Below, piece after piece: positions 1 through 64,000 of a stretch of DNA of 64,000 nucleotides. Origin of the DNA: Bacteroidetes bacterium GWF2_33_16 (GTDB taxonomy: Bacteria > Bacteroidota > Bacteroidia > Bacteroidales > UBA12077); contig MEOE01000023.1 in NCBI GenBank assembly GCA_001768565.1, positions 287,215 to 351,214 of the forward strand. Reading direction: 5' to 3'. The notes beneath the pieces are model-generated. The model did no database searches, had not been told where the DNA came from, and worked only from the letters and a program-made list of their open reading frames with translations. The translations under genes and the position numbers were made by a program. The first letter of the stretch is position 1. Every line of letters starts with the position of its first letter.

Positions 1-2476
1 CTGCCTGAACCATTATTTCTTCGTTTTGCATCAGTATTTCCTGGGTTCGCTCCTTTACAATTCTTTCCAGATTTTCTTTTTCCTTGATTAATCTATAGGT
101 ATATATTTTAACAATCAGAACAATAAAAAGGGTTGCAATAATGATATATCCAATATAGGCCCAAATGCTACGATACCAAGGAGGCAAAATCTCAAATTCA
201 TAACTTGCAATACTACTTTCAATATTATAAATATTTCTTGCTTTAACTTCAAATACATATTTTCCTTCGGGCAGGTTAGTATAAACCCTTTTTGTTTCGG
301 TACTCCAAATCGACCAATCTTTATCATAACCATCGAGGAAACAACTATACAAATTCTTAGATTCATCTTCAAAAAATGGCCAGGCAAAGTGAAATGTTAA
401 CGAGTTATTCTTGTAGTTCAATGCTGCACCTAAATTAACGTTTGAACTCGTATTTAAGTAATTGTGATGTAATCCCGAATCAGATAAGGATTTGTTTATT
501 TTATAGTTTGTTCCATAATAGAGAATAGAGTCGCCAGTTACAACTTTTCTAACCAATGCAGGGGGAAGATCAAAATAATCTCTATTCGTTTTGCCTTTGT
601 AAGTAAATGTTCCGCGGGTAGTACCAAACCATAAAACTGTATCATCGGTAGTTGTAATATAATATTCAGTAAGTTGTTCATCTTTTAATCTATATTCGAA
701 AAGCGAATCTTGCTTGATGGTATTACTATCTTCCAGAATCTCTTCATCATCGTATTTAAACTCCTCAAAAAGGTTTGTTGAATAATTAAACTTAAAATCT
801 TTGTTGCCTGAAAAGAAAAGAACCTGGTTTTTATATTCATATATGCTTATTGCATTAATATATGGTAATCCATGGGTTGTATCAAATAATTTCGTTTTAA
901 AAGCAGTACTTTTTTCGTTCAAGGGATCTGATATTTTATAAACTCCTTTATAGCTAGCGCTTAACCAAATATTTCCGAGTGAATCTTCGCAAATCTCACG
1001 AATGTTATCATAAATACCATATTTAGTACCAAGATCCTGCCATTCGCCATCTTTGAAGTTTAATAATCCAACACCCGTACTAAATCCAACAAAAAGTTTT
1101 GAAGGATCTTTTCGATATTGATAGGTTCTAAAAACTCCTTTATAATTGGAAATTTGTTTTGACTTACTTCCCTCAATCTGAAAAAGACCTCTACCTGTAG
1201 ATACAAGTAATAGTGATTTTTTTGTAGGAATAAATCCTGAAAACACTTCTTGATTTTTCAAGAATAATGGTGGATGAAAATACAGGAAGCTCCATGATTG
1301 CTCAAAAGTACCATCAACAGGATAAAAATTATTTAATGTAAAATTAAGTGAGTCAAATTCACGATTTGTATAGAATACTCCTGAGCCGGTGGCAACGTAT
1401 ATTTTATTATCAATACTTGCAACATCAGCCAATGTGCCATTAATCCCTTTTTCATCATTCCAGTATCTGTAGGGCGAATTAATTTCTATTTGACTAATTC
1501 CATTAGCTAAAGCCAGCCATAAGGAATGATTTTCCTGATAAAATAAAAAATGATTAGCACTTTTTATTCCTATAGATTCATGGTTTATAACATCAATCAC
1601 ATTCCAGTTATTATCAACAATGAGAATATCTCCGAGTACAGTACTTAAAGCATATTTATTTTTTGATAATTCAATGCCATGATAAAATGCATGTTTAATA
1701 AAAAAATCGTTCAGTATTTTAGCCTTGGGTGATATCTTATTAAAAGGGGTAATATTAATTTTTTCACCTGAAAAATCATACAAATAAAAACCTTCTGTAC
1801 GTGTACAGATAATTAATTTGTTATCCTGTTGAAAGATTGCATGAATACGCTTATCAGCGAAGAAATCTCCCTGCGAAATAAGTTTTAATGAATTGTTTTC
1901 AAATTTTAATAGGCCATTACCCATTTCCTGAACATAATACGAATTGTTTACTTTAAAACTTAAGTAAAAACGTTCGTTTTCGCTTTTCCAATAATCGAAC
2001 TTGCCTTTACAATATCTAAAAAGAAATTTGTCACTTAAAAAGAAAACGGTATCAGTAAATGTGTTAATATCCCAGATTTCACCAAAATCTGAATATTCGG
2101 AGTCTACCAAACTATTAAGAGAAAAATAGGTTTGTTTGCCATAATTATCGGGAGCCAAATAACCCATCTGGCCAAATGCACCAATATATAAAACGTTATT
2201 TTTATCAATAGATAAACAGCGTACCGAAGAAAAATTTGAAACAGGTATTTGGTTCCAGTTAACACCATCATATTCCAATATACCGGCTGAATTACCAAAA
2301 TACAAAACACCTCTCTTGTCCTGAGTTATAGCCCAATTTTGGGTTCCGCTTTTATATTCTTTTGGCGAATAATACTTCGATAAAATCAATCCTTTTTCCT
2401 GAGCAGATAATTGGAGAATTAAACAGCATAGAAAAACTAAAGTTAAAGCGATATATTTCTTTGGATTTAAGTCCAT
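1..2476 (-). CDS. Two-component regulator propeller sensor (3' end outside window)
   Basis: I translated this frame by hand; it stays open from the ATG at 2476 to the window edge. The protein starts with a signal peptide (LTLVFLCCLILQLSAQ), then a long periplasmic region with repeated propeller-like segments (for example GNIWLSASYKGVYKI, DTVLWFGTTRGTF). A Y_Y_Y-type segment follows (YKNNSLTFHFAWPF to GKYVFEVKARN), then one membrane helix (WAYIGYIIIATLFIVLIVKIY) and the start of a coiled coil (ERIVKERTQEILMQNEE). The missing C-terminus is probably a kinase domain. The start overlaps the stop of the LytTR regulator (TAATG), so the two are co-transcribed and likely form a signalling pair. The ligand is unknown. 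Confidence 0.85.
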   Translation of the reverse strand, partial: MDLNPKKYIALTLVFLCCLILQLSAQEKGLILSKYYSPKEYKSGTQNWAITQDKRGVLYFGNSAGILEYDGVNWNQIPVSNFSSVRCLSIDKNNVLYIGAFGQMGYLAPDNYGKQTYFSLNSLVDSEYSDFGEIWDINTFTDTVFFLSDKFLFRYCKGKFDYWKSENERFYLSFKVNNSYYVQEMGNGLLKFENNSLKLISQGDFFADKRIHAIFQQDNKLIICTRTEGFYLYDFSGEKINITPFNKISPKAKILNDFFIKHAFYHGIELSKNKYALSTVLGDILIVDNNWNVIDVINHESIGIKSANHFLFYQENHSLWLALANGISQIEINSPYRYWNDEKGINGTLADVASIDNKIYVATGSGVFYTNREFDSLNFTLNNFYPVDGTFEQSWSFLYFHPPLFLKNQEVFSGFIPTKKSLLLVSTGRGLFQIEGSKSKQISNYKGVFRTYQYRKDPSKLFVGFSTGVGLLNFKDGEWQDLGTKYGIYDNIREICEDSLGNIWLSASYKGVYKISDPLNEKSTAFKTKLFDTTHGLPYINAISIYEYKNQVLFFSGNKDFKFNYSTNLFEEFKYDDEEILEDSNTIKQDSLFEYRLKDEQLTEYYITTTDDTVLWFGTTRGTFTYKGKTNRDYFDLPPALVRKVVTGDSILYYGTNYKINKSLSDSGLHHNYLNTSSNVNLGAALNYKNNSLTFHFAWPFFEDESKNLYSCFLDGYDKDWSIWSTETKRVYTNLPEGKYVFEVKARNIYNIESSIASYEFEILPPWYRSIWAYIGYIIIATLFIVLIVKIYTYRLIKEKENLERIVKERTQEILMQNEEIMVQA

Positions 2477-3204
2477 TATTCAGGGTCAAGAATATCTTGA
2501 TTACTTAGTTTGCTTAATACTTCAAACACAGAATCTTTATATGATCTTCCAATTGGCAACTCTGTTTTACCTATATCAATTGATGAATGGCTGAAAGCAT
2601 CAATTTTTTTAATAGCAATAATAAATGATCTATGAATTCGCAAAAAATCTTTTGTATTCAACTTTGTTTCAAAAAAGCTTAATTGTTGTTTGGTAATAAC
2701 AGTTTTGCATGATGTTACAACTTTCACGTAATCCTTATTGCTTTCAAGGTAAAGAAGATCATCAAAATAAACTTTTACCATTTTCTTATTTTCCTTGAGA
2801 TACAAAAACTCAGTATTCCCCTCTTGATATTCAATATCTTCTTTTTTTGCAAACTTTTCGGCAATACGATTAATAGCAACTAATAATCTTTCGAAGGTTA
2901 AAGGTTTAAGCAAATAATCATCTATATTCAAGTTAAAACCTTCAATAGCATAATTCTTATTTGCCGTAGTAAAAATAACTGAAGGGTGCGTTGGAAGGCT
3001 TCTGATAAAATCGACTCCAGAAAGATTAGGCATTTCAATATCTAAAAAAAGTAAATCAACCTCTGTTTTTTGTAAAAATTCATAAACAGGGATTGCACTT
3101 TCAAATTTTGCTAGCACTTCTATATAAGGTATTTTTTTAAGATACCCTTCCAATATTGTTAAAGCCAATGGTTCGTCATCAACAATAACACATTTTAGTT
3201 TCAT
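2476..3204 (-). CDS. LytTR-family response regulator
   Basis: This is a 242-residue response regulator. The receiver domain spans about 1-120, with acidic pocket D9/D10, phosphoacceptor D55 (in LLFLDIEMPNLSG) and conserved K100 (DDYLLKP). A LytTR DNA-binding domain fills about 135-235 (YLKENKKMVKVYFDDLLYLES, FLRIHRSFIIAIKKI). It is the first gene of a two-gene unit; its stop overlaps the start of the propeller sensor by one base, which strongly suggests it is that sensor's partner. The divergent neighbour is a secreted T9SS protease, a possible but unproven target. No good Bacteroidota promoter is visible in the 239-base gap upstream. Confidence 0.93.
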   Translation of the reverse strand: MKLKCVIVDDEPLALTILEGYLKKIPYIEVLAKFESAIPVYEFLQKTEVDLLFLDIEMPNLSGVDFIRSLPTHPSVIFTTANKNYAIEGFNLNIDDYLLKPLTFERLLVAINRIAEKFAKKEDIEYQEGNTEFLYLKENKKMVKVYFDDLLYLESNKDYVKVVTSCKTVITKQQLSFFETKLNTKDFLRIHRSFIIAIKKIDAFSHSSIDIGKTELPIGRSYKDSVFEVLSKLSNQDILDPE

Positions 3205-3443
3205 AAGATTCTTAATGTTAGGCCAGTCCCCTTGTTAGGGCCAATAAATCACGCGGCAATTTATAAATAATTTTCAATATAAGTAAATAATCCTAACGAT
3301 AAAAAATAATGAGTTGTTTTCAACTTTCTGAGCAAATTGATTTTTGGGGGTAGATTTTTGCTGTCTGTCGATAACAAATTTATATTTTACGAATTGGTTG
3401 TAAATTTTGCAAAATTTACTCTTAACCTATAACTCTTTGCACT

Positions 3444-6413
3444 ATGAAAAAATTTACTCTATTAACTTTTATTTTAACACTTTTACTGGCTATTTCAGTA
3501 TTTGCACAAAAAGGGTATGTAAACCCAGCTGCTAAATATTGCGATATGTTAGGTTACCGCTACGAAATTAGCTCTGCAAAAGGGGCTGGCGAAGTTGGAA
3601 TGGTTCATTTACCAGACGGTAGAATTGAAAATGCATGGGATTTCTTTAAAGGTAAGGTTGCTCAGGAATATTCTTTTGCAGCTAAGTATGGTTACGACAT
3701 TGAAACAGAAGTCGTAAAAGAAAATGGATACATTACCGAAACTGCTGTTTGTGTTCGCTCAAATAAAGGTATTGAAGAACGCATTCCATTACTTGATCTT
3801 ATGGATATGATGGGCGAGCCATTAATTACAAATGAGAACAGAAGCTTATCAGATTTTCATGCCGATGCTGAGGTTGATCCAAATTTCGAAGTAGCAAAAG
3901 CTCTCCCAACCTCATTTGACTGGAGAAGCTATAATGGACATACTTATATTGGAGCCCCACGTGACCAAGGAAGTTGTGGTTCATGTTATGCTTTTGGCGC
4001 TACAGCAGCAGCAGAAGGAACATACAACTTTGCAACTGGCAAATATGATAGTAATACAGCTGATTTTTCAGAATCATATATTGCATGGTGTTTAAGCACA
4101 ATGCCTGCTTATAGCAGTCATTTTAGCGGTTGCAATGGTGCTGACTATGATTATATGGAATTACAAGCTTTAGTTGATATAGGAACTGTTGATGATGTAT
4201 ATTTCCCATATGTTACAACAGCCAACCAATCATGTCCATCAGCAGCAACAAACGCCCCAAAAACTAAGTTTGCAAGCTGGAGTCGTGTAACATGCTCTGA
4301 TATTGATGCTATTAAAACAGCAATTATGACTTATGGAGTTGTTGATGCTGCAGTTTATGTTACTACAGCTTTTTCAAATTATTCAGGTGGTATTTTTTCT
4401 GATGCCAGCACAGCTTGCTCAACTAGTCCATGCTATAACACACCTACAAACCATGCTATTGCTTTAGTTGGTTGGGGTTACGATGCAACTTATGGTGATT
4501 ACTGGATTTTAAGAAACTCTTGGGGTGGCTCATGGGGTGAGGGTGGCTATATGAGAATTGATGCTACTTCTGCTCGTGTTGCCTGCTCTGTTTGTTATAT
4601 GACATATGTTAGCGATGGAACAACTGCTCCATCTGTTACAACTAATTCTGTTACTTCTATTACTGATAATTCAGCTATTTGTGGTGGAAATATTACATCA
4701 AATGGTGGTGCAACTATTACTGCAAGCGGATTAGTTTTTGCGAAAACAACTGCTCCAACAACAGCTACAGGTACTGTAGTTTCTACATCTCCTGTAACAA
4801 CAACTGGATCTTATAGCTTAACCATGAGTGGTTTAACTGCAGGAACAAAATATTATGTTCGTGCTTATGCAACCAATTCAAAAGGAACAAGTTATGGCAC
4901 AGAAACCAGCTTTACTACAACAGGAACTCCTCCAATTGTATATTGTACATCATTAGGAAGTAACTATAGTTATGAGTGGATTGCTGGTGTTAAGGTTGGT
5001 ACATTTACAAATACATCAACTGCTGCCGGCTATACTGATTTTACAAGTAAAACAATTACAATGGCTGCAGGAACAGGTTATGCAGTAACGCTTACTCCTG
5101 GATTTGCAAGCACAACATACAACGAATACTGGAAGATTTGGGTTGACTTAAATGCTGATGGAGATTTTGTTGATACTGGCGAACAAATTTTCGACGGTGG
5201 TGCATTAACAAATACAGTAGAAACAGGAACAGCTACTATTCCAGCTGGAACTACTGCAAAAACAACCCGCATGAGAGTTTCTATGAAATACAATGCAGCT
5301 CAAACATCTGCTTGCGAAACATTTAGTTATGGAGAAGTTGAAGATTATACTGTAAATATTACAACAGGATCAACAAATATAGCTCCAACAGCTGAGGCTA
5401 ATGGCCCTTATACTGGTGTAACCGGAACTACTGTTACATTTAGTAGTGCAGGTTCAGCGGATTCTGATGGATCGATTGTAAGTTATTTATGGAATTTTGG
5501 TGACGGAAGCACAAGTACAACTGCAAATTCTACACATACTTATACAACTGCAGGTACATATACTGTAACTTTAACTGTTACCGACAATCTTGGTGCAACA
5601 GGAACTGATCAGGCAACTGCAACAATAACCACATCTGGAGGCGGGTCTACTGTTGAATTACTATATACTGATTTTGAAAGCGGTTTTGGTCCTTGGACTG
5701 ACGGCGGAGGTGATTGCTCCCTATATACAAGCGGAACAAGAGCTTACGGAGGCTATAATGCTGCAAATATTCAAGATAACTCCGGTACAGCATCGTCATT
5801 CTATTTAACAAATGGTATTGATGTTCATACGCCAGGTTATGTTCAAATAAAAGTTGACTTCTATTTCTATGCATATAGTATGGAAACAGGTGAAGATTTT
5901 TGGGTACAATACTACAATGGTTCAACATGGTATACTGTTGCAACATATAAAAGAGGAACTGATTTTAATAACAGCACATTCTATTCTGCAACTGTAACAA
6001 TTGATGAAGCAAATTATACTTTCCCAACAGGAATGAAGATACGTTTCATGTGCGATGGAAGTGATAATAATGATGACGTTTATATTGACAACGTAAAAAT
6101 TTCTGCATCAACAGTTCGTACAGCTATAAATACTGGAAATGATTTAGTTGAATTAAATAAAATATCAGAAGAGGCTAACTTCTTAAAAGAGATTAAATTA
6201 TATCCAAATCCAACAAATAACGAATTACATGTAATTATACCAATGGATAATGCAGACGTTAAAGTTATTAACTCAGCTGGATCAGTAGTAAAAGAGATCT
6301 ACTTTTCTGAAAGAGAAAAAACAATAAATGTTGCTGACTTACCAAATGGTATTTATATGATTTATATGATTGGCGAAGACGGTCCTATTGTTGAAAGATT
6401 TATTAAACAATAA
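3444..6413 (+). CDS. Secreted papain-family (C1) cysteine protease with T9SS tail
   Basis: This 989-residue multidomain protein has a signal peptide (1-21) and a propeptide region to about 150. The C1 peptidase domain is about 154-390, with oxyanion Q175, catalytic C181 (QGSCGSCYAF), H337 (NHAIALVGWG) and N358 (LRNSWGGSWGEGGY). A fibronectin-like segment follows (about 395-492), then a GEVED-type domain ending at about 638 (SYGEVEDYTVNI), a PKD domain (about 645-730, YLWNFGDGS) and a jelly-roll-like module (about 737-890). The C-terminus is a type A sorting signal (LYPNPTNNELHV to the end, FIKQ). It should be exported by the type IX system and anchored or released at the surface. All catalytic residues are present. 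A clear terminator follows. Confidence 0.95.
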   Translation: MKKFTLLTFILTLLLAISVFAQKGYVNPAAKYCDMLGYRYEISSAKGAGEVGMVHLPDGRIENAWDFFKGKVAQEYSFAAKYGYDIETEVVKENGYITETAVCVRSNKGIEERIPLLDLMDMMGEPLITNENRSLSDFHADAEVDPNFEVAKALPTSFDWRSYNGHTYIGAPRDQGSCGSCYAFGATAAAEGTYNFATGKYDSNTADFSESYIAWCLSTMPAYSSHFSGCNGADYDYMELQALVDIGTVDDVYFPYVTTANQSCPSAATNAPKTKFASWSRVTCSDIDAIKTAIMTYGVVDAAVYVTTAFSNYSGGIFSDASTACSTSPCYNTPTNHAIALVGWGYDATYGDYWILRNSWGGSWGEGGYMRIDATSARVACSVCYMTYVSDGTTAPSVTTNSVTSITDNSAICGGNITSNGGATITASGLVFAKTTAPTTATGTVVSTSPVTTTGSYSLTMSGLTAGTKYYVRAYATNSKGTSYGTETSFTTTGTPPIVYCTSLGSNYSYEWIAGVKVGTFTNTSTAAGYTDFTSKTITMAAGTGYAVTLTPGFASTTYNEYWKIWVDLNADGDFVDTGEQIFDGGALTNTVETGTATIPAGTTAKTTRMRVSMKYNAAQTSACETFSYGEVEDYTVNITTGSTNIAPTAEANGPYTGVTGTTVTFSSAGSADSDGSIVSYLWNFGDGSTSTTANSTHTYTTAGTYTVTLTVTDNLGATGTDQATATITTSGGGSTVELLYTDFESGFGPWTDGGGDCSLYTSGTRAYGGYNAANIQDNSGTASSFYLTNGIDVHTPGYVQIKVDFYFYAYSMETGEDFWVQYYNGSTWYTVATYKRGTDFNNSTFYSATVTIDEANYTFPTGMKIRFMCDGSDNNDDVYIDNVKISASTVRTAINTGNDLVELNKISEEANFLKEIKLYPNPTNNELHVIIPMDNADVKVINSAGSVVKEIYFSEREKTINVADLPNGIYMIYMIGEDGPIVERFIKQ

Positions 6414-6453
6414 ATGCTAAACTTTCTGTTTTAATTTATTAACCACCCAAAGG

Positions 6454-6482
6454 AGTACCAGAGCAATCTGGTACTTTTTTTT
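6454..6482 (+). terminator. Rho-independent terminator after the cysteine protease
   Basis: A perfect 9-bp stem AGTACCAGA / TCTGGTACT with a GCAA tetraloop is followed directly by a run of T (6475-6482). It lies 40 bases after the protease stop codon and separates it from the MocR cluster. Confidence 0.93.
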
Positions 6483-6524
6483 AAAACAAATTTTTGGCCT
6501 GGTCACATTAGTTATATTTTGGCT

Positions 6525-6556
6525 TTTGTATATAATCCATTTAAGTAGTATTTTTG
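6525..6556 (+). promoter_or_regulatory. Bacteroidota promoter of the mocR cluster
   Basis: TTTG at 6525-6528, a 20-base spacer, then TATTTTTG at 6549-6556 match the TTTG / TAnnTTTG consensus exactly. Transcription should start near 6563. A possible TTG start at 6554 lies inside the -7 box, so translation must begin at the ATG at 6569, leaving a leader of only about 6 bases. Confidence 0.7.
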
Positions 6557-6568
6557 AAAAAAAACGAC

Positions 6569-8038
6569 ATGATACTTATCGACCTAACCCACAACAATGT
6601 TAATCCTTTATACCATCAGGTAATTAGCGAGATAAAGCGATTAATTGATAATGGAGTATTAAAACCTGGGGAGAAATTACCTTCAACCCGGTCATTTGCA
6701 GCACAGCTTGGTGTTAATCGCGCAACTGTTTATAAAGCTTATGAAGAATTGTGGGCATTGGGTTATATCGAAAGCAGTCCAGGATCTTACTCAATAGTCA
6801 GGGATAGGGTTACACTCGCTGAAATCCCAGAAAAATCAACAAAAAACTTAATAAACTGGGACTTAGCAGCCAACAAAAAGTTGATTAATATTGAAAAACT
6901 ACTATCAGAATCATTTACTGAAGCAGCCAATGCTAATGAGATTAATTTTTTATCGTTATACCCAGATCCCAAGTTATATCCAGTAGAAGAATTTCAAAAA
7001 TGTTTTTATTCAGTACTCCGAAAACACGGTAGAGATTTGCTTGGATATGGAGACATTAAAGGTTATTACCCATTGCGTGAGTTTATTGCCAATTATTTAA
7101 GAAAGCATGGCATACAGGTTACTACTTCTCAAATCCTTATTACAAATGGCATTCAGAATGGATTGGAATTAATTCTTAAATACCTGGTGCATTCAGATAA
7201 GAAAATACTTATTGAAAAACCATCTTACTCTTCGGCTCTTCCATTATTTCATTATTACAATGATAATGTCATTGAAATACCAATGAGTTCAGATGGAATA
7301 GATTTAATAGCATTAAAAAAAATTGCGGATAAAGAAAATATTGCTTTTTTATATACCATGCCCAATTTTCAAAACCCCACAGGTATTACAACTAGCCAAG
7401 ATCATAGAGAAAAGCTTATAGAGATATGTGAATTGTACAAAATTCCAATTGTAGAAGATGGGTTCGAAGAAGAAATGAAATATTTTGGTAAGAATATTTT
7501 ACCAATTAAATCCATAGACAAACACAACATCGTTCTTTATATGGGAACTTTTTCCAAAGTATTATTTCCAGGATTACGAATAGGGTGGATTGCCGCTGAC
7601 GAAAAGTGCATTCAGGACATGAGTCTGCTTAAAAAAATTGGCGAAACATCTGGTAATTGTTTTGATCAGGGAGTAATTAATCAATTTTGTCGTGAAGGAT
7701 ATTACGACAAACAAATTAAACGCATACAACGGGTTTATAAAAAAAGAATGATGATTGCTTTAAAAGAATTACGCGAACATTGTCCTTTGGATCTAATCGA
7801 TTATTATAAACCAAATGGCGGCTATACTATTTGGTTTGAGCTAAAAAATAATCCGATAAGTGAGAGCAAACTAGTAACTCTATTGCGTAAAAATGGAGTA
7901 GTTGTATCCAAAGGTTCGAATTTTTCATTTTCAAAACTCAACAAACTAAGCTTCAGAATTTCCATTGCCCACTGCGATGAACTCAAAATAGCTGAAGGGA
8001 TTCATAAAATTATTTCTGTAATAAAATCAATTAACTAA
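6569..8038 (+). CDS. MocR-type (GntR-HTH + aminotransferase) transcriptional regulator
   Basis: The N-terminal winged-helix GntR domain (about 1-70; LKPGEKLPSTRSFAAQLGVN, ATVYKAYEELWALGYIES) is fused to a fold-type I aminotransferase domain, the MocR/GabR/PdxR architecture. The PLP lysine is K330 in GTFSKVLFPGLRIGW, and PNFQNPTG, the typical substrate-loop motif, is present. Such regulators sense PLP or an amine-PLP adduct and usually control an adjacent PLP or amine metabolism gene; here that is the aminotransferase starting two bases after the stop. The ATG at 6569 is preferred over an upstream TTG because the TTG lies inside the promoter -7 box. The effector is not identifiable from sequence. 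Confidence 0.93.
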   Translation: MILIDLTHNNVNPLYHQVISEIKRLIDNGVLKPGEKLPSTRSFAAQLGVNRATVYKAYEELWALGYIESSPGSYSIVRDRVTLAEIPEKSTKNLINWDLAANKKLINIEKLLSESFTEAANANEINFLSLYPDPKLYPVEEFQKCFYSVLRKHGRDLLGYGDIKGYYPLREFIANYLRKHGIQVTTSQILITNGIQNGLELILKYLVHSDKKILIEKPSYSSALPLFHYYNDNVIEIPMSSDGIDLIALKKIADKENIAFLYTMPNFQNPTGITTSQDHREKLIEICELYKIPIVEDGFEEEMKYFGKNILPIKSIDKHNIVLYMGTFSKVLFPGLRIGWIAADEKCIQDMSLLKKIGETSGNCFDQGVINQFCREGYYDKQIKRIQRVYKKRMMIALKELREHCPLDLIDYYKPNGGYTIWFELKNNPISESKLVTLLRKNGVVVSKGSNFSFSKLNKLSFRISIAHCDELKIAEGIHKIISVIKSIN

Positions 8039-8039
8039 A

Positions 8040-9251
8040 ATGAATTACATACTAAATACGGTTCCGTTGCTTTCTGATGTTGAAATAACAAACGCAAAAG
8101 GAATCTATTATTATGAGAAATCGGGAAAAAGATTCATTGATCTTGAATCTGGAATATGGTGTACATCTTTAGGGCATAGTAATCGTGAACTCATAAAAAC
8201 TATAAGTAAACAAATCGCAAAACTCATACATATAAACAAGCGAGTACTTCCTTCCTATATAGATAAAGTAGCAGAAAGAATTCTTAAAATAGTCGGTTTC
8301 GAAGGCAAAATATTTTTTTTAAATACAGGAAGCGAGGCTATTGAATTTGCAATAACGCTGGCCGGTTTAATAAATACAAACAAATCATTAATAACATTTG
8401 TAGACAATTATGTCTCGGCTTATGGACAAGCAACTGGAATTGAAAATAAAATAGATATTTGGAAATGCTATAAATGCGATTCGAGTAAATGTTCGTTAGA
8501 TTGTCAAGTACTTAAAAATAAAATAGCAGAAAATGCTACATTGATATTTGATCCATTTTGTTTCTCGCGTAATGTTATTGAAATACCCCAAAAGCTCATT
8601 AATACATTAATTGCAGAAGTTAGAGCTAAAAATGGAATAGTGATTCTTGATGAAGTAACTACCGGATTAGGTCGTACAGGAAAATGGTTTGGTTTCGAGC
8701 ATTATAATATTCAGCCAGATATTGTTGTTTTAGGCAAATCGCTAGGAAATGGATATCCGGTTAGTTCTGTTTTGGTAAGTACAAAAATTGCCAACGAGAT
8801 AGAGAATCAAAAATTCAGCTATTATCAATCACATCAGAATGATCCATTAGGATGCCGTGTTGCAGAAAGGCTTGTTCAAATTCTCGAAAAAGAAAAAATG
8901 ATCAAGAGAGCAGCAGAACAAGGTGCATTCTTTTTAGAATTATTAAAAAAAGAGTTGCGCACGAGCGAATATGTGGTTGAAATAAGAGGTAAAGGACTAA
9001 TGATTGCCATTGAGTTAAGCAATGCTCATTGTGCTGAAAACATTGCAAAAAAACTGCTAAATAAAGGCATAATAATCGGTTTTTCAATAAAATTTAATGT
9101 TCTAAATATTTTTCCCCCATTTATTATTACTAAAAAAGAAATTACTAAAATTGTACAGAATTTAAAAGAGTGTCTTGATCCAACAATTGAATTACATGAA
9201 AGAAATATCAATAATATCAGTTACCCTTATCAATATCTTCATAGGATATAG
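8040..9251 (+). CDS. Class III (omega-type) PLP aminotransferase with an extra Cys4 cluster
   Basis: This 403-residue enzyme has the class III hallmarks: GSEA (97-100), the cofactor aspartate D204 (VILDEVTTGLGRTG) and the Schiff-base lysine K233 (LGKSLGNGYP). Relatives include 4-aminobutyrate, acetylornithine and ornithine aminotransferases; the specific substrate cannot be assigned. Unusual is C143-x2-C146-x4-C151-x3-C155, which looks like a small metal-binding knuckle inserted where family members normally have the active-site loop region. The gene starts directly after the MocR regulator, so it is probably its target, and its 3' end overlaps the next gene by 56 bases. Confidence 0.9.
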   Translation: MNYILNTVPLLSDVEITNAKGIYYYEKSGKRFIDLESGIWCTSLGHSNRELIKTISKQIAKLIHINKRVLPSYIDKVAERILKIVGFEGKIFFLNTGSEAIEFAITLAGLINTNKSLITFVDNYVSAYGQATGIENKIDIWKCYKCDSSKCSLDCQVLKNKIAENATLIFDPFCFSRNVIEIPQKLINTLIAEVRAKNGIVILDEVTTGLGRTGKWFGFEHYNIQPDIVVLGKSLGNGYPVSSVLVSTKIANEIENQKFSYYQSHQNDPLGCRVAERLVQILEKEKMIKRAAEQGAFFLELLKKELRTSEYVVEIRGKGLMIAIELSNAHCAENIAKKLLNKGIIIGFSIKFNVLNIFPPFIITKKEITKIVQNLKECLDPTIELHERNINNISYPYQYLHRI

Positions 9252-9795
9252 ATACTGTAGCCTAACATACAAACAAGAAATTAAGCCAGCATTGGCCATG
9301 TGGCTATTCTTCACCCTTGCTGTAGCGTTGAGTCTTATAACATACATGGCAGATGGCGAATATAGTTTTTGGGATAACATCCTAAATACAACCGACATTT
9401 TTTTAGTATCGACAGTATCCGTTTTCATTTTTATTTATGGAGATAAAAGCACTCGGTTTAATAAGTTCGACACAGCTTGTTTAATTGCAGTTCTTTTAAT
9501 TATTGTTTTCTGGGTTATTTCTAAAAACCATATTGCAACAAATCTCTTAATTCAGTTAATTTTGGTAATTGCTTATTTCCCGGTAATTAAGAGATTAATA
9601 AAATCAAAAGAAAATACGGAGCCGTTCATTGTATGGATAGGCATGATGTTAGCGCCCATTTTTGCGCTTATATCGAGTAAAGGAATATTGGCAACTGTAT
9701 ATTCGGTAAGAGCTATAATCAGTGTTGGATTGCTTTTATTATTAATGTTGCGAATTGAATACTTGTATAAAAAAAGCACGATAAAGCAAGCATAA
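9196..9795 (+). CDS. Multi-pass membrane protein of unknown function
   Basis: This 199-residue protein has about six hydrophobic segments (IISVTLINIFIGY, AMWLFFTLAVALSLITYM, IFLVSTVSVFIFIYG, TACLIAVLLIIVFWVI, LLIQLILVIAYFPV, IVWIGMMLAPIFALI, AIISVGLLLLLMLRI). I do not recognise the family. The chosen ATG gives a 56-base overlap with the aminotransferase gene; an in-frame TTG at 9175 is less likely. Tight linkage to the MocR and aminotransferase genes suggests a role with the same substrate, for example uptake or sensing, but nothing in the sequence proves that. Confidence 0.75.
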   Translation: MKEISIISVTLINIFIGYRYCSLTYKQEIKPALAMWLFFTLAVALSLITYMADGEYSFWDNILNTTDIFLVSTVSVFIFIYGDKSTRFNKFDTACLIAVLLIIVFWVISKNHIATNLLIQLILVIAYFPVIKRLIKSKENTEPFIVWIGMMLAPIFALISSKGILATVYSVRAIISVGLLLLLMLRIEYLYKKSTIKQA

Positions 9796-9860
9796 TAAGG
9801 TTTTTAAGAAAATCATCTGTTGAATTTTAATAAAGAATAGGAATTATTTAAGAATTTTTC

Positions 9861-9868
9861 TATTTTTG
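9861..9868 (+). promoter_or_regulatory. -7 box of the tRNA-Cys gene
   Basis: TATTTTTG matches the TAnnTTTG box exactly, 11 bases before the tRNA 5' end. No TTG is found at the expected -33 distance. Confidence 0.5.
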
Positions 9869-9879
9869 CAGTCCGTTAT

Positions 9880-9950
9880 GGTCAGTTGGCCGAGTGGCTA
9901 GGCAGCGGTCTGCAAAACCGTTTACGGCGGTTCGAATCCGCCACCGACCT
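9880..9950 (+). tRNA. tRNA-Cys (anticodon GCA)
   Basis: The cloverleaf folds: acceptor GGTCAGT / ACCGACC, anticodon stem GCGGT / ACCGT with loop CTGCAAA, T stem GGCGG / CCGCC with loop TTCGAAT. The discriminator base is T (U73), a known tRNA-Cys identity element. CCA is not encoded. One oddity is an A-C mismatch at acceptor pair 5:68 (9884 with 9945). Confidence 0.95.
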
Positions 9951-9956
9951 CAACAT

Positions 9957-9991
9957 AAATCCTTTAATGCATAGCATTTTAGGATTTTTTT
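9957..9991 (+). terminator. Terminator after tRNA-Cys
   Basis: Stem AAATCCT / AGGATTT encloses a second stem AATGC / GCATT across a T-T internal loop, with ATA at the tip, followed by a T run. Confidence 0.8.
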
Positions 9992-10074
9992 GTTGTAAGA
10001 TTACCCAATTACGAATCATGAAAAAACCCATAACCAATATTAGAAAAGGCTGGTTCTATAATAAGGGAGCTTTT

Positions 10075-12384
10075 CTATTTTCGTACAAAAACTTTCACTT
10101 TATCTTTATATCCATCTTCGTCGATAACAATAATTTCGTGCCAGCCTTTGCTTAGTTCGATGGCTTTGGAGTGATTTTCTTTTGTACTACCAAGGTAAAA
10201 ATCGTCGAGATACCAAAATACATTTTTCGTTGGTGTTTGATGTGCAATTTTAGAAATTATCTTTTGGTATTGACCATCAAAATCGCGTGGAATTTGTATT
10301 AATGCTGAATCTGTTGGATAAAGAAATTCGAGAGGATTGATACCTGATCGCTTATCACATAATGGATTATGCTCTGGTATTTTTTCGATTATTTGACCTC
10401 GAAGGCGTAAATAATAAGTTACATCGGCTGGATAAAGTAAATAGTGTTTTTCATGGTAACCAGGCTCCCAACAGTATGAACAAACAGCATACTTCTCTTC
10501 TGTATCTAAAAAAACATTGTAATGAAATGGACATAATCGCAATGGATTCATATATATTGGCACCTCCACAGTATCCTTATCATCACAATAATCGCCAGCT
10601 AAAAACCCTGTTTCCTTGCAAATGCAGACTTCTTTAAAATCCATTTCGATTTTTTCAAACCATTTTTGTGTTGGGTCGCCTTTCAAATAATTGAAAACAT
10701 CAAAAAGAAGAGGACCGGCACTTCCTGGTCCGGAGAGATTTTTGTTTCCTTCGCCATCGAAATTTCCAATCCAAACAGCAATAGTCCATTGTGGCGATAC
10801 ACCAACTGCCCATGCATCTTTATGTCCATAGCTCGTCCCTGTTTTCCAGGCTAATGGTTTTTGATTTTGATATTGATCCCAGTAGTATTCGGCCCCGGGT
10901 CGTTTAAGTTCATTCAGCATTTCAAGTGTTAAGTAACAAGCGCCCGAACTAATTAACTGCGGGCTTTTATCATTCACTGTAACCGAATCTGCTACTAAAT
11001 AATAATTGGGTGAAAACGATCCTCGGTTAGCCATTCCTCTAAATAGCATGCTTATGTCCCATGCATTTATTTCAGCACCACCAATTATCAAAGGTAATCC
11101 ATAATCTTCGGCTGTTCGGAATAATGTGGATACTCCTGCATTTTGTAAAAAGGAATAAAACCGATATACGCCATAAGTATTTAAAAGACGCACAGCAGGT
11201 ACATTTAACGAGCGAATAAGAGCATCTTTGGCAGTAACAATACCGTTAAATTTCTCATCCGCATTATTTGGCGAAAATGCATCGAAGTACGAAGGCACAT
11301 CTTTAACGAGGGTTTGTGGAATAATTATTCCCTCATCAATAGCAAGAGCATAAAGAAATGGTTTTAATAATGATCCTGATGATCGTGAAGCCATTACTCC
11401 ATCTACCTGACCTAATCCTTCAGCATCGAAAAAACCTTGTGAACCAACATATGCTTTTACCTTGCCAGTTTTAGTTTCCACTACCAAAACTGCCCCGTTT
11501 TTAATACCTTGGCGTCTCTGAAAAGCCACATATTGCTTAGTAACTTGCTCCAGATAATCCTGTAATTCAAAATCAATGGTAGTTGTAATTATTTTCCCTT
11601 TTGGGTTACTATTTTTAATCGTTTGAGATAGATGAGGCGCAACAATTTTAAATCGATATTCTCTATCGGGGAGAGGTTCTAATAAAGCAAGATCATAGGT
11701 CTCTTTATCGATTACTTTTTTATTAAATAACTTTTGTAAAAGCTGATCACGCTTAATTTGCAACTGTTTTTTATTTGCCGATGGAGAAACCATTCCGGGA
11801 GCATTCGGCAATACAGCTAATGTGGCTGCTTCGCCCCAGCTTAATTCACGGGGATCTTTATCGAAGTATCTTTTTGAAGCAGTTCTGTAACCAATAATAT
11901 TTCCTCCATAGGGTGCATGATGTAAATACAGGTCGAGAATTTCATCTTTAGAATAGTACAAATTGATTTTCAGAGCCAGAAACATCTCTTTTATTTTCTG
12001 ACTATAGGATCGACTTTCTCTTTTTCGTAAACGCGCAACCTGCATGCTTATAGTACTTGCTCCACTTACAATTCGTTTTTCAGATATATTCTGATAAATA
12101 GCTCTTACTAAGGAAACAGGATTTACACCCGGATGCCAGTAAAAATACTGATCTTCGTAAGTAATAACGGCTGTTTTAAGCTTTTCTGGTACGGGTATAG
12201 AATCTTCCAGAGGCAAACACCATTGCTCGTTTTTATTTAAAAAAACTCGCAGCATTTTGCCACTTTCATCTTTAATAATTAAACTATAATCTGTATTAAA
12301 AAGAGGGTTGGGCAAGGGAAAAATGAGGTATGTTAATAAACCAATCACTATTCCCAAACCCATCCATTTAATTGCTTTCTTCAT
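10075..12384 (-). CDS. pbpC: Penicillin-binding protein 1C (bifunctional peptidoglycan synthase)
   Basis: This 769-residue class A PBP has one N-terminal membrane helix (about 5-25), a glycosyltransferase domain (about 50-220) with catalytic E77 (YEDQYFYWHPGV), then a transpeptidase domain with S338-x-x-K341 (SGSLLK), S392-x-N394 (RSLNVPA) and K514-T-G (WKTGTSYGH). The C-terminal part carries several cysteines (CICKETG, CSYCWEPGYH) and ends in the Ig-like domain typical of PBP1C. It polymerises and crosslinks glycan strands outside the inner membrane. It lies 12 bases downstream of the alpha-2-macroglobulin gene, the conserved PBP1C partner. Confidence 0.95.
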   Translation of the reverse strand: MKKAIKWMGLGIVIGLLTYLIFPLPNPLFNTDYSLIIKDESGKMLRVFLNKNEQWCLPLEDSIPVPEKLKTAVITYEDQYFYWHPGVNPVSLVRAIYQNISEKRIVSGASTISMQVARLRKRESRSYSQKIKEMFLALKINLYYSKDEILDLYLHHAPYGGNIIGYRTASKRYFDKDPRELSWGEAATLAVLPNAPGMVSPSANKKQLQIKRDQLLQKLFNKKVIDKETYDLALLEPLPDREYRFKIVAPHLSQTIKNSNPKGKIITTTIDFELQDYLEQVTKQYVAFQRRQGIKNGAVLVVETKTGKVKAYVGSQGFFDAEGLGQVDGVMASRSSGSLLKPFLYALAIDEGIIIPQTLVKDVPSYFDAFSPNNADEKFNGIVTAKDALIRSLNVPAVRLLNTYGVYRFYSFLQNAGVSTLFRTAEDYGLPLIIGGAEINAWDISMLFRGMANRGSFSPNYYLVADSVTVNDKSPQLISSGACYLTLEMLNELKRPGAEYYWDQYQNQKPLAWKTGTSYGHKDAWAVGVSPQWTIAVWIGNFDGEGNKNLSGPGSAGPLLFDVFNYLKGDPTQKWFEKIEMDFKEVCICKETGFLAGDYCDDKDTVEVPIYMNPLRLCPFHYNVFLDTEEKYAVCSYCWEPGYHEKHYLLYPADVTYYLRLRGQIIEKIPEHNPLCDKRSGINPLEFLYPTDSALIQIPRDFDGQYQKIISKIAHQTPTKNVFWYLDDFYLGSTKENHSKAIELSKGWHEIIVIDEDGYKDKVKVFVRK

Positions 12385-12396
12385 GAAAACCCTGAC

Positions 12397-15300
12397 TTAT
12401 GGCTTAACAACTCTAACTTTTACTCCTGCTTTTGTAGCCTTAAAGCTACCATTATACATTGCTTCAACCAGTGTTCCTGGCAATTCAAACTCACCAACAG
12501 TAACTGCATTTAATTTTACCATAAAGTCAATCTCGTTATTAAGAGGATCGTATTGATGTAAATCGAAAAACCACATGATACGGTCATCGCGAATATCAAG
12601 ATAATCCTCATGATTAAGTTTAAGTCCAGTTGCCCAATTAGGGGTTGACTCTTCAAGCAAACGGGTATTTTCAATTTCCCATCCCGAAGGTAAAATTTGC
12701 ACTAAAGCAATCTCATCGACTTGTTTCAGACTGCTTTCATTTCTAACAGAGAAATGTCCCCAAAAGGTTGTTCCCTGTTTTATCTCGTTAATATTTAGAG
12801 GATTTCCTTTATCGTCGTACCAGTTTACTTTAACACTTAAGTTCTCTGATTTATCCTGAAGATTACTTTCTAAAGGTACGCCATTCCATGTAAGCGTTGT
12901 ATATGCTTTTTTAACACTACTTTCGCTTTCTAAAATCACCTGAAGTGATTTTCCGAAGCCCTCGTTTAATTCAAGACTAAATGATTTATCGCTATCGAAG
13001 GTCACTGTTTCTCCGTTTGGCAGCTTTACCGAGCCTTTAATCTTTAAACTACCTGATTGATTATTCAACACATTTATATATTTACCCATGGCAAGCAATG
13101 AGTAACCAATTGTTTGTGTTGAATACCATGAGGTTGCAGACAAATGTTTTGCTATATCACGTGTAAGCTGATCGGCCAAATCATATTTCTCTAATACAAC
13201 CAACGCATCTAAAATCATTGCTTTATCGCGTAGTCCAGATCCATATGTTCCAGAAAACTCAGCATAATCTTTTGTTTCTAGATTTACATCTTTAATAATT
13301 TCATCTACCTTTTCTGGTAAACCGGCTAATTTATATGTAGCAGCCAACAACCATTTTTGAGTGTTATCCATTTCTTTTAGCTTGCTCTCTTTTAACTGGT
13401 TCATTTCATTCATTACAGGATTACCTGACAAAGCCAGTATGTAAACCCTGTAAACACGATACATCAGGTCGCCTGTATTTCTACGTGCTTGTTGTTTATT
13501 GTAATTAAGCCAATTATCATATAAATCGCCAACCACATGATAACCCAATTTTTTTGCTTCGACCATAAAATGACCAGCATACAGTGTTCCCCATTCAGAA
13601 ACATCGTTTCCATAAGGCCAATAAGAAAATCCTCCAGAGTATTGCTGAAACTTTCTTAGCCGCTCCAAACCATTATTTATCTGTTGATCAATATCTTCTG
13701 AAAAAGCATCAGGATATTTCATAAATTTTTTCAGATAAAGCTGTGGCAATACGGCTGAGGTTGTTTGCTCTATGCATCCATAAGGATAATTAATTAACCA
13801 TCGTAAACGATGCGAAAAATTAATACTTGGAAAATTCGAAATGGTTAATGTTGCATTATTCGTTCCTTTAATTCCATTTTCAGGAATAGCAATAGAAATA
13901 TTTTTACCTGGTTCAACCACACTTTCATTTAATCCATAAATTCTTGGTGATGTAGGCCTAACCATCAAATCAACTTCATAACTTGCGTTGTATTGATCTG
14001 ATGAAGCATTTATTACGACTTTAGATTGTCCCGCTTCTGGTTTAACAACAATGTTAAAGAAACAATCCTGATCGGTTGCTTTATTGAAGTTCAAGGTTTG
14101 AGTTTTTGCACCATCAACGGTCAAAGGTCCTTCTGTTGTAATAGAGACATTTACTTTTCCTATTTTATCTTTCATTGCAAAAACGCTCACCGGAATTGTG
14201 AATTTCTCTCCAGGGCCAATTACTCTTGGTAATGTTCCAAGTAGCATAAGTTCTGATTTTACGGTAACAGCCTTTTCAGCGCGTGCATACGAATTTCCTC
14301 GAGCACCGATAACCATTACGCGAACCGATCCAACATAATTAGGCATTTCGAACTGTACAACCGCTTTCCCGTTGGCATCGGTTTTTATCGGACCTTTAAA
14401 CATACAAACAGGCTTGAATCGTTTCTTGCCTTTTTCCGGCTGTTGCTGCGACTCACGATAATCCATATCGCCACCAATAGAGAATGTTTTAAAAACATCA
14501 CCCTTTAATGCAGAAATAACATGTGAGAAAATATCGTAAGTTAGTACTTTTAATCTCGTCTTTCTAAAAAAATGTTTCCATGGATCGGGTGTTTTAAACT
14601 GGGTTATATCCAGTAAACCCTCATCAACAACAGCAATAGTAAACTGGGTTTGTTTCTGATCCTTTGTTTGAATCGTTATTTCAAAAGGTTCTTTCGGTCT
14701 AAATTGCTCCGAAGTAATAATTTCAATTTCGTGTTTAGTTTCGCGATCCTCGACCAACAATGGTAAAATACCAAACATCCGTATTGGTCGGTCGTTAACT
14801 GTTTGTGCATGTGGTTGCAGTAAAGAGATTGAAACATATGCATTAGGAACCATTTCTTTTGTAATAGGAATACGAATTGTTTTTTCGTTATTCCCATCAG
14901 GATAATACCATTTTTGCTCAATAATTTCGTTTTCCTTTTCAATAGTTACCAAAATAGTTCCTTCTTTGGGTGTTGGAAACTGAATATCGGCAATATCTCC
15001 TACATAGTATTTTTCCTTATCGGCGCTTAATGCAAGAGTCCCTGCATTTTTATCTCCTGAAGCAACTCCTCCATAAGGATATGCACTTATAAAAATACCA
15101 GAAGAATGACCTGTGCCATTTTCGTCAGTTACCTCAACAAAGTAATTTCCTTTTTCAATAGGAAGAAATTGTAGCTTATAATGTGTTTTAGTTGTTACAA
15201 TAGTTCCTTCTTTAATAAGGCTTGTATTTCTATCGGTTTTAAACCGTAGATTTCTATCATTATCGTACTGATACCACCAATATTCTGAATTTAGATATAT

Positions 15301-17847
15301 TCTATATTTAAGTGATTTTCCTGCAACAGGCTCGCCCGAGTTGTTTACAAAAATTACCGGAATTTCGGTATCGGTTCCTGTAGCCACATAATAATATTTT
15401 AATGGCTGAAGTCCAACATAATGTTCGTATGGTTCAACAGGTATATTTGCCCAATTAATGTTAGGTCTTCCTCCTTTTTCTAATACTTTTGCAGTGACTT
15501 TAATATTTAATGCAGATGGAACACCATGGAATGAAGGCAATTCCCATTCGATATGTTTTACTCCATTCTCATCTAAACTACCTTTAAATAAGTCTTTTTG
15601 AATAGTGCTAAAGTCAAGACAAGGATTATTAAATACGAATTTCTCATATTTTGGGAATCTTTTATTTACTTCTGTTATTTCTGCATCAACTTCAACCGGC
15701 AGATTTGATGCTGGATTACCAAAAAGATAACTACTTATAACATCTAGTTTGAGTACATTATCGCTCCAGGAAATAACTATGTTTTCGGGTTCTACTTTTA
15801 CCTTTAAGCGATATGGAACAATTGTTTCAATTTTTATAGTATGACTAAACTCTTTATTCCCTATATCAAAACTGGCGTTCCAATTTCCTGTTGGGTCAGA
15901 ATCTTTGGTTTGAAAAGTAAAATTAAAAAAGCCCTCTTTGTTCTCCCTATTGGTAATTTCGTATACTTTTTTCCCTTCGGGATTATAAAGTTGCATAGTG
16001 AGAGGATGATTATCGGGAAAGCTATTACTCTGATTTCTTACAATAACAGATATATTCATTTCGTCGCCAGGTCTATAAACACCACGTTCGGTGTATACAT
16101 ATGCCTTTGTACCTTGTTTATATTCATCAATACCACCAATATCGAAACCGGAAATATTCCATTCCATTTCGTTAAATTTTATAACACTTCTTTGTCCATC
16201 TTTTTCTGCTTCGATATAAGTACTGTAATAATATCCATCGCTGAAAAATTTAACCAATCCTTCGCTATCTGTAACACCAGAAGCCAAAATAGGATCATAG
16301 TTATTATACATCCTTTTAAGCTGAACATTAACTCCTCGTAGAGGCTTAGAAGTATTAATATCAGTAGCAATAACATAATAAAAATCACCAGCTCTCTTAC
16401 AGGTCAAACCAATATTGCTTAAAAAGATTGGTTTATATACTTGTCCATATTCTTCAATATACTTTAATTTCTCCTCATTAATATCAACCAAAACATCTCT
16501 CGGATTGAAGTTCAAACGAATAAGATATAGTCCTTTATCATTTTCCTTAATAACGCCCGAAAGGTCTATTTCGCTTAACAGCCAGTTATTTTTATGATCA
16601 CTTATCTCAAAAGTTTCGTTATGAACAATAACACCCAATCTATTTATATACGAACCATTAAAACTGGTTTTACGATCCTTTAAACTATTTAACTGCTCTG
16701 TTTGTATAAATTCGGCAAGACTTTCTTCATAAACCTTTTTTACTTCTATATGTACTCTTTTTAAGTTACTTGTATAGAATTGCACCTTGTTCTTGTTTTC
16801 GGAAGGAAGAATTATTCCATCAGATGCAAACTCAACCTGAGGTTTAATATCTGAGAAACGAATATTTTCTTTGTATGAGCTTGTGGTTTCAGTTCCCCAG
16901 CGGCTCCTTACACCTGCTTCAACAATTACTGAATAATTGGTACCAAAACTAAAATTACCATCAAGAATTACAGTATTTCCTAATCGTTGAATTTTTAACT
17001 CCGCTTTTGGCTCTACGTTTATTAGCCCATTCAGATTTTGTTCCGGATCAAACTCATCAGAAAACTCAACATAAATTTTTGGAACACGCCCTTCTTCCTG
17101 CTTGTTCACCTTAACCACTTTCATCTGGGCAATCGGAGTTACTTGAAAATCCTTTTCAAAATCATCTAAAAGATTAAGCTTATTTTTATCAATAGAAATA
17201 GAAAAGCTTTGAGTAGAATTATCACGCGTAAGATCTTCGCTTATAAAGGAAAATGTATACCCATCGGTTTCGGATGTCCAGTTTAACTCATATTTTTTGG
17301 ATCCTTTTTTCAGCAATGTAGCATCTTTAATCACCTCAAGCTCTACCTTCTCAGTAAATGATATTTTCCCACGATAATTTAATAATTTTGGATTGTTTCT
17401 ATTCTTCAGAACCAGTTCGCCTGTAAAATCTTTTAATTCGCGACCCCTGATTGAAAAACTAAATTTTAATATCTCAAGTTTTTTTTCTTTTAGCTCATCT
17501 GATATTTTTCCTAAATCTAATTCGCCTGTATATGACTTTCTATATTGTAACGGTTCGCTGGGTTCGAAGATCAGCGTTTTTAAATCGCCCCAATAGGTTT
17601 TTCCCTTAATTTTGGGTGAAAATTTAAAAATGCTTTTTTCTAATGGTTTGTTTAAATCTTCAGAAGAAACCATTGGGTTTACAAACTTAACCTGAATCTT
17701 GTCTGTGTCCCTTATATCACCATTAGTAACCTGACTAACTATTTTAGCCATTTCTTCAGAATAGGTAATTTCTGAATGTTTTTGCTTTTTGCAGGCAATT
17801 GTTATTATACATAATATAATAAAAAATGCAAGGAAATTTTTCTTCAT
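12397..17847 (-). CDS. Bacterial alpha-2-macroglobulin lipoprotein
   Basis: This is an 1816-residue lipoprotein; the lipobox IITIAC puts the modified cysteine at C19. Repeated MG (macroglobulin) domains fill the first two thirds, with the A2M core from about residue 1000 (FTIAVVDEGLLDITQFKTPDPW). The thioester motif is intact: C1358 in YPYGCIEQTTSA. The terpenoid-cyclase-like thioester domain follows. Family members trap attacking proteases by covalent attachment through the thioester and guard the periplasm. The pair with PBP1C just downstream is the standard arrangement and suggests defence plus repair of the envelope. No clear Bacteroidota promoter is visible in the 183-base divergent gap. 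Confidence 0.95.
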   Translation of the reverse strand: MKKNFLAFFIILCIITIACKKQKHSEITYSEEMAKIVSQVTNGDIRDTDKIQVKFVNPMVSSEDLNKPLEKSIFKFSPKIKGKTYWGDLKTLIFEPSEPLQYRKSYTGELDLGKISDELKEKKLEILKFSFSIRGRELKDFTGELVLKNRNNPKLLNYRGKISFTEKVELEVIKDATLLKKGSKKYELNWTSETDGYTFSFISEDLTRDNSTQSFSISIDKNKLNLLDDFEKDFQVTPIAQMKVVKVNKQEEGRVPKIYVEFSDEFDPEQNLNGLINVEPKAELKIQRLGNTVILDGNFSFGTNYSVIVEAGVRSRWGTETTSSYKENIRFSDIKPQVEFASDGIILPSENKNKVQFYTSNLKRVHIEVKKVYEESLAEFIQTEQLNSLKDRKTSFNGSYINRLGVIVHNETFEISDHKNNWLLSEIDLSGVIKENDKGLYLIRLNFNPRDVLVDINEEKLKYIEEYGQVYKPIFLSNIGLTCKRAGDFYYVIATDINTSKPLRGVNVQLKRMYNNYDPILASGVTDSEGLVKFFSDGYYYSTYIEAEKDGQRSVIKFNEMEWNISGFDIGGIDEYKQGTKAYVYTERGVYRPGDEMNISVIVRNQSNSFPDNHPLTMQLYNPEGKKVYEITNRENKEGFFNFTFQTKDSDPTGNWNASFDIGNKEFSHTIKIETIVPYRLKVKVEPENIVISWSDNVLKLDVISSYLFGNPASNLPVEVDAEITEVNKRFPKYEKFVFNNPCLDFSTIQKDLFKGSLDENGVKHIEWELPSFHGVPSALNIKVTAKVLEKGGRPNINWANIPVEPYEHYVGLQPLKYYYVATGTDTEIPVIFVNNSGEPVAGKSLKYRIYLNSEYWWYQYDNDRNLRFKTDRNTSLIKEGTIVTTKTHYKLQFLPIEKGNYFVEVTDENGTGHSSGIFISAYPYGGVASGDKNAGTLALSADKEKYYVGDIADIQFPTPKEGTILVTIEKENEIIEQKWYYPDGNNEKTIRIPITKEMVPNAYVSISLLQPHAQTVNDRPIRMFGILPLLVEDRETKHEIEIITSEQFRPKEPFEITIQTKDQKQTQFTIAVVDEGLLDITQFKTPDPWKHFFRKTRLKVLTYDIFSHVISALKGDVFKTFSIGGDMDYRESQQQPEKGKKRFKPVCMFKGPIKTDANGKAVVQFEMPNYVGSVRVMVIGARGNSYARAEKAVTVKSELMLLGTLPRVIGPGEKFTIPVSVFAMKDKIGKVNVSITTEGPLTVDGAKTQTLNFNKATDQDCFFNIVVKPEAGQSKVVINASSDQYNASYEVDLMVRPTSPRIYGLNESVVEPGKNISIAIPENGIKGTNNATLTISNFPSINFSHRLRWLINYPYGCIEQTTSAVLPQLYLKKFMKYPDAFSEDIDQQINNGLERLRKFQQYSGGFSYWPYGNDVSEWGTLYAGHFMVEAKKLGYHVVGDLYDNWLNYNKQQARRNTGDLMYRVYRVYILALSGNPVMNEMNQLKESKLKEMDNTQKWLLAATYKLAGLPEKVDEIIKDVNLETKDYAEFSGTYGSGLRDKAMILDALVVLEKYDLADQLTRDIAKHLSATSWYSTQTIGYSLLAMGKYINVLNNQSGSLKIKGSVKLPNGETVTFDSDKSFSLELNEGFGKSLQVILESESSVKKAYTTLTWNGVPLESNLQDKSENLSVKVNWYDDKGNPLNINEIKQGTTFWGHFSVRNESSLKQVDEIALVQILPSGWEIENTRLLEESTPNWATGLKLNHEDYLDIRDDRIMWFFDLHQYDPLNNEIDFMVKLNAVTVGEFELPGTLVEAMYNGSFKATKAGVKVRVVKP

Positions 17848-18030
17848 ATGTTTTTGGTTTATTTGGGTTAAAAAAGAGAATTTGAAAATACTAAAAATTT
17901 ATTAGCTACGAAACTTTATTTTGTTTCAATTGATTTCTTTTTTTAAATACACCTTTAATATGATGTAAATAAAAAGCAACCAATTTAAAAACTCACACAT
18001 CTTAGTGCTATAAACCAACCAGTTATTTTT

Positions 18031-18525
18031 ATGAAGTCCTTTATCTATTTAGCAATTTTATCTTTAGCTATTGCTTATAGTTGCAATGATGATTCTTCTG
18101 AAGAGTCTGAATTAACAGGGAAATTAGTTTATCAATCCGATTGCCTAGGCTCTAAATCCGCATATACCGAAAATAATGAGTCGTGTATAGAATATAGTTA
18201 TGATCCTTTGAATAAATTACTAACTTTTCAACATAATAATGCAGGATTTAATTGCTGTCCTGGCGATATTAATTGTACGTTTGATATCTCGAACAACACA
18301 ATTATAATTGCAGAATCAGAAGAAATGGCTGGTTGTAACTGTAATTGCCTGTATAATATTTCTATTGAGGTTTATGATGTTCCGAAAAAACAGTACTTCA
18401 TTATTTTTGAGGAGCCCTATATCGGAGATCAGGAAAGATTGATATTTACAATTGATTTAACTGCATCAACCACAGGAGAGTTCTGTGTTGAGAGAGATTC
18501 TTATCCTTGGGGAATTACAGAATAA
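18031..18525 (+). CDS. Small cysteine-rich lipoprotein, function unknown
   Basis: A lipobox (LAIAYSC, modified C18) precedes an acidic stretch and a mature domain of about 140 residues. The mature part has many cysteines in a distinctive pattern (NAGFNCCPGDINCTFDIS and GCNCNCLYNISIEV), suggesting disulfides or a metal site. It also contains LTFQHNN and ends FCVERDSYPWGITE. I do not recognise a named family. It is monocistronic, divergent from the A2M gene and closed by a strong terminator. Confidence 0.8.
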   Translation: MKSFIYLAILSLAIAYSCNDDSSEESELTGKLVYQSDCLGSKSAYTENNESCIEYSYDPLNKLLTFQHNNAGFNCCPGDINCTFDISNNTIIIAESEEMAGCNCNCLYNISIEVYDVPKKQYFIIFEEPYIGDQERLIFTIDLTASTTGEFCVERDSYPWGITE

Positions 18526-18538
18526 TAAGCTATATAGT

Positions 18539-18570
18539 AAAAAACCCTAATTTATTTATTAGGGTTTTTT
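18539..18570. terminator. Bidirectional terminator
   Basis: An 11-bp stem AAAACCCTAAT / ATTAGGGTTTT with a six-base loop has A and T runs on both sides. It serves the converging lipoprotein (plus) and FKBP (minus) genes. Confidence 0.9.
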
Positions 18571-18575
18571 CTATT

Positions 18576-19037
18576 TTAGAAAAGGTTTACAATTTCAATA
18601 TCAAAAATCAAAACCGAATTGGCAGGAATATCACCACTGGGATAAACTCCATAACCCAATCCTGATGGAACAAACAACTTGCCTTTACCCCCAATACTAA
18701 ATTTAGGAATCCCTTCTTGCCAACCCTTAATTACTCCATTTAAGTAGAAGAAAAAACTCGTTTGGCTATCGAAAACTACGCCATTTAACAATTTTCCTGT
18801 ATAATTCACCTTAATATTTGATGTAGAAGTTGGGTAAACCCCGTTACCTTCAACCTCAATAATATAGTGCAATCCGGACTTTGTAGATTGGGCAACAAGA
18901 TTATTCTCTTTAAGATATTTCTCGATTTTCTCAATATCTTTTGCTAATTGCTCTTCATAAGTTAATGCATCATCAGAGCAAGAGAATAAAAACAACATAG
19001 AAATTAATAAAAACAAAAGTTTTTTCATGATTTTCAA
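18576..19037 (-). CDS. FKBP-type peptidyl-prolyl isomerase lipoprotein
   Basis: A lipobox (FLFSC, C20) is followed by a short helix and an FKBP fold (about 60-153): KVNYTGKLLNGVVFDSQ, IKGWQEGIPKFSIGGKGKLFVPSGLGYG, IPANSVLIFDIEIVNL. It should accelerate proline isomerisation of envelope proteins. In the active-site region the tryptophan-glutamate core GWQEG is kept. The start could also be the second methionine (MKKLLF), nine bases later. A TATGTTTG -7-like box lies at 19060-19053. Confidence 0.93.
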   Translation of the reverse strand: MKIMKKLLFLLISMLFLFSCSDDALTYEEQLAKDIEKIEKYLKENNLVAQSTKSGLHYIIEVEGNGVYPTSTSNIKVNYTGKLLNGVVFDSQTSFFFYLNGVIKGWQEGIPKFSIGGKGKLFVPSGLGYGVYPSGDIPANSVLIFDIEIVNLF

Positions 19038-19091
19038 TTTTTTTTCAGATCACAAACATACAAAAAACTAATCATATGGGAAATACTGAAC

Positions 19092-19544
19092 CTATTTTGG
19101 TAATTGGCCAAATACTTTCCATAAAAAATGATGAAACTTGTGTATGCTTGTAACCGGTTCGGCAAACATAAAAATACATTCTTTTTCTATTAGCTCGATA
19201 CCACCACTCTCAGCAATTTTTGCCGTTTCGGTTGTATTCGACATTTGTTGCACCCAAACATGTTTTATTCCTTTATCAACTGCTTGTTTTAACATAATAT
19301 CGGTATCGTTCTTAGGTGTAACAATAAATAATTTATCATAACCAGCGGGTATTTCAGAAACCGACTTGTAACATTTAACTCCATCAATTTCATCGGCTTT
19401 AGGATTTATAGGACAAATATCGAAGCCTTTTTGTCTCAGTTCATTAAACACTGCATAACCAAACTTTTTCGTGTTTCTCGATACTCCAGCAATAGCAAGC
19501 TTCTTAGGAGCTAAAAAATTGCTTATACTTTCTTTTTTTGTCAT
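19092..19544 (-). CDS. CoA-binding domain protein (YccU-like)
   Basis: This 150-residue Rossmann-fold protein starts with the CoA-binding signature (LAIAGVSRNTKKFGYAVFNE) and continues with CPINPKADEIDGVKCY, YDKLFIVTPKN, GIKHVWVQQ and ELIEKECIFMF. It corresponds to the stand-alone CoA_binding_2 family, widespread and small, related to the N-terminal domain of succinyl-CoA synthetase alpha chains. The exact biochemical role of these proteins is not established. It sits alone between the FKBP gene and a gap of 269 bases. Confidence 0.9.
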   Translation of the reverse strand: MTKKESISNFLAPKKLAIAGVSRNTKKFGYAVFNELRQKGFDICPINPKADEIDGVKCYKSVSEIPAGYDKLFIVTPKNDTDIMLKQAVDKGIKHVWVQQMSNTTETAKIAESGGIELIEKECIFMFAEPVTSIHKFHHFLWKVFGQLPK

Positions 19545-19582
19545 TTCTTATAAATTTATTGATTGACATTTTTAGTTTTATT

Positions 19583-19609
19583 TTATACTTTTAGTACAAA
19601 ATAGTATAA
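19583..19609. promoter_or_regulatory. Inverted repeat in the gap before 19814
   Basis: TTATACT (19583-19589) and AGTATAA (19603-19609) flank TTAGTACAAA. The block AGTACAAA-n(1-2)-AGTATAA also occurs before the TetR gene at 34232. The remaining gap (19545-19813) holds an 11-codon ORF at 19628-19660 resembling a truncated signal peptide, and a TATATTTG -7 box at 19764-19771. Confidence 0.35.
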
Positions 19610-19813
19610 TAAACCTATGTAAAATTATGAAGAAATTCCTTCTTTTAATTGTTATTTAGATCCTTTTTTCTTTTAAAAATTAGAATGACTTATGACAATT
19701 CATTTTCTTCTGATTAATTAAACATCAAATTCTCAAGTCCCTGATTGCAAGAGTAAGTTTTTATATATTTGAAAGCTATTTTAGTGTAAAATATTGCCAT
19801 TTAAATAAACCAT

Positions 19814-20410
19814 ATGAAAAGAATGAAACATTTTTTGCAAATTAGTTTGCTTGTCTTATTTATATTTATTTGTATTAATGCATATTCGCAACAGAAGAGA
19901 ACCAACTGGCTACAAGAAAAAAATCAGACGACAGCCCGCTGGAGAGTTGGTGGAGGTATTATTTTAATGGAACCAACTGGTATTGATGTCCAGTTTTACC
20001 GATTAAGCAAATTTTGCACAAACAATTTTTCGATCATTAAAAAATTATCAATTGGAGTTTGGGTAGGAAAAGAGGGTATTTTATCCCAAAGCATGATTAA
20101 GGAAAGTGAAATATGGGAATCTAGTGGTATAAGATATGGTATTGACTTTAAATTTTATATCCCGATTTTTTTAAATCCATATTTTGGAATTGGTGTTGAA
20201 GGTGGCGACCGAAAATTATTGGGTAAGAGTGGCTTTTATCCCGATGCTGTTGCACGGATTGGTGTTGAGCAAAGAATTTTTGGAATAAAAACCTCAAATA
20301 AATCATCATTAAATACAACCATTTTTATTGATGGAAAATATAATAAATGTTTAACCGATGATTTTTATTATATACTTCCAAGTGCGGGACTAAGATTTCA
20401 CTTTTTATAA
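19814..20410 (+). CDS. Secreted or outer-membrane beta-barrel-like protein, unknown
   Basis: A 198-residue protein with a signal peptide (ISLLVLFIFICINAYSQ). The rest alternates polar and hydrophobic residues in strand-like runs (WRVGGGIILMEPTGIDVQFYRL, YGIDFKFYIPIFLNPYFGIGVEGG) and ends LPSAGLRFHFL, a terminal aromatic residue pattern typical of small outer-membrane barrels. I do not recognise a specific family. A TATATTTG -7 box at 19764-19771 may drive it. It stands alone, followed by a gap with hairpin repeats. Confidence 0.75.
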   Translation: MKRMKHFLQISLLVLFIFICINAYSQQKRTNWLQEKNQTTARWRVGGGIILMEPTGIDVQFYRLSKFCTNNFSIIKKLSIGVWVGKEGILSQSMIKESEIWESSGIRYGIDFKFYIPIFLNPYFGIGVEGGDRKLLGKSGFYPDAVARIGVEQRIFGIKTSNKSSLNTTIFIDGKYNKCLTDDFYYILPSAGLRFHFL

Positions 20411-20476
20411 AACCTAGTCTCATTGAGATGATAGTTTAATCGAACTATTGTAAAATATGATAAGAACGTGCGGCAT

Positions 20477-20582
20477 TGCCCTTCGGGCATAAACAAGAAA
20501 GTAATTGTATGATTGTTAATTCCCTTCGGGAAAAATTTATTGACAGTTTATTATTTTATTGATATTATTCTCCTACGGAGAA
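20477..20582. repeat. Three short hairpins with conserved C-T-(T/A)-C-G centre
   Basis: TGCCC-TTC-GGGCA (20477-20489), TTCCC-TTC-GGGAA (20520-20532) and TTCTCC-TAC-GGAGAA (20568-20582) lie in one 283-base gap (20411-20693). The arms differ while pairing is kept, and the centre stays C-T-(T/A)-C-G-G. This looks like a small REP-type hairpin cluster. Nothing else coding is seen in the gap. Confidence 0.65.
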
Positions 20583-20693
20583 AAAAAACATAAAGAGTAC
20601 TTCATAATTTATATCTGATTTAATGCCACTACTCAAGTATGGTTCTATATTATATGGTAATAATTTTATAATGAACTCGCGTTACTATAGAAA

Positions 20694-21386
20694 TTAAAGC
20701 TCAAAAGGCAATTCTTTGCTAATTTCAATTTTTTCAGGAGTCACTTTTACTTGCAAAGGGATAATTTCTACTCCTTTATCATAAGCCATTTTGAGTGCTT
20801 TAGAATATTCGGGATCAATTTGTTTAGCAGTACTAAAAACTTCCACATCAGTTCGTTGAATAATATATAACATAACGGCTCTCATTCCTTGTTCTTTAAC
20901 TTTTACAAGAGTTTCGAGATGTTTTTTGCCACGACTTGTAACTGCATCGGGGAAAAGAGCATAGTTACCCTCTTTTAACGTAACATTTTTAACTTCGATA
21001 AAACAGGTTTCCTTTAAGTTTTTAGCCATCACATCAAATCTACTATCACCAAATGTAACCTCGCGCTGAACTTCGGTATAACCTTTTAACTTTTCTATTT
21101 CTCCATTTTTTACTGCTTCGAATGCCAGTTTATTAGGATTTGATGTATTAATACCAACCCAGTCGCCATTAATTTTAATCATTTCCCAGGTAAATTTGGT
21201 CTTGCGGTTTGGATCATCAACAGGCGTCAAATAAACCTCTGCACCCGTTTCAATACAGCTTTTCATTGTGCCTGAGTTAGTACAATGCGCAGTGACTATT
21301 TCTCCCGAATCGAGTTTTACATCAGCTAAAAAACGCATGTAGCGTTTAATAAGGACTCCATGAACCAACACTTTTGAAAATTTCAT
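20694..21386 (-). CDS. sfsA: SfsA family protein (sugar fermentation stimulation protein homologue)
   Basis: A 230-residue match to SfsA: an N-terminal OB-like part (VLIKRYMRFLADVKLDSGEIVTAHC, NSGTMKSCIETGAEVYL) and a C-terminal nuclease-like domain with FDVMAKN, CFIEVKNVTL, FPDAVTSRGKKHLETL. The residues D (in RFDVM), E and K (in FIEVKN) match a PD-(D/E)XK-type site. The E. coli protein was linked to maltose metabolism and DNA binding, but its biochemical role is unclear. A TAAATTTG -7 box lies at 21431-21424. Confidence 0.93.
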   Translation of the reverse strand: MKFSKVLVHGVLIKRYMRFLADVKLDSGEIVTAHCTNSGTMKSCIETGAEVYLTPVDDPNRKTKFTWEMIKINGDWVGINTSNPNKLAFEAVKNGEIEKLKGYTEVQREVTFGDSRFDVMAKNLKETCFIEVKNVTLKEGNYALFPDAVTSRGKKHLETLVKVKEQGMRAVMLYIIQRTDVEVFSTAKQIDPEYSKALKMAYDKGVEIIPLQVKVTPEKIEISKELPFEL

Positions 21387-21466
21387 ATCGACTTGTTTGA
21401 TTAAACAATTATAAATTACAATACAAATTTACAAAACGCAACCAACAAACTTGGTAATAATCCTTT

Positions 21467-21772
21467 ATGAATATAACTTTGTCAAGCGAATTAATAATAA
21501 ATAAACCCTGCTTTATGGAGTGTCGCGATGGCTGTGCTGCCTGTTGTATTTATCTTTCGATCTCATCTCCTATTCCGGGAATGCCAAATGGTAAGCAAGC
21601 AGGAGTTCGATGCATTCACCTTTCTGATGATCTGAAATGCACTATTTTTACATCACCTGACCGTCCAAAGGTTTGCGATGGTTTTAAACCCGAAAAATTG
21701 TTTTGTGGCGAAACTGCCCAGGAAGCATATTCTATTCTTGCAGGGCTTGAAGGCATTAAAATACAGCACTAA
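21467..21772 (+). CDS. YkgJ-family cysteine-cluster protein
   Basis: A 101-residue protein rich in cysteines: C15, C19, C23, C26, C27, C49, C58, C70 and C80. The order ECRDGCAACC, then GVRCIHL, LKCTIF, RPKVCDGFKP is that of the YkgJ (UPF0153) family, which is thought to bind zinc or an iron-sulfur cluster. Cellular role unknown. It is divergent from sfsA with an 80-base gap. Confidence 0.88.
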   Translation: MNITLSSELIINKPCFMECRDGCAACCIYLSISSPIPGMPNGKQAGVRCIHLSDDLKCTIFTSPDRPKVCDGFKPEKLFCGETAQEAYSILAGLEGIKIQH

Positions 21773-21839
21773 AAAAAATCTTGTGTTCTGAACCATTGAG
21801 GCTTGTATTTTGTTTAGTTAAAAACAAAATGAGGGAATT

Positions 21840-22115
21840 ATGAAAACAATAACTAGAGATAATTTCTCGAAGATGACTCTTGCCGAAAAGGGTTTCTTGG
21901 TAATGAATAAAGGGAAACATTTAACCCAGATTCGTAAGGGAGATTTTCTGCAAAATTTATATTCACTTGAAGATTTTTTTGTTGAAATATTTTATTCTAT
22001 CTCGACAGATAAAATTCATAATATCGAAATCATGACCAACCTTTCGAGAATAGATCAATATATAAATGACATTAAAACACCTGAATCAAAAGAAGAAAAA
22101 ATACAGCTCAATTAG
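21840..22115 (+). CDS. Hypothetical protein, 91 residues
   Basis: A soluble protein without signal peptide or membrane segment (LAEKGFLVMNKGKHLTQI, LEDFFVEIFYSISTDKIHNI). It resembles short Bacteroidota proteins of no known function. It begins 67 bases after the YkgJ-like gene on the same strand and may be co-transcribed. The near-box TATTTTG before it is one base short of the -7 consensus. Confidence 0.65.
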   Translation: MKTITRDNFSKMTLAEKGFLVMNKGKHLTQIRKGDFLQNLYSLEDFFVEIFYSISTDKIHNIEIMTNLSRIDQYINDIKTPESKEEKIQLN

Positions 22116-22217
22116 TTTTTAAAACATTAATAAGAATCAATAAAACAGTCTTGATATTAAAAAGGACAATTCATTCTCTGCGCGATTTAATCCTATCTTG
22201 ATACTCAATACTTTTAT

Positions 22218-22796
22218 CTAAATCAAATCACACGCATCAGCTGGCATCCAGTGTTTATCTTTGCCATCCCATTTCACATTACAACCAATTGGGTTTGTAA
22301 CTGAAACAGAAACAGGTTTACCAGACAAATGCTCGTTCAACGCTCTTTCCAAATCGTTAACCGTCATTTTTGAAGTATCTTTTGGATTATCAACAGCCCT
22401 GCCAGTATAAATCAGCTTACGGTCTTTATCAAAAACATAAAAATGAGGAGTACGCAAAGCTCCATAAGCCATGGCTACTTCCTGCGATTCGTCATATAAA
22501 TATAGCCATGGAAAATTATGCTCTTTCATTCGGTTTACCATATTCGGAAAACTATCTTCTTCGTATGTATTCTTGCTGTTCGAATTAATTCCAACAAACC
22601 GAGCTCCCCTGGGAGTATATTTTTCGACAGTTTTACGTGTTACTTCATCAGAACCTATAACATAAGGACAGTGATTACAAGTAAAAAAGACAACCAAAAC
22701 CTTATCGGTAAAATCTGATAATTGATATGTTTTACCATCGGTAGCGGGCAATTTGAAATCCGGAGCATTTGCTCCTATTTGCAATGTAAATGACAT
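22218..22796 (-). CDS. Thioredoxin-like redoxin (AhpC/TSA family)
   Basis: A 192-residue thioredoxin-fold protein with [19 protein letters not shown] and the redox motif C40-N-H-C43-P ([12 protein letters not shown]). No signal peptide, so cytoplasmic. [22 protein letters not shown] contains the cis-proline (RTP) region. Family members act as thiol reductases or peroxidases; a specific partner is not evident. A hairpin terminator for the upstream acyl-CoA ligase gene separates the two. Confidence 0.9.
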
Positions 22797-22822
22797 AATT
22801 CTGTTTTTATAATAAACACAAA

Positions 22823-22845
22823 GAGCCTGAAAATTGTTCAGGCTC
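22823..22845 (-). terminator. Terminator of the acyl-CoA ligase gene
   Basis: GAGCCTGAA / TTCAGGCTC form a 9-bp stem 44 bases beyond the ligase stop codon, followed on the minus strand by TTTGTGTTTATT. The T run is interrupted, so strength is uncertain. Confidence 0.7.
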
Positions 22846-22889
22846 CTGATTTGTTTTCTCTGTGTATACTTTTTTTTGTGTAATGGGTT

Positions 22890-24551
22890 TTAGTCTTCTA
22901 CAGAATATAAGAACCGCTTGATACTCTTCTTAGGAGTTTTTTCAAACTCTTCAGGATGTATTTTTATTTTTGATATCTGCATATACTTAGCCAGCGTTTT
23001 ATTTACCTCTCTTTTTGTTTCCTCCATAATTTGAAGAAGTCCTTTTTCATCTATTTTCTCAGCATCAACTAAATCGTAATCAGGATAAACAAGGGCAACG
23101 AGTTTATTTTTGTAATCAAGAACCACTGATTCCATAACATAAGGCATATTATTTAATTTGGCTTCGATCTCTTCCGGATAAATATTTTCCCCAGATGGAC
23201 CCAGCACCACGCTTTTACTTCGGCCTCTTATATACACATAATTTTCTTTATCAATTACTCCTAGATCACCTGTATGCAACCATCCTTCAGAATCGAGTGC
23301 TTGTTCTGTAGCTTCAGGGTTTTTATAATACCCAAGCATTACATTTTCTCCGCGAACCATAATTTCGCCAACAATATTACATGGATCTTCTGAATCAATC
23401 TTAATTTCAAGCGCATCTACCAACTTACCTGCAGAACCCAATTTTGCTTTATCCCAGTTTGCATAGCTTATTAGAGGACCACATTCGGTCATTCCATAAC
23501 CAATAGTAAATCGGAAACCTATTTTCTTTAAAAACAACTCTACTTCCTGATTTAATGCTGCCCCTCCAATAACAACCTCCTTAAAGTTGCCACCAAAAAC
23601 ATCGGTAAGCTTTTTATTTATCTTATTAAAAATCGCTTTGTCAATAATTGGAATACTCATCATCATTTTCATTGAGAATTTGCCCAATATTGGCAACAAT
23701 TGCTTTTTATATATTTTTTCAATTATTAATGGAACTGCAATTACAACTTCGGGCCTTATCTCATGAAATGCCTGTATAATAATTTTTGGTGATGGAGTAC
23801 GGGTTAAAAAATGAATATGGCAACCAATAGAAAAGGGCCACAGAAATTCGAATGCACAACCATATGTATGTGCAAGAGGCAAGAAAGAAACAACATTATT
23901 TCCAGGATCCAAAGGCAGGTTATTTCTTGCAAATCGAACATTAACCGCCAGACTATTTAAAGGAATAATAACTCCTTTAGAGAATCCTGTTGTACCTGAT
24001 GTATAGTTTAATACCCCTACTTCATTATTCGATATTTCATCAAATTTTAATTTATCAGCAGTTATTCCTCCCGGATATTTCTGCTCATAAGTTTTATCGA
24101 GATTTTCGTATATCTTTTTTATCTTTTCGTTTTTCCCTTCGACAAGAACCGTAAAGTCAACTAATCCAAAAATTGCTCTTAGATTAGGCATTGCCGATTC
24201 ATCGAGGTTTTCCCAAACTACATCACCTGCAAAAAGCACCACAGAATCAGAATGATTTACAATATGATGCACATCAGTAGGATGAAAATCGGGTAATATT
24301 GGAACTGCTACAGCTCCATAGCTGACTATAGCCAGATAGGTCATAGCCCAATTGGCAGAGTTTTTGCCAATTAGCGATATTCTATCGCCCTTTTTTACAT
24401 TACATTCTTCGAACATGATGTGTATTCGGGCAATTTTACGTGCCACATCACTATACTTATAAACCGAACCCTGATAATCGGACAGAGCCGGAAGATCCCA
24501 GTTTTCTTTCAAACTGTTTTCGATGTACTTTACAAAGTTCTCTTTTATCAT
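22890..24551 (-). CDS. Long-chain-fatty-acid--CoA ligase (AMP-forming)
   Basis: A 553-residue ANL-superfamily enzyme. The P-loop motif is LNYTSGTTGFSKGV, the second core motif GYGMTECGPLISY, and the hinge region GWLHTGDLGVIDKENYVYIRGRSKSVVLGPSGENIYPEEIE; the C-terminal lysine region is KTPKKSIKRFLY. The length and the motif spacing fit fatty-acyl-CoA synthetases. It would activate fatty acids for degradation or lipid synthesis. It is monocistronic with its own terminator. Chain-length preference cannot be deduced. Confidence 0.92.
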   Translation of the reverse strand: MIKENFVKYIENSLKENWDLPALSDYQGSVYKYSDVARKIARIHIMFEECNVKKGDRISLIGKNSANWAMTYLAIVSYGAVAVPILPDFHPTDVHHIVNHSDSVVLFAGDVVWENLDESAMPNLRAIFGLVDFTVLVEGKNEKIKKIYENLDKTYEQKYPGGITADKLKFDEISNNEVGVLNYTSGTTGFSKGVIIPLNSLAVNVRFARNNLPLDPGNNVVSFLPLAHTYGCAFEFLWPFSIGCHIHFLTRTPSPKIIIQAFHEIRPEVVIAVPLIIEKIYKKQLLPILGKFSMKMMMSIPIIDKAIFNKINKKLTDVFGGNFKEVVIGGAALNQEVELFLKKIGFRFTIGYGMTECGPLISYANWDKAKLGSAGKLVDALEIKIDSEDPCNIVGEIMVRGENVMLGYYKNPEATEQALDSEGWLHTGDLGVIDKENYVYIRGRSKSVVLGPSGENIYPEEIEAKLNNMPYVMESVVLDYKNKLVALVYPDYDLVDAEKIDEKGLLQIMEETKREVNKTLAKYMQISKIKIHPEEFEKTPKKSIKRFLYSVED

Positions 24552-24698
24552 GTGCTTAGGTTTTAATTAAAGCAAACAACTAAGGTAAACAAATTTAGGG
24601 AAAATACAAATGAAGGCTTCTCTTGCTTAAACAGGCCAACAGAGACAATTATACAAGACAAAAGAATTACAATATCCCGAAAACAAAATTTGATTTTT

Positions 24699-24720
24699 AT
24701 ATTATCCAAATAGATAATAT
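24699..24720. promoter_or_regulatory. Inverted repeat upstream of cysH
   Basis: ATATTATC (24699-24706) and GATAATAT (24713-24720) are perfect inverted arms around six bases, 57 bases before the cysH start. It could be an operator. No exact -7 box follows; TACCTTTA near 24751 is one base off. Confidence 0.35.
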
Positions 24721-24777
24721 TAACATTCATGTATATTACAATTTTTTTACCTTTACCAACTAAATCAAATCCATTTT

Positions 24778-25491
24778 ATGGAAAAGCAAGTATTGGCAGC
24801 AAAATTAAATGAGCAATTAAAGGGATTTACACCCGAAAAAGTACTCTGGTATTTTATTAAGGAGTATGGAAAGAACATGGCATTTTCATCGAGTTTGGGA
24901 GCTGAAGACCAGGTTTTAACCAATATGATTTGCGAGATTGATAAAAATACACGCATCTTTACACTCGATACTGGTCGAATGTTTCCAGAAACCTATAAAC
25001 TGATTGAAAAAACCAATTCTCGTTATAAAATTAAAATAGAAATTTTCTTCCCTGATTACCAACAGGTTGAAAATATGGTTCACGAAAAAGGAATCAACCT
25101 ATTTTACGAAAGCATAGACAACCGAAAACAGTGTTGCCATATCCGTAAAATTGAACCACTAAAAAGAGCTTTTAAAGGATTGGATGTATGGATTTGTGGT
25201 TTACGTCGAGAGCAATCAATAACACGAACATCAAACCAACTGGTTGAGTGGGATGAAAATAACAGTTTACTAAAAATAAATCCTCTGATTGATTGGACTG
25301 AAAATCAGGTTTGGGATTATATCCGAAAACATAATATTCCTTATAACGATTTACATGATAAAGGATTTCCAAGTATTGGTTGTCAACCATGCACTCGTGC
25401 AATTAAATCAGGCGAAGATGTTCGGGCTGGGCGATGGTGGTGGGAAAATCCCGATAAAAAAGAATGCGGATTGCACAATACAGCAGAATAA
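24778..25491 (+). CDS. cysH: Adenylyl-sulfate (APS) reductase
   Basis: A 237-residue CysH-type reductase: SSSLGAEDQVL (PP-loop), LDTGRMFPETY, and the paired iron-sulfur ligands C119-C120 and C202-x2-C205, with catalytic C230 near the C-terminus (KKECGLH). The CC...CxxC motif marks the [4Fe-4S] enzyme that reduces APS rather than PAPS. It makes sulfite in assimilatory sulfate reduction, which feeds sulfide to CysK encoded at 43052. The rest of the sulfate pathway is not in this window. Confidence 0.95.
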   Translation: MEKQVLAAKLNEQLKGFTPEKVLWYFIKEYGKNMAFSSSLGAEDQVLTNMICEIDKNTRIFTLDTGRMFPETYKLIEKTNSRYKIKIEIFFPDYQQVENMVHEKGINLFYESIDNRKQCCHIRKIEPLKRAFKGLDVWICGLRREQSITRTSNQLVEWDENNSLLKINPLIDWTENQVWDYIRKHNIPYNDLHDKGFPSIGCQPCTRAIKSGEDVRAGRWWWENPDKKECGLHNTAE

Positions 25492-25528
25492 CAAAAAAAA
25501 ACCAGTTTTCAAACTTTATCTTTGCTTT

Positions 25529-26755
25529 ATGATTAATCCTCGATATATAAAAATCTTAATAATACTTACCATAGTTACAGTTTTTGAATTATCAATAAAA
25601 ACAACTCAGGCACAATCAGAAGATAAGTACGTTGTTGTGTTGTCAATGGATGCCTTTCGATGGGATTATACAACTATAACATCAACTCCTGTTTTGGATT
25701 CTATTGCCACTATAGGTGTTAAAGCACAATCATTTAAACCTGCCTTTCCGACATTAACTTTTCCGAATCATTACAGTTTAGCAACAGGTCTTTACCCCGA
25801 CAATCATGGAATTGTTTCAAACAACTTTTATGATGATTCGCTTAAAGCTGTTTATCGAATTGGTGATAGAGTTTCAGTCGAAGATGGCCGCTTTTATGGG
25901 GGTGAACCCATTTGGGTAACTGCCGAGAAACAAGGCATGATAAGTGCTTCTTTCTATTGGGTTGGCTCAGAGGCTCCGATTCAAGGTATTCAACCAACAT
26001 ACTGGAAAAAGTACGATGGAAATGTATCTTTCGAAAACCGCATTGATACTGTGATTGCATGGTTACAAAAACCCGAAGATAAGCGGCCTCATCTTATTAT
26101 GTTTTATTTTGATGAACCGGATGCTATAGCTCATAAGTTTGGCCCGGGGGCTCCTCAAGTAAATACAATGGTTACTTATCTTGATAGTTTAGTTGGTGTT
26201 TTCATAAAAAAAATAAATGCTTTGCCAATTGGTAATAAAATCAATTTTATCATTGTTTCTGATCATGGTATGGCAGAAACATCAAGCGAAAGAGTTATTG
26301 ATTTGTCCAAATATATTAAAAAAGAATGGGTAAGCAGATCACATGGAGGAAATCCATCGGTAATAATAAAAACTGCTGCAAACTGTGAAGATTCAATTTT
26401 AACAGCCCTTTCAACAGTTAAAAACCTGAAATCTTGGAAAACATCCGAAGTTCCTGAACGATTGCATTATGGAAAAAATCCACGAACAATGGATATTCTT
26501 GTTTTAGCAGACATTAATTGGGTTATAGGTTGGAACAGCAAGAATAAGTCATTTAAGGGTGGAGCACATGGATACGATAATAACGAACCAGATATGCTTG
26601 GAATATTTTATGCAATAGGTCCTGATTTCAAGAATGGCTACTTACATAAACAAATTGAGGGTGTAGATTTATATCCATTACTGACAAAACTTTTAAATCT
26701 TAAGCCAGCAATAACAGACGGAAAGCTATTGAATACATTAGATATGCTAAAATAA
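25529..26755 (+). CDS. Secreted nucleotide pyrophosphatase/phosphodiesterase
   Basis: A 408-residue alkaline-phosphatase-superfamily protein with a signal peptide (ILIILTIVTVFELSIKTTQAQ). Metal ligand D41 (SMDAFRWDY), nucleophile T77 (FPTLTFPNHYSLATG) and SDHGM are all present, as in ENPP enzymes. It likely hydrolyses phosphodiester or pyrophosphate bonds outside the inner membrane. A closely similar paralogue lies at 53345-54571. The ATG at 25529 is chosen because it starts the signal peptide; the frame also stays open upstream into cysH. An exact -7 box TATCTTTG at 25517-25524 lies only 5 bases before it, which suggests a near-leaderless mRNA or is coincidental. Confidence 0.9.
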   Translation: MINPRYIKILIILTIVTVFELSIKTTQAQSEDKYVVVLSMDAFRWDYTTITSTPVLDSIATIGVKAQSFKPAFPTLTFPNHYSLATGLYPDNHGIVSNNFYDDSLKAVYRIGDRVSVEDGRFYGGEPIWVTAEKQGMISASFYWVGSEAPIQGIQPTYWKKYDGNVSFENRIDTVIAWLQKPEDKRPHLIMFYFDEPDAIAHKFGPGAPQVNTMVTYLDSLVGVFIKKINALPIGNKINFIIVSDHGMAETSSERVIDLSKYIKKEWVSRSHGGNPSVIIKTAANCEDSILTALSTVKNLKSWKTSEVPERLHYGKNPRTMDILVLADINWVIGWNSKNKSFKGGAHGYDNNEPDMLGIFYAIGPDFKNGYLHKQIEGVDLYPLLTKLLNLKPAITDGKLLNTLDMLK

Positions 26756-26773
26756 TTTTTGCAACTAATAAAA

Positions 26774-26800
26774 CGGATTGTAATTTCAAACTACAATCCG
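26774..26800 (-). terminator. Terminator of the GH109 gene
   Basis: CGGATTGTA / TACAATCCG form a 9-bp stem around nine bases. On the minus strand it is followed by TTTTATTAG, so it serves the GH109-type gene; it may also help the converging phosphodiesterase gene. Confidence 0.8.
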
Positions 26801-26832
26801 CTTAACTCCTTTTGATTAACAATCTTTATAAT

Positions 26833-28239
26833 CTATTCGTTTTTAAAATAGGTTACTGTTTTCAACTCTCTCCATGCTCCGCGAGTAAAATCTGGCACCT
26901 GAACTGGCATTCCCTGGTTTTCAACTGAAACGCGCGAAAGCTCGATAATTGCAGACCATTCGGCAGCATCATACACATCCATATCCAATGGAAGACCATT
27001 TTGCAAGCAATAAATTAAGCGGTAATCCATTATAAAATCCATTCCACCGTGACCACCAACTTGTTTGGCTTTTCCCCCAACCTCAGTTATAATAGGATGT
27101 TCATAAACTTTTAGCAAAGAATCCAAAGCTTTATCTGAAAGATATCTGTGACCATCAGGTTCGAGTGAAATACCTGTTCGTGGCCACTTCTGTGCAAAAC
27201 CCTTGGTACCACTTAACATATGTATACGGCTATATGGGCGTGGATTGGTTGTATTGTGCTGTATTAAAATAGTTTTTCCTTTGCTTGTTTTTATGATTGT
27301 TGAGCTCATGTCGCCTTTCTTGTATTCAGCTTTTGCATAATCCGAATCTTCACCAAATTTTTCTTTTGCATACTCGGTTAATCCAAATTGATTACTCGAA
27401 ACTGAAACCAGGTAATCCATTTTGTCGCCACGATGAATATTCAGAGCATGAGCAACCGGACCTAATCCATGTGTTGGGTACAAGCAACCATCTTCCTTCT
27501 GGTTGTGTTTTAATCTCCACATATCCCAGTACCCTTTTTCTTCATCAAACAAGAGCCATCTTAAATCATGAATATAAGCGCCCTCGGCATGAACTATCTC
27601 TCCGAACAAACCTTTTTGAGCCATATTAAGAGTAGCCATCTCGAAGAAATCGTAATTGCAGTTCTCAAGCATTATCATATGTCGTCGGGTTTTTTCAGCG
27701 GTATTCACCAATTGCCATGCTTCATCAATGGTTAGAGCAGCTGGCACTTCTATTGCTGCATGTTTTCCCTTTTCCATAGCATAAACTGCAATAGGAGTAT
27801 GTAAATCCCAATGTGTACAAACATAAACCAGATCAATATCATTTCTCTCGCAAATTGTTTTCCAATCTTCTGCTCCTGTATATCCAACAGCCTCAGATCT
27901 ACCCAATTCTTTAAGAGTCTTTTGGGCTTCTTCGACATTTGCTGGAACAACATCAGCCAAGGCGACTATTTTAGTACCTTCGATATAACTCAATCGGTAA
28001 ACGGCACCCTGCCCACGCATTCCAAGGCCAATTATTGCTATACGAACAGTATCCATTGGTTCAGCTCTAAGTTCAAGTACATGTGTTTGTCCTGCCAATC
28101 TTTCGGGAACAGGAAAAGCTTCAACAGCTGTAAAAAGCGTTTTATCTTTTGAAGCAGTATTGCATGCAATAATCCCTATACTCATTATAATTACAACGAG
28201 AATTGCAACTTTAGTAAACCTTAGTTTTCGTGTTGTCAT
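26833..28239 (-). CDS. GH109-type glycosidase (Gfo/Idh/MocA fold), probable alpha-N-acetylgalactosaminidase
   Basis: A 468-residue lipoprotein (lipobox GIIAC, C26) with an NAD-binding Rossmann start (IAIIGLGMRGQGAVYRL) and a Gfo/Idh/MocA C-terminal domain. GHGGMDFIMDYRLIYCLQ and VPDFTRGAW are typical of family GH109, whose characterised members cleave alpha-linked N-acetylgalactosamine by an NAD-dependent mechanism. It is the last gene of a unit with a ROK regulator and a hexosamine-kinase-like gene, which supports an amino-sugar role. Other MocA-type oxidoreductases share the fold, so enzyme activity is inferred. Confidence 0.87.
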   Translation of the reverse strand: MTTRKLRFTKVAILVVIIMSIGIIACNTASKDKTLFTAVEAFPVPERLAGQTHVLELRAEPMDTVRIAIIGLGMRGQGAVYRLSYIEGTKIVALADVVPANVEEAQKTLKELGRSEAVGYTGAEDWKTICERNDIDLVYVCTHWDLHTPIAVYAMEKGKHAAIEVPAALTIDEAWQLVNTAEKTRRHMIMLENCNYDFFEMATLNMAQKGLFGEIVHAEGAYIHDLRWLLFDEEKGYWDMWRLKHNQKEDGCLYPTHGLGPVAHALNIHRGDKMDYLVSVSSNQFGLTEYAKEKFGEDSDYAKAEYKKGDMSSTIIKTSKGKTILIQHNTTNPRPYSRIHMLSGTKGFAQKWPRTGISLEPDGHRYLSDKALDSLLKVYEHPIITEVGGKAKQVGGHGGMDFIMDYRLIYCLQNGLPLDMDVYDAAEWSAIIELSRVSVENQGMPVQVPDFTRGAWRELKTVTYFKNE

Positions 28240-28304
28240 GTCTTTAGTTATTTATGTATTCTTGGTTTTTACCATTATAAATTGTGATATCCTTTTTCTA
28301 ATCT

Positions 28305-29372
28305 CTAATTTGCTTTTAAACATTCGAGAATTATTCTTTTGCTAATGTCTTCGTGCGACTCCATACTTTCAATAAGCTTTTTCTGCACCTTACAGCGATC
28401 CAGATTATGCTCACTATAAGCGGTTTTATAATAAATATCTCCATTCAAGTAATCAGCCAAAAAACGTATACCCATAATATATGTCATAAAAACAGGAGCC
28501 CTGTATAAATAAATCTTTTCTTTTTCAGTTAATACAGTTTTAACTTGTTGTATATATCCCGTTGAAAATGCTCTAAAAGCATTCAGGTTAAATGAAACCT
28601 TTTCTAGTTTCTTTTCATCTTCGGCAGCATTATTAGCCGAAGTACGTAAGGCATCTCCATAGTCATTAATAATACTACCCGGACCAGCAGTATCAAGATC
28701 AATAACAGCCACTACAGTATTATTTCTAAAAAGTATATTATTCAATTTTGTGTCGTTATGAACAATGCGTAATGGAAGGTCTCCTTTATCAATTAATCGT
28801 TCAATTTGCACCAGCGATTTTTCCATATTCTTAAAAAACCGTACTATTGGTTCGACTGATTTTAATCTACCAGCAATATTATTTGTAATAGCCTCATCAA
28901 GTTGATTTAATCGAAATGTTAATCGATGAAAATCTTTAATGGGTTCCTGAAAATCACTTGTATTAAGAAATTGACTTTCTTTTACAAACCAGCCATAACC
29001 GACTCCCGACTGATAAGCTTGCCAATTCTCATCAACAACCTCAATAGAATATGAATCCTTAAAGAAAGTTGTTAATCGCCATGCTCCCCCAGAATTATCT
29101 ATATAAAGATATTTACCATTATTATCGGGCATTAATTGGGCAATTGCAAGAGAATGATTATTCTTCGAAAATTCATTTTGTAACCTTAAATGATTTTCAA
29201 TTATTATTTCAGGATTTTTAAAGACAGATGTATTTATTCGTTGCAATAAATAGGTAGACGAAGGGTTTTCAAACTCAACTTTGTAAGTATCATTAATATG
29301 CCCATTTCCAAAAGGTTTTACATTATAACTGGTAGCATTGGGAAAATAATTTTTAATTACAATATCAATCAT
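28305..29372 (-). CDS. Phosphotransferase of the N-acetylhexosamine 1-kinase (NahK) type
   Basis: A 355-residue aminoglycoside-phosphotransferase-fold kinase. The catalytic loop is IVHNDTKLNNILF and the metal-binding motif VIDLDTAGPGSIINDYGDALR, the pattern seen in NahK and related hexosamine kinases (HNDTK). It would phosphorylate N-acetylgalactosamine or N-acetylglucosamine at C1 in the cytoplasm. It lies 65 bases upstream of the GH109-type gene and 98 bases downstream of the ROK regulator. An inverted repeat at 29410-29431 precedes it. Homoserine kinase-like and choline kinase-like relatives are alternatives. Confidence 0.83.
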   Translation of the reverse strand: MIDIVIKNYFPNATSYNVKPFGNGHINDTYKVEFENPSSTYLLQRINTSVFKNPEIIIENHLRLQNEFSKNNHSLAIAQLMPDNNGKYLYIDNSGGAWRLTTFFKDSYSIEVVDENWQAYQSGVGYGWFVKESQFLNTSDFQEPIKDFHRLTFRLNQLDEAITNNIAGRLKSVEPIVRFFKNMEKSLVQIERLIDKGDLPLRIVHNDTKLNNILFRNNTVVAVIDLDTAGPGSIINDYGDALRTSANNAAEDEKKLEKVSFNLNAFRAFSTGYIQQVKTVLTEKEKIYLYRAPVFMTYIMGIRFLADYLNGDIYYKTAYSEHNLDRCKVQKKLIESMESHEDISKRIILECLKAN

Positions 29373-29409
29373 TCTTTAAGTTAATTAACCTGTGTTAAGA
29401 TTTCCGAAA

Positions 29410-29431
29410 GTTATTAATATTTTTTAATAAC
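29410..29431. promoter_or_regulatory. Inverted repeat before the hexosamine-kinase gene (possible ROK operator)
   Basis: GTTATTAA (29410-29417) and TTAATAAC (29424-29431) are perfect arms around TATTTT, 38 bases before the kinase start. The half-sites TTATTAA/TTAATAA are the outer parts of the palindrome before the ROK gene. No T run follows on the minus strand, so a terminator is less likely. Confidence 0.5.
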
Positions 29432-29470
29432 TACAAATCATATTGTTTGTGATTTTAATTTTTTTACTTA

Positions 29471-30721
29471 TTAATGTTGTTCTAAATCCTTTGGAACAAC
29501 AAATATATTCGACATTACAACAGGAATGGCTCCAAGTAAGCCTGATTTTTGATGAAGTACAGAAAGGATTATTTGTGTATCCTTCTTTAATTGGAACATT
29601 GCATACTTATTAAGTTTCTGTCGAATGGTATTTAGAATTAAATCCTCTGCTTCGGCCATTTCGCCGCCAATTATTACTGCTTCAGGATTAAAAAGATGCA
29701 ATATTGTTGATATTCCGCGTGCAATATATTCGCTGGCTTCTTCAAGCAATTCCAATGCAAACTGATCTCCTTGTTTGGCTGCGGTAATTATTGTTATTAA
29801 TTTAATATCTTGCATAACATTATTAACCTGATTGCTAATTATTGAGGATTTCCCTTTTTCTATTTCAGCTATAGCTTTTCTAACTATCGTGGTTCCGGAT
29901 GCAACTGTTTCCAAACAACCATTCTTTCCACAATAGCATAACTCACCTCCCTGAATCATTTGAATATGACCAAACTCTCCAGAAAATCCTGAATGTCCAT
30001 GATACAAGTTGCCATTAATTATTATTCCCATACCAATACCAGAACCAATGTTTAAAAACAGAACATTTGACATTCTTTGTGCAAGACCAAACCAGGATTC
30101 TCCCAAAACCATGGACTTTGTATCGTGCTCTACAAAAGCAGGTCGACCAAAAAGCCTGGTAAACATAGTATTCAAATTACCTGATCCAAGTTGCGGATAA
30201 CTATAACTAATTCCTTTGCGAATATCAATCAATCCAGGAATAGTGATTCCGTAACCAATTATCTGCTCATTTTTAATTTTTCGGCTTTTAAGCAGCTTGG
30301 ATGATTCCTTTTTTAATAAAAGTAAAATATCTGCAGCAGTATCAAGCCCCTTATCAATTTCAACTAGTTCTCCAAGACTCTGGTTAAGCATGTTAAATAT
30401 AGATAAGCGGCAGTAATCACGACTTATCTCAATAGCCATAATATACCCAGCATCAGGATTAAGGCCAAACAGAGCCGGCTTACGTCCTCCTTTTGATTCG
30501 CCGCTGCCGAAATTCTGAACCCATCCAGCCTCGGTTAGTTCATTTAAAACGGCTGTAAGTGAAGGAATACTGTTATTTGTTTCGTCACACAATTCACTTA
30601 TTGCTTTTTGTCCTTCTTTGTAAAAAATTCTGGCAAGATGAAGTTTAAGCAAGAACTTTTTATACGATGCAGCACTTTTATTTTCCTTATAACTATTGAT
30701 TATATGATCGACTATATTCAT
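29471..30721 (-). CDS. ROK-family (NagC/XylR-like) transcriptional regulator
   Basis: A 416-residue protein with an N-terminal MarR-like winged helix (about 20-80; AISELCDETNNSIPSLTAVL, ELTEAGWVQ) and a ROK sugar-binding domain. The zinc motif is GELCYCGKNGCLETVASG, and SGEFGHIQM supplies the conserved histidine. Members with this layout repress sugar-use genes and respond to phosphorylated or free sugars. A 27-bp palindrome lies 35 bases upstream. With the downstream kinase and GH109-type genes it likely responds to an N-acetylhexosamine; this is inference. Confidence 0.92.
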   Translation of the reverse strand: MNIVDHIINSYKENKSAASYKKFLLKLHLARIFYKEGQKAISELCDETNNSIPSLTAVLNELTEAGWVQNFGSGESKGGRKPALFGLNPDAGYIMAIEISRDYCRLSIFNMLNQSLGELVEIDKGLDTAADILLLLKKESSKLLKSRKIKNEQIIGYGITIPGLIDIRKGISYSYPQLGSGNLNTMFTRLFGRPAFVEHDTKSMVLGESWFGLAQRMSNVLFLNIGSGIGMGIIINGNLYHGHSGFSGEFGHIQMIQGGELCYCGKNGCLETVASGTTIVRKAIAEIEKGKSSIISNQVNNVMQDIKLITIITAAKQGDQFALELLEEASEYIARGISTILHLFNPEAVIIGGEMAEAEDLILNTIRQKLNKYAMFQLKKDTQIILSVLHQKSGLLGAIPVVMSNIFVVPKDLEQH

Positions 30722-30755
30722 TTTTTTATTGGTTATGGTGTAACTTAATCAGAAC

Positions 30756-30782
30756 TTATTAATTAATAGCATTAATTAATAA
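30756..30782. promoter_or_regulatory. 27-bp perfect palindrome upstream of the ROK gene (likely operator)
   Basis: TTATTAATTAAT (30756-30767) and ATTAATTAATAA (30771-30782) are perfect arms around AGC. It is centred about 48 bases before the ROK start. NagC-type operators also have TTA...TAA-like outer bases. The low complexity (AT only) lowers certainty. Confidence 0.6.
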
Positions 30783-30925
30783 AAAAGGCAATGCAATATA
30801 CAAATATTATTAAATATTTTTAATATGTTTTGTTTTAAACACAAAATAGCATTCTTTTTCAAGCAAAAAACACTATGATTACTTACAGTTATTTAATTGC
30901 AGCAGCCAAGGGAGGATTTTCGCTT

Positions 30926-30957
30926 TTTGGTAGCCTCTAATTATTTTGTTATATTTG
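30926..30957 (+). promoter_or_regulatory. Bacteroidota promoter of the alpha/beta hydrolase gene
   Basis: TTTG at 30926-30929, a 20-base spacer and TATATTTG at 30950-30957 match the consensus exactly. Transcription should start near 30964, 26 bases before the ATG. Confidence 0.75.
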
Positions 30958-30989
30958 ATACCCAGCACCATAAATCTCATTAAATCAAT

Positions 30990-32087
30990 ATGAAAACTAT
31001 TCTAAAACGAATCAGCAAATTATTCCTTTACCTTTTGGGCGGAATTTTTCTCATTATTTTAATACTCGCTTTTACTTTATGGATTAAAAGTCCGGGTAAA
31101 GCAGATCCTATAACTGACGCTAACGGAAACACAATACCAGGAAGCATTTCTACTATAGAGAAAATTGTACTAGGTGGCCAGGAACAATACCTGATTATTC
31201 GTGGAACCGATATTACCAAGCCTGTAATGCTTTTTCTGCATGGCGGACCAGGTAGTCCTGAGTATGCATTTATGAAAGCTACAAACCTTGCTCTCGAAAA
31301 TGATTTTGTGATGGTATATTGGGAACAACGTGGGGCAGGAAAATCCTATTCAAAAGAGATTCCTGATGAAAGCATGAACCTGAATCAATTTATTTCTGAT
31401 ACCCGGGAGTTAAGTGAATACCTTGCTAAACGATTTAATCAGGGGAAAATATATATAATGGGTCATTCGTGGGGTTCGTTTTTAGGTATTTTAACCGCCT
31501 TTCATTATCCAGAGCTTTTTCATGCTTATTTTGGTGTTGGCCAAGTTTGTCATCAATACAAAGGAGAGCATATTTCTTATGAATGGGTAAAAGAGCAAGC
31601 ACAACTAAATAATGATGAGAAAGCTATAAACGGTCTATCCAAGATTTCTTTCCCCGATTCATTGTCAGATATTAATGCATGGAAAGATTTTTTAATGATT
31701 GAACGAAATTATGTAACTCAATATGGTGGTGGAGTAACACATGAAATGAAAGGAATGTGGCCAGTAGTTAAAATGGTTCTTAATTTAAAAGAATACACTT
31801 TTAGAGAAAAAATAATGTTTATGCCCGCCAGCCTTTACTCACTTGAACACCTATGGCTTGAGGTAATAAATAAAAACCTATTTAATGAAATTGATAGCAT
31901 GCAGATACCTGTTTATATTTTTCAGGGAAAATTTGATTATCAAACCCCTTATTCTGTTGCAAAAGACTTTTATGATCAGCTAAATGCAACAGAAAAGGAT
32001 TTTTTTACATTTGAAAAATCAGCACACAGCCCATTGATGGAAGAAGTAGAAAAATTTAATACAATTATTTTGGATAAAACAAGATAA
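30990..32087 (+). CDS. Alpha/beta hydrolase, membrane-anchored (prolyl-iminopeptidase-like)
   Basis: A 365-residue protein with an N-terminal membrane helix (LFLYLLGGIFLIILILAFTLWI), so anchored with the domain outside the cytoplasm. The hydrolase domain has the oxyanion loop LHGGPGSPEYAF, WEQRGAGKSY, and the nucleophile elbow GHSWGSFLG; the acid is likely in GKFDYQTP and the histidine in SAHSP. HGGPGSP and EQRGAGKS are typical of prolyl iminopeptidases and related esterases. Substrate unknown. It is monocistronic. Confidence 0.88.
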   Translation: MKTILKRISKLFLYLLGGIFLIILILAFTLWIKSPGKADPITDANGNTIPGSISTIEKIVLGGQEQYLIIRGTDITKPVMLFLHGGPGSPEYAFMKATNLALENDFVMVYWEQRGAGKSYSKEIPDESMNLNQFISDTRELSEYLAKRFNQGKIYIMGHSWGSFLGILTAFHYPELFHAYFGVGQVCHQYKGEHISYEWVKEQAQLNNDEKAINGLSKISFPDSLSDINAWKDFLMIERNYVTQYGGGVTHEMKGMWPVVKMVLNLKEYTFREKIMFMPASLYSLEHLWLEVINKNLFNEIDSMQIPVYIFQGKFDYQTPYSVAKDFYDQLNATEKDFFTFEKSAHSPLMEEVEKFNTIILDKTR

Positions 32088-32136
32088 AAATACTCGATAC
32101 TAAAAAGTGCGGTATTTAGATATGTTTCTATTTCAA

Positions 32137-32181
32137 TTTTTAAACAGTTTTAACGACATAGCCACCAAAACTGTTTAAAAA
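32137..32181. terminator. Long hairpin between converging genes
   Basis: TTTTTAAACAGTTTT (32137-32151) and AAAACTGTTTAAAAA (32167-32181) are perfect 15-bp arms around 15 bases. It lies between the hydrolase gene (plus) and the GldL-like gene (minus) and probably terminates both. Confidence 0.7.
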
Positions 32182-32209
32182 TATTTATTTCTGCTAAATT
32201 ATTATTTAC

Positions 32210-33415
32210 CTATTTAAGAGAATATAGTATTTTGTACTCTGAAATTTTAATATTCTTTTGCATACTGGAAAGCATAGCTAAGCCTTCAATTAATGAGGTT
32301 CGTTTGAATCCCTGATCGTAAGTAAGCCCTGTAAACATTTGAAAATCGAGCAATGCATTTAAAGTTTCTTTTTGGAAGTCATTATCAGATAATTCAAGTA
32401 CAAAATCTCTGTACTTATTAAAATCTTGTTCTAATTTAATGGCATTGCCATCATTATACATAGCTTTGCTAAAGGCTCTTGAATCATCTTTAAATTTAAT
32501 GGTTCCATCTGTATTCACATTACTGTAATTTTTCAGTTCAGTTTTTATTTTTTCAATATGCAAATCCAAATTATATGAAAGTTCTCTTAATTTATCAACT
32601 TGGGATTGTATTTCAACATAGGACTCATTCATTTTAAACACCTTCATTAATGAGTCATTTTGGTTTGTAAATTTTTGGATAACATACATTGCATTGCTAT
32701 TAATAGAATCATATCTATCAACAATATTTTTTGACAGGCGTGTGGATGAAACCATAAAAATGATTCCAAAGCCAATGAGCACTATCAATAAAACGTATCC
32801 CACTTTTACTTTTGTTTCGCTTGCTTTTTTGTAAGCATTTACCAGATATAATGGAAGAAATAACAAAACGAGTAGAAATTCCCCTATAAGTAATGCGATT
32901 GCAGCACCTGGCCAGTGCATTACTTTAAAGAGTAATCCAATTATTAAAAAAGAAAGCGTTAAATAACTTGTAACAGGAAGTAAAAAATTCTTTTTTTCAG
33001 TTTGTTCTTTGTACGAAGTATAAAAAAACAAGGGTAAAAAACCTAGAACAGTAATTACTGCTCCCAATAATAAAATTATTGATGCATAGGGTAAGTGCAA
33101 CATTTTTAATATTGAACCCGACCATAATAGCAACGCACCCAGGCTGCCTAAAACTATCATTACTTTTTTCATATTTTGAAATTTTAAATTAATTGATAAT
33201 AACGTTTGATGTTGAACATTTTTAAATGTTGAACTTTCAATAGTGTCCATCAAATTATTGTAAGCAGCTTCGAATGAAATACCTTTATCAATTTCAGGTT
33301 CAATTGAACAGCAAATATGGTCAACCATTTCATCCAATAAAACGTCCATGGTTATTCCTTTTTCCTGAACATCATGATAAATAAAATCGATGTTTTCAGA
33401 GCTTAACATTTTCAT
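32210..33415 (-). CDS. GldL-like membrane protein in a PadR-controlled unit
   Basis: A 401-residue protein. The first 80 residues resemble the cytosolic part of PadR-linked membrane proteins (LLDEMVDHICCSIEPEIDKG, SFEAAYNNLMD). Then come helices in pairs with KMLHLPYASIILLL and KVMHWPGAAIALLIG, the H-x-P-x-A motif of GldL, the gliding/T9SS motor protein. The C-terminal third is a helical periplasmic-type domain. True GldL is part of the T9SS operon and shorter, so this is a paralogue with a different, unknown job. It overlaps padR by 4 bases (ATGA). Confidence 0.8.
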   Translation of the reverse strand: MKMLSSENIDFIYHDVQEKGITMDVLLDEMVDHICCSIEPEIDKGISFEAAYNNLMDTIESSTFKNVQHQTLLSINLKFQNMKKVMIVLGSLGALLLWSGSILKMLHLPYASIILLLGAVITVLGFLPLFFYTSYKEQTEKKNFLLPVTSYLTLSFLIIGLLFKVMHWPGAAIALLIGEFLLVLLFLPLYLVNAYKKASETKVKVGYVLLIVLIGFGIIFMVSSTRLSKNIVDRYDSINSNAMYVIQKFTNQNDSLMKVFKMNESYVEIQSQVDKLRELSYNLDLHIEKIKTELKNYSNVNTDGTIKFKDDSRAFSKAMYNDGNAIKLEQDFNKYRDFVLELSDNDFQKETLNALLDFQMFTGLTYDQGFKRTSLIEGLAMLSSMQKNIKISEYKILYSLK

Positions 33416-33750
33416 ACTATCGATTGATTCGGATTCAGAATATAATTCATCACATTTACGAATTCAATATATTCGTCGAGTTTACTACTAGCCCAACTTT
33501 GTCCATTTTTTGTGAGCATATAGTATATACGAACTCTATTTCCGACAGTAACCTTTTCGGTATGAACATAACCTTCGGTCTCCAGTTTATGCAAAACAGG
33601 ATACAATGCACCAAAAGTAAGTTTTATACTGCCTTTCGACAATTCTTCAACCTTTTGAGTAATTTCATATCCATACATTCTTGGATTCTCCGACAATAAT
33701 TTAAGAACAATTGTTTTTAAAGTTCCTTTTAATAAATCATTTGAAATCAT
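33412..33750 (-). CDS. PadR-family transcriptional regulator
   Basis: A 112-residue winged-helix protein of PadR subfamily 2 size: LKGTLKTIVLKLLSENPRMYGYEITQKVEEL, LTFGALYPVLHKLETEGYVHTE, YYMLTKNG. PadR proteins usually repress the adjacent membrane gene. Here the promoter upstream contains a perfect palindrome in its spacer, so autoregulation is likely. Four-base overlap with the GldL-like gene indicates one transcript. Confidence 0.93.
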   Translation of the reverse strand: MISNDLLKGTLKTIVLKLLSENPRMYGYEITQKVEELSKGSIKLTFGALYPVLHKLETEGYVHTEKVTVGNRVRIYYMLTKNGQSWASSKLDEYIEFVNVMNYILNPNQSIV

Positions 33751-33783
33751 AATAGCTATTATTTTGAAATTGTAATTACATTA

Positions 33784-33815
33784 CAAACATATATAAGAAT
33801 CTTATACATAACAAA
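33784..33815 (-). promoter_or_regulatory. padR promoter with embedded palindromic operator
   Basis: On the minus strand TTTG (33815-33812), 20 bases and TATGTTTG (33791-33784) match the consensus. The spacer holds TATAAGA-A-TCTTATA (33792-33806), a perfect 15-bp palindrome touching the -7 box; another TATAAGA half-site lies at 33822-33828. The rest of the 33751-34249 gap is AT-rich, with only the TetR control region near its right end. Confidence 0.75.
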
Positions 33816-34206
33816 TTTATATATAAGATTATTATATATAAACAATACAATTACATGCAAACATCTGTTTTTGAACAAATTAAAATTAATACTTATAAAT
33901 AATAATTGCATTAACAATCTATTTTATCTGTCTTTTTTTGTCAGATTTTTTTGCCAATTAACTTCACTATTTTTAATTATTGCATAATCTTATAAGTATA
34001 GTTTAAACCAATTACATTAATTTTAAATCCCATCCTATTGTTCTGAATCACTAATGTAAAAAACACTTTACTGTAATTGTTCGTTTTTATTTAAATTAAA
34101 AAAATTTGAATTCTTCATTTAAACATTCTTTTAGGATGATGTAAATAGATTGATAATTGTTTTTAACTTTTCTTCAAGTAAATTATATCAAGTAAAAAAA
34201 ATATTC

Positions 34207-34239
34207 TATTTTTGTACGTTTAAACTATTTTAGTACAAA
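34207..34239 (+). promoter_or_regulatory. tetR -7 box overlapped by an inverted repeat
   Basis: TATTTTTG (34207-34214) is an exact -7 box. TTTGTAC (34211-34217) and GTACAAA (34233-34239) are perfect inverted arms with 15 bases between them, overlapping the box and the expected start site. A TTGTACAA also lies before the RND gene (34865-34872). No -33 TTG is seen. Confidence 0.55.
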
Positions 34240-34249
34240 CAGTATAACA

Positions 34250-34831
34250 ATGCAAATAGACCAAACAAAAGAAACCATTGTAACAGTTGCCAACAAACTG
34301 TTTAGTCGTTTTGGCTTTCAAAAAACATCCATGGATGAGATTGCCAAAACAGCCCGTAAAGCAAAAGGGTCTTTATATTATCACTTTGCAAGCAAAGAAG
34401 ATTTGTTTAAGGAAGTGATAAAAAGAGAAATGATTTCTATACAAGAACAGCTAATTGTTATTATAAATAACCCGGAACTTAATGCAATCGGAAAACTTAA
34501 AAGTTATCTTATTCTGAGAATGGAGTTGATTAATAAAGCTGCAAACTATCACGAAACACTTAAAGAAGATTTTTACCTTAATTACAGGTTTATTGACGAT
34601 GTAAGGAAAGATGCCGACAAATGGGAAATTGATAATTTAAGAGTTATTCTGATGCAAGGAATGAACGAAGGATATTTCGATAAGAATATGAATTTGGAAG
34701 TTTTACTCGAAATATTGATAATGATTCTAAAAGGATTAGAGATTCCATTCTTTTTACAAGATAAGTATTCAATATATTCGACCTATTTTGATGATCTTAT
34801 TGGTATTTTAATAAAAGGATTAGCCAAATAA
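34250..34831 (+). CDS. TetR-family transcriptional regulator
   Basis: A 193-residue TetR protein. The HTH is ANKLFSRFGFQKTSMDEIAKTARKA followed by GSLYYHFASKEDLF (residues about 14-55); the rest is a helical ligand-binding domain of unknown specificity. It starts an operon with an RND-type exporter, a LolA-like protein and a barrel protein. An inverted repeat covers its -7 box, so it probably represses itself and the operon. Confidence 0.94.
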   Translation: MQIDQTKETIVTVANKLFSRFGFQKTSMDEIAKTARKAKGSLYYHFASKEDLFKEVIKREMISIQEQLIVIINNPELNAIGKLKSYLILRMELINKAANYHETLKEDFYLNYRFIDDVRKDADKWEIDNLRVILMQGMNEGYFDKNMNLEVLLEILIMILKGLEIPFFLQDKYSIYSTYFDDLIGILIKGLAK

Positions 34832-34890
34832 TTTTTTTCTCATAAACTGACTATAAAACTAATATTGTACAAATTGATTAAATTTTAAAA

Positions 34891-37146
34891 ATGGAAAAAA
34901 TAGCAAAATCAATAATAAAATTCCGCTGGTTAATTGTAACAACTGTTCTATTGTTAACCATTTTCTTTGGATACCAAATGAAGAATATAAGCATCAATTC
35001 AGATATTTTTAGTTCACTACCCGATAGTGATCCGGCAGCTTCGCTTTATAAACAAATTGGAGAAGAATTTGGTGGCAATAATATGGGTCTGATTGTTTTG
35101 GAAACCAACAATGTTTTTGATAAAGAAGTACTGGAACATATCAGACAGATTACTGATACACTAAAGTATATTCAAGGGGTTTCAACAGTAACCAGTCTCA
35201 CCAATATTATCGATATAAAAAGTACCGAAGAAGGAATTGAAGTAGGCAAATTAGTTGATGAATATAATTTACCTCAAACACAGGAAGAATTAGATAGTTT
35301 AAAAAAGTATATTTTCTCGAAAGATCTTTACAAAGGCTCCATTGTATCGGAAGATGGAACATCCACCGTAATTGTTTTTACTTTGTTTCAGGATGTCGAT
35401 AACAAAAGTGTTGCGAATGAAATTCGAACCAAAATACTTACACTGAATTTACCTGAAACAACTCATTTTGGTGGTATGCCCATGATGCTTGATGATATTT
35501 CGAATTTAATACTTTCTGATATTATATGGCTTATACCGATTGTTTTTATAATTATCGCACTTGTTTTATTCCTTAGCTTCAGATCATTAAAGGGAGTTTT
35601 ACTGCCATTAATGAATACAGCTATTGCAATTATATGGACACTGGGAATTCTTGTAATGGCAGGATATGAACTTACCATTATCTCAAATATTATACCCGTT
35701 GTATTGCTTGCTGTTGGCAGTGCATATACAATTCATGTTTTAAATAGTATAAGTTTAAATAAATTGGTCGACAGAAAACAGGCATTAATAAGTGCTCTTA
35801 CATATATAATTATTCCTGTAATTCTTGCATCTGTTACAACAGCAATAGGTTTCCTTTCGTTTGTTTTCGGATCATATCTCACTATGATTAAAGATTTTGG
35901 AATTTTTACTGCTATAGGAACAGTTATCGCGTTGATCTTATCTATATTTTTTGTTCCTGCTCTTATTTCTGCTTTTTCAATGTATAGTAAAACCATAAAA
36001 ACTGATCAACAGGAGAAAGAAAGTGTTTTATCGCGTGTAATTCTTAAACCCTTAGTAAATCTGCTATTCAAACATCCAAAATATATATTTATTACATGGG
36101 TTGTTTTTATCGCTCTAAGTATCGGAGGCACATTCTTAATAAAAATAAGTGTAAACATTGCCGATTATTTCAAGAAGGATAATGAAACAAGAATCTCCGA
36201 AGATATCTTGCAACAAAAATTTGGTGGTTCGGCACCTATATTCGTTTTGTTCGAAGGTGATATGCAAAGCCCTGAAGTGTTGGAAACAATGATTAAGACC
36301 GAGAAATTTATGAAAGAAGATCAATTTATTTCATTTACTCAATCGGTTGCCGACCTTGTGGAGCAAATGAATGATGCAATGGGCGAAGGCAAAAAAATAC
36401 CCGACGAAAGAGCAAAAATAGAGCAGCTTTGGTTTTTACTCGATGGCCAGGATATTATGCCGCAAATTGTTTCTGATAATTTGGATCGGGGAATTATCCA
36501 ATCAAGATATGGCTCTTCCAAAAGTGCAGATATCAATAAATATCTTGAAAGAATGAATGGCTTCATACAGCAAAACTCGACCGAAGAATGTAAAATTACG
36601 TTGACCGGAATGACATCCGTTTATATGAAAATCAATGATAGTTTGGTTAATAGCTTGTTTAGCAGTTTAACAATTGCAGTAATAATGGTTATTTTAATTG
36701 TTGGAGTTATTTTAAAATCAATATCAAAAGGTGTTTATGCTGCAGTGCCTATCATCGCTACCATCTTCCTTTTATTTGGATGTATGGGGGTATTTGGCAT
36801 TCCGCTAGATATTGCAACAGTACTTGTAGGTAGCATTGTTTTGGGTATTGGAGTTGATTATTCTATACACGTAATTACTGGATTTAATTTCTTTATGAAA
36901 GTAAACAATAATGATGTTGCCAGTGCAATTGAAAAAACAATATTGTCAAGTGGTAAGGCAGTAATTATTAATGTATTATCTGTAGCAGCAGGTTTTTTAG
37001 TACTTATATTTTCACAATTGGTACCATTGCAGAATTTCGGAATATTAATTGCAATTTGTATGATTGGATCAGGTACCGGAGCATTGACATTATTACCGGT
37101 AATATTAATACTGGTAAACAGAAAACGTAAAATAATCGCAAAATAA
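34891..37146 (+). CDS. RND superfamily exporter (MMPL/COG1033 type)
   Basis: A 751-residue protein with about 12 membrane helices in two halves: helix 1 (LIVTTVLLLTIFFGYQM), a large periplasmic loop, five helices with GSAYTIHVLNS, and the second half with VGSIVLGIGVDYSIHVITGF. The GxGVDY motif is typical of MMPL-type lipid and hydrophobe exporters. It is too short for an AcrB-type drug pump. The next two genes encode a LolA-like protein and an outer-membrane barrel, so lipid transport across the envelope is the best guess. Confidence 0.9.
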   Translation: MEKIAKSIIKFRWLIVTTVLLLTIFFGYQMKNISINSDIFSSLPDSDPAASLYKQIGEEFGGNNMGLIVLETNNVFDKEVLEHIRQITDTLKYIQGVSTVTSLTNIIDIKSTEEGIEVGKLVDEYNLPQTQEELDSLKKYIFSKDLYKGSIVSEDGTSTVIVFTLFQDVDNKSVANEIRTKILTLNLPETTHFGGMPMMLDDISNLILSDIIWLIPIVFIIIALVLFLSFRSLKGVLLPLMNTAIAIIWTLGILVMAGYELTIISNIIPVVLLAVGSAYTIHVLNSISLNKLVDRKQALISALTYIIIPVILASVTTAIGFLSFVFGSYLTMIKDFGIFTAIGTVIALILSIFFVPALISAFSMYSKTIKTDQQEKESVLSRVILKPLVNLLFKHPKYIFITWVVFIALSIGGTFLIKISVNIADYFKKDNETRISEDILQQKFGGSAPIFVLFEGDMQSPEVLETMIKTEKFMKEDQFISFTQSVADLVEQMNDAMGEGKKIPDERAKIEQLWFLLDGQDIMPQIVSDNLDRGIIQSRYGSSKSADINKYLERMNGFIQQNSTEECKITLTGMTSVYMKINDSLVNSLFSSLTIAVIMVILIVGVILKSISKGVYAAVPIIATIFLLFGCMGVFGIPLDIATVLVGSIVLGIGVDYSIHVITGFNFFMKVNNNDVASAIEKTILSSGKAVIINVLSVAAGFLVLIFSQLVPLQNFGILIAICMIGSGTGALTLLPVILILVNRKRKIIAK

Positions 37147-37165
37147 TTAACAAAAATTTAATATC

Positions 37166-37900
37166 ATGAAAAACAAAATTAAGTTAGGCCTTTTAATTGC
37201 TTTAATTGCTTCTGGAAGCATGTTTTCAGCAAACGCACAAGATGCAAACGACATTTTAAAGAAAATGGATGCAGTTATGTATTCTCCTAAAGACATGACT
37301 GGTAAAAACAAAATCATTCTAATTGATAAGACAGGTAAGGAAGAAGTTCGTGAAGCTACCATTCAGCAAAAAGGAAACAATAAACGTATGTTCCGCTTTA
37401 CATCACCATCTTCGCAAGCAGGAATAGCCGTTTTGTCGTTACCCGATGATGTAATGTATTTGTATTTACCTGCTTTCGGCAAGGAACGCCGAATTGCAAC
37501 CAGTGCCAAGAATCAAAACTTCGCAGGTACTGATTTTTCATACGACGATATGGAATCGAAACCATTTGCAGAAAAATATACTCCTAAATTCGTTAAAGTG
37601 GAGGGCGATGTATTTGTGCTGGAATTAACACCAATAGGAAAATCTGAGTATTCGAAAGTTATTGTGGGTGTAAACAAAACAAACTATTATCCAGTATCTA
37701 CCGAAATATACGACAAGGGCAATAACAAAATAAAGCAGGCAAAATATACTTTTAAGAAAGTAGGTAATTATTGGAATGCTGAAGAAATTGAAATGACCGA
37801 TCTAAAGAAAAATCACAAAACAAAAATGCAGATGTCCGAGATTAAGTACGATTCGGGTTTAAGTGATGATGATTTCACTGTAAGAAAGCTTAAACAATAA
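37166..37900 (+). CDS. LolA-like outer-membrane lipoprotein-sorting protein
   Basis: A 244-residue secreted protein with a signal peptide (LGLLIALIASGSMFSANAQ). The body (DMTGKNKIILIDKTGKEEVREATI, FRFTSPSSQAGIAVLSLPDDVMYLYLPAFGKERRI, FAGTDFSYDDME) is typical of the LolA-like family found with RND exporters, whose half-barrel fold binds lipid moieties. It probably passes lipid between the exporter and the outer membrane. It lies 19 bases after the RND gene. Confidence 0.88.
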   Translation: MKNKIKLGLLIALIASGSMFSANAQDANDILKKMDAVMYSPKDMTGKNKIILIDKTGKEEVREATIQQKGNNKRMFRFTSPSSQAGIAVLSLPDDVMYLYLPAFGKERRIATSAKNQNFAGTDFSYDDMESKPFAEKYTPKFVKVEGDVFVLELTPIGKSEYSKVIVGVNKTNYYPVSTEIYDKGNNKIKQAKYTFKKVGNYWNAEEIEMTDLKKNHKTKMQMSEIKYDSGLSDDDFTVRKLKQ

Positions 37901-37936
37901 ATAATACGAAATTTCATTTATAAAAATCATATCAAT

Positions 37937-39307
37937 ATGAAACATTTGTATAAATTCTTAATACTTATAGTGCTTTTATCATCATTTAACTTAGTAAAAG
38001 CACAAGATGAGTCAAAATTGAATATTTCGGGCGACCTGCTTACCGATCAGCGATTTTTACTTAATACCGATAACGATTGGGCATGGAACGAAAACCGCCT
38101 GACACTAAAATTTGATAAGAAAATAACCAGTAGCTCAAAGTTTTATAGCGAAATATGGCTGCGTAACATGGGTTTACCAAGCGCAGCACATATGAGCGAT
38201 TTATATAACAAGGGAATAATCGATCCGTATAATCTCGAAATAAGGGAGCTTTATATTCAAATGTATGGTTTTTTATTCGATAATCTGGATGTAACTATTG
38301 GACGCCAGCGCATTGTTTGGGGTACTGCTGACAAATTGAATCCTACTGATAATCTCAATCCACTAGATTTGGAAGATATCCTGGATTTTGGTCGTCGTCG
38401 TGGTTCTGATGCTATAAATCTAAATTATTATTTTAACAGTGATTTCTCGCTGCAGGCTGTTTATATTCCATTCTTTCAACCCGCCAATTTGCCGGTAGGG
38501 ATCTTTGCTAATGCATTATTTCCTGAGATGGAGTTGCCTAACGGAATGACTTTAAAAGGTTTTTCAGACACCTTGTTAACTCCAGGATATAATTTAGCCG
38601 AGAGTTCAACTGCTGCTTTAAAATTTAAAGGTTTTGTTAGAGGAGTAGACTTTTCATTAAGCTATGTTTGGGGATACGATGGATTGCCTTACTCCTCAAG
38701 AAATGTGCTAATTCCTATTGATATGGCTGGGGGAATAAAAATAAATTCTCAACTTTCATTTATTCGCACTCATATCTTTGGAGTTGATATGGCAACAAGT
38801 ATTGCCGGTATTGGATTTTGGGCCGAAGCAGCATTGTTTATGCCAGAAAAAGATGTAATCATGGTTAACGATTTGTCTGCAATTTATGGTATGCCCGTAA
38901 CAATAGATTCATTGCTTATTGATAAAGGTAAACCATACCTTAAATTTATTATTGGTGGCGATTACAATTTTGCCGATGGCTCATATTTTAATCTTCAATA
39001 TATGCATGGTTTTATTCATGAAAGAGGAAATGAAGAGCTGAATGACTATTTCTTTATGCGTTACGAAAAGAAATTCTTTAGCGAAAAACTAAGGTTTGCC
39101 CCTGTTGGTGGAGGTTTTATTGTTACCGACTGGTCGGATCTTAAAAACAATTACGCCCTTGCATACATACCTGAAATAGGTTATAAAGCTACTGATGATG
39201 CTGAAATAATTGTATCAGCCGCAATTTTTGATGGCAAAGGAGATAATTTGTTTGCTCAGCTCAAAGATTATAGCATGTTTATGTTTAAACTAAAATATAG
39301 TTTCTAA
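37937..39307 (+). CDS. Outer-membrane beta-barrel protein of the RND/LolA-like operon
   Basis: A 456-residue protein with a signal peptide (ILIVLLSSFNLVKAQ) and many amphipathic strands, ending MFMFKLKYSF, an aromatic C-terminus as in outer-membrane proteins. VTIGRQRIVWGTADKLNPTD and LDLEDILDFG resemble DUF1302-type barrels that accompany RND exporters in other phyla. It is the last gene of the TetR operon, 36 bases after the LolA-like gene. Ligand unknown. Confidence 0.83.
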   Translation: MKHLYKFLILIVLLSSFNLVKAQDESKLNISGDLLTDQRFLLNTDNDWAWNENRLTLKFDKKITSSSKFYSEIWLRNMGLPSAAHMSDLYNKGIIDPYNLEIRELYIQMYGFLFDNLDVTIGRQRIVWGTADKLNPTDNLNPLDLEDILDFGRRRGSDAINLNYYFNSDFSLQAVYIPFFQPANLPVGIFANALFPEMELPNGMTLKGFSDTLLTPGYNLAESSTAALKFKGFVRGVDFSLSYVWGYDGLPYSSRNVLIPIDMAGGIKINSQLSFIRTHIFGVDMATSIAGIGFWAEAALFMPEKDVIMVNDLSAIYGMPVTIDSLLIDKGKPYLKFIIGGDYNFADGSYFNLQYMHGFIHERGNEELNDYFFMRYEKKFFSEKLRFAPVGGGFIVTDWSDLKNNYALAYIPEIGYKATDDAEIIVSAAIFDGKGDNLFAQLKDYSMFMFKLKYSF

Positions 39308-39319
39308 ATATAACTAATC

Positions 39320-39372
39320 AATATCATGCTCTTGCTTCAAACAAACAGGATTTGCAGTAAGAGCTTGATATT
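39320..39372. repeat. Long imperfect inverted repeat after the TetR operon
   Basis: AATATCATGCTCTT (39320-39333) and AAGAGCTTGATATT (39359-39372) pair over 14 bases with one mismatch, around 25 bases. It could be a terminator, though no T run follows. The rest of the 39308-39590 gap holds one open frame (39381-39575) with no protein-like features. Confidence 0.5.
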
Positions 39373-39590
39373 CCCATTTCGTGTCATGTCTTACAAAAGC
39401 ACAAAAAACAATACTCTCTTGTTTTAAAGAATTTTCTACTGTATCAATTCCAATCTATTCAACTCCAATTTACTGTAAGCCACAAAATAAAAACATTAAC
39501 AATTCTAGGAAACGAATGCGGGTAGGCAAAGTCGTAACGAGGCATCAGAATAATTGCTGGTTTAGATGGTTATGATGCATTTATTATTTA

Positions 39591-40523
39591 TCAACTATTA
39601 GCACCATCTTTTAGAAATATAATATTCCTTTTTATTCCTTCGAACTTTGTGCGTTCAAGCGGGGAGTTTTTAAAAATCCTTTTAAAATCAGCGTGATTCA
39701 AGTTTTCCCAATCAGGTTTTAAAAAAGATGATACTTCGTGATTTAGGAATAATTCTTTTTCATGATGGGGTTTTGATTTCGAGTTCCATGGGCATACATC
39801 CTGACAGATATCGCAGCCAAAAACCCAATCCTGCCATTGATTTTTAAAAGGTTCGGGAATATCTCCTTTTTTCTCTATAGTCAAATAGGATATGCATTTT
39901 CGAGCATCCAGCTTGTAAGGTGTTAAAGCTTTTGTTGGGCAAGCATCAATACATCTTGTACAACTTCCACATAAATCTTTAACCGATGAATCATAATCCA
40001 AATCTACATTCACGATTATTTCACCAACGAAGAAAAATGAACCATGATCTCTCGAAATAAGATTTGTGTTTTTACCAATCCATCCGAGTCCGGATTTTGC
40101 AGCCCAGGCTTTTTCCATCACAGGAGCAGAATCAACAAAAATACGTCCTGAAACTTTGGGTTCTAACGTTTTTATATAATCAAACAAGATGCTCAGTTTT
40201 TCTTTTAGAACAAAGTGATAGTCTTTGCCATAAGCATATTTAGAGATTTTATAAGTGTTTTTGGGTTGGGTGCATGGTTGATAATAATTGTACAAAACCG
40301 ATATAATTGATTTTGCTCCATCAACCAAAAGCCTTGGATCAGTTCGCTTTTCGAAATGATTCTCCATATATTTCATCTCGCCATGATAGTCTGCATTCAA
40401 CCATTCATGAAGTAACATAGACTCTTTTCCCAATTGCTCAGCCTTTGATATTCCAATCCCCAAAAAGCCCAATTCGATTGCTTTTTGTTTTATTTTTTCA
40501 GTAATGGAAATTTGCGAGTTCAT
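39591..40523 (-). CDS. queG: Epoxyqueuosine reductase
   Basis: A 310-residue QueG: cobalamin-binding N-terminal part (YAYGKDYHFVLKEKL, FVDSAPVMEKAWAAKSGLGWIGKN) and two [4Fe-4S] motifs, CGSCTRCIDACP and CDICQDVCPW. It reduces epoxyqueuosine to queuosine in the wobble position of tRNAs, using B12. It is downstream of folB by 25 bases, probably in one transcript. The HEAT-like C-terminal extension of some homologues is absent, as in many Bacteroidota. Confidence 0.95.
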   Translation of the reverse strand: MNSQISITEKIKQKAIELGFLGIGISKAEQLGKESMLLHEWLNADYHGEMKYMENHFEKRTDPRLLVDGAKSIISVLYNYYQPCTQPKNTYKISKYAYGKDYHFVLKEKLSILFDYIKTLEPKVSGRIFVDSAPVMEKAWAAKSGLGWIGKNTNLISRDHGSFFFVGEIIVNVDLDYDSSVKDLCGSCTRCIDACPTKALTPYKLDARKCISYLTIEKKGDIPEPFKNQWQDWVFGCDICQDVCPWNSKSKPHHEKELFLNHEVSSFLKPDWENLNHADFKRIFKNSPLERTKFEGIKRNIIFLKDGANS

Positions 40524-40548
40524 TATTCAGAATAGATAAGACCAACAA

Positions 40549-40899
40549 TTAGCGGCTTATTGTTACGCTTACCTTTTCCATCTTACCTCCCATCGGGGGG
40601 TTCATTTTCGATACTTTTACGGTGGCTTTTTTTATTGTATCGAAACTGCTATACAGCGCATCTAAAATTCGTCCTGCAATATGTTCGAGAAGATGTGATT
40701 TTTTTTGCATTTCCATTTTTACAAGCTCATAAGCTTTTTGGTAATTCAATGCATCGGTTATACTATCGGTTTTCGACGGAATTGTCATATCTGTCTCAAT
40801 TGTTAAATCAACCAGAAACCTATTTCCTACAATTCTTTCTTCCTTAAAACAACCATGATATGCATAAAACTCCATGTTTTCAATTTGTATCTGTCCCAT
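40549..40899 (-). CDS. folB: Dihydroneopterin aldolase
   Basis: A FolB of 116 residues with IQIENMEFYAYHGCFKEER, RFLVDLTIETD, DALNYQKAYELV and LLEHIAGRILDAL; the YHG/EE and catalytic K (KVSKMNPPMGG) fit the family. It acts in folate synthesis. The start is the ATG at 40899: an exact promoter (40952-40921) puts the transcript start near 40914, so a longer frame starting at 40974 cannot be translated. The shorter form also matches the usual length of about 120. Confidence 0.92.
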   Translation of the reverse strand: MGQIQIENMEFYAYHGCFKEERIVGNRFLVDLTIETDMTIPSKTDSITDALNYQKAYELVKMEMQKKSHLLEHIAGRILDALYSSFDTIKKATVKVSKMNPPMGGKMEKVSVTISR

Positions 40900-40920
40900 A
40901 TGAATATTGGTTTTAGATTT

Positions 40921-40952
40921 CAAATTTAAAGCTATAAATAATGATTCACAAA
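40921..40952 (-). promoter_or_regulatory. folB-queG promoter
   Basis: On the minus strand TTTG (40952-40949), a 20-base spacer and TAAATTTG (40928-40921) match the consensus. It lies inside the longer frame that starts at 40974, so it decides the folB start. Confidence 0.75.
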
Positions 40953-41046
40953 TTATCGACAACCTACAAGACATATTGTTCTTTTGTATAAAAGTTATTA
41001 AAAATCGTAATAGTAATTCAAAAATGATTGTACTTTTTTATTACAA

Positions 41047-41079
41047 TTGACCTGCATTGGAGAAAATCTTTTACTTTTG
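41047..41079 (+). promoter_or_regulatory. glnS promoter
   Basis: TTG at 41047-41049, 22 bases, then TACTTTTG at 41072-41079 (exact -7 box). The spacing is slightly longer than in the other promoters here. Transcription should start near 41086, 31 bases before the ATG. Confidence 0.6.
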
Positions 41080-41116
41080 TAAGATTGTAAAAATCTGAAT
41101 GAATTATAATTGATAT

Positions 41117-42829
41117 ATGAAAACCGAAAACACCGAGCCCGAAGTAAAACGATCTCTCAATTTTATTGAGAGCATTGTTGAGGAGGATTTAAAAAATAAC
41201 AAAAACAACAATGTTATTTTAACTCGTTTTCCTCCCGAACCTAATGGATATTTGCACATTGGACATGCAAAATCAATATGTCTCAATTTCGGTTTAGCTC
41301 AGCGGTATAATGGAAAAACGAACCTACGATTCGACGATACTAATCCTGAGAAAGAAGAAGTTGAATATGTTGATTCAATTATGGAAGATGTTCGCTGGCT
41401 TGGTTTCAACTGGAAAGGAGAAGCCCATTATGCATCCGACTATTTTCAGCAATTATACGATTGGGCTGTAAAAATAATAAAAGATGGTTTTGCCTATGTT
41501 GACGATCAATCAGCTGAGATAATAAGTCAGCAAAAAGGAACACCAACACAACCCGGCATTGAAAGTCCTCACAGAAACCGTTCGGTGGAGGAAAATCTTG
41601 ATTTATTTACCCGTATGAAAAACGGCGAGTTTAAGGAAGGAGAAAGAGTATTACGAGCAAAAATTAATATGTCGTCGCCAAATATGCATATGCGCGATCC
41701 AATTATGTACCGCATTTTAAAACGCAATCATCATCGTACTGGCAATAATTGGTGTATTTATCCAATGTACGATTACGCACACGGACAATCGGATTATATC
41801 GAAGGAATTACTCACTCAATTTGTACACTTGAGTTTGAGGTTCACAGGCCTTTGTATGAATGGTTTTTGGATCATGTTTATACCGAAGGAACAATTAAAC
41901 CTCGACAAATTGAGTTTGCCCGTTTAAATCTCAGTTACACTATAATGAGCAAACGTAAATTACTTGAGTTGGTGCAAAACAAAATTGTTAACGGCTGGGA
42001 CGATCCACGAATGCCAACAATTTCGGGTATGCGCCGAAGAGGTTATACTGCCGCTGCTATTCGCCAATTTGCTGATACCATTGGTGTTGCAAAACGCGAT
42101 AATGTGATTGATGTTGCACTGCTAGAATTTAATGTACGCGAAGATTTGAACAAAATAGCTCCTCGTGTTATGGCTGTAATCGATCCATTAAAAATTGTAA
42201 TTACCAATTATCCCGAAAATAAAGAAGAAATAGTTACGATCGAAAATAATCCAGAAGATCCATCAATGGGAAATCGTGAAATGCCATTTTCACAAGCAAT
42301 ATTTATCGAAAAAGATGATTTTATGGAAGATGCTCCAAAAAAGTTCTTTCGTTTAACTGTTGGTTCCGAAGTTCGATTAAAAAGTGCGTATATTATTAAA
42401 TGCGAAAAAGTAATAAAAGACTCAACAGGTAACATAACTGAGTTACATTGCACCTATGATCCCGACTCACGAAGCGGAAGCGGAACAGAAGCAAGTCAAC
42501 GCAAAGTAAAGGGAACGTTGCATTGGGTTTCGGCAAAACACGCTATCGAAGCAGAAGTTCGATTGTACGATCGTTTATTTAATGACGAAGCTCCTGATGG
42601 ACATAAGGATAAAGACTACAAAGATTTCATAAATACGGATTCGTTGAAAGTTATTAAAAACTGTAAACTAGAACCCAGTTTGAAAAACGCAGCTCCTGAA
42701 TCGAAATATCAGTTTCAACGAATAGGCTATTTCTGTGTTGATAAAAAAGACTCTAAACCTGGTGCTCTTGTTTTTAACAGAACCGTACCATTGAAAGACT
42801 CGTGGACAAAGATTCAGAATAAAGAATAA
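41117..42829 (+). CDS. glnS: Glutaminyl-tRNA synthetase
   Basis: A 570-residue class I synthetase. HIGH is H47-I-G-H50 in [15 protein letters not shown] and the KMSKS-like motif is MSKRK (about 277-281). The rest, including [17 protein letters not shown], fits GlnRS rather than GluRS, and the two C-terminal beta-barrel anticodon-binding domains are present ([20 protein letters not shown]). It charges tRNA-Gln directly. A separate GltX is encoded at 46614-48143. Confidence 0.97.
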
Positions 42830-42851
42830 TTTAATTTTATATTACATAAAT

Positions 42852-43031
42852 ATGTCAAAAAGAAATGCAATTATTGCTTCTATCCTTTTAATTATGGCTG
42901 CTATAGTGATTCAATTATTAATAGAACCTATAAATACAAAGCTTAAAATTGAATTAATTGAATTTTTCTCAGGTTTAATATTGGGAGTTGGAATAGCATT
43001 TCTTTTTGTAACACTGTTTAAGAAGAAGTAA
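42852..43031 (+). CDS. Small two-helix membrane protein, 59 residues
   Basis: A short frame 22 bases after glnS. It starts MSKRNAIIASILLIMAAI and has two hydrophobic helices, AIIASILLIMAAIVIQLLI and FFSGLILGVGIAFLFVTLF, with a basic end FKKK. Such small proteins are common in Bacteroidota but I cannot name a function. It may be translated from the glnS transcript. Confidence 0.6.
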   Translation: MSKRNAIIASILLIMAAIVIQLLIEPINTKLKIELIEFFSGLILGVGIAFLFVTLFKKK

Positions 43032-43051
43032 ATATTGTTTCTATTATAATT

Positions 43052-43969
43052 CTAATCACAAGAAAACAATCTATCTACTGATAAGTACCGGTCGCCTCCA
43101 TCGTAGGCAAATGTCAATATTCTGCTATTCTTAGGAAATTTTTTGCTCTTTTTGGCAATTGCAGCCAATGATGCTCCTGTAGATATTCCAACAAATAAAC
43201 CTTCTTCTCGAGCTGCTTTTTGAACATAAAAAAATGCATCATCATGACTAACAGAAATAACTCCATCGAGAACCTGAACATTAAGATTTTTAGGAATAAA
43301 TCCCGCTCCTATTCCTTGTATTTTATGAGGTCCGGGATTACCTCCAGTAATTACCGGAGAATTAACTGGTTCGACAGCAAATACTTTAATTGATTTGAAT
43401 CTCTGTTTTAATATTTCTCCAACACCACTAATATGACCACCCGAACCAACTCCAGTTATTAAATAATCGAGTCCTTCGGGAAAATCATTAATAATTTCCT
43501 GAGCAGTGGTTTTTTTATGAATATCAGGATTTGCAGTATTTTCAAATTGCATTGGCATCCATGAGTCCGGAATTTCGTTTAGTAATTCTTTTGCTTTTTC
43601 AATTGATCCCTTCATTCCTTTTTCTTTTTGTGTAAGAACAAACTCAGCTCCATAAGCAGCCATAATCTTTCTCCTTTCCACAGACATTGATTCGGGCATT
43701 ACCAGAATTATGCGATATTTTTTAACAGCGGCCACCATTGCAAGTCCAATACCCGTATTTCCAGATGTGGGCTCAATAATTGTGCCTCCAGTTTTCAAGA
43801 TTCCTTTTTCTTCAGCATCTGAAATCATAGCATAAGCTATTCTATCTTTGATACTTCCACCGGGATTATTTTTTTCAAGTTTGATCCACACTTCGAGATC
43901 AGGAAATAGACTTCTTAATCGCACATGATCTGTATTTCCTATTGTTTGTAAAATGTTTTCTGCTTTCAT
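43052..43969 (-). CDS. cysK: Cysteine synthase (O-acetylserine sulfhydrylase)
   Basis: A 305-residue PLP enzyme: PLP lysine K41 in [13 protein letters not shown], substrate loop [13 protein letters not shown], phosphate-binding [10 protein letters not shown]. These are characteristic of CysK/CysM. It joins sulfide with O-acetylserine to give cysteine. It lies 12 bases downstream of cysE, so the enzyme pair is made from one mRNA under the leader attenuator. CysK versus CysM preference is not certain. Confidence 0.95.
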
Positions 43970-43981
43970 TGTATTACTTAT

Positions 43982-44821
43982 TTATATCGTAAAATCAATT
44001 AATTCTTTTTCTCTCTTTGCCCAGTTCCGAAAATGCACTTCGCTTTTATGATAAACTACCGAGTAAGGATCGATGCTTGAAGTTAACCAAACATTTCCTC
44101 CAATAATACTATCGTGTCCAACAATGGTATTACCTCCAAGTATCGTTGCACCTGAATAAATAATTACATTGTCTTCGATTGATGGGTGACGCTTCGTTTT
44201 AGCATCTTCTTTTCGCACATTTAGAGCCCCCAGAGTAACTCCCTGATAGATTTTAACATTATTTCCAATCACTGTTGTTTCGCCTATAACAATTCCTGTT
44301 CCATGATCAATAAAAAATGAGTTCCCGATTTTTGCCCCTGGATTAATATCTATCCCTGTTATAGAATGAGCATGTTCAGAAAAAAGACGCGGTATTATAG
44401 GTATTTTCAATTTGTACAAAGGATGCGAAAGTCGGTAAATCATAATTGCATAAAATCCAGGATATGCCAGAACAACCTCTTCTATTGAATGAGCTGCCGG
44501 ATCAAACTCGAGAATTGATTTTGCATCGAGTAATAATTCAGAGTAAACCGAAGTTATTTCTGCAAAGTACAATTCTGTAATTTCATCTTCGCTGTTCGAA
44601 TAAAAAGATTTTAAAGGTATAAGTAGTTTTTTGAAATCTATCTTTAGCTTATTCCAATATGCAAACATTTCTTCAGGATTCATATCAAAATTATTGCAAA
44701 CTGGAAAAAGCAGGTTTGTAAGCTGATTTATAAAATCGTTTACTTGAGATTTATTTGGCACATTCCTCGACATCTCAAGGTTATTGTTGTAAATATGGTT
44801 TAAGAATACTTCTGCTTTCAT
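43982..44821 (-). CDS. cysE: Serine O-acetyltransferase
   Basis: A 279-residue enzyme with an N-terminal helical domain and a left-handed beta-helix (hexapeptide repeats) from about 165: GAKIGNSFFIDHGTGIVIGET, NNVKIYQGVTLGAL, NVIIYSGATILGGNTIVGHDSIIGGNV. The DHGTG histidine is the catalytic base. It makes O-acetylserine for CysK. It is preceded, 15 bases upstream, by a terminator hairpin and a leader ORF with four cysteine codons, so its expression is very probably set by cysteine supply. Confidence 0.95.
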   Translation of the reverse strand: MKAEVFLNHIYNNNLEMSRNVPNKSQVNDFINQLTNLLFPVCNNFDMNPEEMFAYWNKLKIDFKKLLIPLKSFYSNSEDEITELYFAEITSVYSELLLDAKSILEFDPAAHSIEEVVLAYPGFYAIMIYRLSHPLYKLKIPIIPRLFSEHAHSITGIDINPGAKIGNSFFIDHGTGIVIGETTVIGNNVKIYQGVTLGALNVRKEDAKTKRHPSIEDNVIIYSGATILGGNTIVGHDSIIGGNVWLTSSIDPYSVVYHKSEVHFRNWAKREKELIDFTI

Positions 44822-44836
44822 TGTTTTTGTATTAAA

Positions 44837-44865
44837 TAAAAAGCCCCTCCGTAATGGAAGGGCTT
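44837..44865 (-). terminator. Attenuator terminator in the cysE leader
   Basis: On the minus strand AAAGCCCTTCC and GGAGGGGCTTT form an 11-bp stem with one G-U pair and an ATTAC loop, followed by T (44841-44837). The run ends 15 bases before the cysE ATG, so it can only serve to stop transcription before cysE. The 5' arm CCCTTCC can also pair with GGAGGG at 44924-44919 in the leader. Confidence 0.85.
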
Positions 44866-44893
44866 TGTTTTATAATATTACTGTAATTATACA

Positions 44894-44980
44894 CTAATCA
44901 TTTATTCGCATAGCTTTTCCCTCCTGTAAATTTATTTTACAGCAACAACAAAAAATACCATTTGAATTATTAAATCTCAT
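44894..44980 (-). CDS. Leader peptide with four consecutive cysteine codons
   Basis: A 28-codon frame starts at the ATG at 44980 and stops at TAG. Residues 11-14 are IFCCCCK, encoded TGT TGT TGC TGT at 44950-44939. A promoter lies directly upstream and the cysE terminator downstream. A hairpin CTGTAAA / TTTACAG (44942-44924) overlaps the third and fourth cysteine codons. The layout fits a translation-coupled attenuator: a ribosome stalled at cysteine codons would free the GGAGGG region to pair with the terminator arm and let cysE be transcribed. The peptide itself probably has no other function. An alternative start, five codons before the stop, has an SD-like GGAGGG. Confidence 0.7.
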   Translation of the reverse strand: MRFNNSNGIFCCCCKINLQEGKAMRIND

Positions 44981-45001
44981 TTTGGGGTTTAAATTGATTT
45001 T

Positions 45002-45031
45002 CAAAAATACGTAAAAATTTTAAATGCCCAA
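45002..45031 (-). promoter_or_regulatory. cysE-cysK promoter
   Basis: On the minus strand TTG (45031-45029), 19 bases and TATTTTTG (45009-45002) fit the consensus. Transcription should start near 44995, about 15 bases before the leader ATG. It overlaps nothing but the gap after tcdA. Confidence 0.7.
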
Positions 45032-45037
45032 CATGAT

Positions 45038-45760
45038 TTATGCTTCTATCAATTCCCGGATTACCACTGAAGCACACATACATCCATATATTGGTGGCAT
45101 ATATGATATTGTACCAACTGTCGATTTTTTATTTTCTCCTGGTTCATCAACAATTACTGCATCATCAACAGCTTTATCTTCCGAAAAAACCACTTTAAAA
45201 CCCTTATGCACATCTAATTTACGTAGTCTTTTTCTTAATATAAATCCTAACCGGCAATTATACGATTTTGAAAGATCTGTTATCCGTATTTTTGAGGGAT
45301 CTAACCTTGCTCCAGAACCTAAAGAACTAACAATCTTTAATTTTTTCTGCAAACTATGATAAATAAGATAAACTTTAGGAGATAATGTATCAATAGCATC
45401 TACAACATAATCATAGGGCTTGTCAAGTATTTCAATCATTTTGTCGTCCTTAATAAAATCCTGAATAATATGTAGCTTTAACTCAGGATTAATATCTATT
45501 AATCTCGCGCCAATCACTTCTGCTTTTGGTTTTCCCATTGTGCTTTCTAATGCAGCTAATTGTCTGTTCTTATTTGATGGATGCAGCGTATCTCCATCAA
45601 CAATGGTTAATTCGCCAATTCCGGCCCTGCATAAGCTTTCGGCGGCATAAGCACCAACACCACCAAGGCCAATTACTAAAACATGAGCGCTTTTAAGTTT
45701 TTCAGTGCTTTCTTTACCTATCAATAATTCTGTACGTTCCTGCCAGTTTTCTTTACTCAT
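45038..45760 (-). CDS. tcdA: tRNA threonylcarbamoyladenosine dehydratase (TcdA-like)
   Basis: A 240-residue ThiF/E1-like enzyme: ATP-binding GLGGVGAYAAESLCRAGIG, NRQLAA and DAIDTLSPKV. The C-terminal part (STVGTISYMPPIYGCMCASVVI) fits TcdA, which cyclises t6A to ct6A at position 37 of tRNAs that read ANN codons. Being of E1 type it could also be another ThiF-like enzyme, but length and the C-terminal motif point to TcdA. Its start region is flanked by palindromic repeats. Confidence 0.92.
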   Translation of the reverse strand: MSKENWQERTELLIGKESTEKLKSAHVLVIGLGGVGAYAAESLCRAGIGELTIVDGDTLHPSNKNRQLAALESTMGKPKAEVIGARLIDINPELKLHIIQDFIKDDKMIEILDKPYDYVVDAIDTLSPKVYLIYHSLQKKLKIVSSLGSGARLDPSKIRITDLSKSYNCRLGFILRKRLRKLDVHKGFKVVFSEDKAVDDAVIVDEPGENKKSTVGTISYMPPIYGCMCASVVIRELIEA

Positions 45761-45782
45761 ACTATCTAAGATCTTTTTAGAA

Positions 45783-45919
45783 TGGGCTAAAGCCCAAATT
45801 TATTCTCATTATTATTTCGTTGACTAAAGTCAACGGCAAGTTTAATATCTTTTCTTATATTATCACCATCTGCTTTAGCAGACAGTAATAAGTCATGATA
45901 CAAATATGGCTTTAGCCAT
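45783..45919. repeat. Four hairpins with CTAAAG/CTTTAG centre
   Basis: TGGGCT-AA-AGCCCA (45783-45796), CGTTGACT-AA-AGTCAACG (45818-45835), TCTGCT-TT-AGCAGA (45869-45882) and ATGGCT-TT-AGCCAT (45906-45919). Every arm is different yet pairs perfectly; the CT-AA-AG centre is kept. The last two are in the opposite orientation to the first two. The fourth hairpin contains the TatD stop codon. Confidence 0.75.
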
Positions 45920-46595
45920 TTTTATCAAACAATGCTTTAAAATTTAACGCTATCTTCTTTTTTAGCTCTTCAATACTTATTCCAAATCTTAAAACTGCAG
46001 TATAATACAAACCTTTAATATCTACATTAAAATCATCGGTTTCAAAAAATATTCTGTCTAAAGGTAAAGTTTGAAAATATTCACTTATTCTAGAATTGTT
46101 ATTCTGAATATGATGACAAAGGGATAAATAGAATCCATGATGAATAAGATCCCTAGCTATTTGCTCGCTTCCGGTAAAATTATGAATTACCCATGGTATT
46201 TTTGAGTTTAAATCAATCTTTAACTTTAAAACTTCGTTGTGCGATTTTACTGAATGAATAATTAAAGGGAGATTGTGTTTTTCTGCAATCTTTATGTGTG
46301 TTTTAAAAACATCAATTTGTGTTTTCCAATCTGCACCCCGAATTTTATCAAGGCCGGTCTCACCAACAGCAATTATTTGTTTTTTATGGATAAGTTCTTC
46401 TAACCGAATTTCTATCTCGGATATAGTTAATTGATCAGCATGCCAGGGATGAAGCCCTGAAGTAAAAAAGATCTTATTGTTAAAATTAACAATAAGATCT
46501 TCTTGTAAAAACAAACTTTGAACAACTATTTCGTTCTCACCAGGTTGTATCTGGTGAGCATGGAAATTTAAAAAATAATTTTGCGAAAGAATCAT
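45912..46595 (-). CDS. TatD-family metal-dependent hydrolase
   Basis: A 227-residue protein on the TatD fold: FHAHQ (first HxH), TSGLHPWHAD, AVGETGLDKI, LPLIIHSVKSHNE, WVIHNFTGS and FFETDDF, keeping all the metal ligands. TatD proteins are 3'-5' DNases; this one is about 30 residues shorter than usual. It follows gltX by 18 bases on the same strand. The stop codon lies inside a hairpin repeat, whose spread may have changed the last codons. Confidence 0.9.
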   Translation of the reverse strand: MILSQNYFLNFHAHQIQPGENEIVVQSLFLQEDLIVNFNNKIFFTSGLHPWHADQLTISEIEIRLEELIHKKQIIAVGETGLDKIRGADWKTQIDVFKTHIKIAEKHNLPLIIHSVKSHNEVLKLKIDLNSKIPWVIHNFTGSEQIARDLIHHGFYLSLCHHIQNNNSRISEYFQTLPLDRIFFETDDFNVDIKGLYYTAVLRFGISIEELKKKIALNFKALFDKNG

Positions 46596-46613
46596 TGAGC
46601 ATTATATTCAGAA

Positions 46614-48143
46614 CTATTTTATTTTTTCGATGCCGGCTTTAATCCTCTTTATTGTTTCCTCCTTACCAATAAGCTCTGCTATTTCTAAAACACCAGGTCC
46701 AATTCCTGCTCCAACTAATGTTATTCTTAACGGGTTCATAAGCTGACCTAAGCCTATTTTCTTTTCCTCAACAAAATCCTGTACTACTTTTTCAAGGCTT
46801 ACCAAATCAAATTCATCAACCTTCTCAAATTGTTTTTTTAATTCCGATAAGAGTTTTGGAGTTTCTTCCTTCCATCGCTTCTTTATTACATCTTGATCGT
46901 ATTTTTCAGGTGCCTGAAAAAAGAAATAGGATTGCTCCCAAAAGTCGGAAACAAAATTTGCACGATCTTTTATTAGGCAAACAATTTTGTTAACATAATC
47001 GTCGCTTACCTCAATATTTTTGCTTCTTAGTATTTCCTGATACAAATTAGCAAGTTTTGCAGGAGTCTTTTTTACCAAATATTTATGATTGAACCACTTT
47101 GCTTTATCAGGATCAAATTTTGCTCCAGCCTTATGTACTTTATTTAAATCAAAGCTGAAAGCCATTTCGGTTATCGACATAATCTCTTCTTCTGTTCCAG
47201 GATTCCATCCTAAGAAAGCTAGCATATTTACAAATGCATTGGGAAAATATCCATCCTCACGATATCCTCTGGAAACTTCTCCACTAGATGGATCGGTCCA
47301 TTGAAGAGGAAATACAGGAAAGCCTAATGCGTCGCCATCACGTTTGCTTAGTTTTCCCTGACCGCTAGGTTTAAGGAGTAATGGTAAATGAGCAAATTCG
47401 GGCATTGTTTCTTCCCATCCAAAAGCACGATATAACAAAACATGTAAAGGCAATGAGGGTAACCATTCTTCGCCCCTTATCACATGCGATATTTTCATTA
47501 AATGATCGTCAACCACATTTGCAAGATGATAAGTTGGCATTCCATCTGATTTAAACAACACTTTATCATCAATCTGATTCGTATTAACATTTACTGTTCC
47601 ACGAACAATATCTTCAACAACCACATTTTGGTTATCGGGCATCTTAAACCGAACCACATAAGGAGCGCCAGATTTTATTAGTTTGGTAGTTTCATTTTCG
47701 TCCAATGTGAGAGAGTTTCTCATTTCTCCCCTGGTAATAGCGTTGTATTGCTGAACAGGATTTTTTTGTTCTTTCAACCGTTCTCTCATCATTTCCAGTT
47801 CTTCAGGAGTATCAAATGCATAATATGCATTTCCGGAATCAATCAGTCGTTGTGCAAATTCTTTGTAAAGTTCTTTCCTGTCTGATTGTCTATACGGACC
47901 ATAAGGGCCCCCTTCTTCAATTCCTTCATCAATCTTTATACCACACCACTTTAGTGATTCAATAATGTACTCTTCGGCTCCTTGCACAAATCTTGTTTGA
48001 TCTGTATCTTCAATTCGAAGGATGAACACCCCATTGTGCTTTTTAGCAAACAGATAATTAAACAATGCTGTTCGCACGCCCCCAATATGTAACGGGCCAG
48101 TTGGACTTGGGGCAAAACGCACTCTTACTTTCCTTTTATCCAT
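46614..48143 (-). CDS. gltX: Glutamyl-tRNA synthetase
   Basis: A 509-residue class I synthetase with HIGG at 19-22 (APSPTGPLHIGGVRTALFNY) and KMSKS-like KLSKR at 264-268. The C-terminal anticodon domain is bacterial type. It charges tRNA-Glu; together with GlnS at 41117, the cell does not need the amidotransferase route for tRNA-Gln. The tatD-like gene follows 18 bases downstream. Confidence 0.97.
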   Translation of the reverse strand: MDKRKVRVRFAPSPTGPLHIGGVRTALFNYLFAKKHNGVFILRIEDTDQTRFVQGAEEYIIESLKWCGIKIDEGIEEGGPYGPYRQSDRKELYKEFAQRLIDSGNAYYAFDTPEELEMMRERLKEQKNPVQQYNAITRGEMRNSLTLDENETTKLIKSGAPYVVRFKMPDNQNVVVEDIVRGTVNVNTNQIDDKVLFKSDGMPTYHLANVVDDHLMKISHVIRGEEWLPSLPLHVLLYRAFGWEETMPEFAHLPLLLKPSGQGKLSKRDGDALGFPVFPLQWTDPSSGEVSRGYREDGYFPNAFVNMLAFLGWNPGTEEEIMSITEMAFSFDLNKVHKAGAKFDPDKAKWFNHKYLVKKTPAKLANLYQEILRSKNIEVSDDYVNKIVCLIKDRANFVSDFWEQSYFFFQAPEKYDQDVIKKRWKEETPKLLSELKKQFEKVDEFDLVSLEKVVQDFVEEKKIGLGQLMNPLRITLVGAGIGPGVLEIAELIGKEETIKRIKAGIEKIK

Positions 48144-48178
48144 AAAATATTTTTTTCGAAAGTTACAAAAATCTGATT

Positions 48179-48203
48179 AAAAATGCCGGAACAAATCCGG
48201 CAT
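48179..48203 (-). terminator. Terminator of the zinc threonine dehydrogenase gene
   Basis: ATGCCGGA / TCCGGCAT form an 8-bp stem with a five-base loop; on the minus strand TTTTTAATC follows. It separates tdh from gltX. Confidence 0.85.
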
Positions 48204-48217
48204 CTAAATTATATTTC

Positions 48218-49252
48218 TTATTCCCAGTTTAGAATTACCTTACCACAATTCCCTTCGTCCATAATTTTAAATCCCTTTTCAAATTCATTAATTGGGAATC
48301 TGTGAGTAATTATTGGGCTTAGATCAAGGCCAGAATGTAACATTTGTTCCATCTGATACCATGTTTCGTACATTTCGCGTCCATAAATACCTTTAAGTGA
48401 TAATCCTTTGAATATTACCTTATCCCAGTTAATTCCGGTTTTTGGAGGAAGGATTCCAAGCAATGATATTTTACCTGAATTATACATATTATCTAGCATG
48501 TCGTTAAATGCTACTGGAGAACCAGAGCATTCAAGACCAATGTCAAATCCTTTCATTCCTAATTCTTTAACAACATCGCTTAACTTTTCTTTTAATGGAT
48601 TAACAACACGTGTTGCTCCCATCTTTTTTGCCAGTTCTATTCTGAATTCGTTTGTTTCGGTAGCAACAACATAACGAGCGCCAGCAAATTTTGCAACAGC
48701 AACGCACATACTGCCAATTAAACCAGCACCTGTAACAAGAACGTCTTCACCAATAAGCGACCAGGATAAGGCTGTATGAGTAGCATTTCCAAATGGATCC
48801 ATAATAGCTAACATTTCGTCAGGTATAGATGGATGCATTCTCATAACATTAGTGGCAGGAACAACTACATACTCAGCAAAAGAACCGTTTCTTGTAACTC
48901 CTATTCCAACAGTATTTTCGCAAATATGTTGTCGGCCACGTCGACAGTTACGGCATTGTCCACAAGCAATATGACCTTCGCCTGTAACGCGTTCGCCGAT
49001 TTTAAATCCAGTAACACCAACACCCATTTCTGCAACAGTACCAACATATTCATGGCCAATAGTCTGTCCAATTTTTATTGTTTTCTGCGACCATTCGTCC
49101 CAGCGGTAAATATGCAGATCAGTACCACAAATAGCTGATTTAGTTACTTTTATTAGTATATCATTAACCCCTACTTTTGGAATTTCAACTTCTTCCATCC
49201 ATAAACCTTTTTCAGGTTTTGATTTTACAAGGGCTTTCATTGTATTTGCCAT
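48218..49252 (-). CDS. tdh: L-threonine 3-dehydrogenase, zinc-dependent (MDR type)
   Basis: A 344-residue medium-chain dehydrogenase. [32 protein letters not shown] matches Tdh of E. coli closely; the structural zinc cysteines are in [15 protein letters not shown] and the cofactor loop is [17 protein letters not shown]. It oxidises threonine to 2-amino-3-ketobutyrate with NAD+. An unrelated SDR-type enzyme for the same reaction is encoded in the opposite direction 166 bases away. No kbl gene is in the window. Confidence 0.95.
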
Positions 49253-49418
49253 ATTATTATCGTTTTATAATTTTTAACAAAAATAAAGCATTATTAGATC
49301 ATTAGAAAATGTCAAATACAAATATTGAAACCAATAGTCATGTTATAAAACAAAATTTTAATTACATGGGTTAATCCCAAATTTTAGTAAATTTCACATA
49401 AATATATAATAGAATACT

Positions 49419-50369
49419 ATGAAAAAAATATTAATAATAGGTGCTTCAGGACAGATTGGATCAGATTTAACGAGAGAATTGAGATCTCGATTTGGATCAC
49501 AGAATGTTATTGCAACAGATATTAAGCATGCAACCGCAGAAGTTTTGGAAGGCGGTCCTTTTGAGATCCTCGATGTGATGGATAAGAATAGAATAGCTGA
49601 AATAATTAATAAATATAAGATAACAGAAGTTTACCATTTGGCTGCAATACTTTCAGGTAATGCGGAAAAAAAACCCAAATGGGCATGGGATATTAATATG
49701 GATAGTTTATTTAATGTGTTGGATATTGCTGTTGATAAGAAGATTGAAAAGGTTTTCTGGCCGAGTTCAATGGGTGCTTTTGGACCAACAACCCCATCGG
49801 TTAATACTCCACAATTAACAATTATGGAACCATCTACTGTTTATGGAATAAGTAAATTGGCAGGAGAACGTTGGTGTGAATATTATTTTAATAAATACGA
49901 ACTTGATGTTCGTAGTTTGCGTTACCCGGGATTAATAAGCTGGAAAACAGAAGCAGGAGGAGGAACTACAGATTATGCAGTTGAGATTTTTTACGAAGCA
50001 GTAAGAAAGAAAAAATACGAATGTTTCTTATATGAAAATACTGCTCTCCCAATGATGTACATGGACGATGCCGTAAGAGCCACGATAATGCTTATGGAAG
50101 CTCCATCCGAAAAAATCAAGATCCGTTCGAGTTATAACCTTGGGGGAATAAGTTTTACACCACAAGAGATTGCTGATGAAATTAGAAAACATATCACTGA
50201 GCTTAAAGTAACTTATAAACCAGACTTTAGACAAGCTATTGCCGATTCTTGGCCACGAAGTATTAACGATGAAGTTGCTCAAAAAGACTGGGGTTGGAAA
50301 CACGAATATGATTTGCCAAAAATGACCAGGGTTATGATTGAAAATATCAGAAAGAAACTCAGCAAGTAA
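49419..50369 (+). CDS. L-threonine dehydrogenase, SDR type (GalE-like)
   Basis: A 316-residue extended SDR: NAD-binding GASGQIGSDLTREL, catalytic S and YGISK (EPSTVYGISKLAGERW), and the family-specific PGLISWKTEAGGGTTDYAVE and DFRQAIADSWPRSIND. These match the short-chain L-threonine 3-dehydrogenases described in psychrophilic Flavobacterium and in Cupriavidus. It carries out the same oxidation as the zinc enzyme encoded divergently. A strong terminator follows. Confidence 0.92.
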   Translation: MKKILIIGASGQIGSDLTRELRSRFGSQNVIATDIKHATAEVLEGGPFEILDVMDKNRIAEIINKYKITEVYHLAAILSGNAEKKPKWAWDINMDSLFNVLDIAVDKKIEKVFWPSSMGAFGPTTPSVNTPQLTIMEPSTVYGISKLAGERWCEYYFNKYELDVRSLRYPGLISWKTEAGGGTTDYAVEIFYEAVRKKKYECFLYENTALPMMYMDDAVRATIMLMEAPSEKIKIRSSYNLGGISFTPQEIADEIRKHITELKVTYKPDFRQAIADSWPRSINDEVAQKDWGWKHEYDLPKMTRVMIENIRKKLSK

Positions 50370-50370
50370 T

Positions 50371-50396
50371 AAAAAACCCGGCTTTAGCCGGGTTTT
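50371..50396. terminator. Terminator after the SDR threonine dehydrogenase
   Basis: AAAACCCGGC / GCCGGGTTTT form a 10-bp stem with loop TTTA. A and T runs on both sides make it usable for the converging nrdJ gene too. Confidence 0.93.
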
Positions 50397-50426
50397 ACAT
50401 TGCAAAACAAACTTTTCAAATAATAA

Positions 50427-53018
50427 CTATCCGCATTTTGAATGTCCACAATCCTGACAGATAAGGCATCCTTCTGAATATACTACATTTTCAGATTCAC
50501 ATTCACTACATTTGGTTCCTGTCTTTGGTTTTGTGCCATCAGGTATATACTTTTTAAGAGCGCGCTCAACACCATTTTTCCAGGTATTAATTGTTTCTGT
50601 ATCTAAACGCAATGATGAAACTAATTGCACAACATCTGGTATTGGCATACCATGACGCAATACGCCGGAAATTAATTTAGCATAATTCCAAAATTCGGAA
50701 TTGAACATATGTGAAAGTCCGCCCATGGTATTTTCATATCCATATTTATCAATATACTGAAAATCATATCGGCTCTTTCCGTTTTTATCTTTTACTTTTA
50801 AAATCTGACCTTTTTTAATCGACTTTGGTATTGGGAACATTTCTTCATCAGCTAATCCTGTAAATATTTCATATGGCCGATCATTTAATATCCCAACAAA
50901 AGCAATCCATTTTTCATCATTGTTATTAAAACGGATTATTTCTGCTTCAAGACTTTTAGGTCTTTTAAAGGTTGATAGTTGCTCTTCTAGTTCCGATTTT
51001 GCTTCTTTCTTATTTGCTAATAAAACGCCAGACCGAGATCCATCGCGGTATACAGTGACTCCCTTACAACCACTTCCCCAAGCAGTAACATACAACTCAC
51101 CAACTAAATCTTCGGTTGCTGTTTCGGGTAAATTAATTGTAACACTAATAGAATGATCAACCCATTTTTGAATTCTACCTTGCATTTTTACTTTACTAAC
51201 CCAGTCTACATCATTTGAAGTAGCTTTCCAATATGGAGATTTTTCTAATATTGAGCTTACTTCTTCATCCGACATTGTTTGTAATGTCTCTGGATCATAT
51301 TCATTGGCCTTTAACCAATCTACAAATTTATGATGGAAAACCGCATATTCTTCCCATGAATCGCCAACCTCATCAATAAATGATATTTTAACATCGGGAT
51401 CGTTTGGATTAACTTTTCGTCGACGTTTATACATTGGTAAAAATACAGGTTCAATACCTGATGTTGTTTGGCTCATTAAACTAGTTGATCCGGTTGGAGC
51501 AATGGTTAATAAAGCAATATTTCTACGACCATACTGAACCATATCGGCATACAACTGCTCATCTTGTTCTTTTAAACGAAGAATAAATGGATTATTTTTT
51601 TCTTTTTGTGCATCATAAATTTCAAAAGCACCTCTTTCGCGAGCCATATCAACAGAAGATCGGTATGCAGCAAGAGCAGTAGTTTTATGAACCTCTTCAG
51701 AAAAGTCTACAGCAACATCACTACCATAGCGTAAGCCTAAAGCAGCAAGCATATCACCTTCGGCTGTAATACCAACACCAGTCCGACGACCTTCTAAGGC
51801 TTTTTTACGGATATTTCTCCATAACTTATCTTCGGTCATTTTTATTTCATAATCTTCTGGATCGGCTTCAATTTTTTGAAGAATACCATCTATCTTTTCA
51901 ATTTCCAGATCGATAATATCATCCATTATTCGTTGTGCAAGTCCTACATGTTGTTTAAACAAATCAAAATCAAAACGGGCATTTGTTTTAAATGGGTTGC
52001 TAACATAGCTAAATAAATTAATTGCAATTAATCGACAGCTATCATAAGGACATAAAGGTATTTCACCACAAGGGTTTGTCGAAACGGTTTTATAACCCAA
52101 ATCAGCATAACTATCAGGAACTGATTCTCTAATAATTGTATCCCAGAATAAAATACCTGGTTCAGCTGATTTCCATGCATTATAAACTATTTTTTTCCAA
52201 AGTTTTCGAGCATCTATAGTTTGTTTGTAAGTTGGTTCTGTTGATTCAACTGGATATTGCTGCACATATGGTTTATCAGCTACAACGCAACGCATAAATT
52301 CGTCATCAATACGAACCGATACATTTGCTCCAGTAACCTTTCCTGTTTCGAGTTTTGCATCAATAAACTTTTCTGCATCGGGATGTTTAATTGAAATGCT
52401 CAACATTAATGCACCACGACGGCCATCTTGTGCCACTTCGCGTGTAGAATTTGAGTATCGTTCCATAAATGGAACAACGCCTGTTGAAGTTAACGCGCTA
52501 TTTAATACGGGGCTACCTTGTGGTCGAACATGTGATAAATCGTGACCAACACCACCGCGACGTTTCATTAATTGAACCTGCTCCTGATCAATTTTCATAA
52601 TACCACCGTATGAGTCAGCAGGATTTTTATGGCCAATAACGAAACAATTCGAAAGAGATGCTATCTGGTATTTATTACCAATACCAGTCATTGGGCCACC
52701 TTGTGGAATAATATATTTAAATTCTTTAAATAATTCGTAAATCTGTTCTTCAGACAATGGATTTGGATATCTTTTTTCTATTCTGGCTATTTCTTTTGCC
52801 AATCTCCAATGCATTTCATCTGGATTTTTCTCGAATAAGTTTCCAAACGAATCTTTTAATGCATATTTATTTGCCCAAACCCTTGCTGCCAGATCATCTC
52901 CCTTAAAGTATTCCTTTGAGCTTTTCAACGCCTCATCGAAGGTATACGTTTTCTGTTTTGTTTTTTCCTGCGATAATTCGCGTAATTTTTCATCCGTTGC
53001 CATTCCTTTTACGTACAT
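50427..53018 (-). CDS. nrdJ: Adenosylcobalamin-dependent ribonucleotide reductase (class II)
   Basis: An 863-residue enzyme. Class II features: SNCFVIGHKNPADSYGGIM, MKRRGGVGHDLSHVRP, NPCGEIPLCPYDSCRLIAI with the catalytic cysteines, and APTGSTSLM. The C-terminus is a zinc-ribbon-like CSECESENVVYSEGCLICQDCGH, which holds the redox cysteines. It makes deoxyribonucleotides without oxygen, using B12, as does QueG encoded at 39591. The transcript start appears far upstream, giving a leader of almost 300 nt. No B12-riboswitch box is visible there. Confidence 0.95.
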   Translation of the reverse strand: MYVKGMATDEKLRELSQEKTKQKTYTFDEALKSSKEYFKGDDLAARVWANKYALKDSFGNLFEKNPDEMHWRLAKEIARIEKRYPNPLSEEQIYELFKEFKYIIPQGGPMTGIGNKYQIASLSNCFVIGHKNPADSYGGIMKIDQEQVQLMKRRGGVGHDLSHVRPQGSPVLNSALTSTGVVPFMERYSNSTREVAQDGRRGALMLSISIKHPDAEKFIDAKLETGKVTGANVSVRIDDEFMRCVVADKPYVQQYPVESTEPTYKQTIDARKLWKKIVYNAWKSAEPGILFWDTIIRESVPDSYADLGYKTVSTNPCGEIPLCPYDSCRLIAINLFSYVSNPFKTNARFDFDLFKQHVGLAQRIMDDIIDLEIEKIDGILQKIEADPEDYEIKMTEDKLWRNIRKKALEGRRTGVGITAEGDMLAALGLRYGSDVAVDFSEEVHKTTALAAYRSSVDMARERGAFEIYDAQKEKNNPFILRLKEQDEQLYADMVQYGRRNIALLTIAPTGSTSLMSQTTSGIEPVFLPMYKRRRKVNPNDPDVKISFIDEVGDSWEEYAVFHHKFVDWLKANEYDPETLQTMSDEEVSSILEKSPYWKATSNDVDWVSKVKMQGRIQKWVDHSISVTINLPETATEDLVGELYVTAWGSGCKGVTVYRDGSRSGVLLANKKEAKSELEEQLSTFKRPKSLEAEIIRFNNNDEKWIAFVGILNDRPYEIFTGLADEEMFPIPKSIKKGQILKVKDKNGKSRYDFQYIDKYGYENTMGGLSHMFNSEFWNYAKLISGVLRHGMPIPDVVQLVSSLRLDTETINTWKNGVERALKKYIPDGTKPKTGTKCSECESENVVYSEGCLICQDCGHSKCG

Positions 53019-53320
53019 TTTTTTCCTATTTATAAGGGGTTACCAATTATTTAATACTTTCTTAAAAAAATTTAAAGAGTATTGCTAAGTTAATTGAACT
53101 AAAAAGTTCTGACAAGACTTTATAGTTTGTATTTTTTAACATTTCGTCGGAGTTATTAACGAAGGGGGTTAATTACCTGAAAGCCTTAATTTTAATGATT
53201 TTCAGCCCTATAGTGAAAATTTATTAAATATGAAATAGTTATAGGTAATTTATTTTCACACCGATTGTTAATAACATAGATAAACCATCTGTAACATTAT
53301 GTTGTTACAGGTCAAATTTA
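53019..53320 (-). promoter_or_regulatory. Long nrdJ leader with promoter box and inverted repeat
   Basis: On the minus strand TAAATTTG (53320-53313) is an exact -7 box; an inverted repeat CTGTAACA / TGTTACAG (53310-53289, six-base spacer) covers the expected start site. The following about 290 bases hold no gene; small inverted repeats such as CTGAAA / TTTCAG and TTAAC / GTTAA suggest structure. A -33 element is not seen. Confidence 0.45.
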
Positions 53321-53344
53321 ATTCTGGCAATGTTAATAGAAAAT

Positions 53345-54571
53345 CTAATTCTTAGGTAAGCACTCCGATTGTTTTAGCATTGGCAGCGCATTTTCAAGAG
53401 AACCTTCGTGTTTTGAAGGAACAAGATTCAATATTTTACATACTAATGGATACAAATCAACATTATTTATAGACTCGCTTTTATAACCCGATCTAAATGC
53501 AGGACCAACAGCGTAAAAAATTGCATGCATATCGGTATTCTGATTATCATATCCATGAGCGCCTCCCTCGAAAACCTGTTTCTCAGGACTAGCCCATATG
53601 GTCCAACTGCTATCTGCAACCAGAACAAAGTCTTTAATACGAATATTATTGCTATAATGCAAACGAGTAGGAACATCTTCCCTTTTCCATGCTTTTATGT
53701 GAGGAATTTTAGTAATTATTGAATAAACTGTGTCGTAATATTCCTTTTTAGTATCAAGTAAAAAAACGGGGTTTACTCCTTCAATCAAATCGAACCATTC
53801 ATCTTTAACATAATCATTTATATAAACTGCCCTATCGGCAGATATTTCGCCCATTCCGTGATCGGAAGTAAAGATTAAATTAATATTTGCTGCAATAGGT
53901 AATTGATTAATTTTAGCATAAAATACACCTATAAGGCTATCAAGGTATTCTACCTTTTGTATCACTTCACCAGAGTTAGGTCCAAATTCATTTCCAATAG
54001 CATCTGGCTCGTGCATATACCACATAATTAATTGAGGACGTTCTCTTTCCGGTAATTTTAACCAACTAACAACACTGTCAACACGGTTTTCAAAAGGAAC
54101 AGAATGGTTATACTCTAAGTAATATGTAGGTAATCCTTTTTCAATTGGAGCTTCTGATCCAAGCCAAAAATAAGACGCACTTCTTACATTTTGTCTTTCT
54201 GCTGTAGCCCACATGGGTTCACCAGAATAGAACTCAGGACTGGTTATTTTATATTTTTTACCAATGTCATTAGCAAAAAATTTGTTTAGAACGATACCAT
54301 GACTTTCGGTATAAAGCCCGGTAGCCATACTATAGTGATTAGAAAATGTTTTAGTTGGGAAAGATGGTATAAACGCTTTCGCACGCACACCACTTGCAGC
54401 TATCTTATCAAGATTTGGAGTATTTGCTTTTTCGGGATAATCCCAACGAAAACCATCCATAGAAAGGATAACCACATAAGATTTTTCGTCTGATTTAGTT
54501 TGAGCAAAATTACTACCTATTAATAAGAAGAAAAATATACCTGTGGCAAAACTAATTCTAATCTTGTTCAT
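53345..54571 (-). CDS. Secreted nucleotide pyrophosphatase/phosphodiesterase, paralogue
   Basis: A 408-residue relative of the 25529-26755 protein, with the same motif order: signal peptide (ISFATGIFFFLLIGSNFAQ), D39 (SMDGFRWDY), nucleophile T75 (FPTKTFSNHYSMATG), TSDHGM and a metal-binding GGAHGYDN. The two are so alike along their length that they are likely a duplication. I use the ATG at 54571; the frame also opens at a TTG at 54598. The gap to nrdJ holds the nrdJ promoter. Confidence 0.9.
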   Translation of the reverse strand: MNKIRISFATGIFFFLLIGSNFAQTKSDEKSYVVILSMDGFRWDYPEKANTPNLDKIAASGVRAKAFIPSFPTKTFSNHYSMATGLYTESHGIVLNKFFANDIGKKYKITSPEFYSGEPMWATAERQNVRSASYFWLGSEAPIEKGLPTYYLEYNHSVPFENRVDSVVSWLKLPERERPQLIMWYMHEPDAIGNEFGPNSGEVIQKVEYLDSLIGVFYAKINQLPIAANINLIFTSDHGMGEISADRAVYINDYVKDEWFDLIEGVNPVFLLDTKKEYYDTVYSIITKIPHIKAWKREDVPTRLHYSNNIRIKDFVLVADSSWTIWASPEKQVFEGGAHGYDNQNTDMHAIFYAVGPAFRSGYKSESINNVDLYPLVCKILNLVPSKHEGSLENALPMLKQSECLPKN

Positions 54572-54637
54572 CAAATAAAAACATTTTATATGTAACAAAT
54601 GATAAAAATAATTGTTTTTAAAACACTTTAAAGATTT

Positions 54638-54664
54638 AAAAAAGGGGCAATTTGCCCCTTTTTT
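54638..54664. terminator. Terminator after the choice-of-anchor lipoprotein gene
   Basis: AAAAAAGGGGC / GCCCCTTTTTT form an 11-bp stem with an AATTT loop; 18 bases beyond the stop codon of the 54683 gene. Confidence 0.93.
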
Positions 54665-54682
54665 AATTATTGAATAACCATT

Positions 54683-56563
54683 TTAAAGAACTTTTGGATA
54701 ACCTTCTTGCAACTCAAAAGTTGCAGGAGTGCTTCCAGAAGCTGATTCTGTACATAAATAATCTACCTGATAATTAGTTCTGGTATAATCACTATTATAT
54801 GTTTGGTAGCTAACCAAATAATGCACAGGAACTCCACTTACCTCATTAACTGCAGCAGGAAATTTCTTCTGTAATAAAAGAATAATTGCTTCTTGAACCC
54901 TAGGGTATAAAATTGCAACTGCTTCAGCTTCGGTTAAGCCTGTAAATGTTTGTGGTTCATATTGAACATGTTTTGCAAGTCTTAAGTCGAAATTAGAATA
55001 ATATGCACTTGCTCCATAATACCATGCATTATTTGTATATGAAGGATCTGGAATTGGATCTTCATCAACTATAAGCTGATAATCAGATGAGCTCATTGTA
55101 AATTTAACTGTTGGATCAAAAATCCAACCAGCATCAGAATAAATAAATTGTTCTGTAGTTGTGCTAATAAAATTAAATGAGGAAACCCATTCGCCAGCAG
55201 TATATGTATACTCATCGGATACAACCTGCACTCCAAAGGCAGAATTTATATAGTAATTGTACACAACAATCGCTGTAGTTCCTTCAGCAACTAATGATGG
55301 ATATTTAACTTTTAAAAATGCAGGAATATAATCCTGAGGTTTAACTGTTGGAGTGAATCTGCTACTAGAAACATTTAATGCTGTATAATCGGCACTTGTT
55401 AAATAAAAAACATTCTCCAACTTACTCCAAACACTTCCTGTATATTCGTAATAATCATAAAAAGTTGCTGGAGCTTTTTCGAATGTAACTGCATAAACCG
55501 GTTTAATTGGTTTAATTGTAACATCAGATATTTCCCATGTCGCAGCATTTGTTAGGCTCGATGTATATTTAAATGCAATATAAATTGTTTCATTAGCATA
55601 AGTTGTAATATCGATATCTCCCGAATTACGAAAGATGTAATCAGATCCCATTAATGCAGTATCAGCAACATCTCCCCAGTCAATAACATCCCAGGTAGCA
55701 CTGGCAATATTCGAACCATCATAATCAGCTGAAATTGCAACAGCTAATTGACTCCATTGATCGTTTAAATATTTAATTGCATGAGTAAAATTTAATATTA
55801 TACTTGCATCATTACCCAAAATAATTGGATTTGAGATTAACCAATCTTCATTTACTTTATTACCACTGCTATAACCAGATATTTTTGCATAGGTATCAGC
55901 AGCATATGAACTTCGATACCACCCTTGAGTACCAGTTACACTAGTTGTATCAAACTGGCCAAGATTAATATCAAATCCTTCTTTGAATTCTGTTGTTGTT
56001 GATATAACTGGATTTTCGCCAGAATATTCATAAACAACTCTATAAATATCATTTGCAGCAGCCCCTACTATAGAGTTTTTTAAAAATTCTGGAATATAAT
56101 AGTCAGGATTATAATCAGGGAAGAAATACCCAGTTAGTCCTACATTTTCTGATATACTTGCATAATCACCTGCATCTAATGTATATACAGTTGGACTTGA
56201 GTAGTCAGAAAAGTCTGCTGGCATATCATTAAAATAATTATAGGTAACTATAGCAATAGATCCCTTATTATAAGCAGGGAAAAGGCTAGGTAATACTTTA
56301 GGAACATAAACGCTTCCAGGGAAACTATCGTTAAAAGCCTGAAAAGACGAAATATATCCAGCCCAAGTAGAGTCCAAAGCATTAGCAGCATCTGCTTTTG
56401 CATATCCTGCTATTTTGGTATAATCCGCAGCAAGTAAAGTGTATTGAACTGTGCTGTTATATGAATCAGCAACCTTGTCCAATTCTTCGTAAATCTCCTC
56501 ATTGGGATTACATGCAGAAAAGATAAGTCCAATGAACGTAAATAAATATAATATCTTTTTCAT
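54683..56563 (-). CDS. Surface lipoprotein of a TonB receptor pair (choice-of-anchor type)
   Basis: A 626-residue lipoprotein (lipobox IFSAC, C18) with repeated segments of the form Y-x-L-x-x-x-D-Y-x-x-I (YTLLAADYTKIAGYA, YTLDAGDYASISENV, FYLTSADYTALNVSS, FTMSSSDYQLIVDED). The middle has a jelly-roll-like module (SNPIILGNDASIILNFTHAI, DWGDVADTALMGSDYIFRNSGD, WEISDVTIKP). The four SADY-like units suggest an internal repeat. It is 22 bases downstream of a TonB-dependent receptor, and likely captures a ligand for it at the cell surface. It is not a SusD homologue. Substrate unknown. Confidence 0.8.
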   Translation of the reverse strand: MKKILYLFTFIGLIFSACNPNEEIYEELDKVADSYNSTVQYTLLAADYTKIAGYAKADAANALDSTWAGYISSFQAFNDSFPGSVYVPKVLPSLFPAYNKGSIAIVTYNYFNDMPADFSDYSSPTVYTLDAGDYASISENVGLTGYFFPDYNPDYYIPEFLKNSIVGAAANDIYRVVYEYSGENPVISTTTEFKEGFDINLGQFDTTSVTGTQGWYRSSYAADTYAKISGYSSGNKVNEDWLISNPIILGNDASIILNFTHAIKYLNDQWSQLAVAISADYDGSNIASATWDVIDWGDVADTALMGSDYIFRNSGDIDITTYANETIYIAFKYTSSLTNAATWEISDVTIKPIKPVYAVTFEKAPATFYDYYEYTGSVWSKLENVFYLTSADYTALNVSSSRFTPTVKPQDYIPAFLKVKYPSLVAEGTTAIVVYNYYINSAFGVQVVSDEYTYTAGEWVSSFNFISTTTEQFIYSDAGWIFDPTVKFTMSSSDYQLIVDEDPIPDPSYTNNAWYYGASAYYSNFDLRLAKHVQYEPQTFTGLTEAEAVAILYPRVQEAIILLLQKKFPAAVNEVSGVPVHYLVSYQTYNSDYTRTNYQVDYLCTESASGSTPATFELQEGYPKVL

Positions 56564-56585
56564 AATTTAAATTTCTTATTTATGA

Positions 56586-59129
56586 TTAAAAATTAATTTT
56601 AAAGCTTAATGAATATGTACGGCCAAAGCCAAAATAAACTAATGCAGTTCCAGCATCGTGATTTGAACCATCTTTAGCATCAGCAATATATTCAGTATCA
56701 AGCAGGTTATTAATGTTTCCTATTAATGTTGCATCAACCTTACCTATTTTAAAGCTGTACCTAGCATTAATATCAATTAAGCTATAATTAGGCATTTCCC
56801 ATGAATCAATACTTTCTGTTCTAGATGTAATATCAAAGTCTGCAAAAAGATTATCATAGTAATTGTAATCAGCGCCAATTTTAAATTTTGGTAGTACTTC
56901 ATAATCAATACCAATAGCAGCTGTTGTTTGTGCAGAATTACCTACATGAACATTGGTAAGATCAATAACAATTGTTTGTGATGAGCCATCATCTTCAACA
57001 ATTGTTGCATTTACATCAGCATTCCACTTCCAGTCTCCCACCGATACCATTGCGTTAATATCGAGTTTTTCCAAAGGTTTAATTGTTGAAGTAAATTCAA
57101 CTCCCATATGTGTTGCGTCCAAACCCATTAAGTTTGCAGTAACATTGTTTCCTAGAGATCTTTGTAAAGTTTTATCCATCCATACTGTGCGATACAATGT
57201 TAAATCTGCATTGATCATTTTTGATCTGTATCCATAACCAACTTCAGTAGAAAGTATTTTCTCGTGAACTGCTTCATCGTTAAAATCATTTGATCTTCCA
57301 ATAAATACAGATTCAAAATAAGGAGCCCTGGTAAAATAACCACCATTTACAAAAACATTGTGGTTTTTATTTATATTATAATTTGCACCTCCTTTTGCAG
57401 ACCAATCAATAAAACTATACCAGTCTGTAGTTTGGTCTTCAGGTAATAAGAAATAATCCGTTCTACGATACAATTGATCAGACAATGATCCAGAAATAAA
57501 TGCTGAATATTTTTCAGTTTTATACTCGCCTTGTAAGAAAAGACCTACCCAAGCTAAATCACTTAAATAATAATAAGAAATATAGTCTCCTTTATACAAT
57601 GGAGTACCAACAGCTCTATTTTGATCATTATTATTCAAATAGTAATCACCACCTAATAAGTCATCTATTTCGTAAGCATGATAACCCCTGTACCATCTTC
57701 CGTCAATACCTCCTGTTACTTCAACACCAAACAATTCAGTATTTAATGTCGATACAACTCCGTACCAATCGTGCTCGTTAATACCATTTGCAATGATAAC
57801 TTCAGAACCATTAACTCGGTTTTCGTTTCTTGCAATTGCAGCTTCCCAATCAATATATCCTTCAGGAGTCATAAGAGTTGTAGCGTAAGGCAACCCGGTA
57901 TTAAAATCCTTTGAAACTAAACTTGAGTTTCCATGCGTTCTTCTACCACCACCTTTTGAAATTGATGCATAAGCAGCTGTAGATAAATTCGACTTTTCAT
58001 TAATTGTCCAATAGTGGTTTAAAGAAAGTTGCGGTTTATGATAGTAGTTGTATGCATAAGCAGTGTTATATATCTCGCCATCACGATAGCCATAATCAGA
58101 ATTGAATTTGATTCCATCGGGATGATTTCTATACTCTTCAATTGTGTGCATTAAATTTCGTTGATTATGCCACTGAGGTGCTCCAAATGCGGTGAATGAC
58201 AAACTTTGATTATCATTAATTCTTTTAGAAACATTTAAGAAATAAGACCAGCCTTCGAAATTTGTACCTTTAACATATCCATCACCAAATGTATGAGCAC
58301 CAGAGAGAGTAATAGCCCATCCGTTTTCTAATAACCCTGTAGAAAGAGTAAATGCTTGTTTGGTATAACCATCATTTCCAATACCATAATAAATATTTCC
58401 ACCTGTTTTTACATCGGTCGTTTTGGTTAAGATATTAATAGTGCCACCAACTGAGGAAATAGCTAATTTCGAAGCACCTAATCCGCGTTGAACCTGCATT
58501 ATTTGAGTAACATCTGATAAGCCAGCCCAATTTGACCAGTAAACTTTACCATTTTCCTGACCGTTAACAGGAACTCCATTAATTAAAACACCAATATTAT
58601 TTGAGTCAAAACCACGAAGATAAATACGGCTATCACCATAACCACCTCCACCTTTTGTTGCATAAACGCTTGGAGTAGATTTTAGGATTTCGGGATATTC
58701 TTGTGTTCCTAATTTTTCTAAAATTACTTCTGGTTTTATAGTAGAGATTGCCACAGGAGTTTCTCTATCTCTTGCAAAAGAAGAAACAATACGTATTTCT
58801 TCTAAACCAATAGAATTTGGCTCCAGACCTATTGCTCCAAGGTCAATTTCTTCACCTTGTTGTAGATTTACATCCCAACTTTTTTCTAAATAACCAACAT
58901 AAGAGAATACAAGCTTTTGTGAGCCTGAAGGTACGTCAAGTGTAAAGCTTCCGTTTAATGATGTTGCAGCACCAATAGTAGTACCTTCAACAACAATAGA
59001 AGCCCCAATTAGTACCTCGCCGTTTTGTGCATCAACGAGAATACCTTTTACTTTAGATTGGCTAAACGATGCAAACGAAACAAGCATCAAAGCCAGAATT
59101 AAGAATTTTCGTCTAAAAATTTTCATCAT
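56586..59129 (-). CDS. TonB-dependent outer-membrane receptor
   Basis: An 847-residue receptor: signal peptide (FLILALMLVSFASFSQ), carboxypeptidase-regulatory-like domain (about 25-105; KGILVDAQNGEVLIGASI, VFSYVGYLEKSWD), plug domain (PVAISTIKPEVILEKLGTQE, GDSRIYLRGFDSNNIGVLINGVP) and a barrel ending YSLSFKINF. The plug GGTINILTK is present. It imports a ligand with TonB energy. The partner lipoprotein gene follows after 22 bases. Ligand class cannot be inferred; a siderophore, B12 or peptide are possible. Confidence 0.94.
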   Translation of the reverse strand: MMKIFRRKFLILALMLVSFASFSQSKVKGILVDAQNGEVLIGASIVVEGTTIGAATSLNGSFTLDVPSGSQKLVFSYVGYLEKSWDVNLQQGEEIDLGAIGLEPNSIGLEEIRIVSSFARDRETPVAISTIKPEVILEKLGTQEYPEILKSTPSVYATKGGGGYGDSRIYLRGFDSNNIGVLINGVPVNGQENGKVYWSNWAGLSDVTQIMQVQRGLGASKLAISSVGGTINILTKTTDVKTGGNIYYGIGNDGYTKQAFTLSTGLLENGWAITLSGAHTFGDGYVKGTNFEGWSYFLNVSKRINDNQSLSFTAFGAPQWHNQRNLMHTIEEYRNHPDGIKFNSDYGYRDGEIYNTAYAYNYYHKPQLSLNHYWTINEKSNLSTAAYASISKGGGRRTHGNSSLVSKDFNTGLPYATTLMTPEGYIDWEAAIARNENRVNGSEVIIANGINEHDWYGVVSTLNTELFGVEVTGGIDGRWYRGYHAYEIDDLLGGDYYLNNNDQNRAVGTPLYKGDYISYYYLSDLAWVGLFLQGEYKTEKYSAFISGSLSDQLYRRTDYFLLPEDQTTDWYSFIDWSAKGGANYNINKNHNVFVNGGYFTRAPYFESVFIGRSNDFNDEAVHEKILSTEVGYGYRSKMINADLTLYRTVWMDKTLQRSLGNNVTANLMGLDATHMGVEFTSTIKPLEKLDINAMVSVGDWKWNADVNATIVEDDGSSQTIVIDLTNVHVGNSAQTTAAIGIDYEVLPKFKIGADYNYYDNLFADFDITSRTESIDSWEMPNYSLIDINARYSFKIGKVDATLIGNINNLLDTEYIADAKDGSNHDAGTALVYFGFGRTYSLSFKINF

Positions 59130-59169
59130 AGATTTGTTTTAAGGTTTGGGTTCATTAATATTAAATTTT

Positions 59170-59177
59170 CAAATGTA
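59170..59177 (-). promoter_or_regulatory. -7 box of the TonB receptor gene
   Basis: On the minus strand TACATTTG matches TAnnTTTG and lies 41 bases before the ATG. No TTG at -33. The rest of the 59130-59476 gap is AT-rich; I see no other feature there. Confidence 0.5.
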
Positions 59178-59476
59178 GTTTCTCTAAGGATGGTAAATTT
59201 AAATAAAATATTAAGTTATTGATATTTTAATGCTAGCATAATATTAACAATACTGTGTTGATTTATTAATGTTAAAACCACATTAAACCCATTAAAATAA
59301 AAGGGAAAGTATAGAATTTATTAAAAATGATCTGGCAAATAAAAACAATACACTATCATTTTTTGTAATTTTTAACTAGAATGTTATAAATATTTAGAAA
59401 TATATTCTGTTGCCTTTTGCTAATAATCTGATTTTCTCAACAATTCGAAATCTACAATAAGTGCTTAATTAAAACA

Positions 59477-61834
59477 TTATTTATTATAACTATAATCATA
59501 TCCATAATTATAGTTATAACCTATCTTCTTTGTAGAAATATCATTAATAATTAGACTAAAAGTTTTCATGTTTTTCTTCTCTAAACTTGAAAACAATTGC
59601 GATACCATCTTTTTTCGTGTATAATTATGTCGAATAATAAATACTGTTCTGTCTGCATATTTTTCGAGCAAGAGAGCATCAGATACAATACCAATTGGCG
59701 GTGTGTCAAGAACAATGTAATCAAAAAGATTTTTTAACTCTTCAAAAAGAACTTTGGTTTTTGATGATGCAATTAATTCGGAAGGATTTGGGGGGATTGG
59801 TCCTGTGGGTATTACTTTTAAATTGGTTATTTCTGTTTCGAATATTATATCTTCTATTTTACAGTTTCCACTCAGATAAGTACTTAATCCTTTCTCTTTA
59901 TCTAATTCCAATAATTTAGAAACAGATGGTCTTCTAAGATCAAAACTCAATAAAACAACTCTTTTTTGGTACAAAGCAAAACTTGTTGCTAAATTTAAAG
60001 ATACAAAACTTTTTCCCTCTTCTGTTGTTGTTGAAGTTACCATTATCACCGGATTTTTATGGTCGCCCAAAACATATTGAAAGTTTGCACGCAGGGATCT
60101 AAAAGATTCGGCAATAATTGAATTTGGATAATTGTGCAAAACCATTGAACTATTCTCTTTATTATGAATAATATTTCCTAAAACGGCCTTGTCAGTAATT
60201 TTCTCTATATCCGAAACATCTGTTATTTTATCGTTAAAATAATCATATAATAAAATACAACAAACAGGAAGCCCCAATCCCATTAATAATCCGATTAATA
60301 GTATTATTTTTTTATTAGGTGATACAGGATCGTTGTTCACCAACTTGGGAAAGTCAATAATCTCATTTTCAGGGAAATTAGATGCTTTTGCTATTTGCAA
60401 CTCAGATTTTTTTCTTAATAAAAAGGTATACAGAGCATCTTGAAGCTGAAACTCTCTTTCGTATGTAAATAATTTTCGTTGAGTTTCCGGAAGTGATTTT
60501 ACATCTATGGTTAATTTATCAATTCTTTCATTAATATCTATTAGAGACATTTCTGTTCTTTCGATTGAATTTAAAATATTTTCTAACAAGGTATTTTTCT
60601 GATTTTCAATTTTGATTTTTACACTTTCTAAATAAGGATTATCTTTTTTTGAATTAACCATTACATCAACTTTTTCGGAATAAAGACTGTTTAACTCAAT
60701 AATTAAACTATTCAATAATGCATCGCTTATACCCATAGACGATGGAGCTATAATGTCCTGAAAATCTTTGTTCTCAGACAGGTATTCTTTTAAATAAGTA
60801 TAGTATTTATGTTTAAGCAATAATTCTGCTTTTTGTGTTTGCAAACTTTCAAGATTTTGATATGACTGTTGTGATTGAAAATCAATATTCATTACCTTTT
60901 GTGAGGATTTGTACTTCTCCAAATTATTTTCAGCATTCATCAACGAATCCGAAATAGCATTTATCTGGCTATTAATAAAATCGATTGTGTTTATTGCTAT
61001 TTTATTTTTCTTTTCAACACCTCGATTCAAATAAACATCAATTAGTTTATTCAAGAAGTCAATTGATTTTGAAGCATTTTCGCCATCATAAAAAATCTTA
61101 ACAATAGATGAATATTTTATTCCTTCGATTTGTTTTTGTTGAAATTCTACAACCAAAGATTCAAGCGTTCTAAATCTGAATATGTATATTTTACCAATAT
61201 CAATCTCTGTTAATTCCTTTATTTTAATTTTAAAATTTCTTCCAATAAAGTATTCGTCAGCTGGAATAGTATCATCAATAATTAAATTCTCAAAAACATC
61301 CACAACTTTTTCTTCGCTAAATAAATATGCCAGCGCCTCTTTCGCCTCGGTCCAAACATGAAACTTCCCGTTTTTAAGTTTTTGAATATATATTTCAATT
61401 TCGGCAGGCTGCAAATAGGCTGAATCATATTCAATAATAAAGGGTGTTCTATTATAGATTTCGTTTACTCTAAATTTCTCTTTTTCATAATACGAAACGT
61501 TAAAATTTAGTTCTCTAATTGTTCTTTCAGTAAGAAAATAAGAGCTAAGAATTTCTATTTCATTTTTCAATTTGTACTCAGCCATAGAACTATATGGTGA
61601 AACTACACTTTGAATAATTGCATCGGGATCCATTAAAGACTGTTCGTCTTTAATAAGAATTGAAGATCCTACCCTATAAACCGGAGATGTTGTTTTAATT
61701 ACAACAAATGATATTATTAATCCCAATAATATAGACACAGGAAATACATACCAAAATTTTAACAGCTTATTTAAATACGCTTTAAAATCAATAGTTTCTT
61801 CTTCAAAACTTTGAAATTGATTGTTATTAACCAT
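59477..61834 (-). CDS. Polysaccharide co-polymerase/tyrosine autokinase (Wzc-like)
   Basis: A 785-residue BY-kinase. It has an N-terminal Wzz domain with a helix (FPVSILLGLIISFVVIKTT), a long coiled-coil loop, a second helix (KKIILLIGLLMGLGLPVCCILL) and a cytoplasmic kinase: Walker A with K608 (TTTEEGKSFVSLN), Walker A' (LSFDLRRP) and Walker B (DYIVLDTPP). The C-terminus is the tyrosine cluster YNYNYGYDYSYNK, the usual autophosphorylation tail. It controls chain length and export of capsule or exopolysaccharide. It is 30 bases downstream of the Wza-like gene. Confidence 0.95.
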   Translation of the reverse strand: MVNNNQFQSFEEETIDFKAYLNKLLKFWYVFPVSILLGLIISFVVIKTTSPVYRVGSSILIKDEQSLMDPDAIIQSVVSPYSSMAEYKLKNEIEILSSYFLTERTIRELNFNVSYYEKEKFRVNEIYNRTPFIIEYDSAYLQPAEIEIYIQKLKNGKFHVWTEAKEALAYLFSEEKVVDVFENLIIDDTIPADEYFIGRNFKIKIKELTEIDIGKIYIFRFRTLESLVVEFQQKQIEGIKYSSIVKIFYDGENASKSIDFLNKLIDVYLNRGVEKKNKIAINTIDFINSQINAISDSLMNAENNLEKYKSSQKVMNIDFQSQQSYQNLESLQTQKAELLLKHKYYTYLKEYLSENKDFQDIIAPSSMGISDALLNSLIIELNSLYSEKVDVMVNSKKDNPYLESVKIKIENQKNTLLENILNSIERTEMSLIDINERIDKLTIDVKSLPETQRKLFTYEREFQLQDALYTFLLRKKSELQIAKASNFPENEIIDFPKLVNNDPVSPNKKIILLIGLLMGLGLPVCCILLYDYFNDKITDVSDIEKITDKAVLGNIIHNKENSSMVLHNYPNSIIAESFRSLRANFQYVLGDHKNPVIMVTSTTTEEGKSFVSLNLATSFALYQKRVVLLSFDLRRPSVSKLLELDKEKGLSTYLSGNCKIEDIIFETEITNLKVIPTGPIPPNPSELIASSKTKVLFEELKNLFDYIVLDTPPIGIVSDALLLEKYADRTVFIIRHNYTRKKMVSQLFSSLEKKNMKTFSLIINDISTKKIGYNYNYGYDYSYNK

Positions 61835-61864
61835 ATGGAAATCCCAATTACAACAAAAATTTAT

Positions 61865-62641
61865 TTATTTGAACAATGCTATTACAATTGCGGCTGTTGA
61901 AATCGTTGATAAGATTATTGAATATGGGAAATTATCAAATGCAAATGATTTGCTTTTTAAGGGTTCAATATAAACAACATCATTAGGCATTAAATAAAAC
62001 TGATCAGATTGGAGCACCCCATTGTCAGTTAAATCAATATAATACATTTCGGAGCCGGTAATTGTCTGGCGAACAAGTTTTACTTTTTTAAGATTTCCAA
62101 AATTTCTTGATCCCCCTGCCTCAGCAACTGCTTGCAAAATATTAATCTGCTTATTATCAATAATAAATGTACCTGGATTTTCAACTTCACCTAAAACCGA
62201 AACTCTATAATTTACAAGCTGAACAACTACTGTTGCCTCTTTAAAATATTCATTTATAGTTTTTTGAAGCAAGTCGTTCACTTCTTTAATTGTCATCCCT
62301 TTAACATACACTTTGTCAATAAATGAAAAATTTATATAACCATCTTCTTCAATTCTGTAACTATTTAAATTTTGGTATGTCTGGGTCATCGGACTAGGGA
62401 AGTCGGTTTGAAATAACCTGCTGGTTTTTGGATCAACACTATGTACACTGATATAAAGCTGGTCACCGGGTTGCAAAGGATATGAGGTATTTCTATTATT
62501 GATAAATCCTGTAGAAATATCTTTAACTGATTTTTCTTGTAGTAATTGTACTTTCTTTTGTGAAACACAAGATGATAATAAAAAAACGACTACTAAAAGT
62601 CTTAGCAAAACTTTCAGATTTAAATTTGCAATTGTTTCCAT
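61865..62641 (-). CDS. Polysaccharide export outer-membrane lipoprotein (Wza-like)
   Basis: A 258-residue protein: lipobox LLSSC (C25), the poly-export domain (LQPGDQLYISVHSVDPKTSRLF, INFSFIDKVYVKGMTIKEVNDLL) and a SLBB domain (YRVSVLGEVENPGTFIIDNKQINILQAVAEAGG). The C-terminus has a hydrophobic helix (YSIILSTISTAAIVIALF). It should form the outer-membrane channel for polysaccharide and works with the Wzc-like kinase. Smaller than E. coli Wza, as usual in Bacteroidota. Confidence 0.94.
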   Translation of the reverse strand: METIANLNLKVLLRLLVVVFLLSSCVSQKKVQLLQEKSVKDISTGFINNRNTSYPLQPGDQLYISVHSVDPKTSRLFQTDFPSPMTQTYQNLNSYRIEEDGYINFSFIDKVYVKGMTIKEVNDLLQKTINEYFKEATVVVQLVNYRVSVLGEVENPGTFIIDNKQINILQAVAEAGGSRNFGNLKKVKLVRQTITGSEMYYIDLTDNGVLQSDQFYLMPNDVVYIEPLKSKSFAFDNFPYSIILSTISTAAIVIALFK

Positions 62642-62658
62642 GATATGTATTTTTTGTT

Positions 62659-64000
62659 TTATTTTTTAGTTATTTCTATTGCTTCTTTAATACTTACTTT
62701 TGATCCATTTATATAGGGAACAATAAAAGCTCCATCTACACCACAATTTCTTTTTAGAACTAACGCTTGTTGGTATGATTCGAAATTCCCGATTGAGTAT
62801 TTAAACCATCCATTTTCTTCAAATGAATAAACAATTGGTTCAATACTACAAATTTTTTGAATGGCAATATCCGATAATTCTTTTGAACTAGCAGCTATTT
62901 GAACTCTAAAAACAACTTTAGAATTATTTTGAATCCAATCTTTGATTATTTGAGGTAGAAATCTTTTTGTAGCATTTTTGGCTTCGATCACATTCATCTT
63001 TTTATCGCCTTTAAAAGCTATAACAAATGCTCCATTCACGCTACAATTTTTTCTTAACTCATTGGCATCAGCAAAATTATTGTATTCTCCAATGGCATAT
63101 TTATACCAGCCATCTTCTTGAAAATTACTTATTTTTTCAAATCCAGAATAAATATTATGTAGATTTTCTGATGTCAATTTACTTCTATCAGCAGCAATTT
63201 GAACTTTGAAGACTATGTTTTCAGAAGAAGTGGTTTCTGAAAATTTCCCACTTCGAGCAATTGATAATGGTATTTTTATCCCATCTTTGTATGCAACAAC
63301 AAATGATCCTGAAACATTTACCAATTTATTTAATGCCGTAGCTTGTTCATAGGTATTAAATTTACCTACAGAATATTTAAACCAACCTTCCTCTTCACGA
63401 ACATCAACATGCTCGTCGCCTTTATATATATTAACCAGATCATTTTCTGATAATTTGACTTTAGCTGCAGCTATTTGAACCTTAAATTCTAATCCAGCAG
63501 AAATGGTTGAAGGTCCTTGTTTTACAATCGCCTTTTTCTCCTTAGTTACTTCTGCTAATTCCTCTTTTTCCCCATCTTTGAAAGTTACAATAAATGCATC
63601 ATCAACTTTTAGTGATGCTCTAAATTGCTCCGCTTCTGAATATGATTTAAAATCACCAATAGTTAGTTTGTTCCAACCATCTTCGTTTACCATTTTTACG
63701 GTTTTGTTCCCAGAATAAATCTTCTGTAATGTATGTTGGGGTAATGGTTTCTTATCAGAAGCAATTTGTATTTTATATATTATTTCTGGGGAGATTCCAT
63801 TTTTTAAATTATCAGTTTTATTATCAATTATCTCAGCACTATAATCATTCGATTCGGGTTGTGATTTATTTATTAATATTTCTGTATTATCGGCTTGGTC
63901 TTCTTTAGGGTACTTTAATTCAGAGTATAAATATTCATCCCACGCTTTTCTTATCGAAGAAGCTGATAATGAATCTGAATAAAGAATATTATAATATGAA
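62659..64000 (-). CDS. Protein with four SPOR-like repeats (5' end outside window)
   Basis: The frame stays open to the window edge; an internal ATG at 63693 is not the start, because repeat 1 begins before it. There are four repeats of about 80 residues: about 63777-63535, 63489-63256, 63216-62980 and 62916-62674. Each has KVQIAA at the start, then IYSG, GWFKYSIGNF and a hydrophobic GAFIVAYKDG strand. This is the SPOR pattern, which binds denuded peptidoglycan. The visible N-terminal part (AWDEYLYSELKYP) is not recognised. It is 17 bases upstream of the wza-like gene and may anchor the export machine to the cell wall. Confidence 0.8.
   Translation of the reverse strand, partial: SYYNILYSDSLSASSIRKAWDEYLYSELKYPKEDQADNTEILINKSQPESNDYSAEIIDNKTDNLKNGISPEIIYKIQIASDKKPLPQHTLQKIYSGNKTVKMVNEDGWNKLTIGDFKSYSEAEQFRASLKVDDAFIVTFKDGEKEELAEVTKEKKAIVKQGPSTISAGLEFKVQIAAAKVKLSENDLVNIYKGDEHVDVREEEGWFKYSVGKFNTYEQATALNKLVNVSGSFVVAYKDGIKIPLSIARSGKFSETTSSENIVFKVQIAADRSKLTSENLHNIYSGFEKISNFQEDGWYKYAIGEYNNFADANELRKNCSVNGAFVIAFKGDKKMNVIEAKNATKRFLPQIIKDWIQNNSKVVFRVQIAASSKELSDIAIQKICSIEPIVYSFEENGWFKYSIGNFESYQQALVLKRNCGVDGAFIVPYINGSKVSIKEAIEITKK

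Follow-up and report, generated by a model that had tools for sequence, protein, structure and literature searches.

We examined a 64-kb stretch of contig MEOE01000023.1 of Bacteroidetes bacterium GWF2_33_16 (assembly GCA_001768565.1), referred to here as the window. Gene calling confirms the predicted set of three same-strand genes, which follow one another on the minus strand in the order ROK-family regulator, NahK-like kinase and GH109 lipoprotein (Table 1), with gaps of 98 nt (ROK/kinase) and 65 nt (kinase/GH109). The genes on either side both run in the opposite orientation, which sets the trio apart as an isolated unit. No SusC/SusD pair was found among the called and family-scanned genes that lie a few kilobases or less from the trio, consistent with the prediction that SusC/D genes are lacking; on the genes adjoining the trio, the locus is not a PUL by the presence of such a pair.

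Table 1. Genes and sequence elements at the locus (positions in the window)
Feature	Position	Strand	Remarks
Phosphodiesterase-like gene	25289-26755	opposite to trio	flanking gene
GH109 lipoprotein gene	26833..28239	-	468 aa
NahK-like kinase gene	28305..29372	-	355 aa
Promoter-like core TTTG-N20-TAACTTTC	29406..29437	-	encloses kinase repeat; one mismatch to consensus
Kinase-proximal inverted repeat AGTTATTAA-N6-TTAATAACT	29409..29432		36-38 bases before kinase ATG
ROK-family regulator gene	29471..30721	-	416 aa
ROK-proximal perfect palindrome TTATTAATTAAT-agc-ATTAATTAATAA	30756..30782		12-bp arms, 27 bp; 34 bases before ROK ATG
TATATTGC, tentative -7 element of ROK promoter	30793..30800	-	inside TTTGTATATTGCATTG; inferred assignment
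Weaker repeat TATTAAA-aata-TTTAATA	30807..30825		just upstream of conserved ROK promoter block
Alpha/beta hydrolase gene	30990-32087	opposite to trio	flanking gene

The first protein matches the Pfam ROK family (E = 2.8e-60) and, among solved structures, 1z05, Lmo0178 and Mlc. It has an N-terminal winged helix-turn-helix (HTH; by eye) and a ROK domain with the zinc signature H..CxCGxxGCxE, and so carries both the HTH and the CxCGxxGC motif expected of a ROK repressor; the ATP-binding motif DxGxT was not seen on reading the sequence by eye. This combination marks the protein as a regulator and not a kinase. It scores 208.8 bits against the NagC equivalog model NF047937 (cut-off 650) and is far under both the NagC and the Mlc cut-offs.

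The kinase has an APH fold (Pfam APH, 5e-14) and aligns over almost its full length (residues 16-353 on 4wh1) with the crystallised NahK proteins 4wh1 and 4ocj (E about 4e-59), which supports the NahK-type hexosamine kinase proposed originally. The motifs GHIN, HNDTK, IDLDT, RFLADY and EHNL were all located, so that full-length similarity to NahK is joined by HNDTK and IDLDT; the core residues of these motifs are kept in 13 of 13 kinases paired with a GH109, HNDTK and DLDT being invariant. The protein is probably a NahK-like N-acetylhexosamine 1-kinase with GalNAc as its substrate, a preference over GlcNAc that cannot be read from sequence. A genome search returned this one kinase and one GH109.

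The predicted GH109-type enzyme is borne out by PF21252, the GH109 C-terminal domain (181 bits), and by a best structural match to 6t2b, a GH109 protein (E = 1e-92; 2ixa, 1e-74). The Rossmann NAD domain (PF01408) is also above cut-off. In printed alignments the enzyme keeps E149, Y179, Y225, H228 and Y307, which we take to be the catalytic residues of the Elizabethkingia GH109. The GGHGG loop (residues 395-399) and the VGGHGGMDFIMDYR block are invariant in 12 of 12 aligned proteins; the Teze et al. 2020 title listed in PMC12269599 points to a catalytic role for this loop. The protein is very probably an NAD+-dependent N-acetylgalactosaminidase, as predicted from these features. Its lipoprotein signal has IIAC at residues 23-26, and a lipoprotein-type signal with a cysteine begins every paired GH109 whose start is present, which suggests that these hydrolases, including this one, are probably exported.

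Kinase and GH109 genes stand adjacent on the same strand at 13 loci including the window, in several families, with 24-134 nt between them at the other 12 (in L247 the GH109 is truncated by the contig end). Exceptions to the pairing are L244, L251 and, at a contig end, L249; some loci have a permease in front of the pair (MFS in L245, SSS in L248). A close ROK orthologue occurs in only one of 25 family genomes, G001, which has the trio at the same chromosomal place (identities 70/67/89%). There the trio is bordered by a 305-310-aa gene (queG-like, by eye) and a 1816-aa gene, both of which are also in the window (39591-40523 and 12397-17847) with other genes intervening. The more distant L131 also has the trio (identities 56/53/73%), and four congeners (G006, G013, G016 and G018) have kinase-GH109 with no ROK gene in front. 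The wider ROK clade (38-53% identity) mostly heads operons that combine a permease (of sodium-solute or MFS type) with genes for a nucleotidyltransferase and a NahK-like kinase. Fourteen orthologues lead operons in the order ROK, permease, nucleotidyltransferase, kinase, and others lead GH109 and/or GH2, the latter being the large neighbouring gene of relatives' loci (a beta-galactosidase by Pfam). In Lentimicrobium-type loci the operon is followed by a further gene of ~780 aa, a GH20 in L139, the one scanned. A closer relative (61-63%), in L127, lies beside a GH2 and an M60-like peptidase with an F5/8 domain. The clade travels with HexNAc genes, and this company, palindromes aside, connects the regulator with HexNAc use.

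Both of the predicted inverted repeats are present, and the pattern TTATTAA-N4..16-TTAATAA occurs in the 64 kb only at these two places (0.24 expected). The repeat before the kinase gene lies within a core resembling the Bacteroidetes sigma-A promoter (-33 TTTG / -7 TAnnTTTG; PMC7366714), occupying the 20 nt that separate TTTG from TAACTTTC and overlapping the latter, with identical spacing in G001. The window shows no enrichment of the promoter pattern by itself (11 occurrences against 9.6 expected), and the pattern was rejected as stand-alone evidence. Both 9-bp arms are identical in G001 (locus L099), where changes are confined to the spacer; 31 of 36 bp of the surrounding block are identical, and the neighbouring intergenic sequence aligns poorly. 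No such repeat was found in the four congeners without ROK in front of the pair (longest arm 7), nor in L131 with its trio, and the operator claim is scoped to two genomes with the repeat and four without. The simplest reading of such an arrangement would be a repressor site over a core promoter, and the repeat is a probable, if putative, ROK operator; it agrees loosely with ROK sites in general, which are described as having one T-rich and one A-rich end (PMC4856308). Two observations run against an operator: the repeat is conserved in one other genome only, and arms of 9 bp were reached in 34 of 1,000 shuffles (3%), mildly unusual for DNA of 82% A+T.

The palindrome before the ROK gene has a different history. 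Its arm length was reached in 2 of 1,000 dinucleotide shuffles of the 268-bp intergenic region, and its pattern has no second exact match in the 4.33-Mb genome. It is missing from the upstream regions of G001 and L131, which keep the genes, and this leaves the proposed autoregulation through it without evidence; the palindrome could be a site specific to this lineage, or it could have no function. Immediately upstream, the block TTTGTATATTGCATTG is identical in G001. Beyond it, the weaker repeat, only partly similar in G001, could speculatively be an alternative autoregulation site, its spacing resembling that of the kinase site. The half-sites of the two predicted repeats are 13 nt apart in the palindrome and 6 nt apart before the kinase, so the two differ in site architecture. 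The notion of shared repeats therefore holds in that the kinase repeat is kept with the trio in G001, and fails on the spacing and the missing palindrome. As candidates for a palindromic operator conserved with its gene, the kinase repeat is kept in G001 only and the ROK palindrome is not kept.

The expected copies of the palindrome before other amino-sugar genes did not appear in a genome scan. No wider regulon was seen: whole-genome counts for the 27-bp palindrome and the 22-bp kinase site equalled those of reversed controls, with no excess of either (769 versus 737; 23 versus 21). The kinase site has three copies with one mismatch, which lie by a phosphoribosyltransferase/HAD pair, uvrB and an uncharacterised gene (by eye), none of them a recognisable sugar gene. 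The upstream regions of 32 ROK relatives share no TTATTAA-N6-TTAATAA site; L139 and L154 have a 13/14 match, and the sisters of both lack it.

Other candidate steps of the pathway are encoded elsewhere in the genome. The one nucleotidyltransferase orthologue of the genome is on contig C11; the nearest solved structure to it is 3pnn, deposited under the name conserved domain protein. The gene immediately before it encodes an MFS permease that reaches 405.8 bits with the NagP model, for which the cut-off is 625. No kinase-type repeat was seen upstream of that permease gene, so there is no visible sign that the remaining pathway shares this control. GalE and one GH20 are present; NagB was not found at E 0.001 with one family model, a search that detects it in Bacteroides.

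The analysis shows the identity of the genes, the conserved pairing of kinase and GH109, and where the kinase repeat lies and is conserved; substrate preference, ligand, repression and the post-kinase route are inferred. The trio is likely to be a compact GalNAc release-and-salvage unit in which ROK represses the kinase-GH109 pair through the kinase repeat. Outside the cytoplasm, the GH109 lipoprotein would cleave terminal GalNAc off glycans or glycopeptides; the sugar would enter through a permease, for which the unlinked NagP-like protein on C11 is a candidate; and the kinase would convert it to GalNAc-1-phosphate, which the C11 nucleotidyltransferase and GalE could carry on to UDP-GalNAc and UDP-GlcNAc. 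ROK bound to the repeat overlapping the kinase promoter would repress the pair until released by a GalNAc-derived ligand. Given the 98-nt gap and the separate promoter-like core, the three genes may not form a single transcript. It is doubtful that ROK senses GalNAc or GalNAc-1-phosphate so as to gate a route of salvage only, leading from GalNAc to UDP-GalNAc and UDP-GlcNAc for the envelope and not for carbon; the setting of that proposal is a genome with no NagB detected.

The original prediction saw one type of ROK operator used twice, for autoregulation and for the kinase, in a unit for mucin or blood-group glycans. The common half-sites, unique in the window as pairs, favour it, as does the O-glycoprotein package beside the L127 regulator, but we think it improbable given the unequal spacing, the palindrome missing from G001 and L131, site counts no higher than in controls and near-copies of the kinase site that precede no recognisable sugar gene. 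Its substrate class may also be too narrow, since GH109 enzymes act on beta- as well as alpha-GalNAc: the B. caccae enzyme is an alpha/beta-N-acetylgalactosaminidase from a chondroitin-type locus (PMC12269599). A mucin substrate should not be assumed, and mucin-type or blood-group glycans are unproven. That the repeats are chance products of A+T-rich intergenic DNA, with ROK using other, unrecognised sites, we judge about equally improbable; base composition, the shuffled kinase arms and the want of a common palindrome in other ROK-family clades agree with chance, against which stand the rarity of the ROK palindrome in shuffles and, in G001, the perfectly kept arms in a well-conserved block between diverged flanks.

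Least likely of all is that the repeats are RNA hairpins, acting in 5'-UTR stability or weak ROK/kinase termination. Both fold in isolation at about -5 kcal/mol, but their stems are weak and almost all A-U, folding in context is not convincingly better than that of shuffles (z -1.1 and -1.6), and the kinase repeat, lying inside the promoter-like core, would not be part of a transcript begun there. Only slightly less unlikely is that the substrate of kinase and hydrolase is GlcNAc, or some other amino-sugar glycoside. According to PMC11992087, NahK of bifidobacteria accepts both HexNAcs, and the GH20 in orthologous operons (L139) hints at a broader use of HexNAc; against this are the close association with GH109, a family whose members characterised in the cited papers release GalNAc, and the ~275-fold preference for GalNAc over GlcNAc of BT4240, the kinase of B. 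thetaiotaomicron (PMC11992087).

Compared with E. coli NagC and Mlc, the regulator has the same domain organisation and zinc signature and a likely amino-sugar effector, but is on present evidence local and not global. The GH109 shares fold family, NAD site, HGG loop and YPTHG and RPY motifs with the Elizabethkingia and Akkermansia enzymes (2ixa, 6t2b), and differs in being a lipoprotein whose gene adjoins a kinase gene. The kinase has the family and active-site motifs of bifidobacterial NahK (4wh1, 4ocj). The bifidobacterial GNB/LNB pathway imports disaccharides and uses a phosphorylase, whereas here the predicted exported GH109 would free the monosaccharide.

The closest counterpart is PUL BT4240-50 of B. 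thetaiotaomicron, whose operon 1 encodes the kinase BT4240, the GH2 BT4241, the MFS protein BT4242 and the GH109 BT4243 (PMC11992087). BT4243, an alpha-GalNAcase, frees GalNAc from the Tn antigen and from blood group A; BT4240, in the same operon, phosphorylates GalNAc, with O1 the most probable position. Growth on GalNAc requires BT4240, as does about half of the growth on chondroitin sulphate (PMC11992087). Compared by description, the two systems both encode a GH109 together with a NahK-like kinase, and both pathways combine an exported hydrolase, a cytoplasmic kinase and a sugar transporter (predicted for the window). No SusC/D was found among the genes scanned near the trio, and operon 1 too occurs in some other Bacteroides with no SusC/D operon nearby (PMC11992087). 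The differences are that BT4240-50 has a predicted ECF sigma/anti-sigma pair as its regulators where the window has a ROK gene before the pair, and that GH2 and MFS genes lie in the operon there, whereas the window's candidate permease is on another contig. The GH109-GalNAc kinase pair known from Bacteroides of the gut also forms a two-gene module that is widespread among other, uncultured relatives, a ROK regulator may replace SusC/D-ECF style control of it, and a genome with kinase, nucleotidyltransferase and GalE and no detectable NagB would be a useful test case for the fate of GalNAc-1-phosphate. Since the published pairing includes a proven GalNAc kinase, the chemistry of the trio is already known from BT4240-43 and is not new; the window holds a reduced relative of the characterised BT4240-50 system with a different regulator, and, judged against open-access papers, a fairly ordinary variant of it.

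NagB (TIGR00502) was not found at E 0.001 in the 4.33-Mb genome from which the window comes, despite which this genome has GalE, one GH20 and a HexNAc kinase. Nucleotide sugars may be the destination of amino sugars here, or an alternative deaminase may be in use. Another contig of the same genome (C11) carries a permease gene followed by a nucleotidyltransferase gene, the latter a relative of PDB 3pnn; this pair is not linked to the HexNAc kinase gene in this genome, and it is likely the missing half of the pathway proposed for the ROK–kinase–GH109 trio.

Features at the loci
Locus	Position	Feature
L118 (C11)	8417-10669	NagP-like MFS permease, then nucleotidyltransferase
L127	8004-14614	GH2 beta-galactosidase and M60-like peptidase with F5/8 domain, adjoining ROK relative
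L138	~78-108 nt upstream of ROK gene	Inverted repeat TTGATAAGAA-N10-TTTTTATCAA, one mismatch
L248	10624-11526	Tyrosine recombinase (phage integrase family)

The ROK gene of L138 belongs to an SSS-type operon, and its upstream repeat differs from those of the trio; the ROK sites may have shifted from clade to clade. At L248 the recombinase gene comes immediately after an SSS permease–kinase–GH109 cluster. The ROK relative at L127, from a Bacteroidales MAG (isolate CSSed165cm_555), shows 61–63% identity, and the gene content of this locus is similar to that of PUL BT4240-50.
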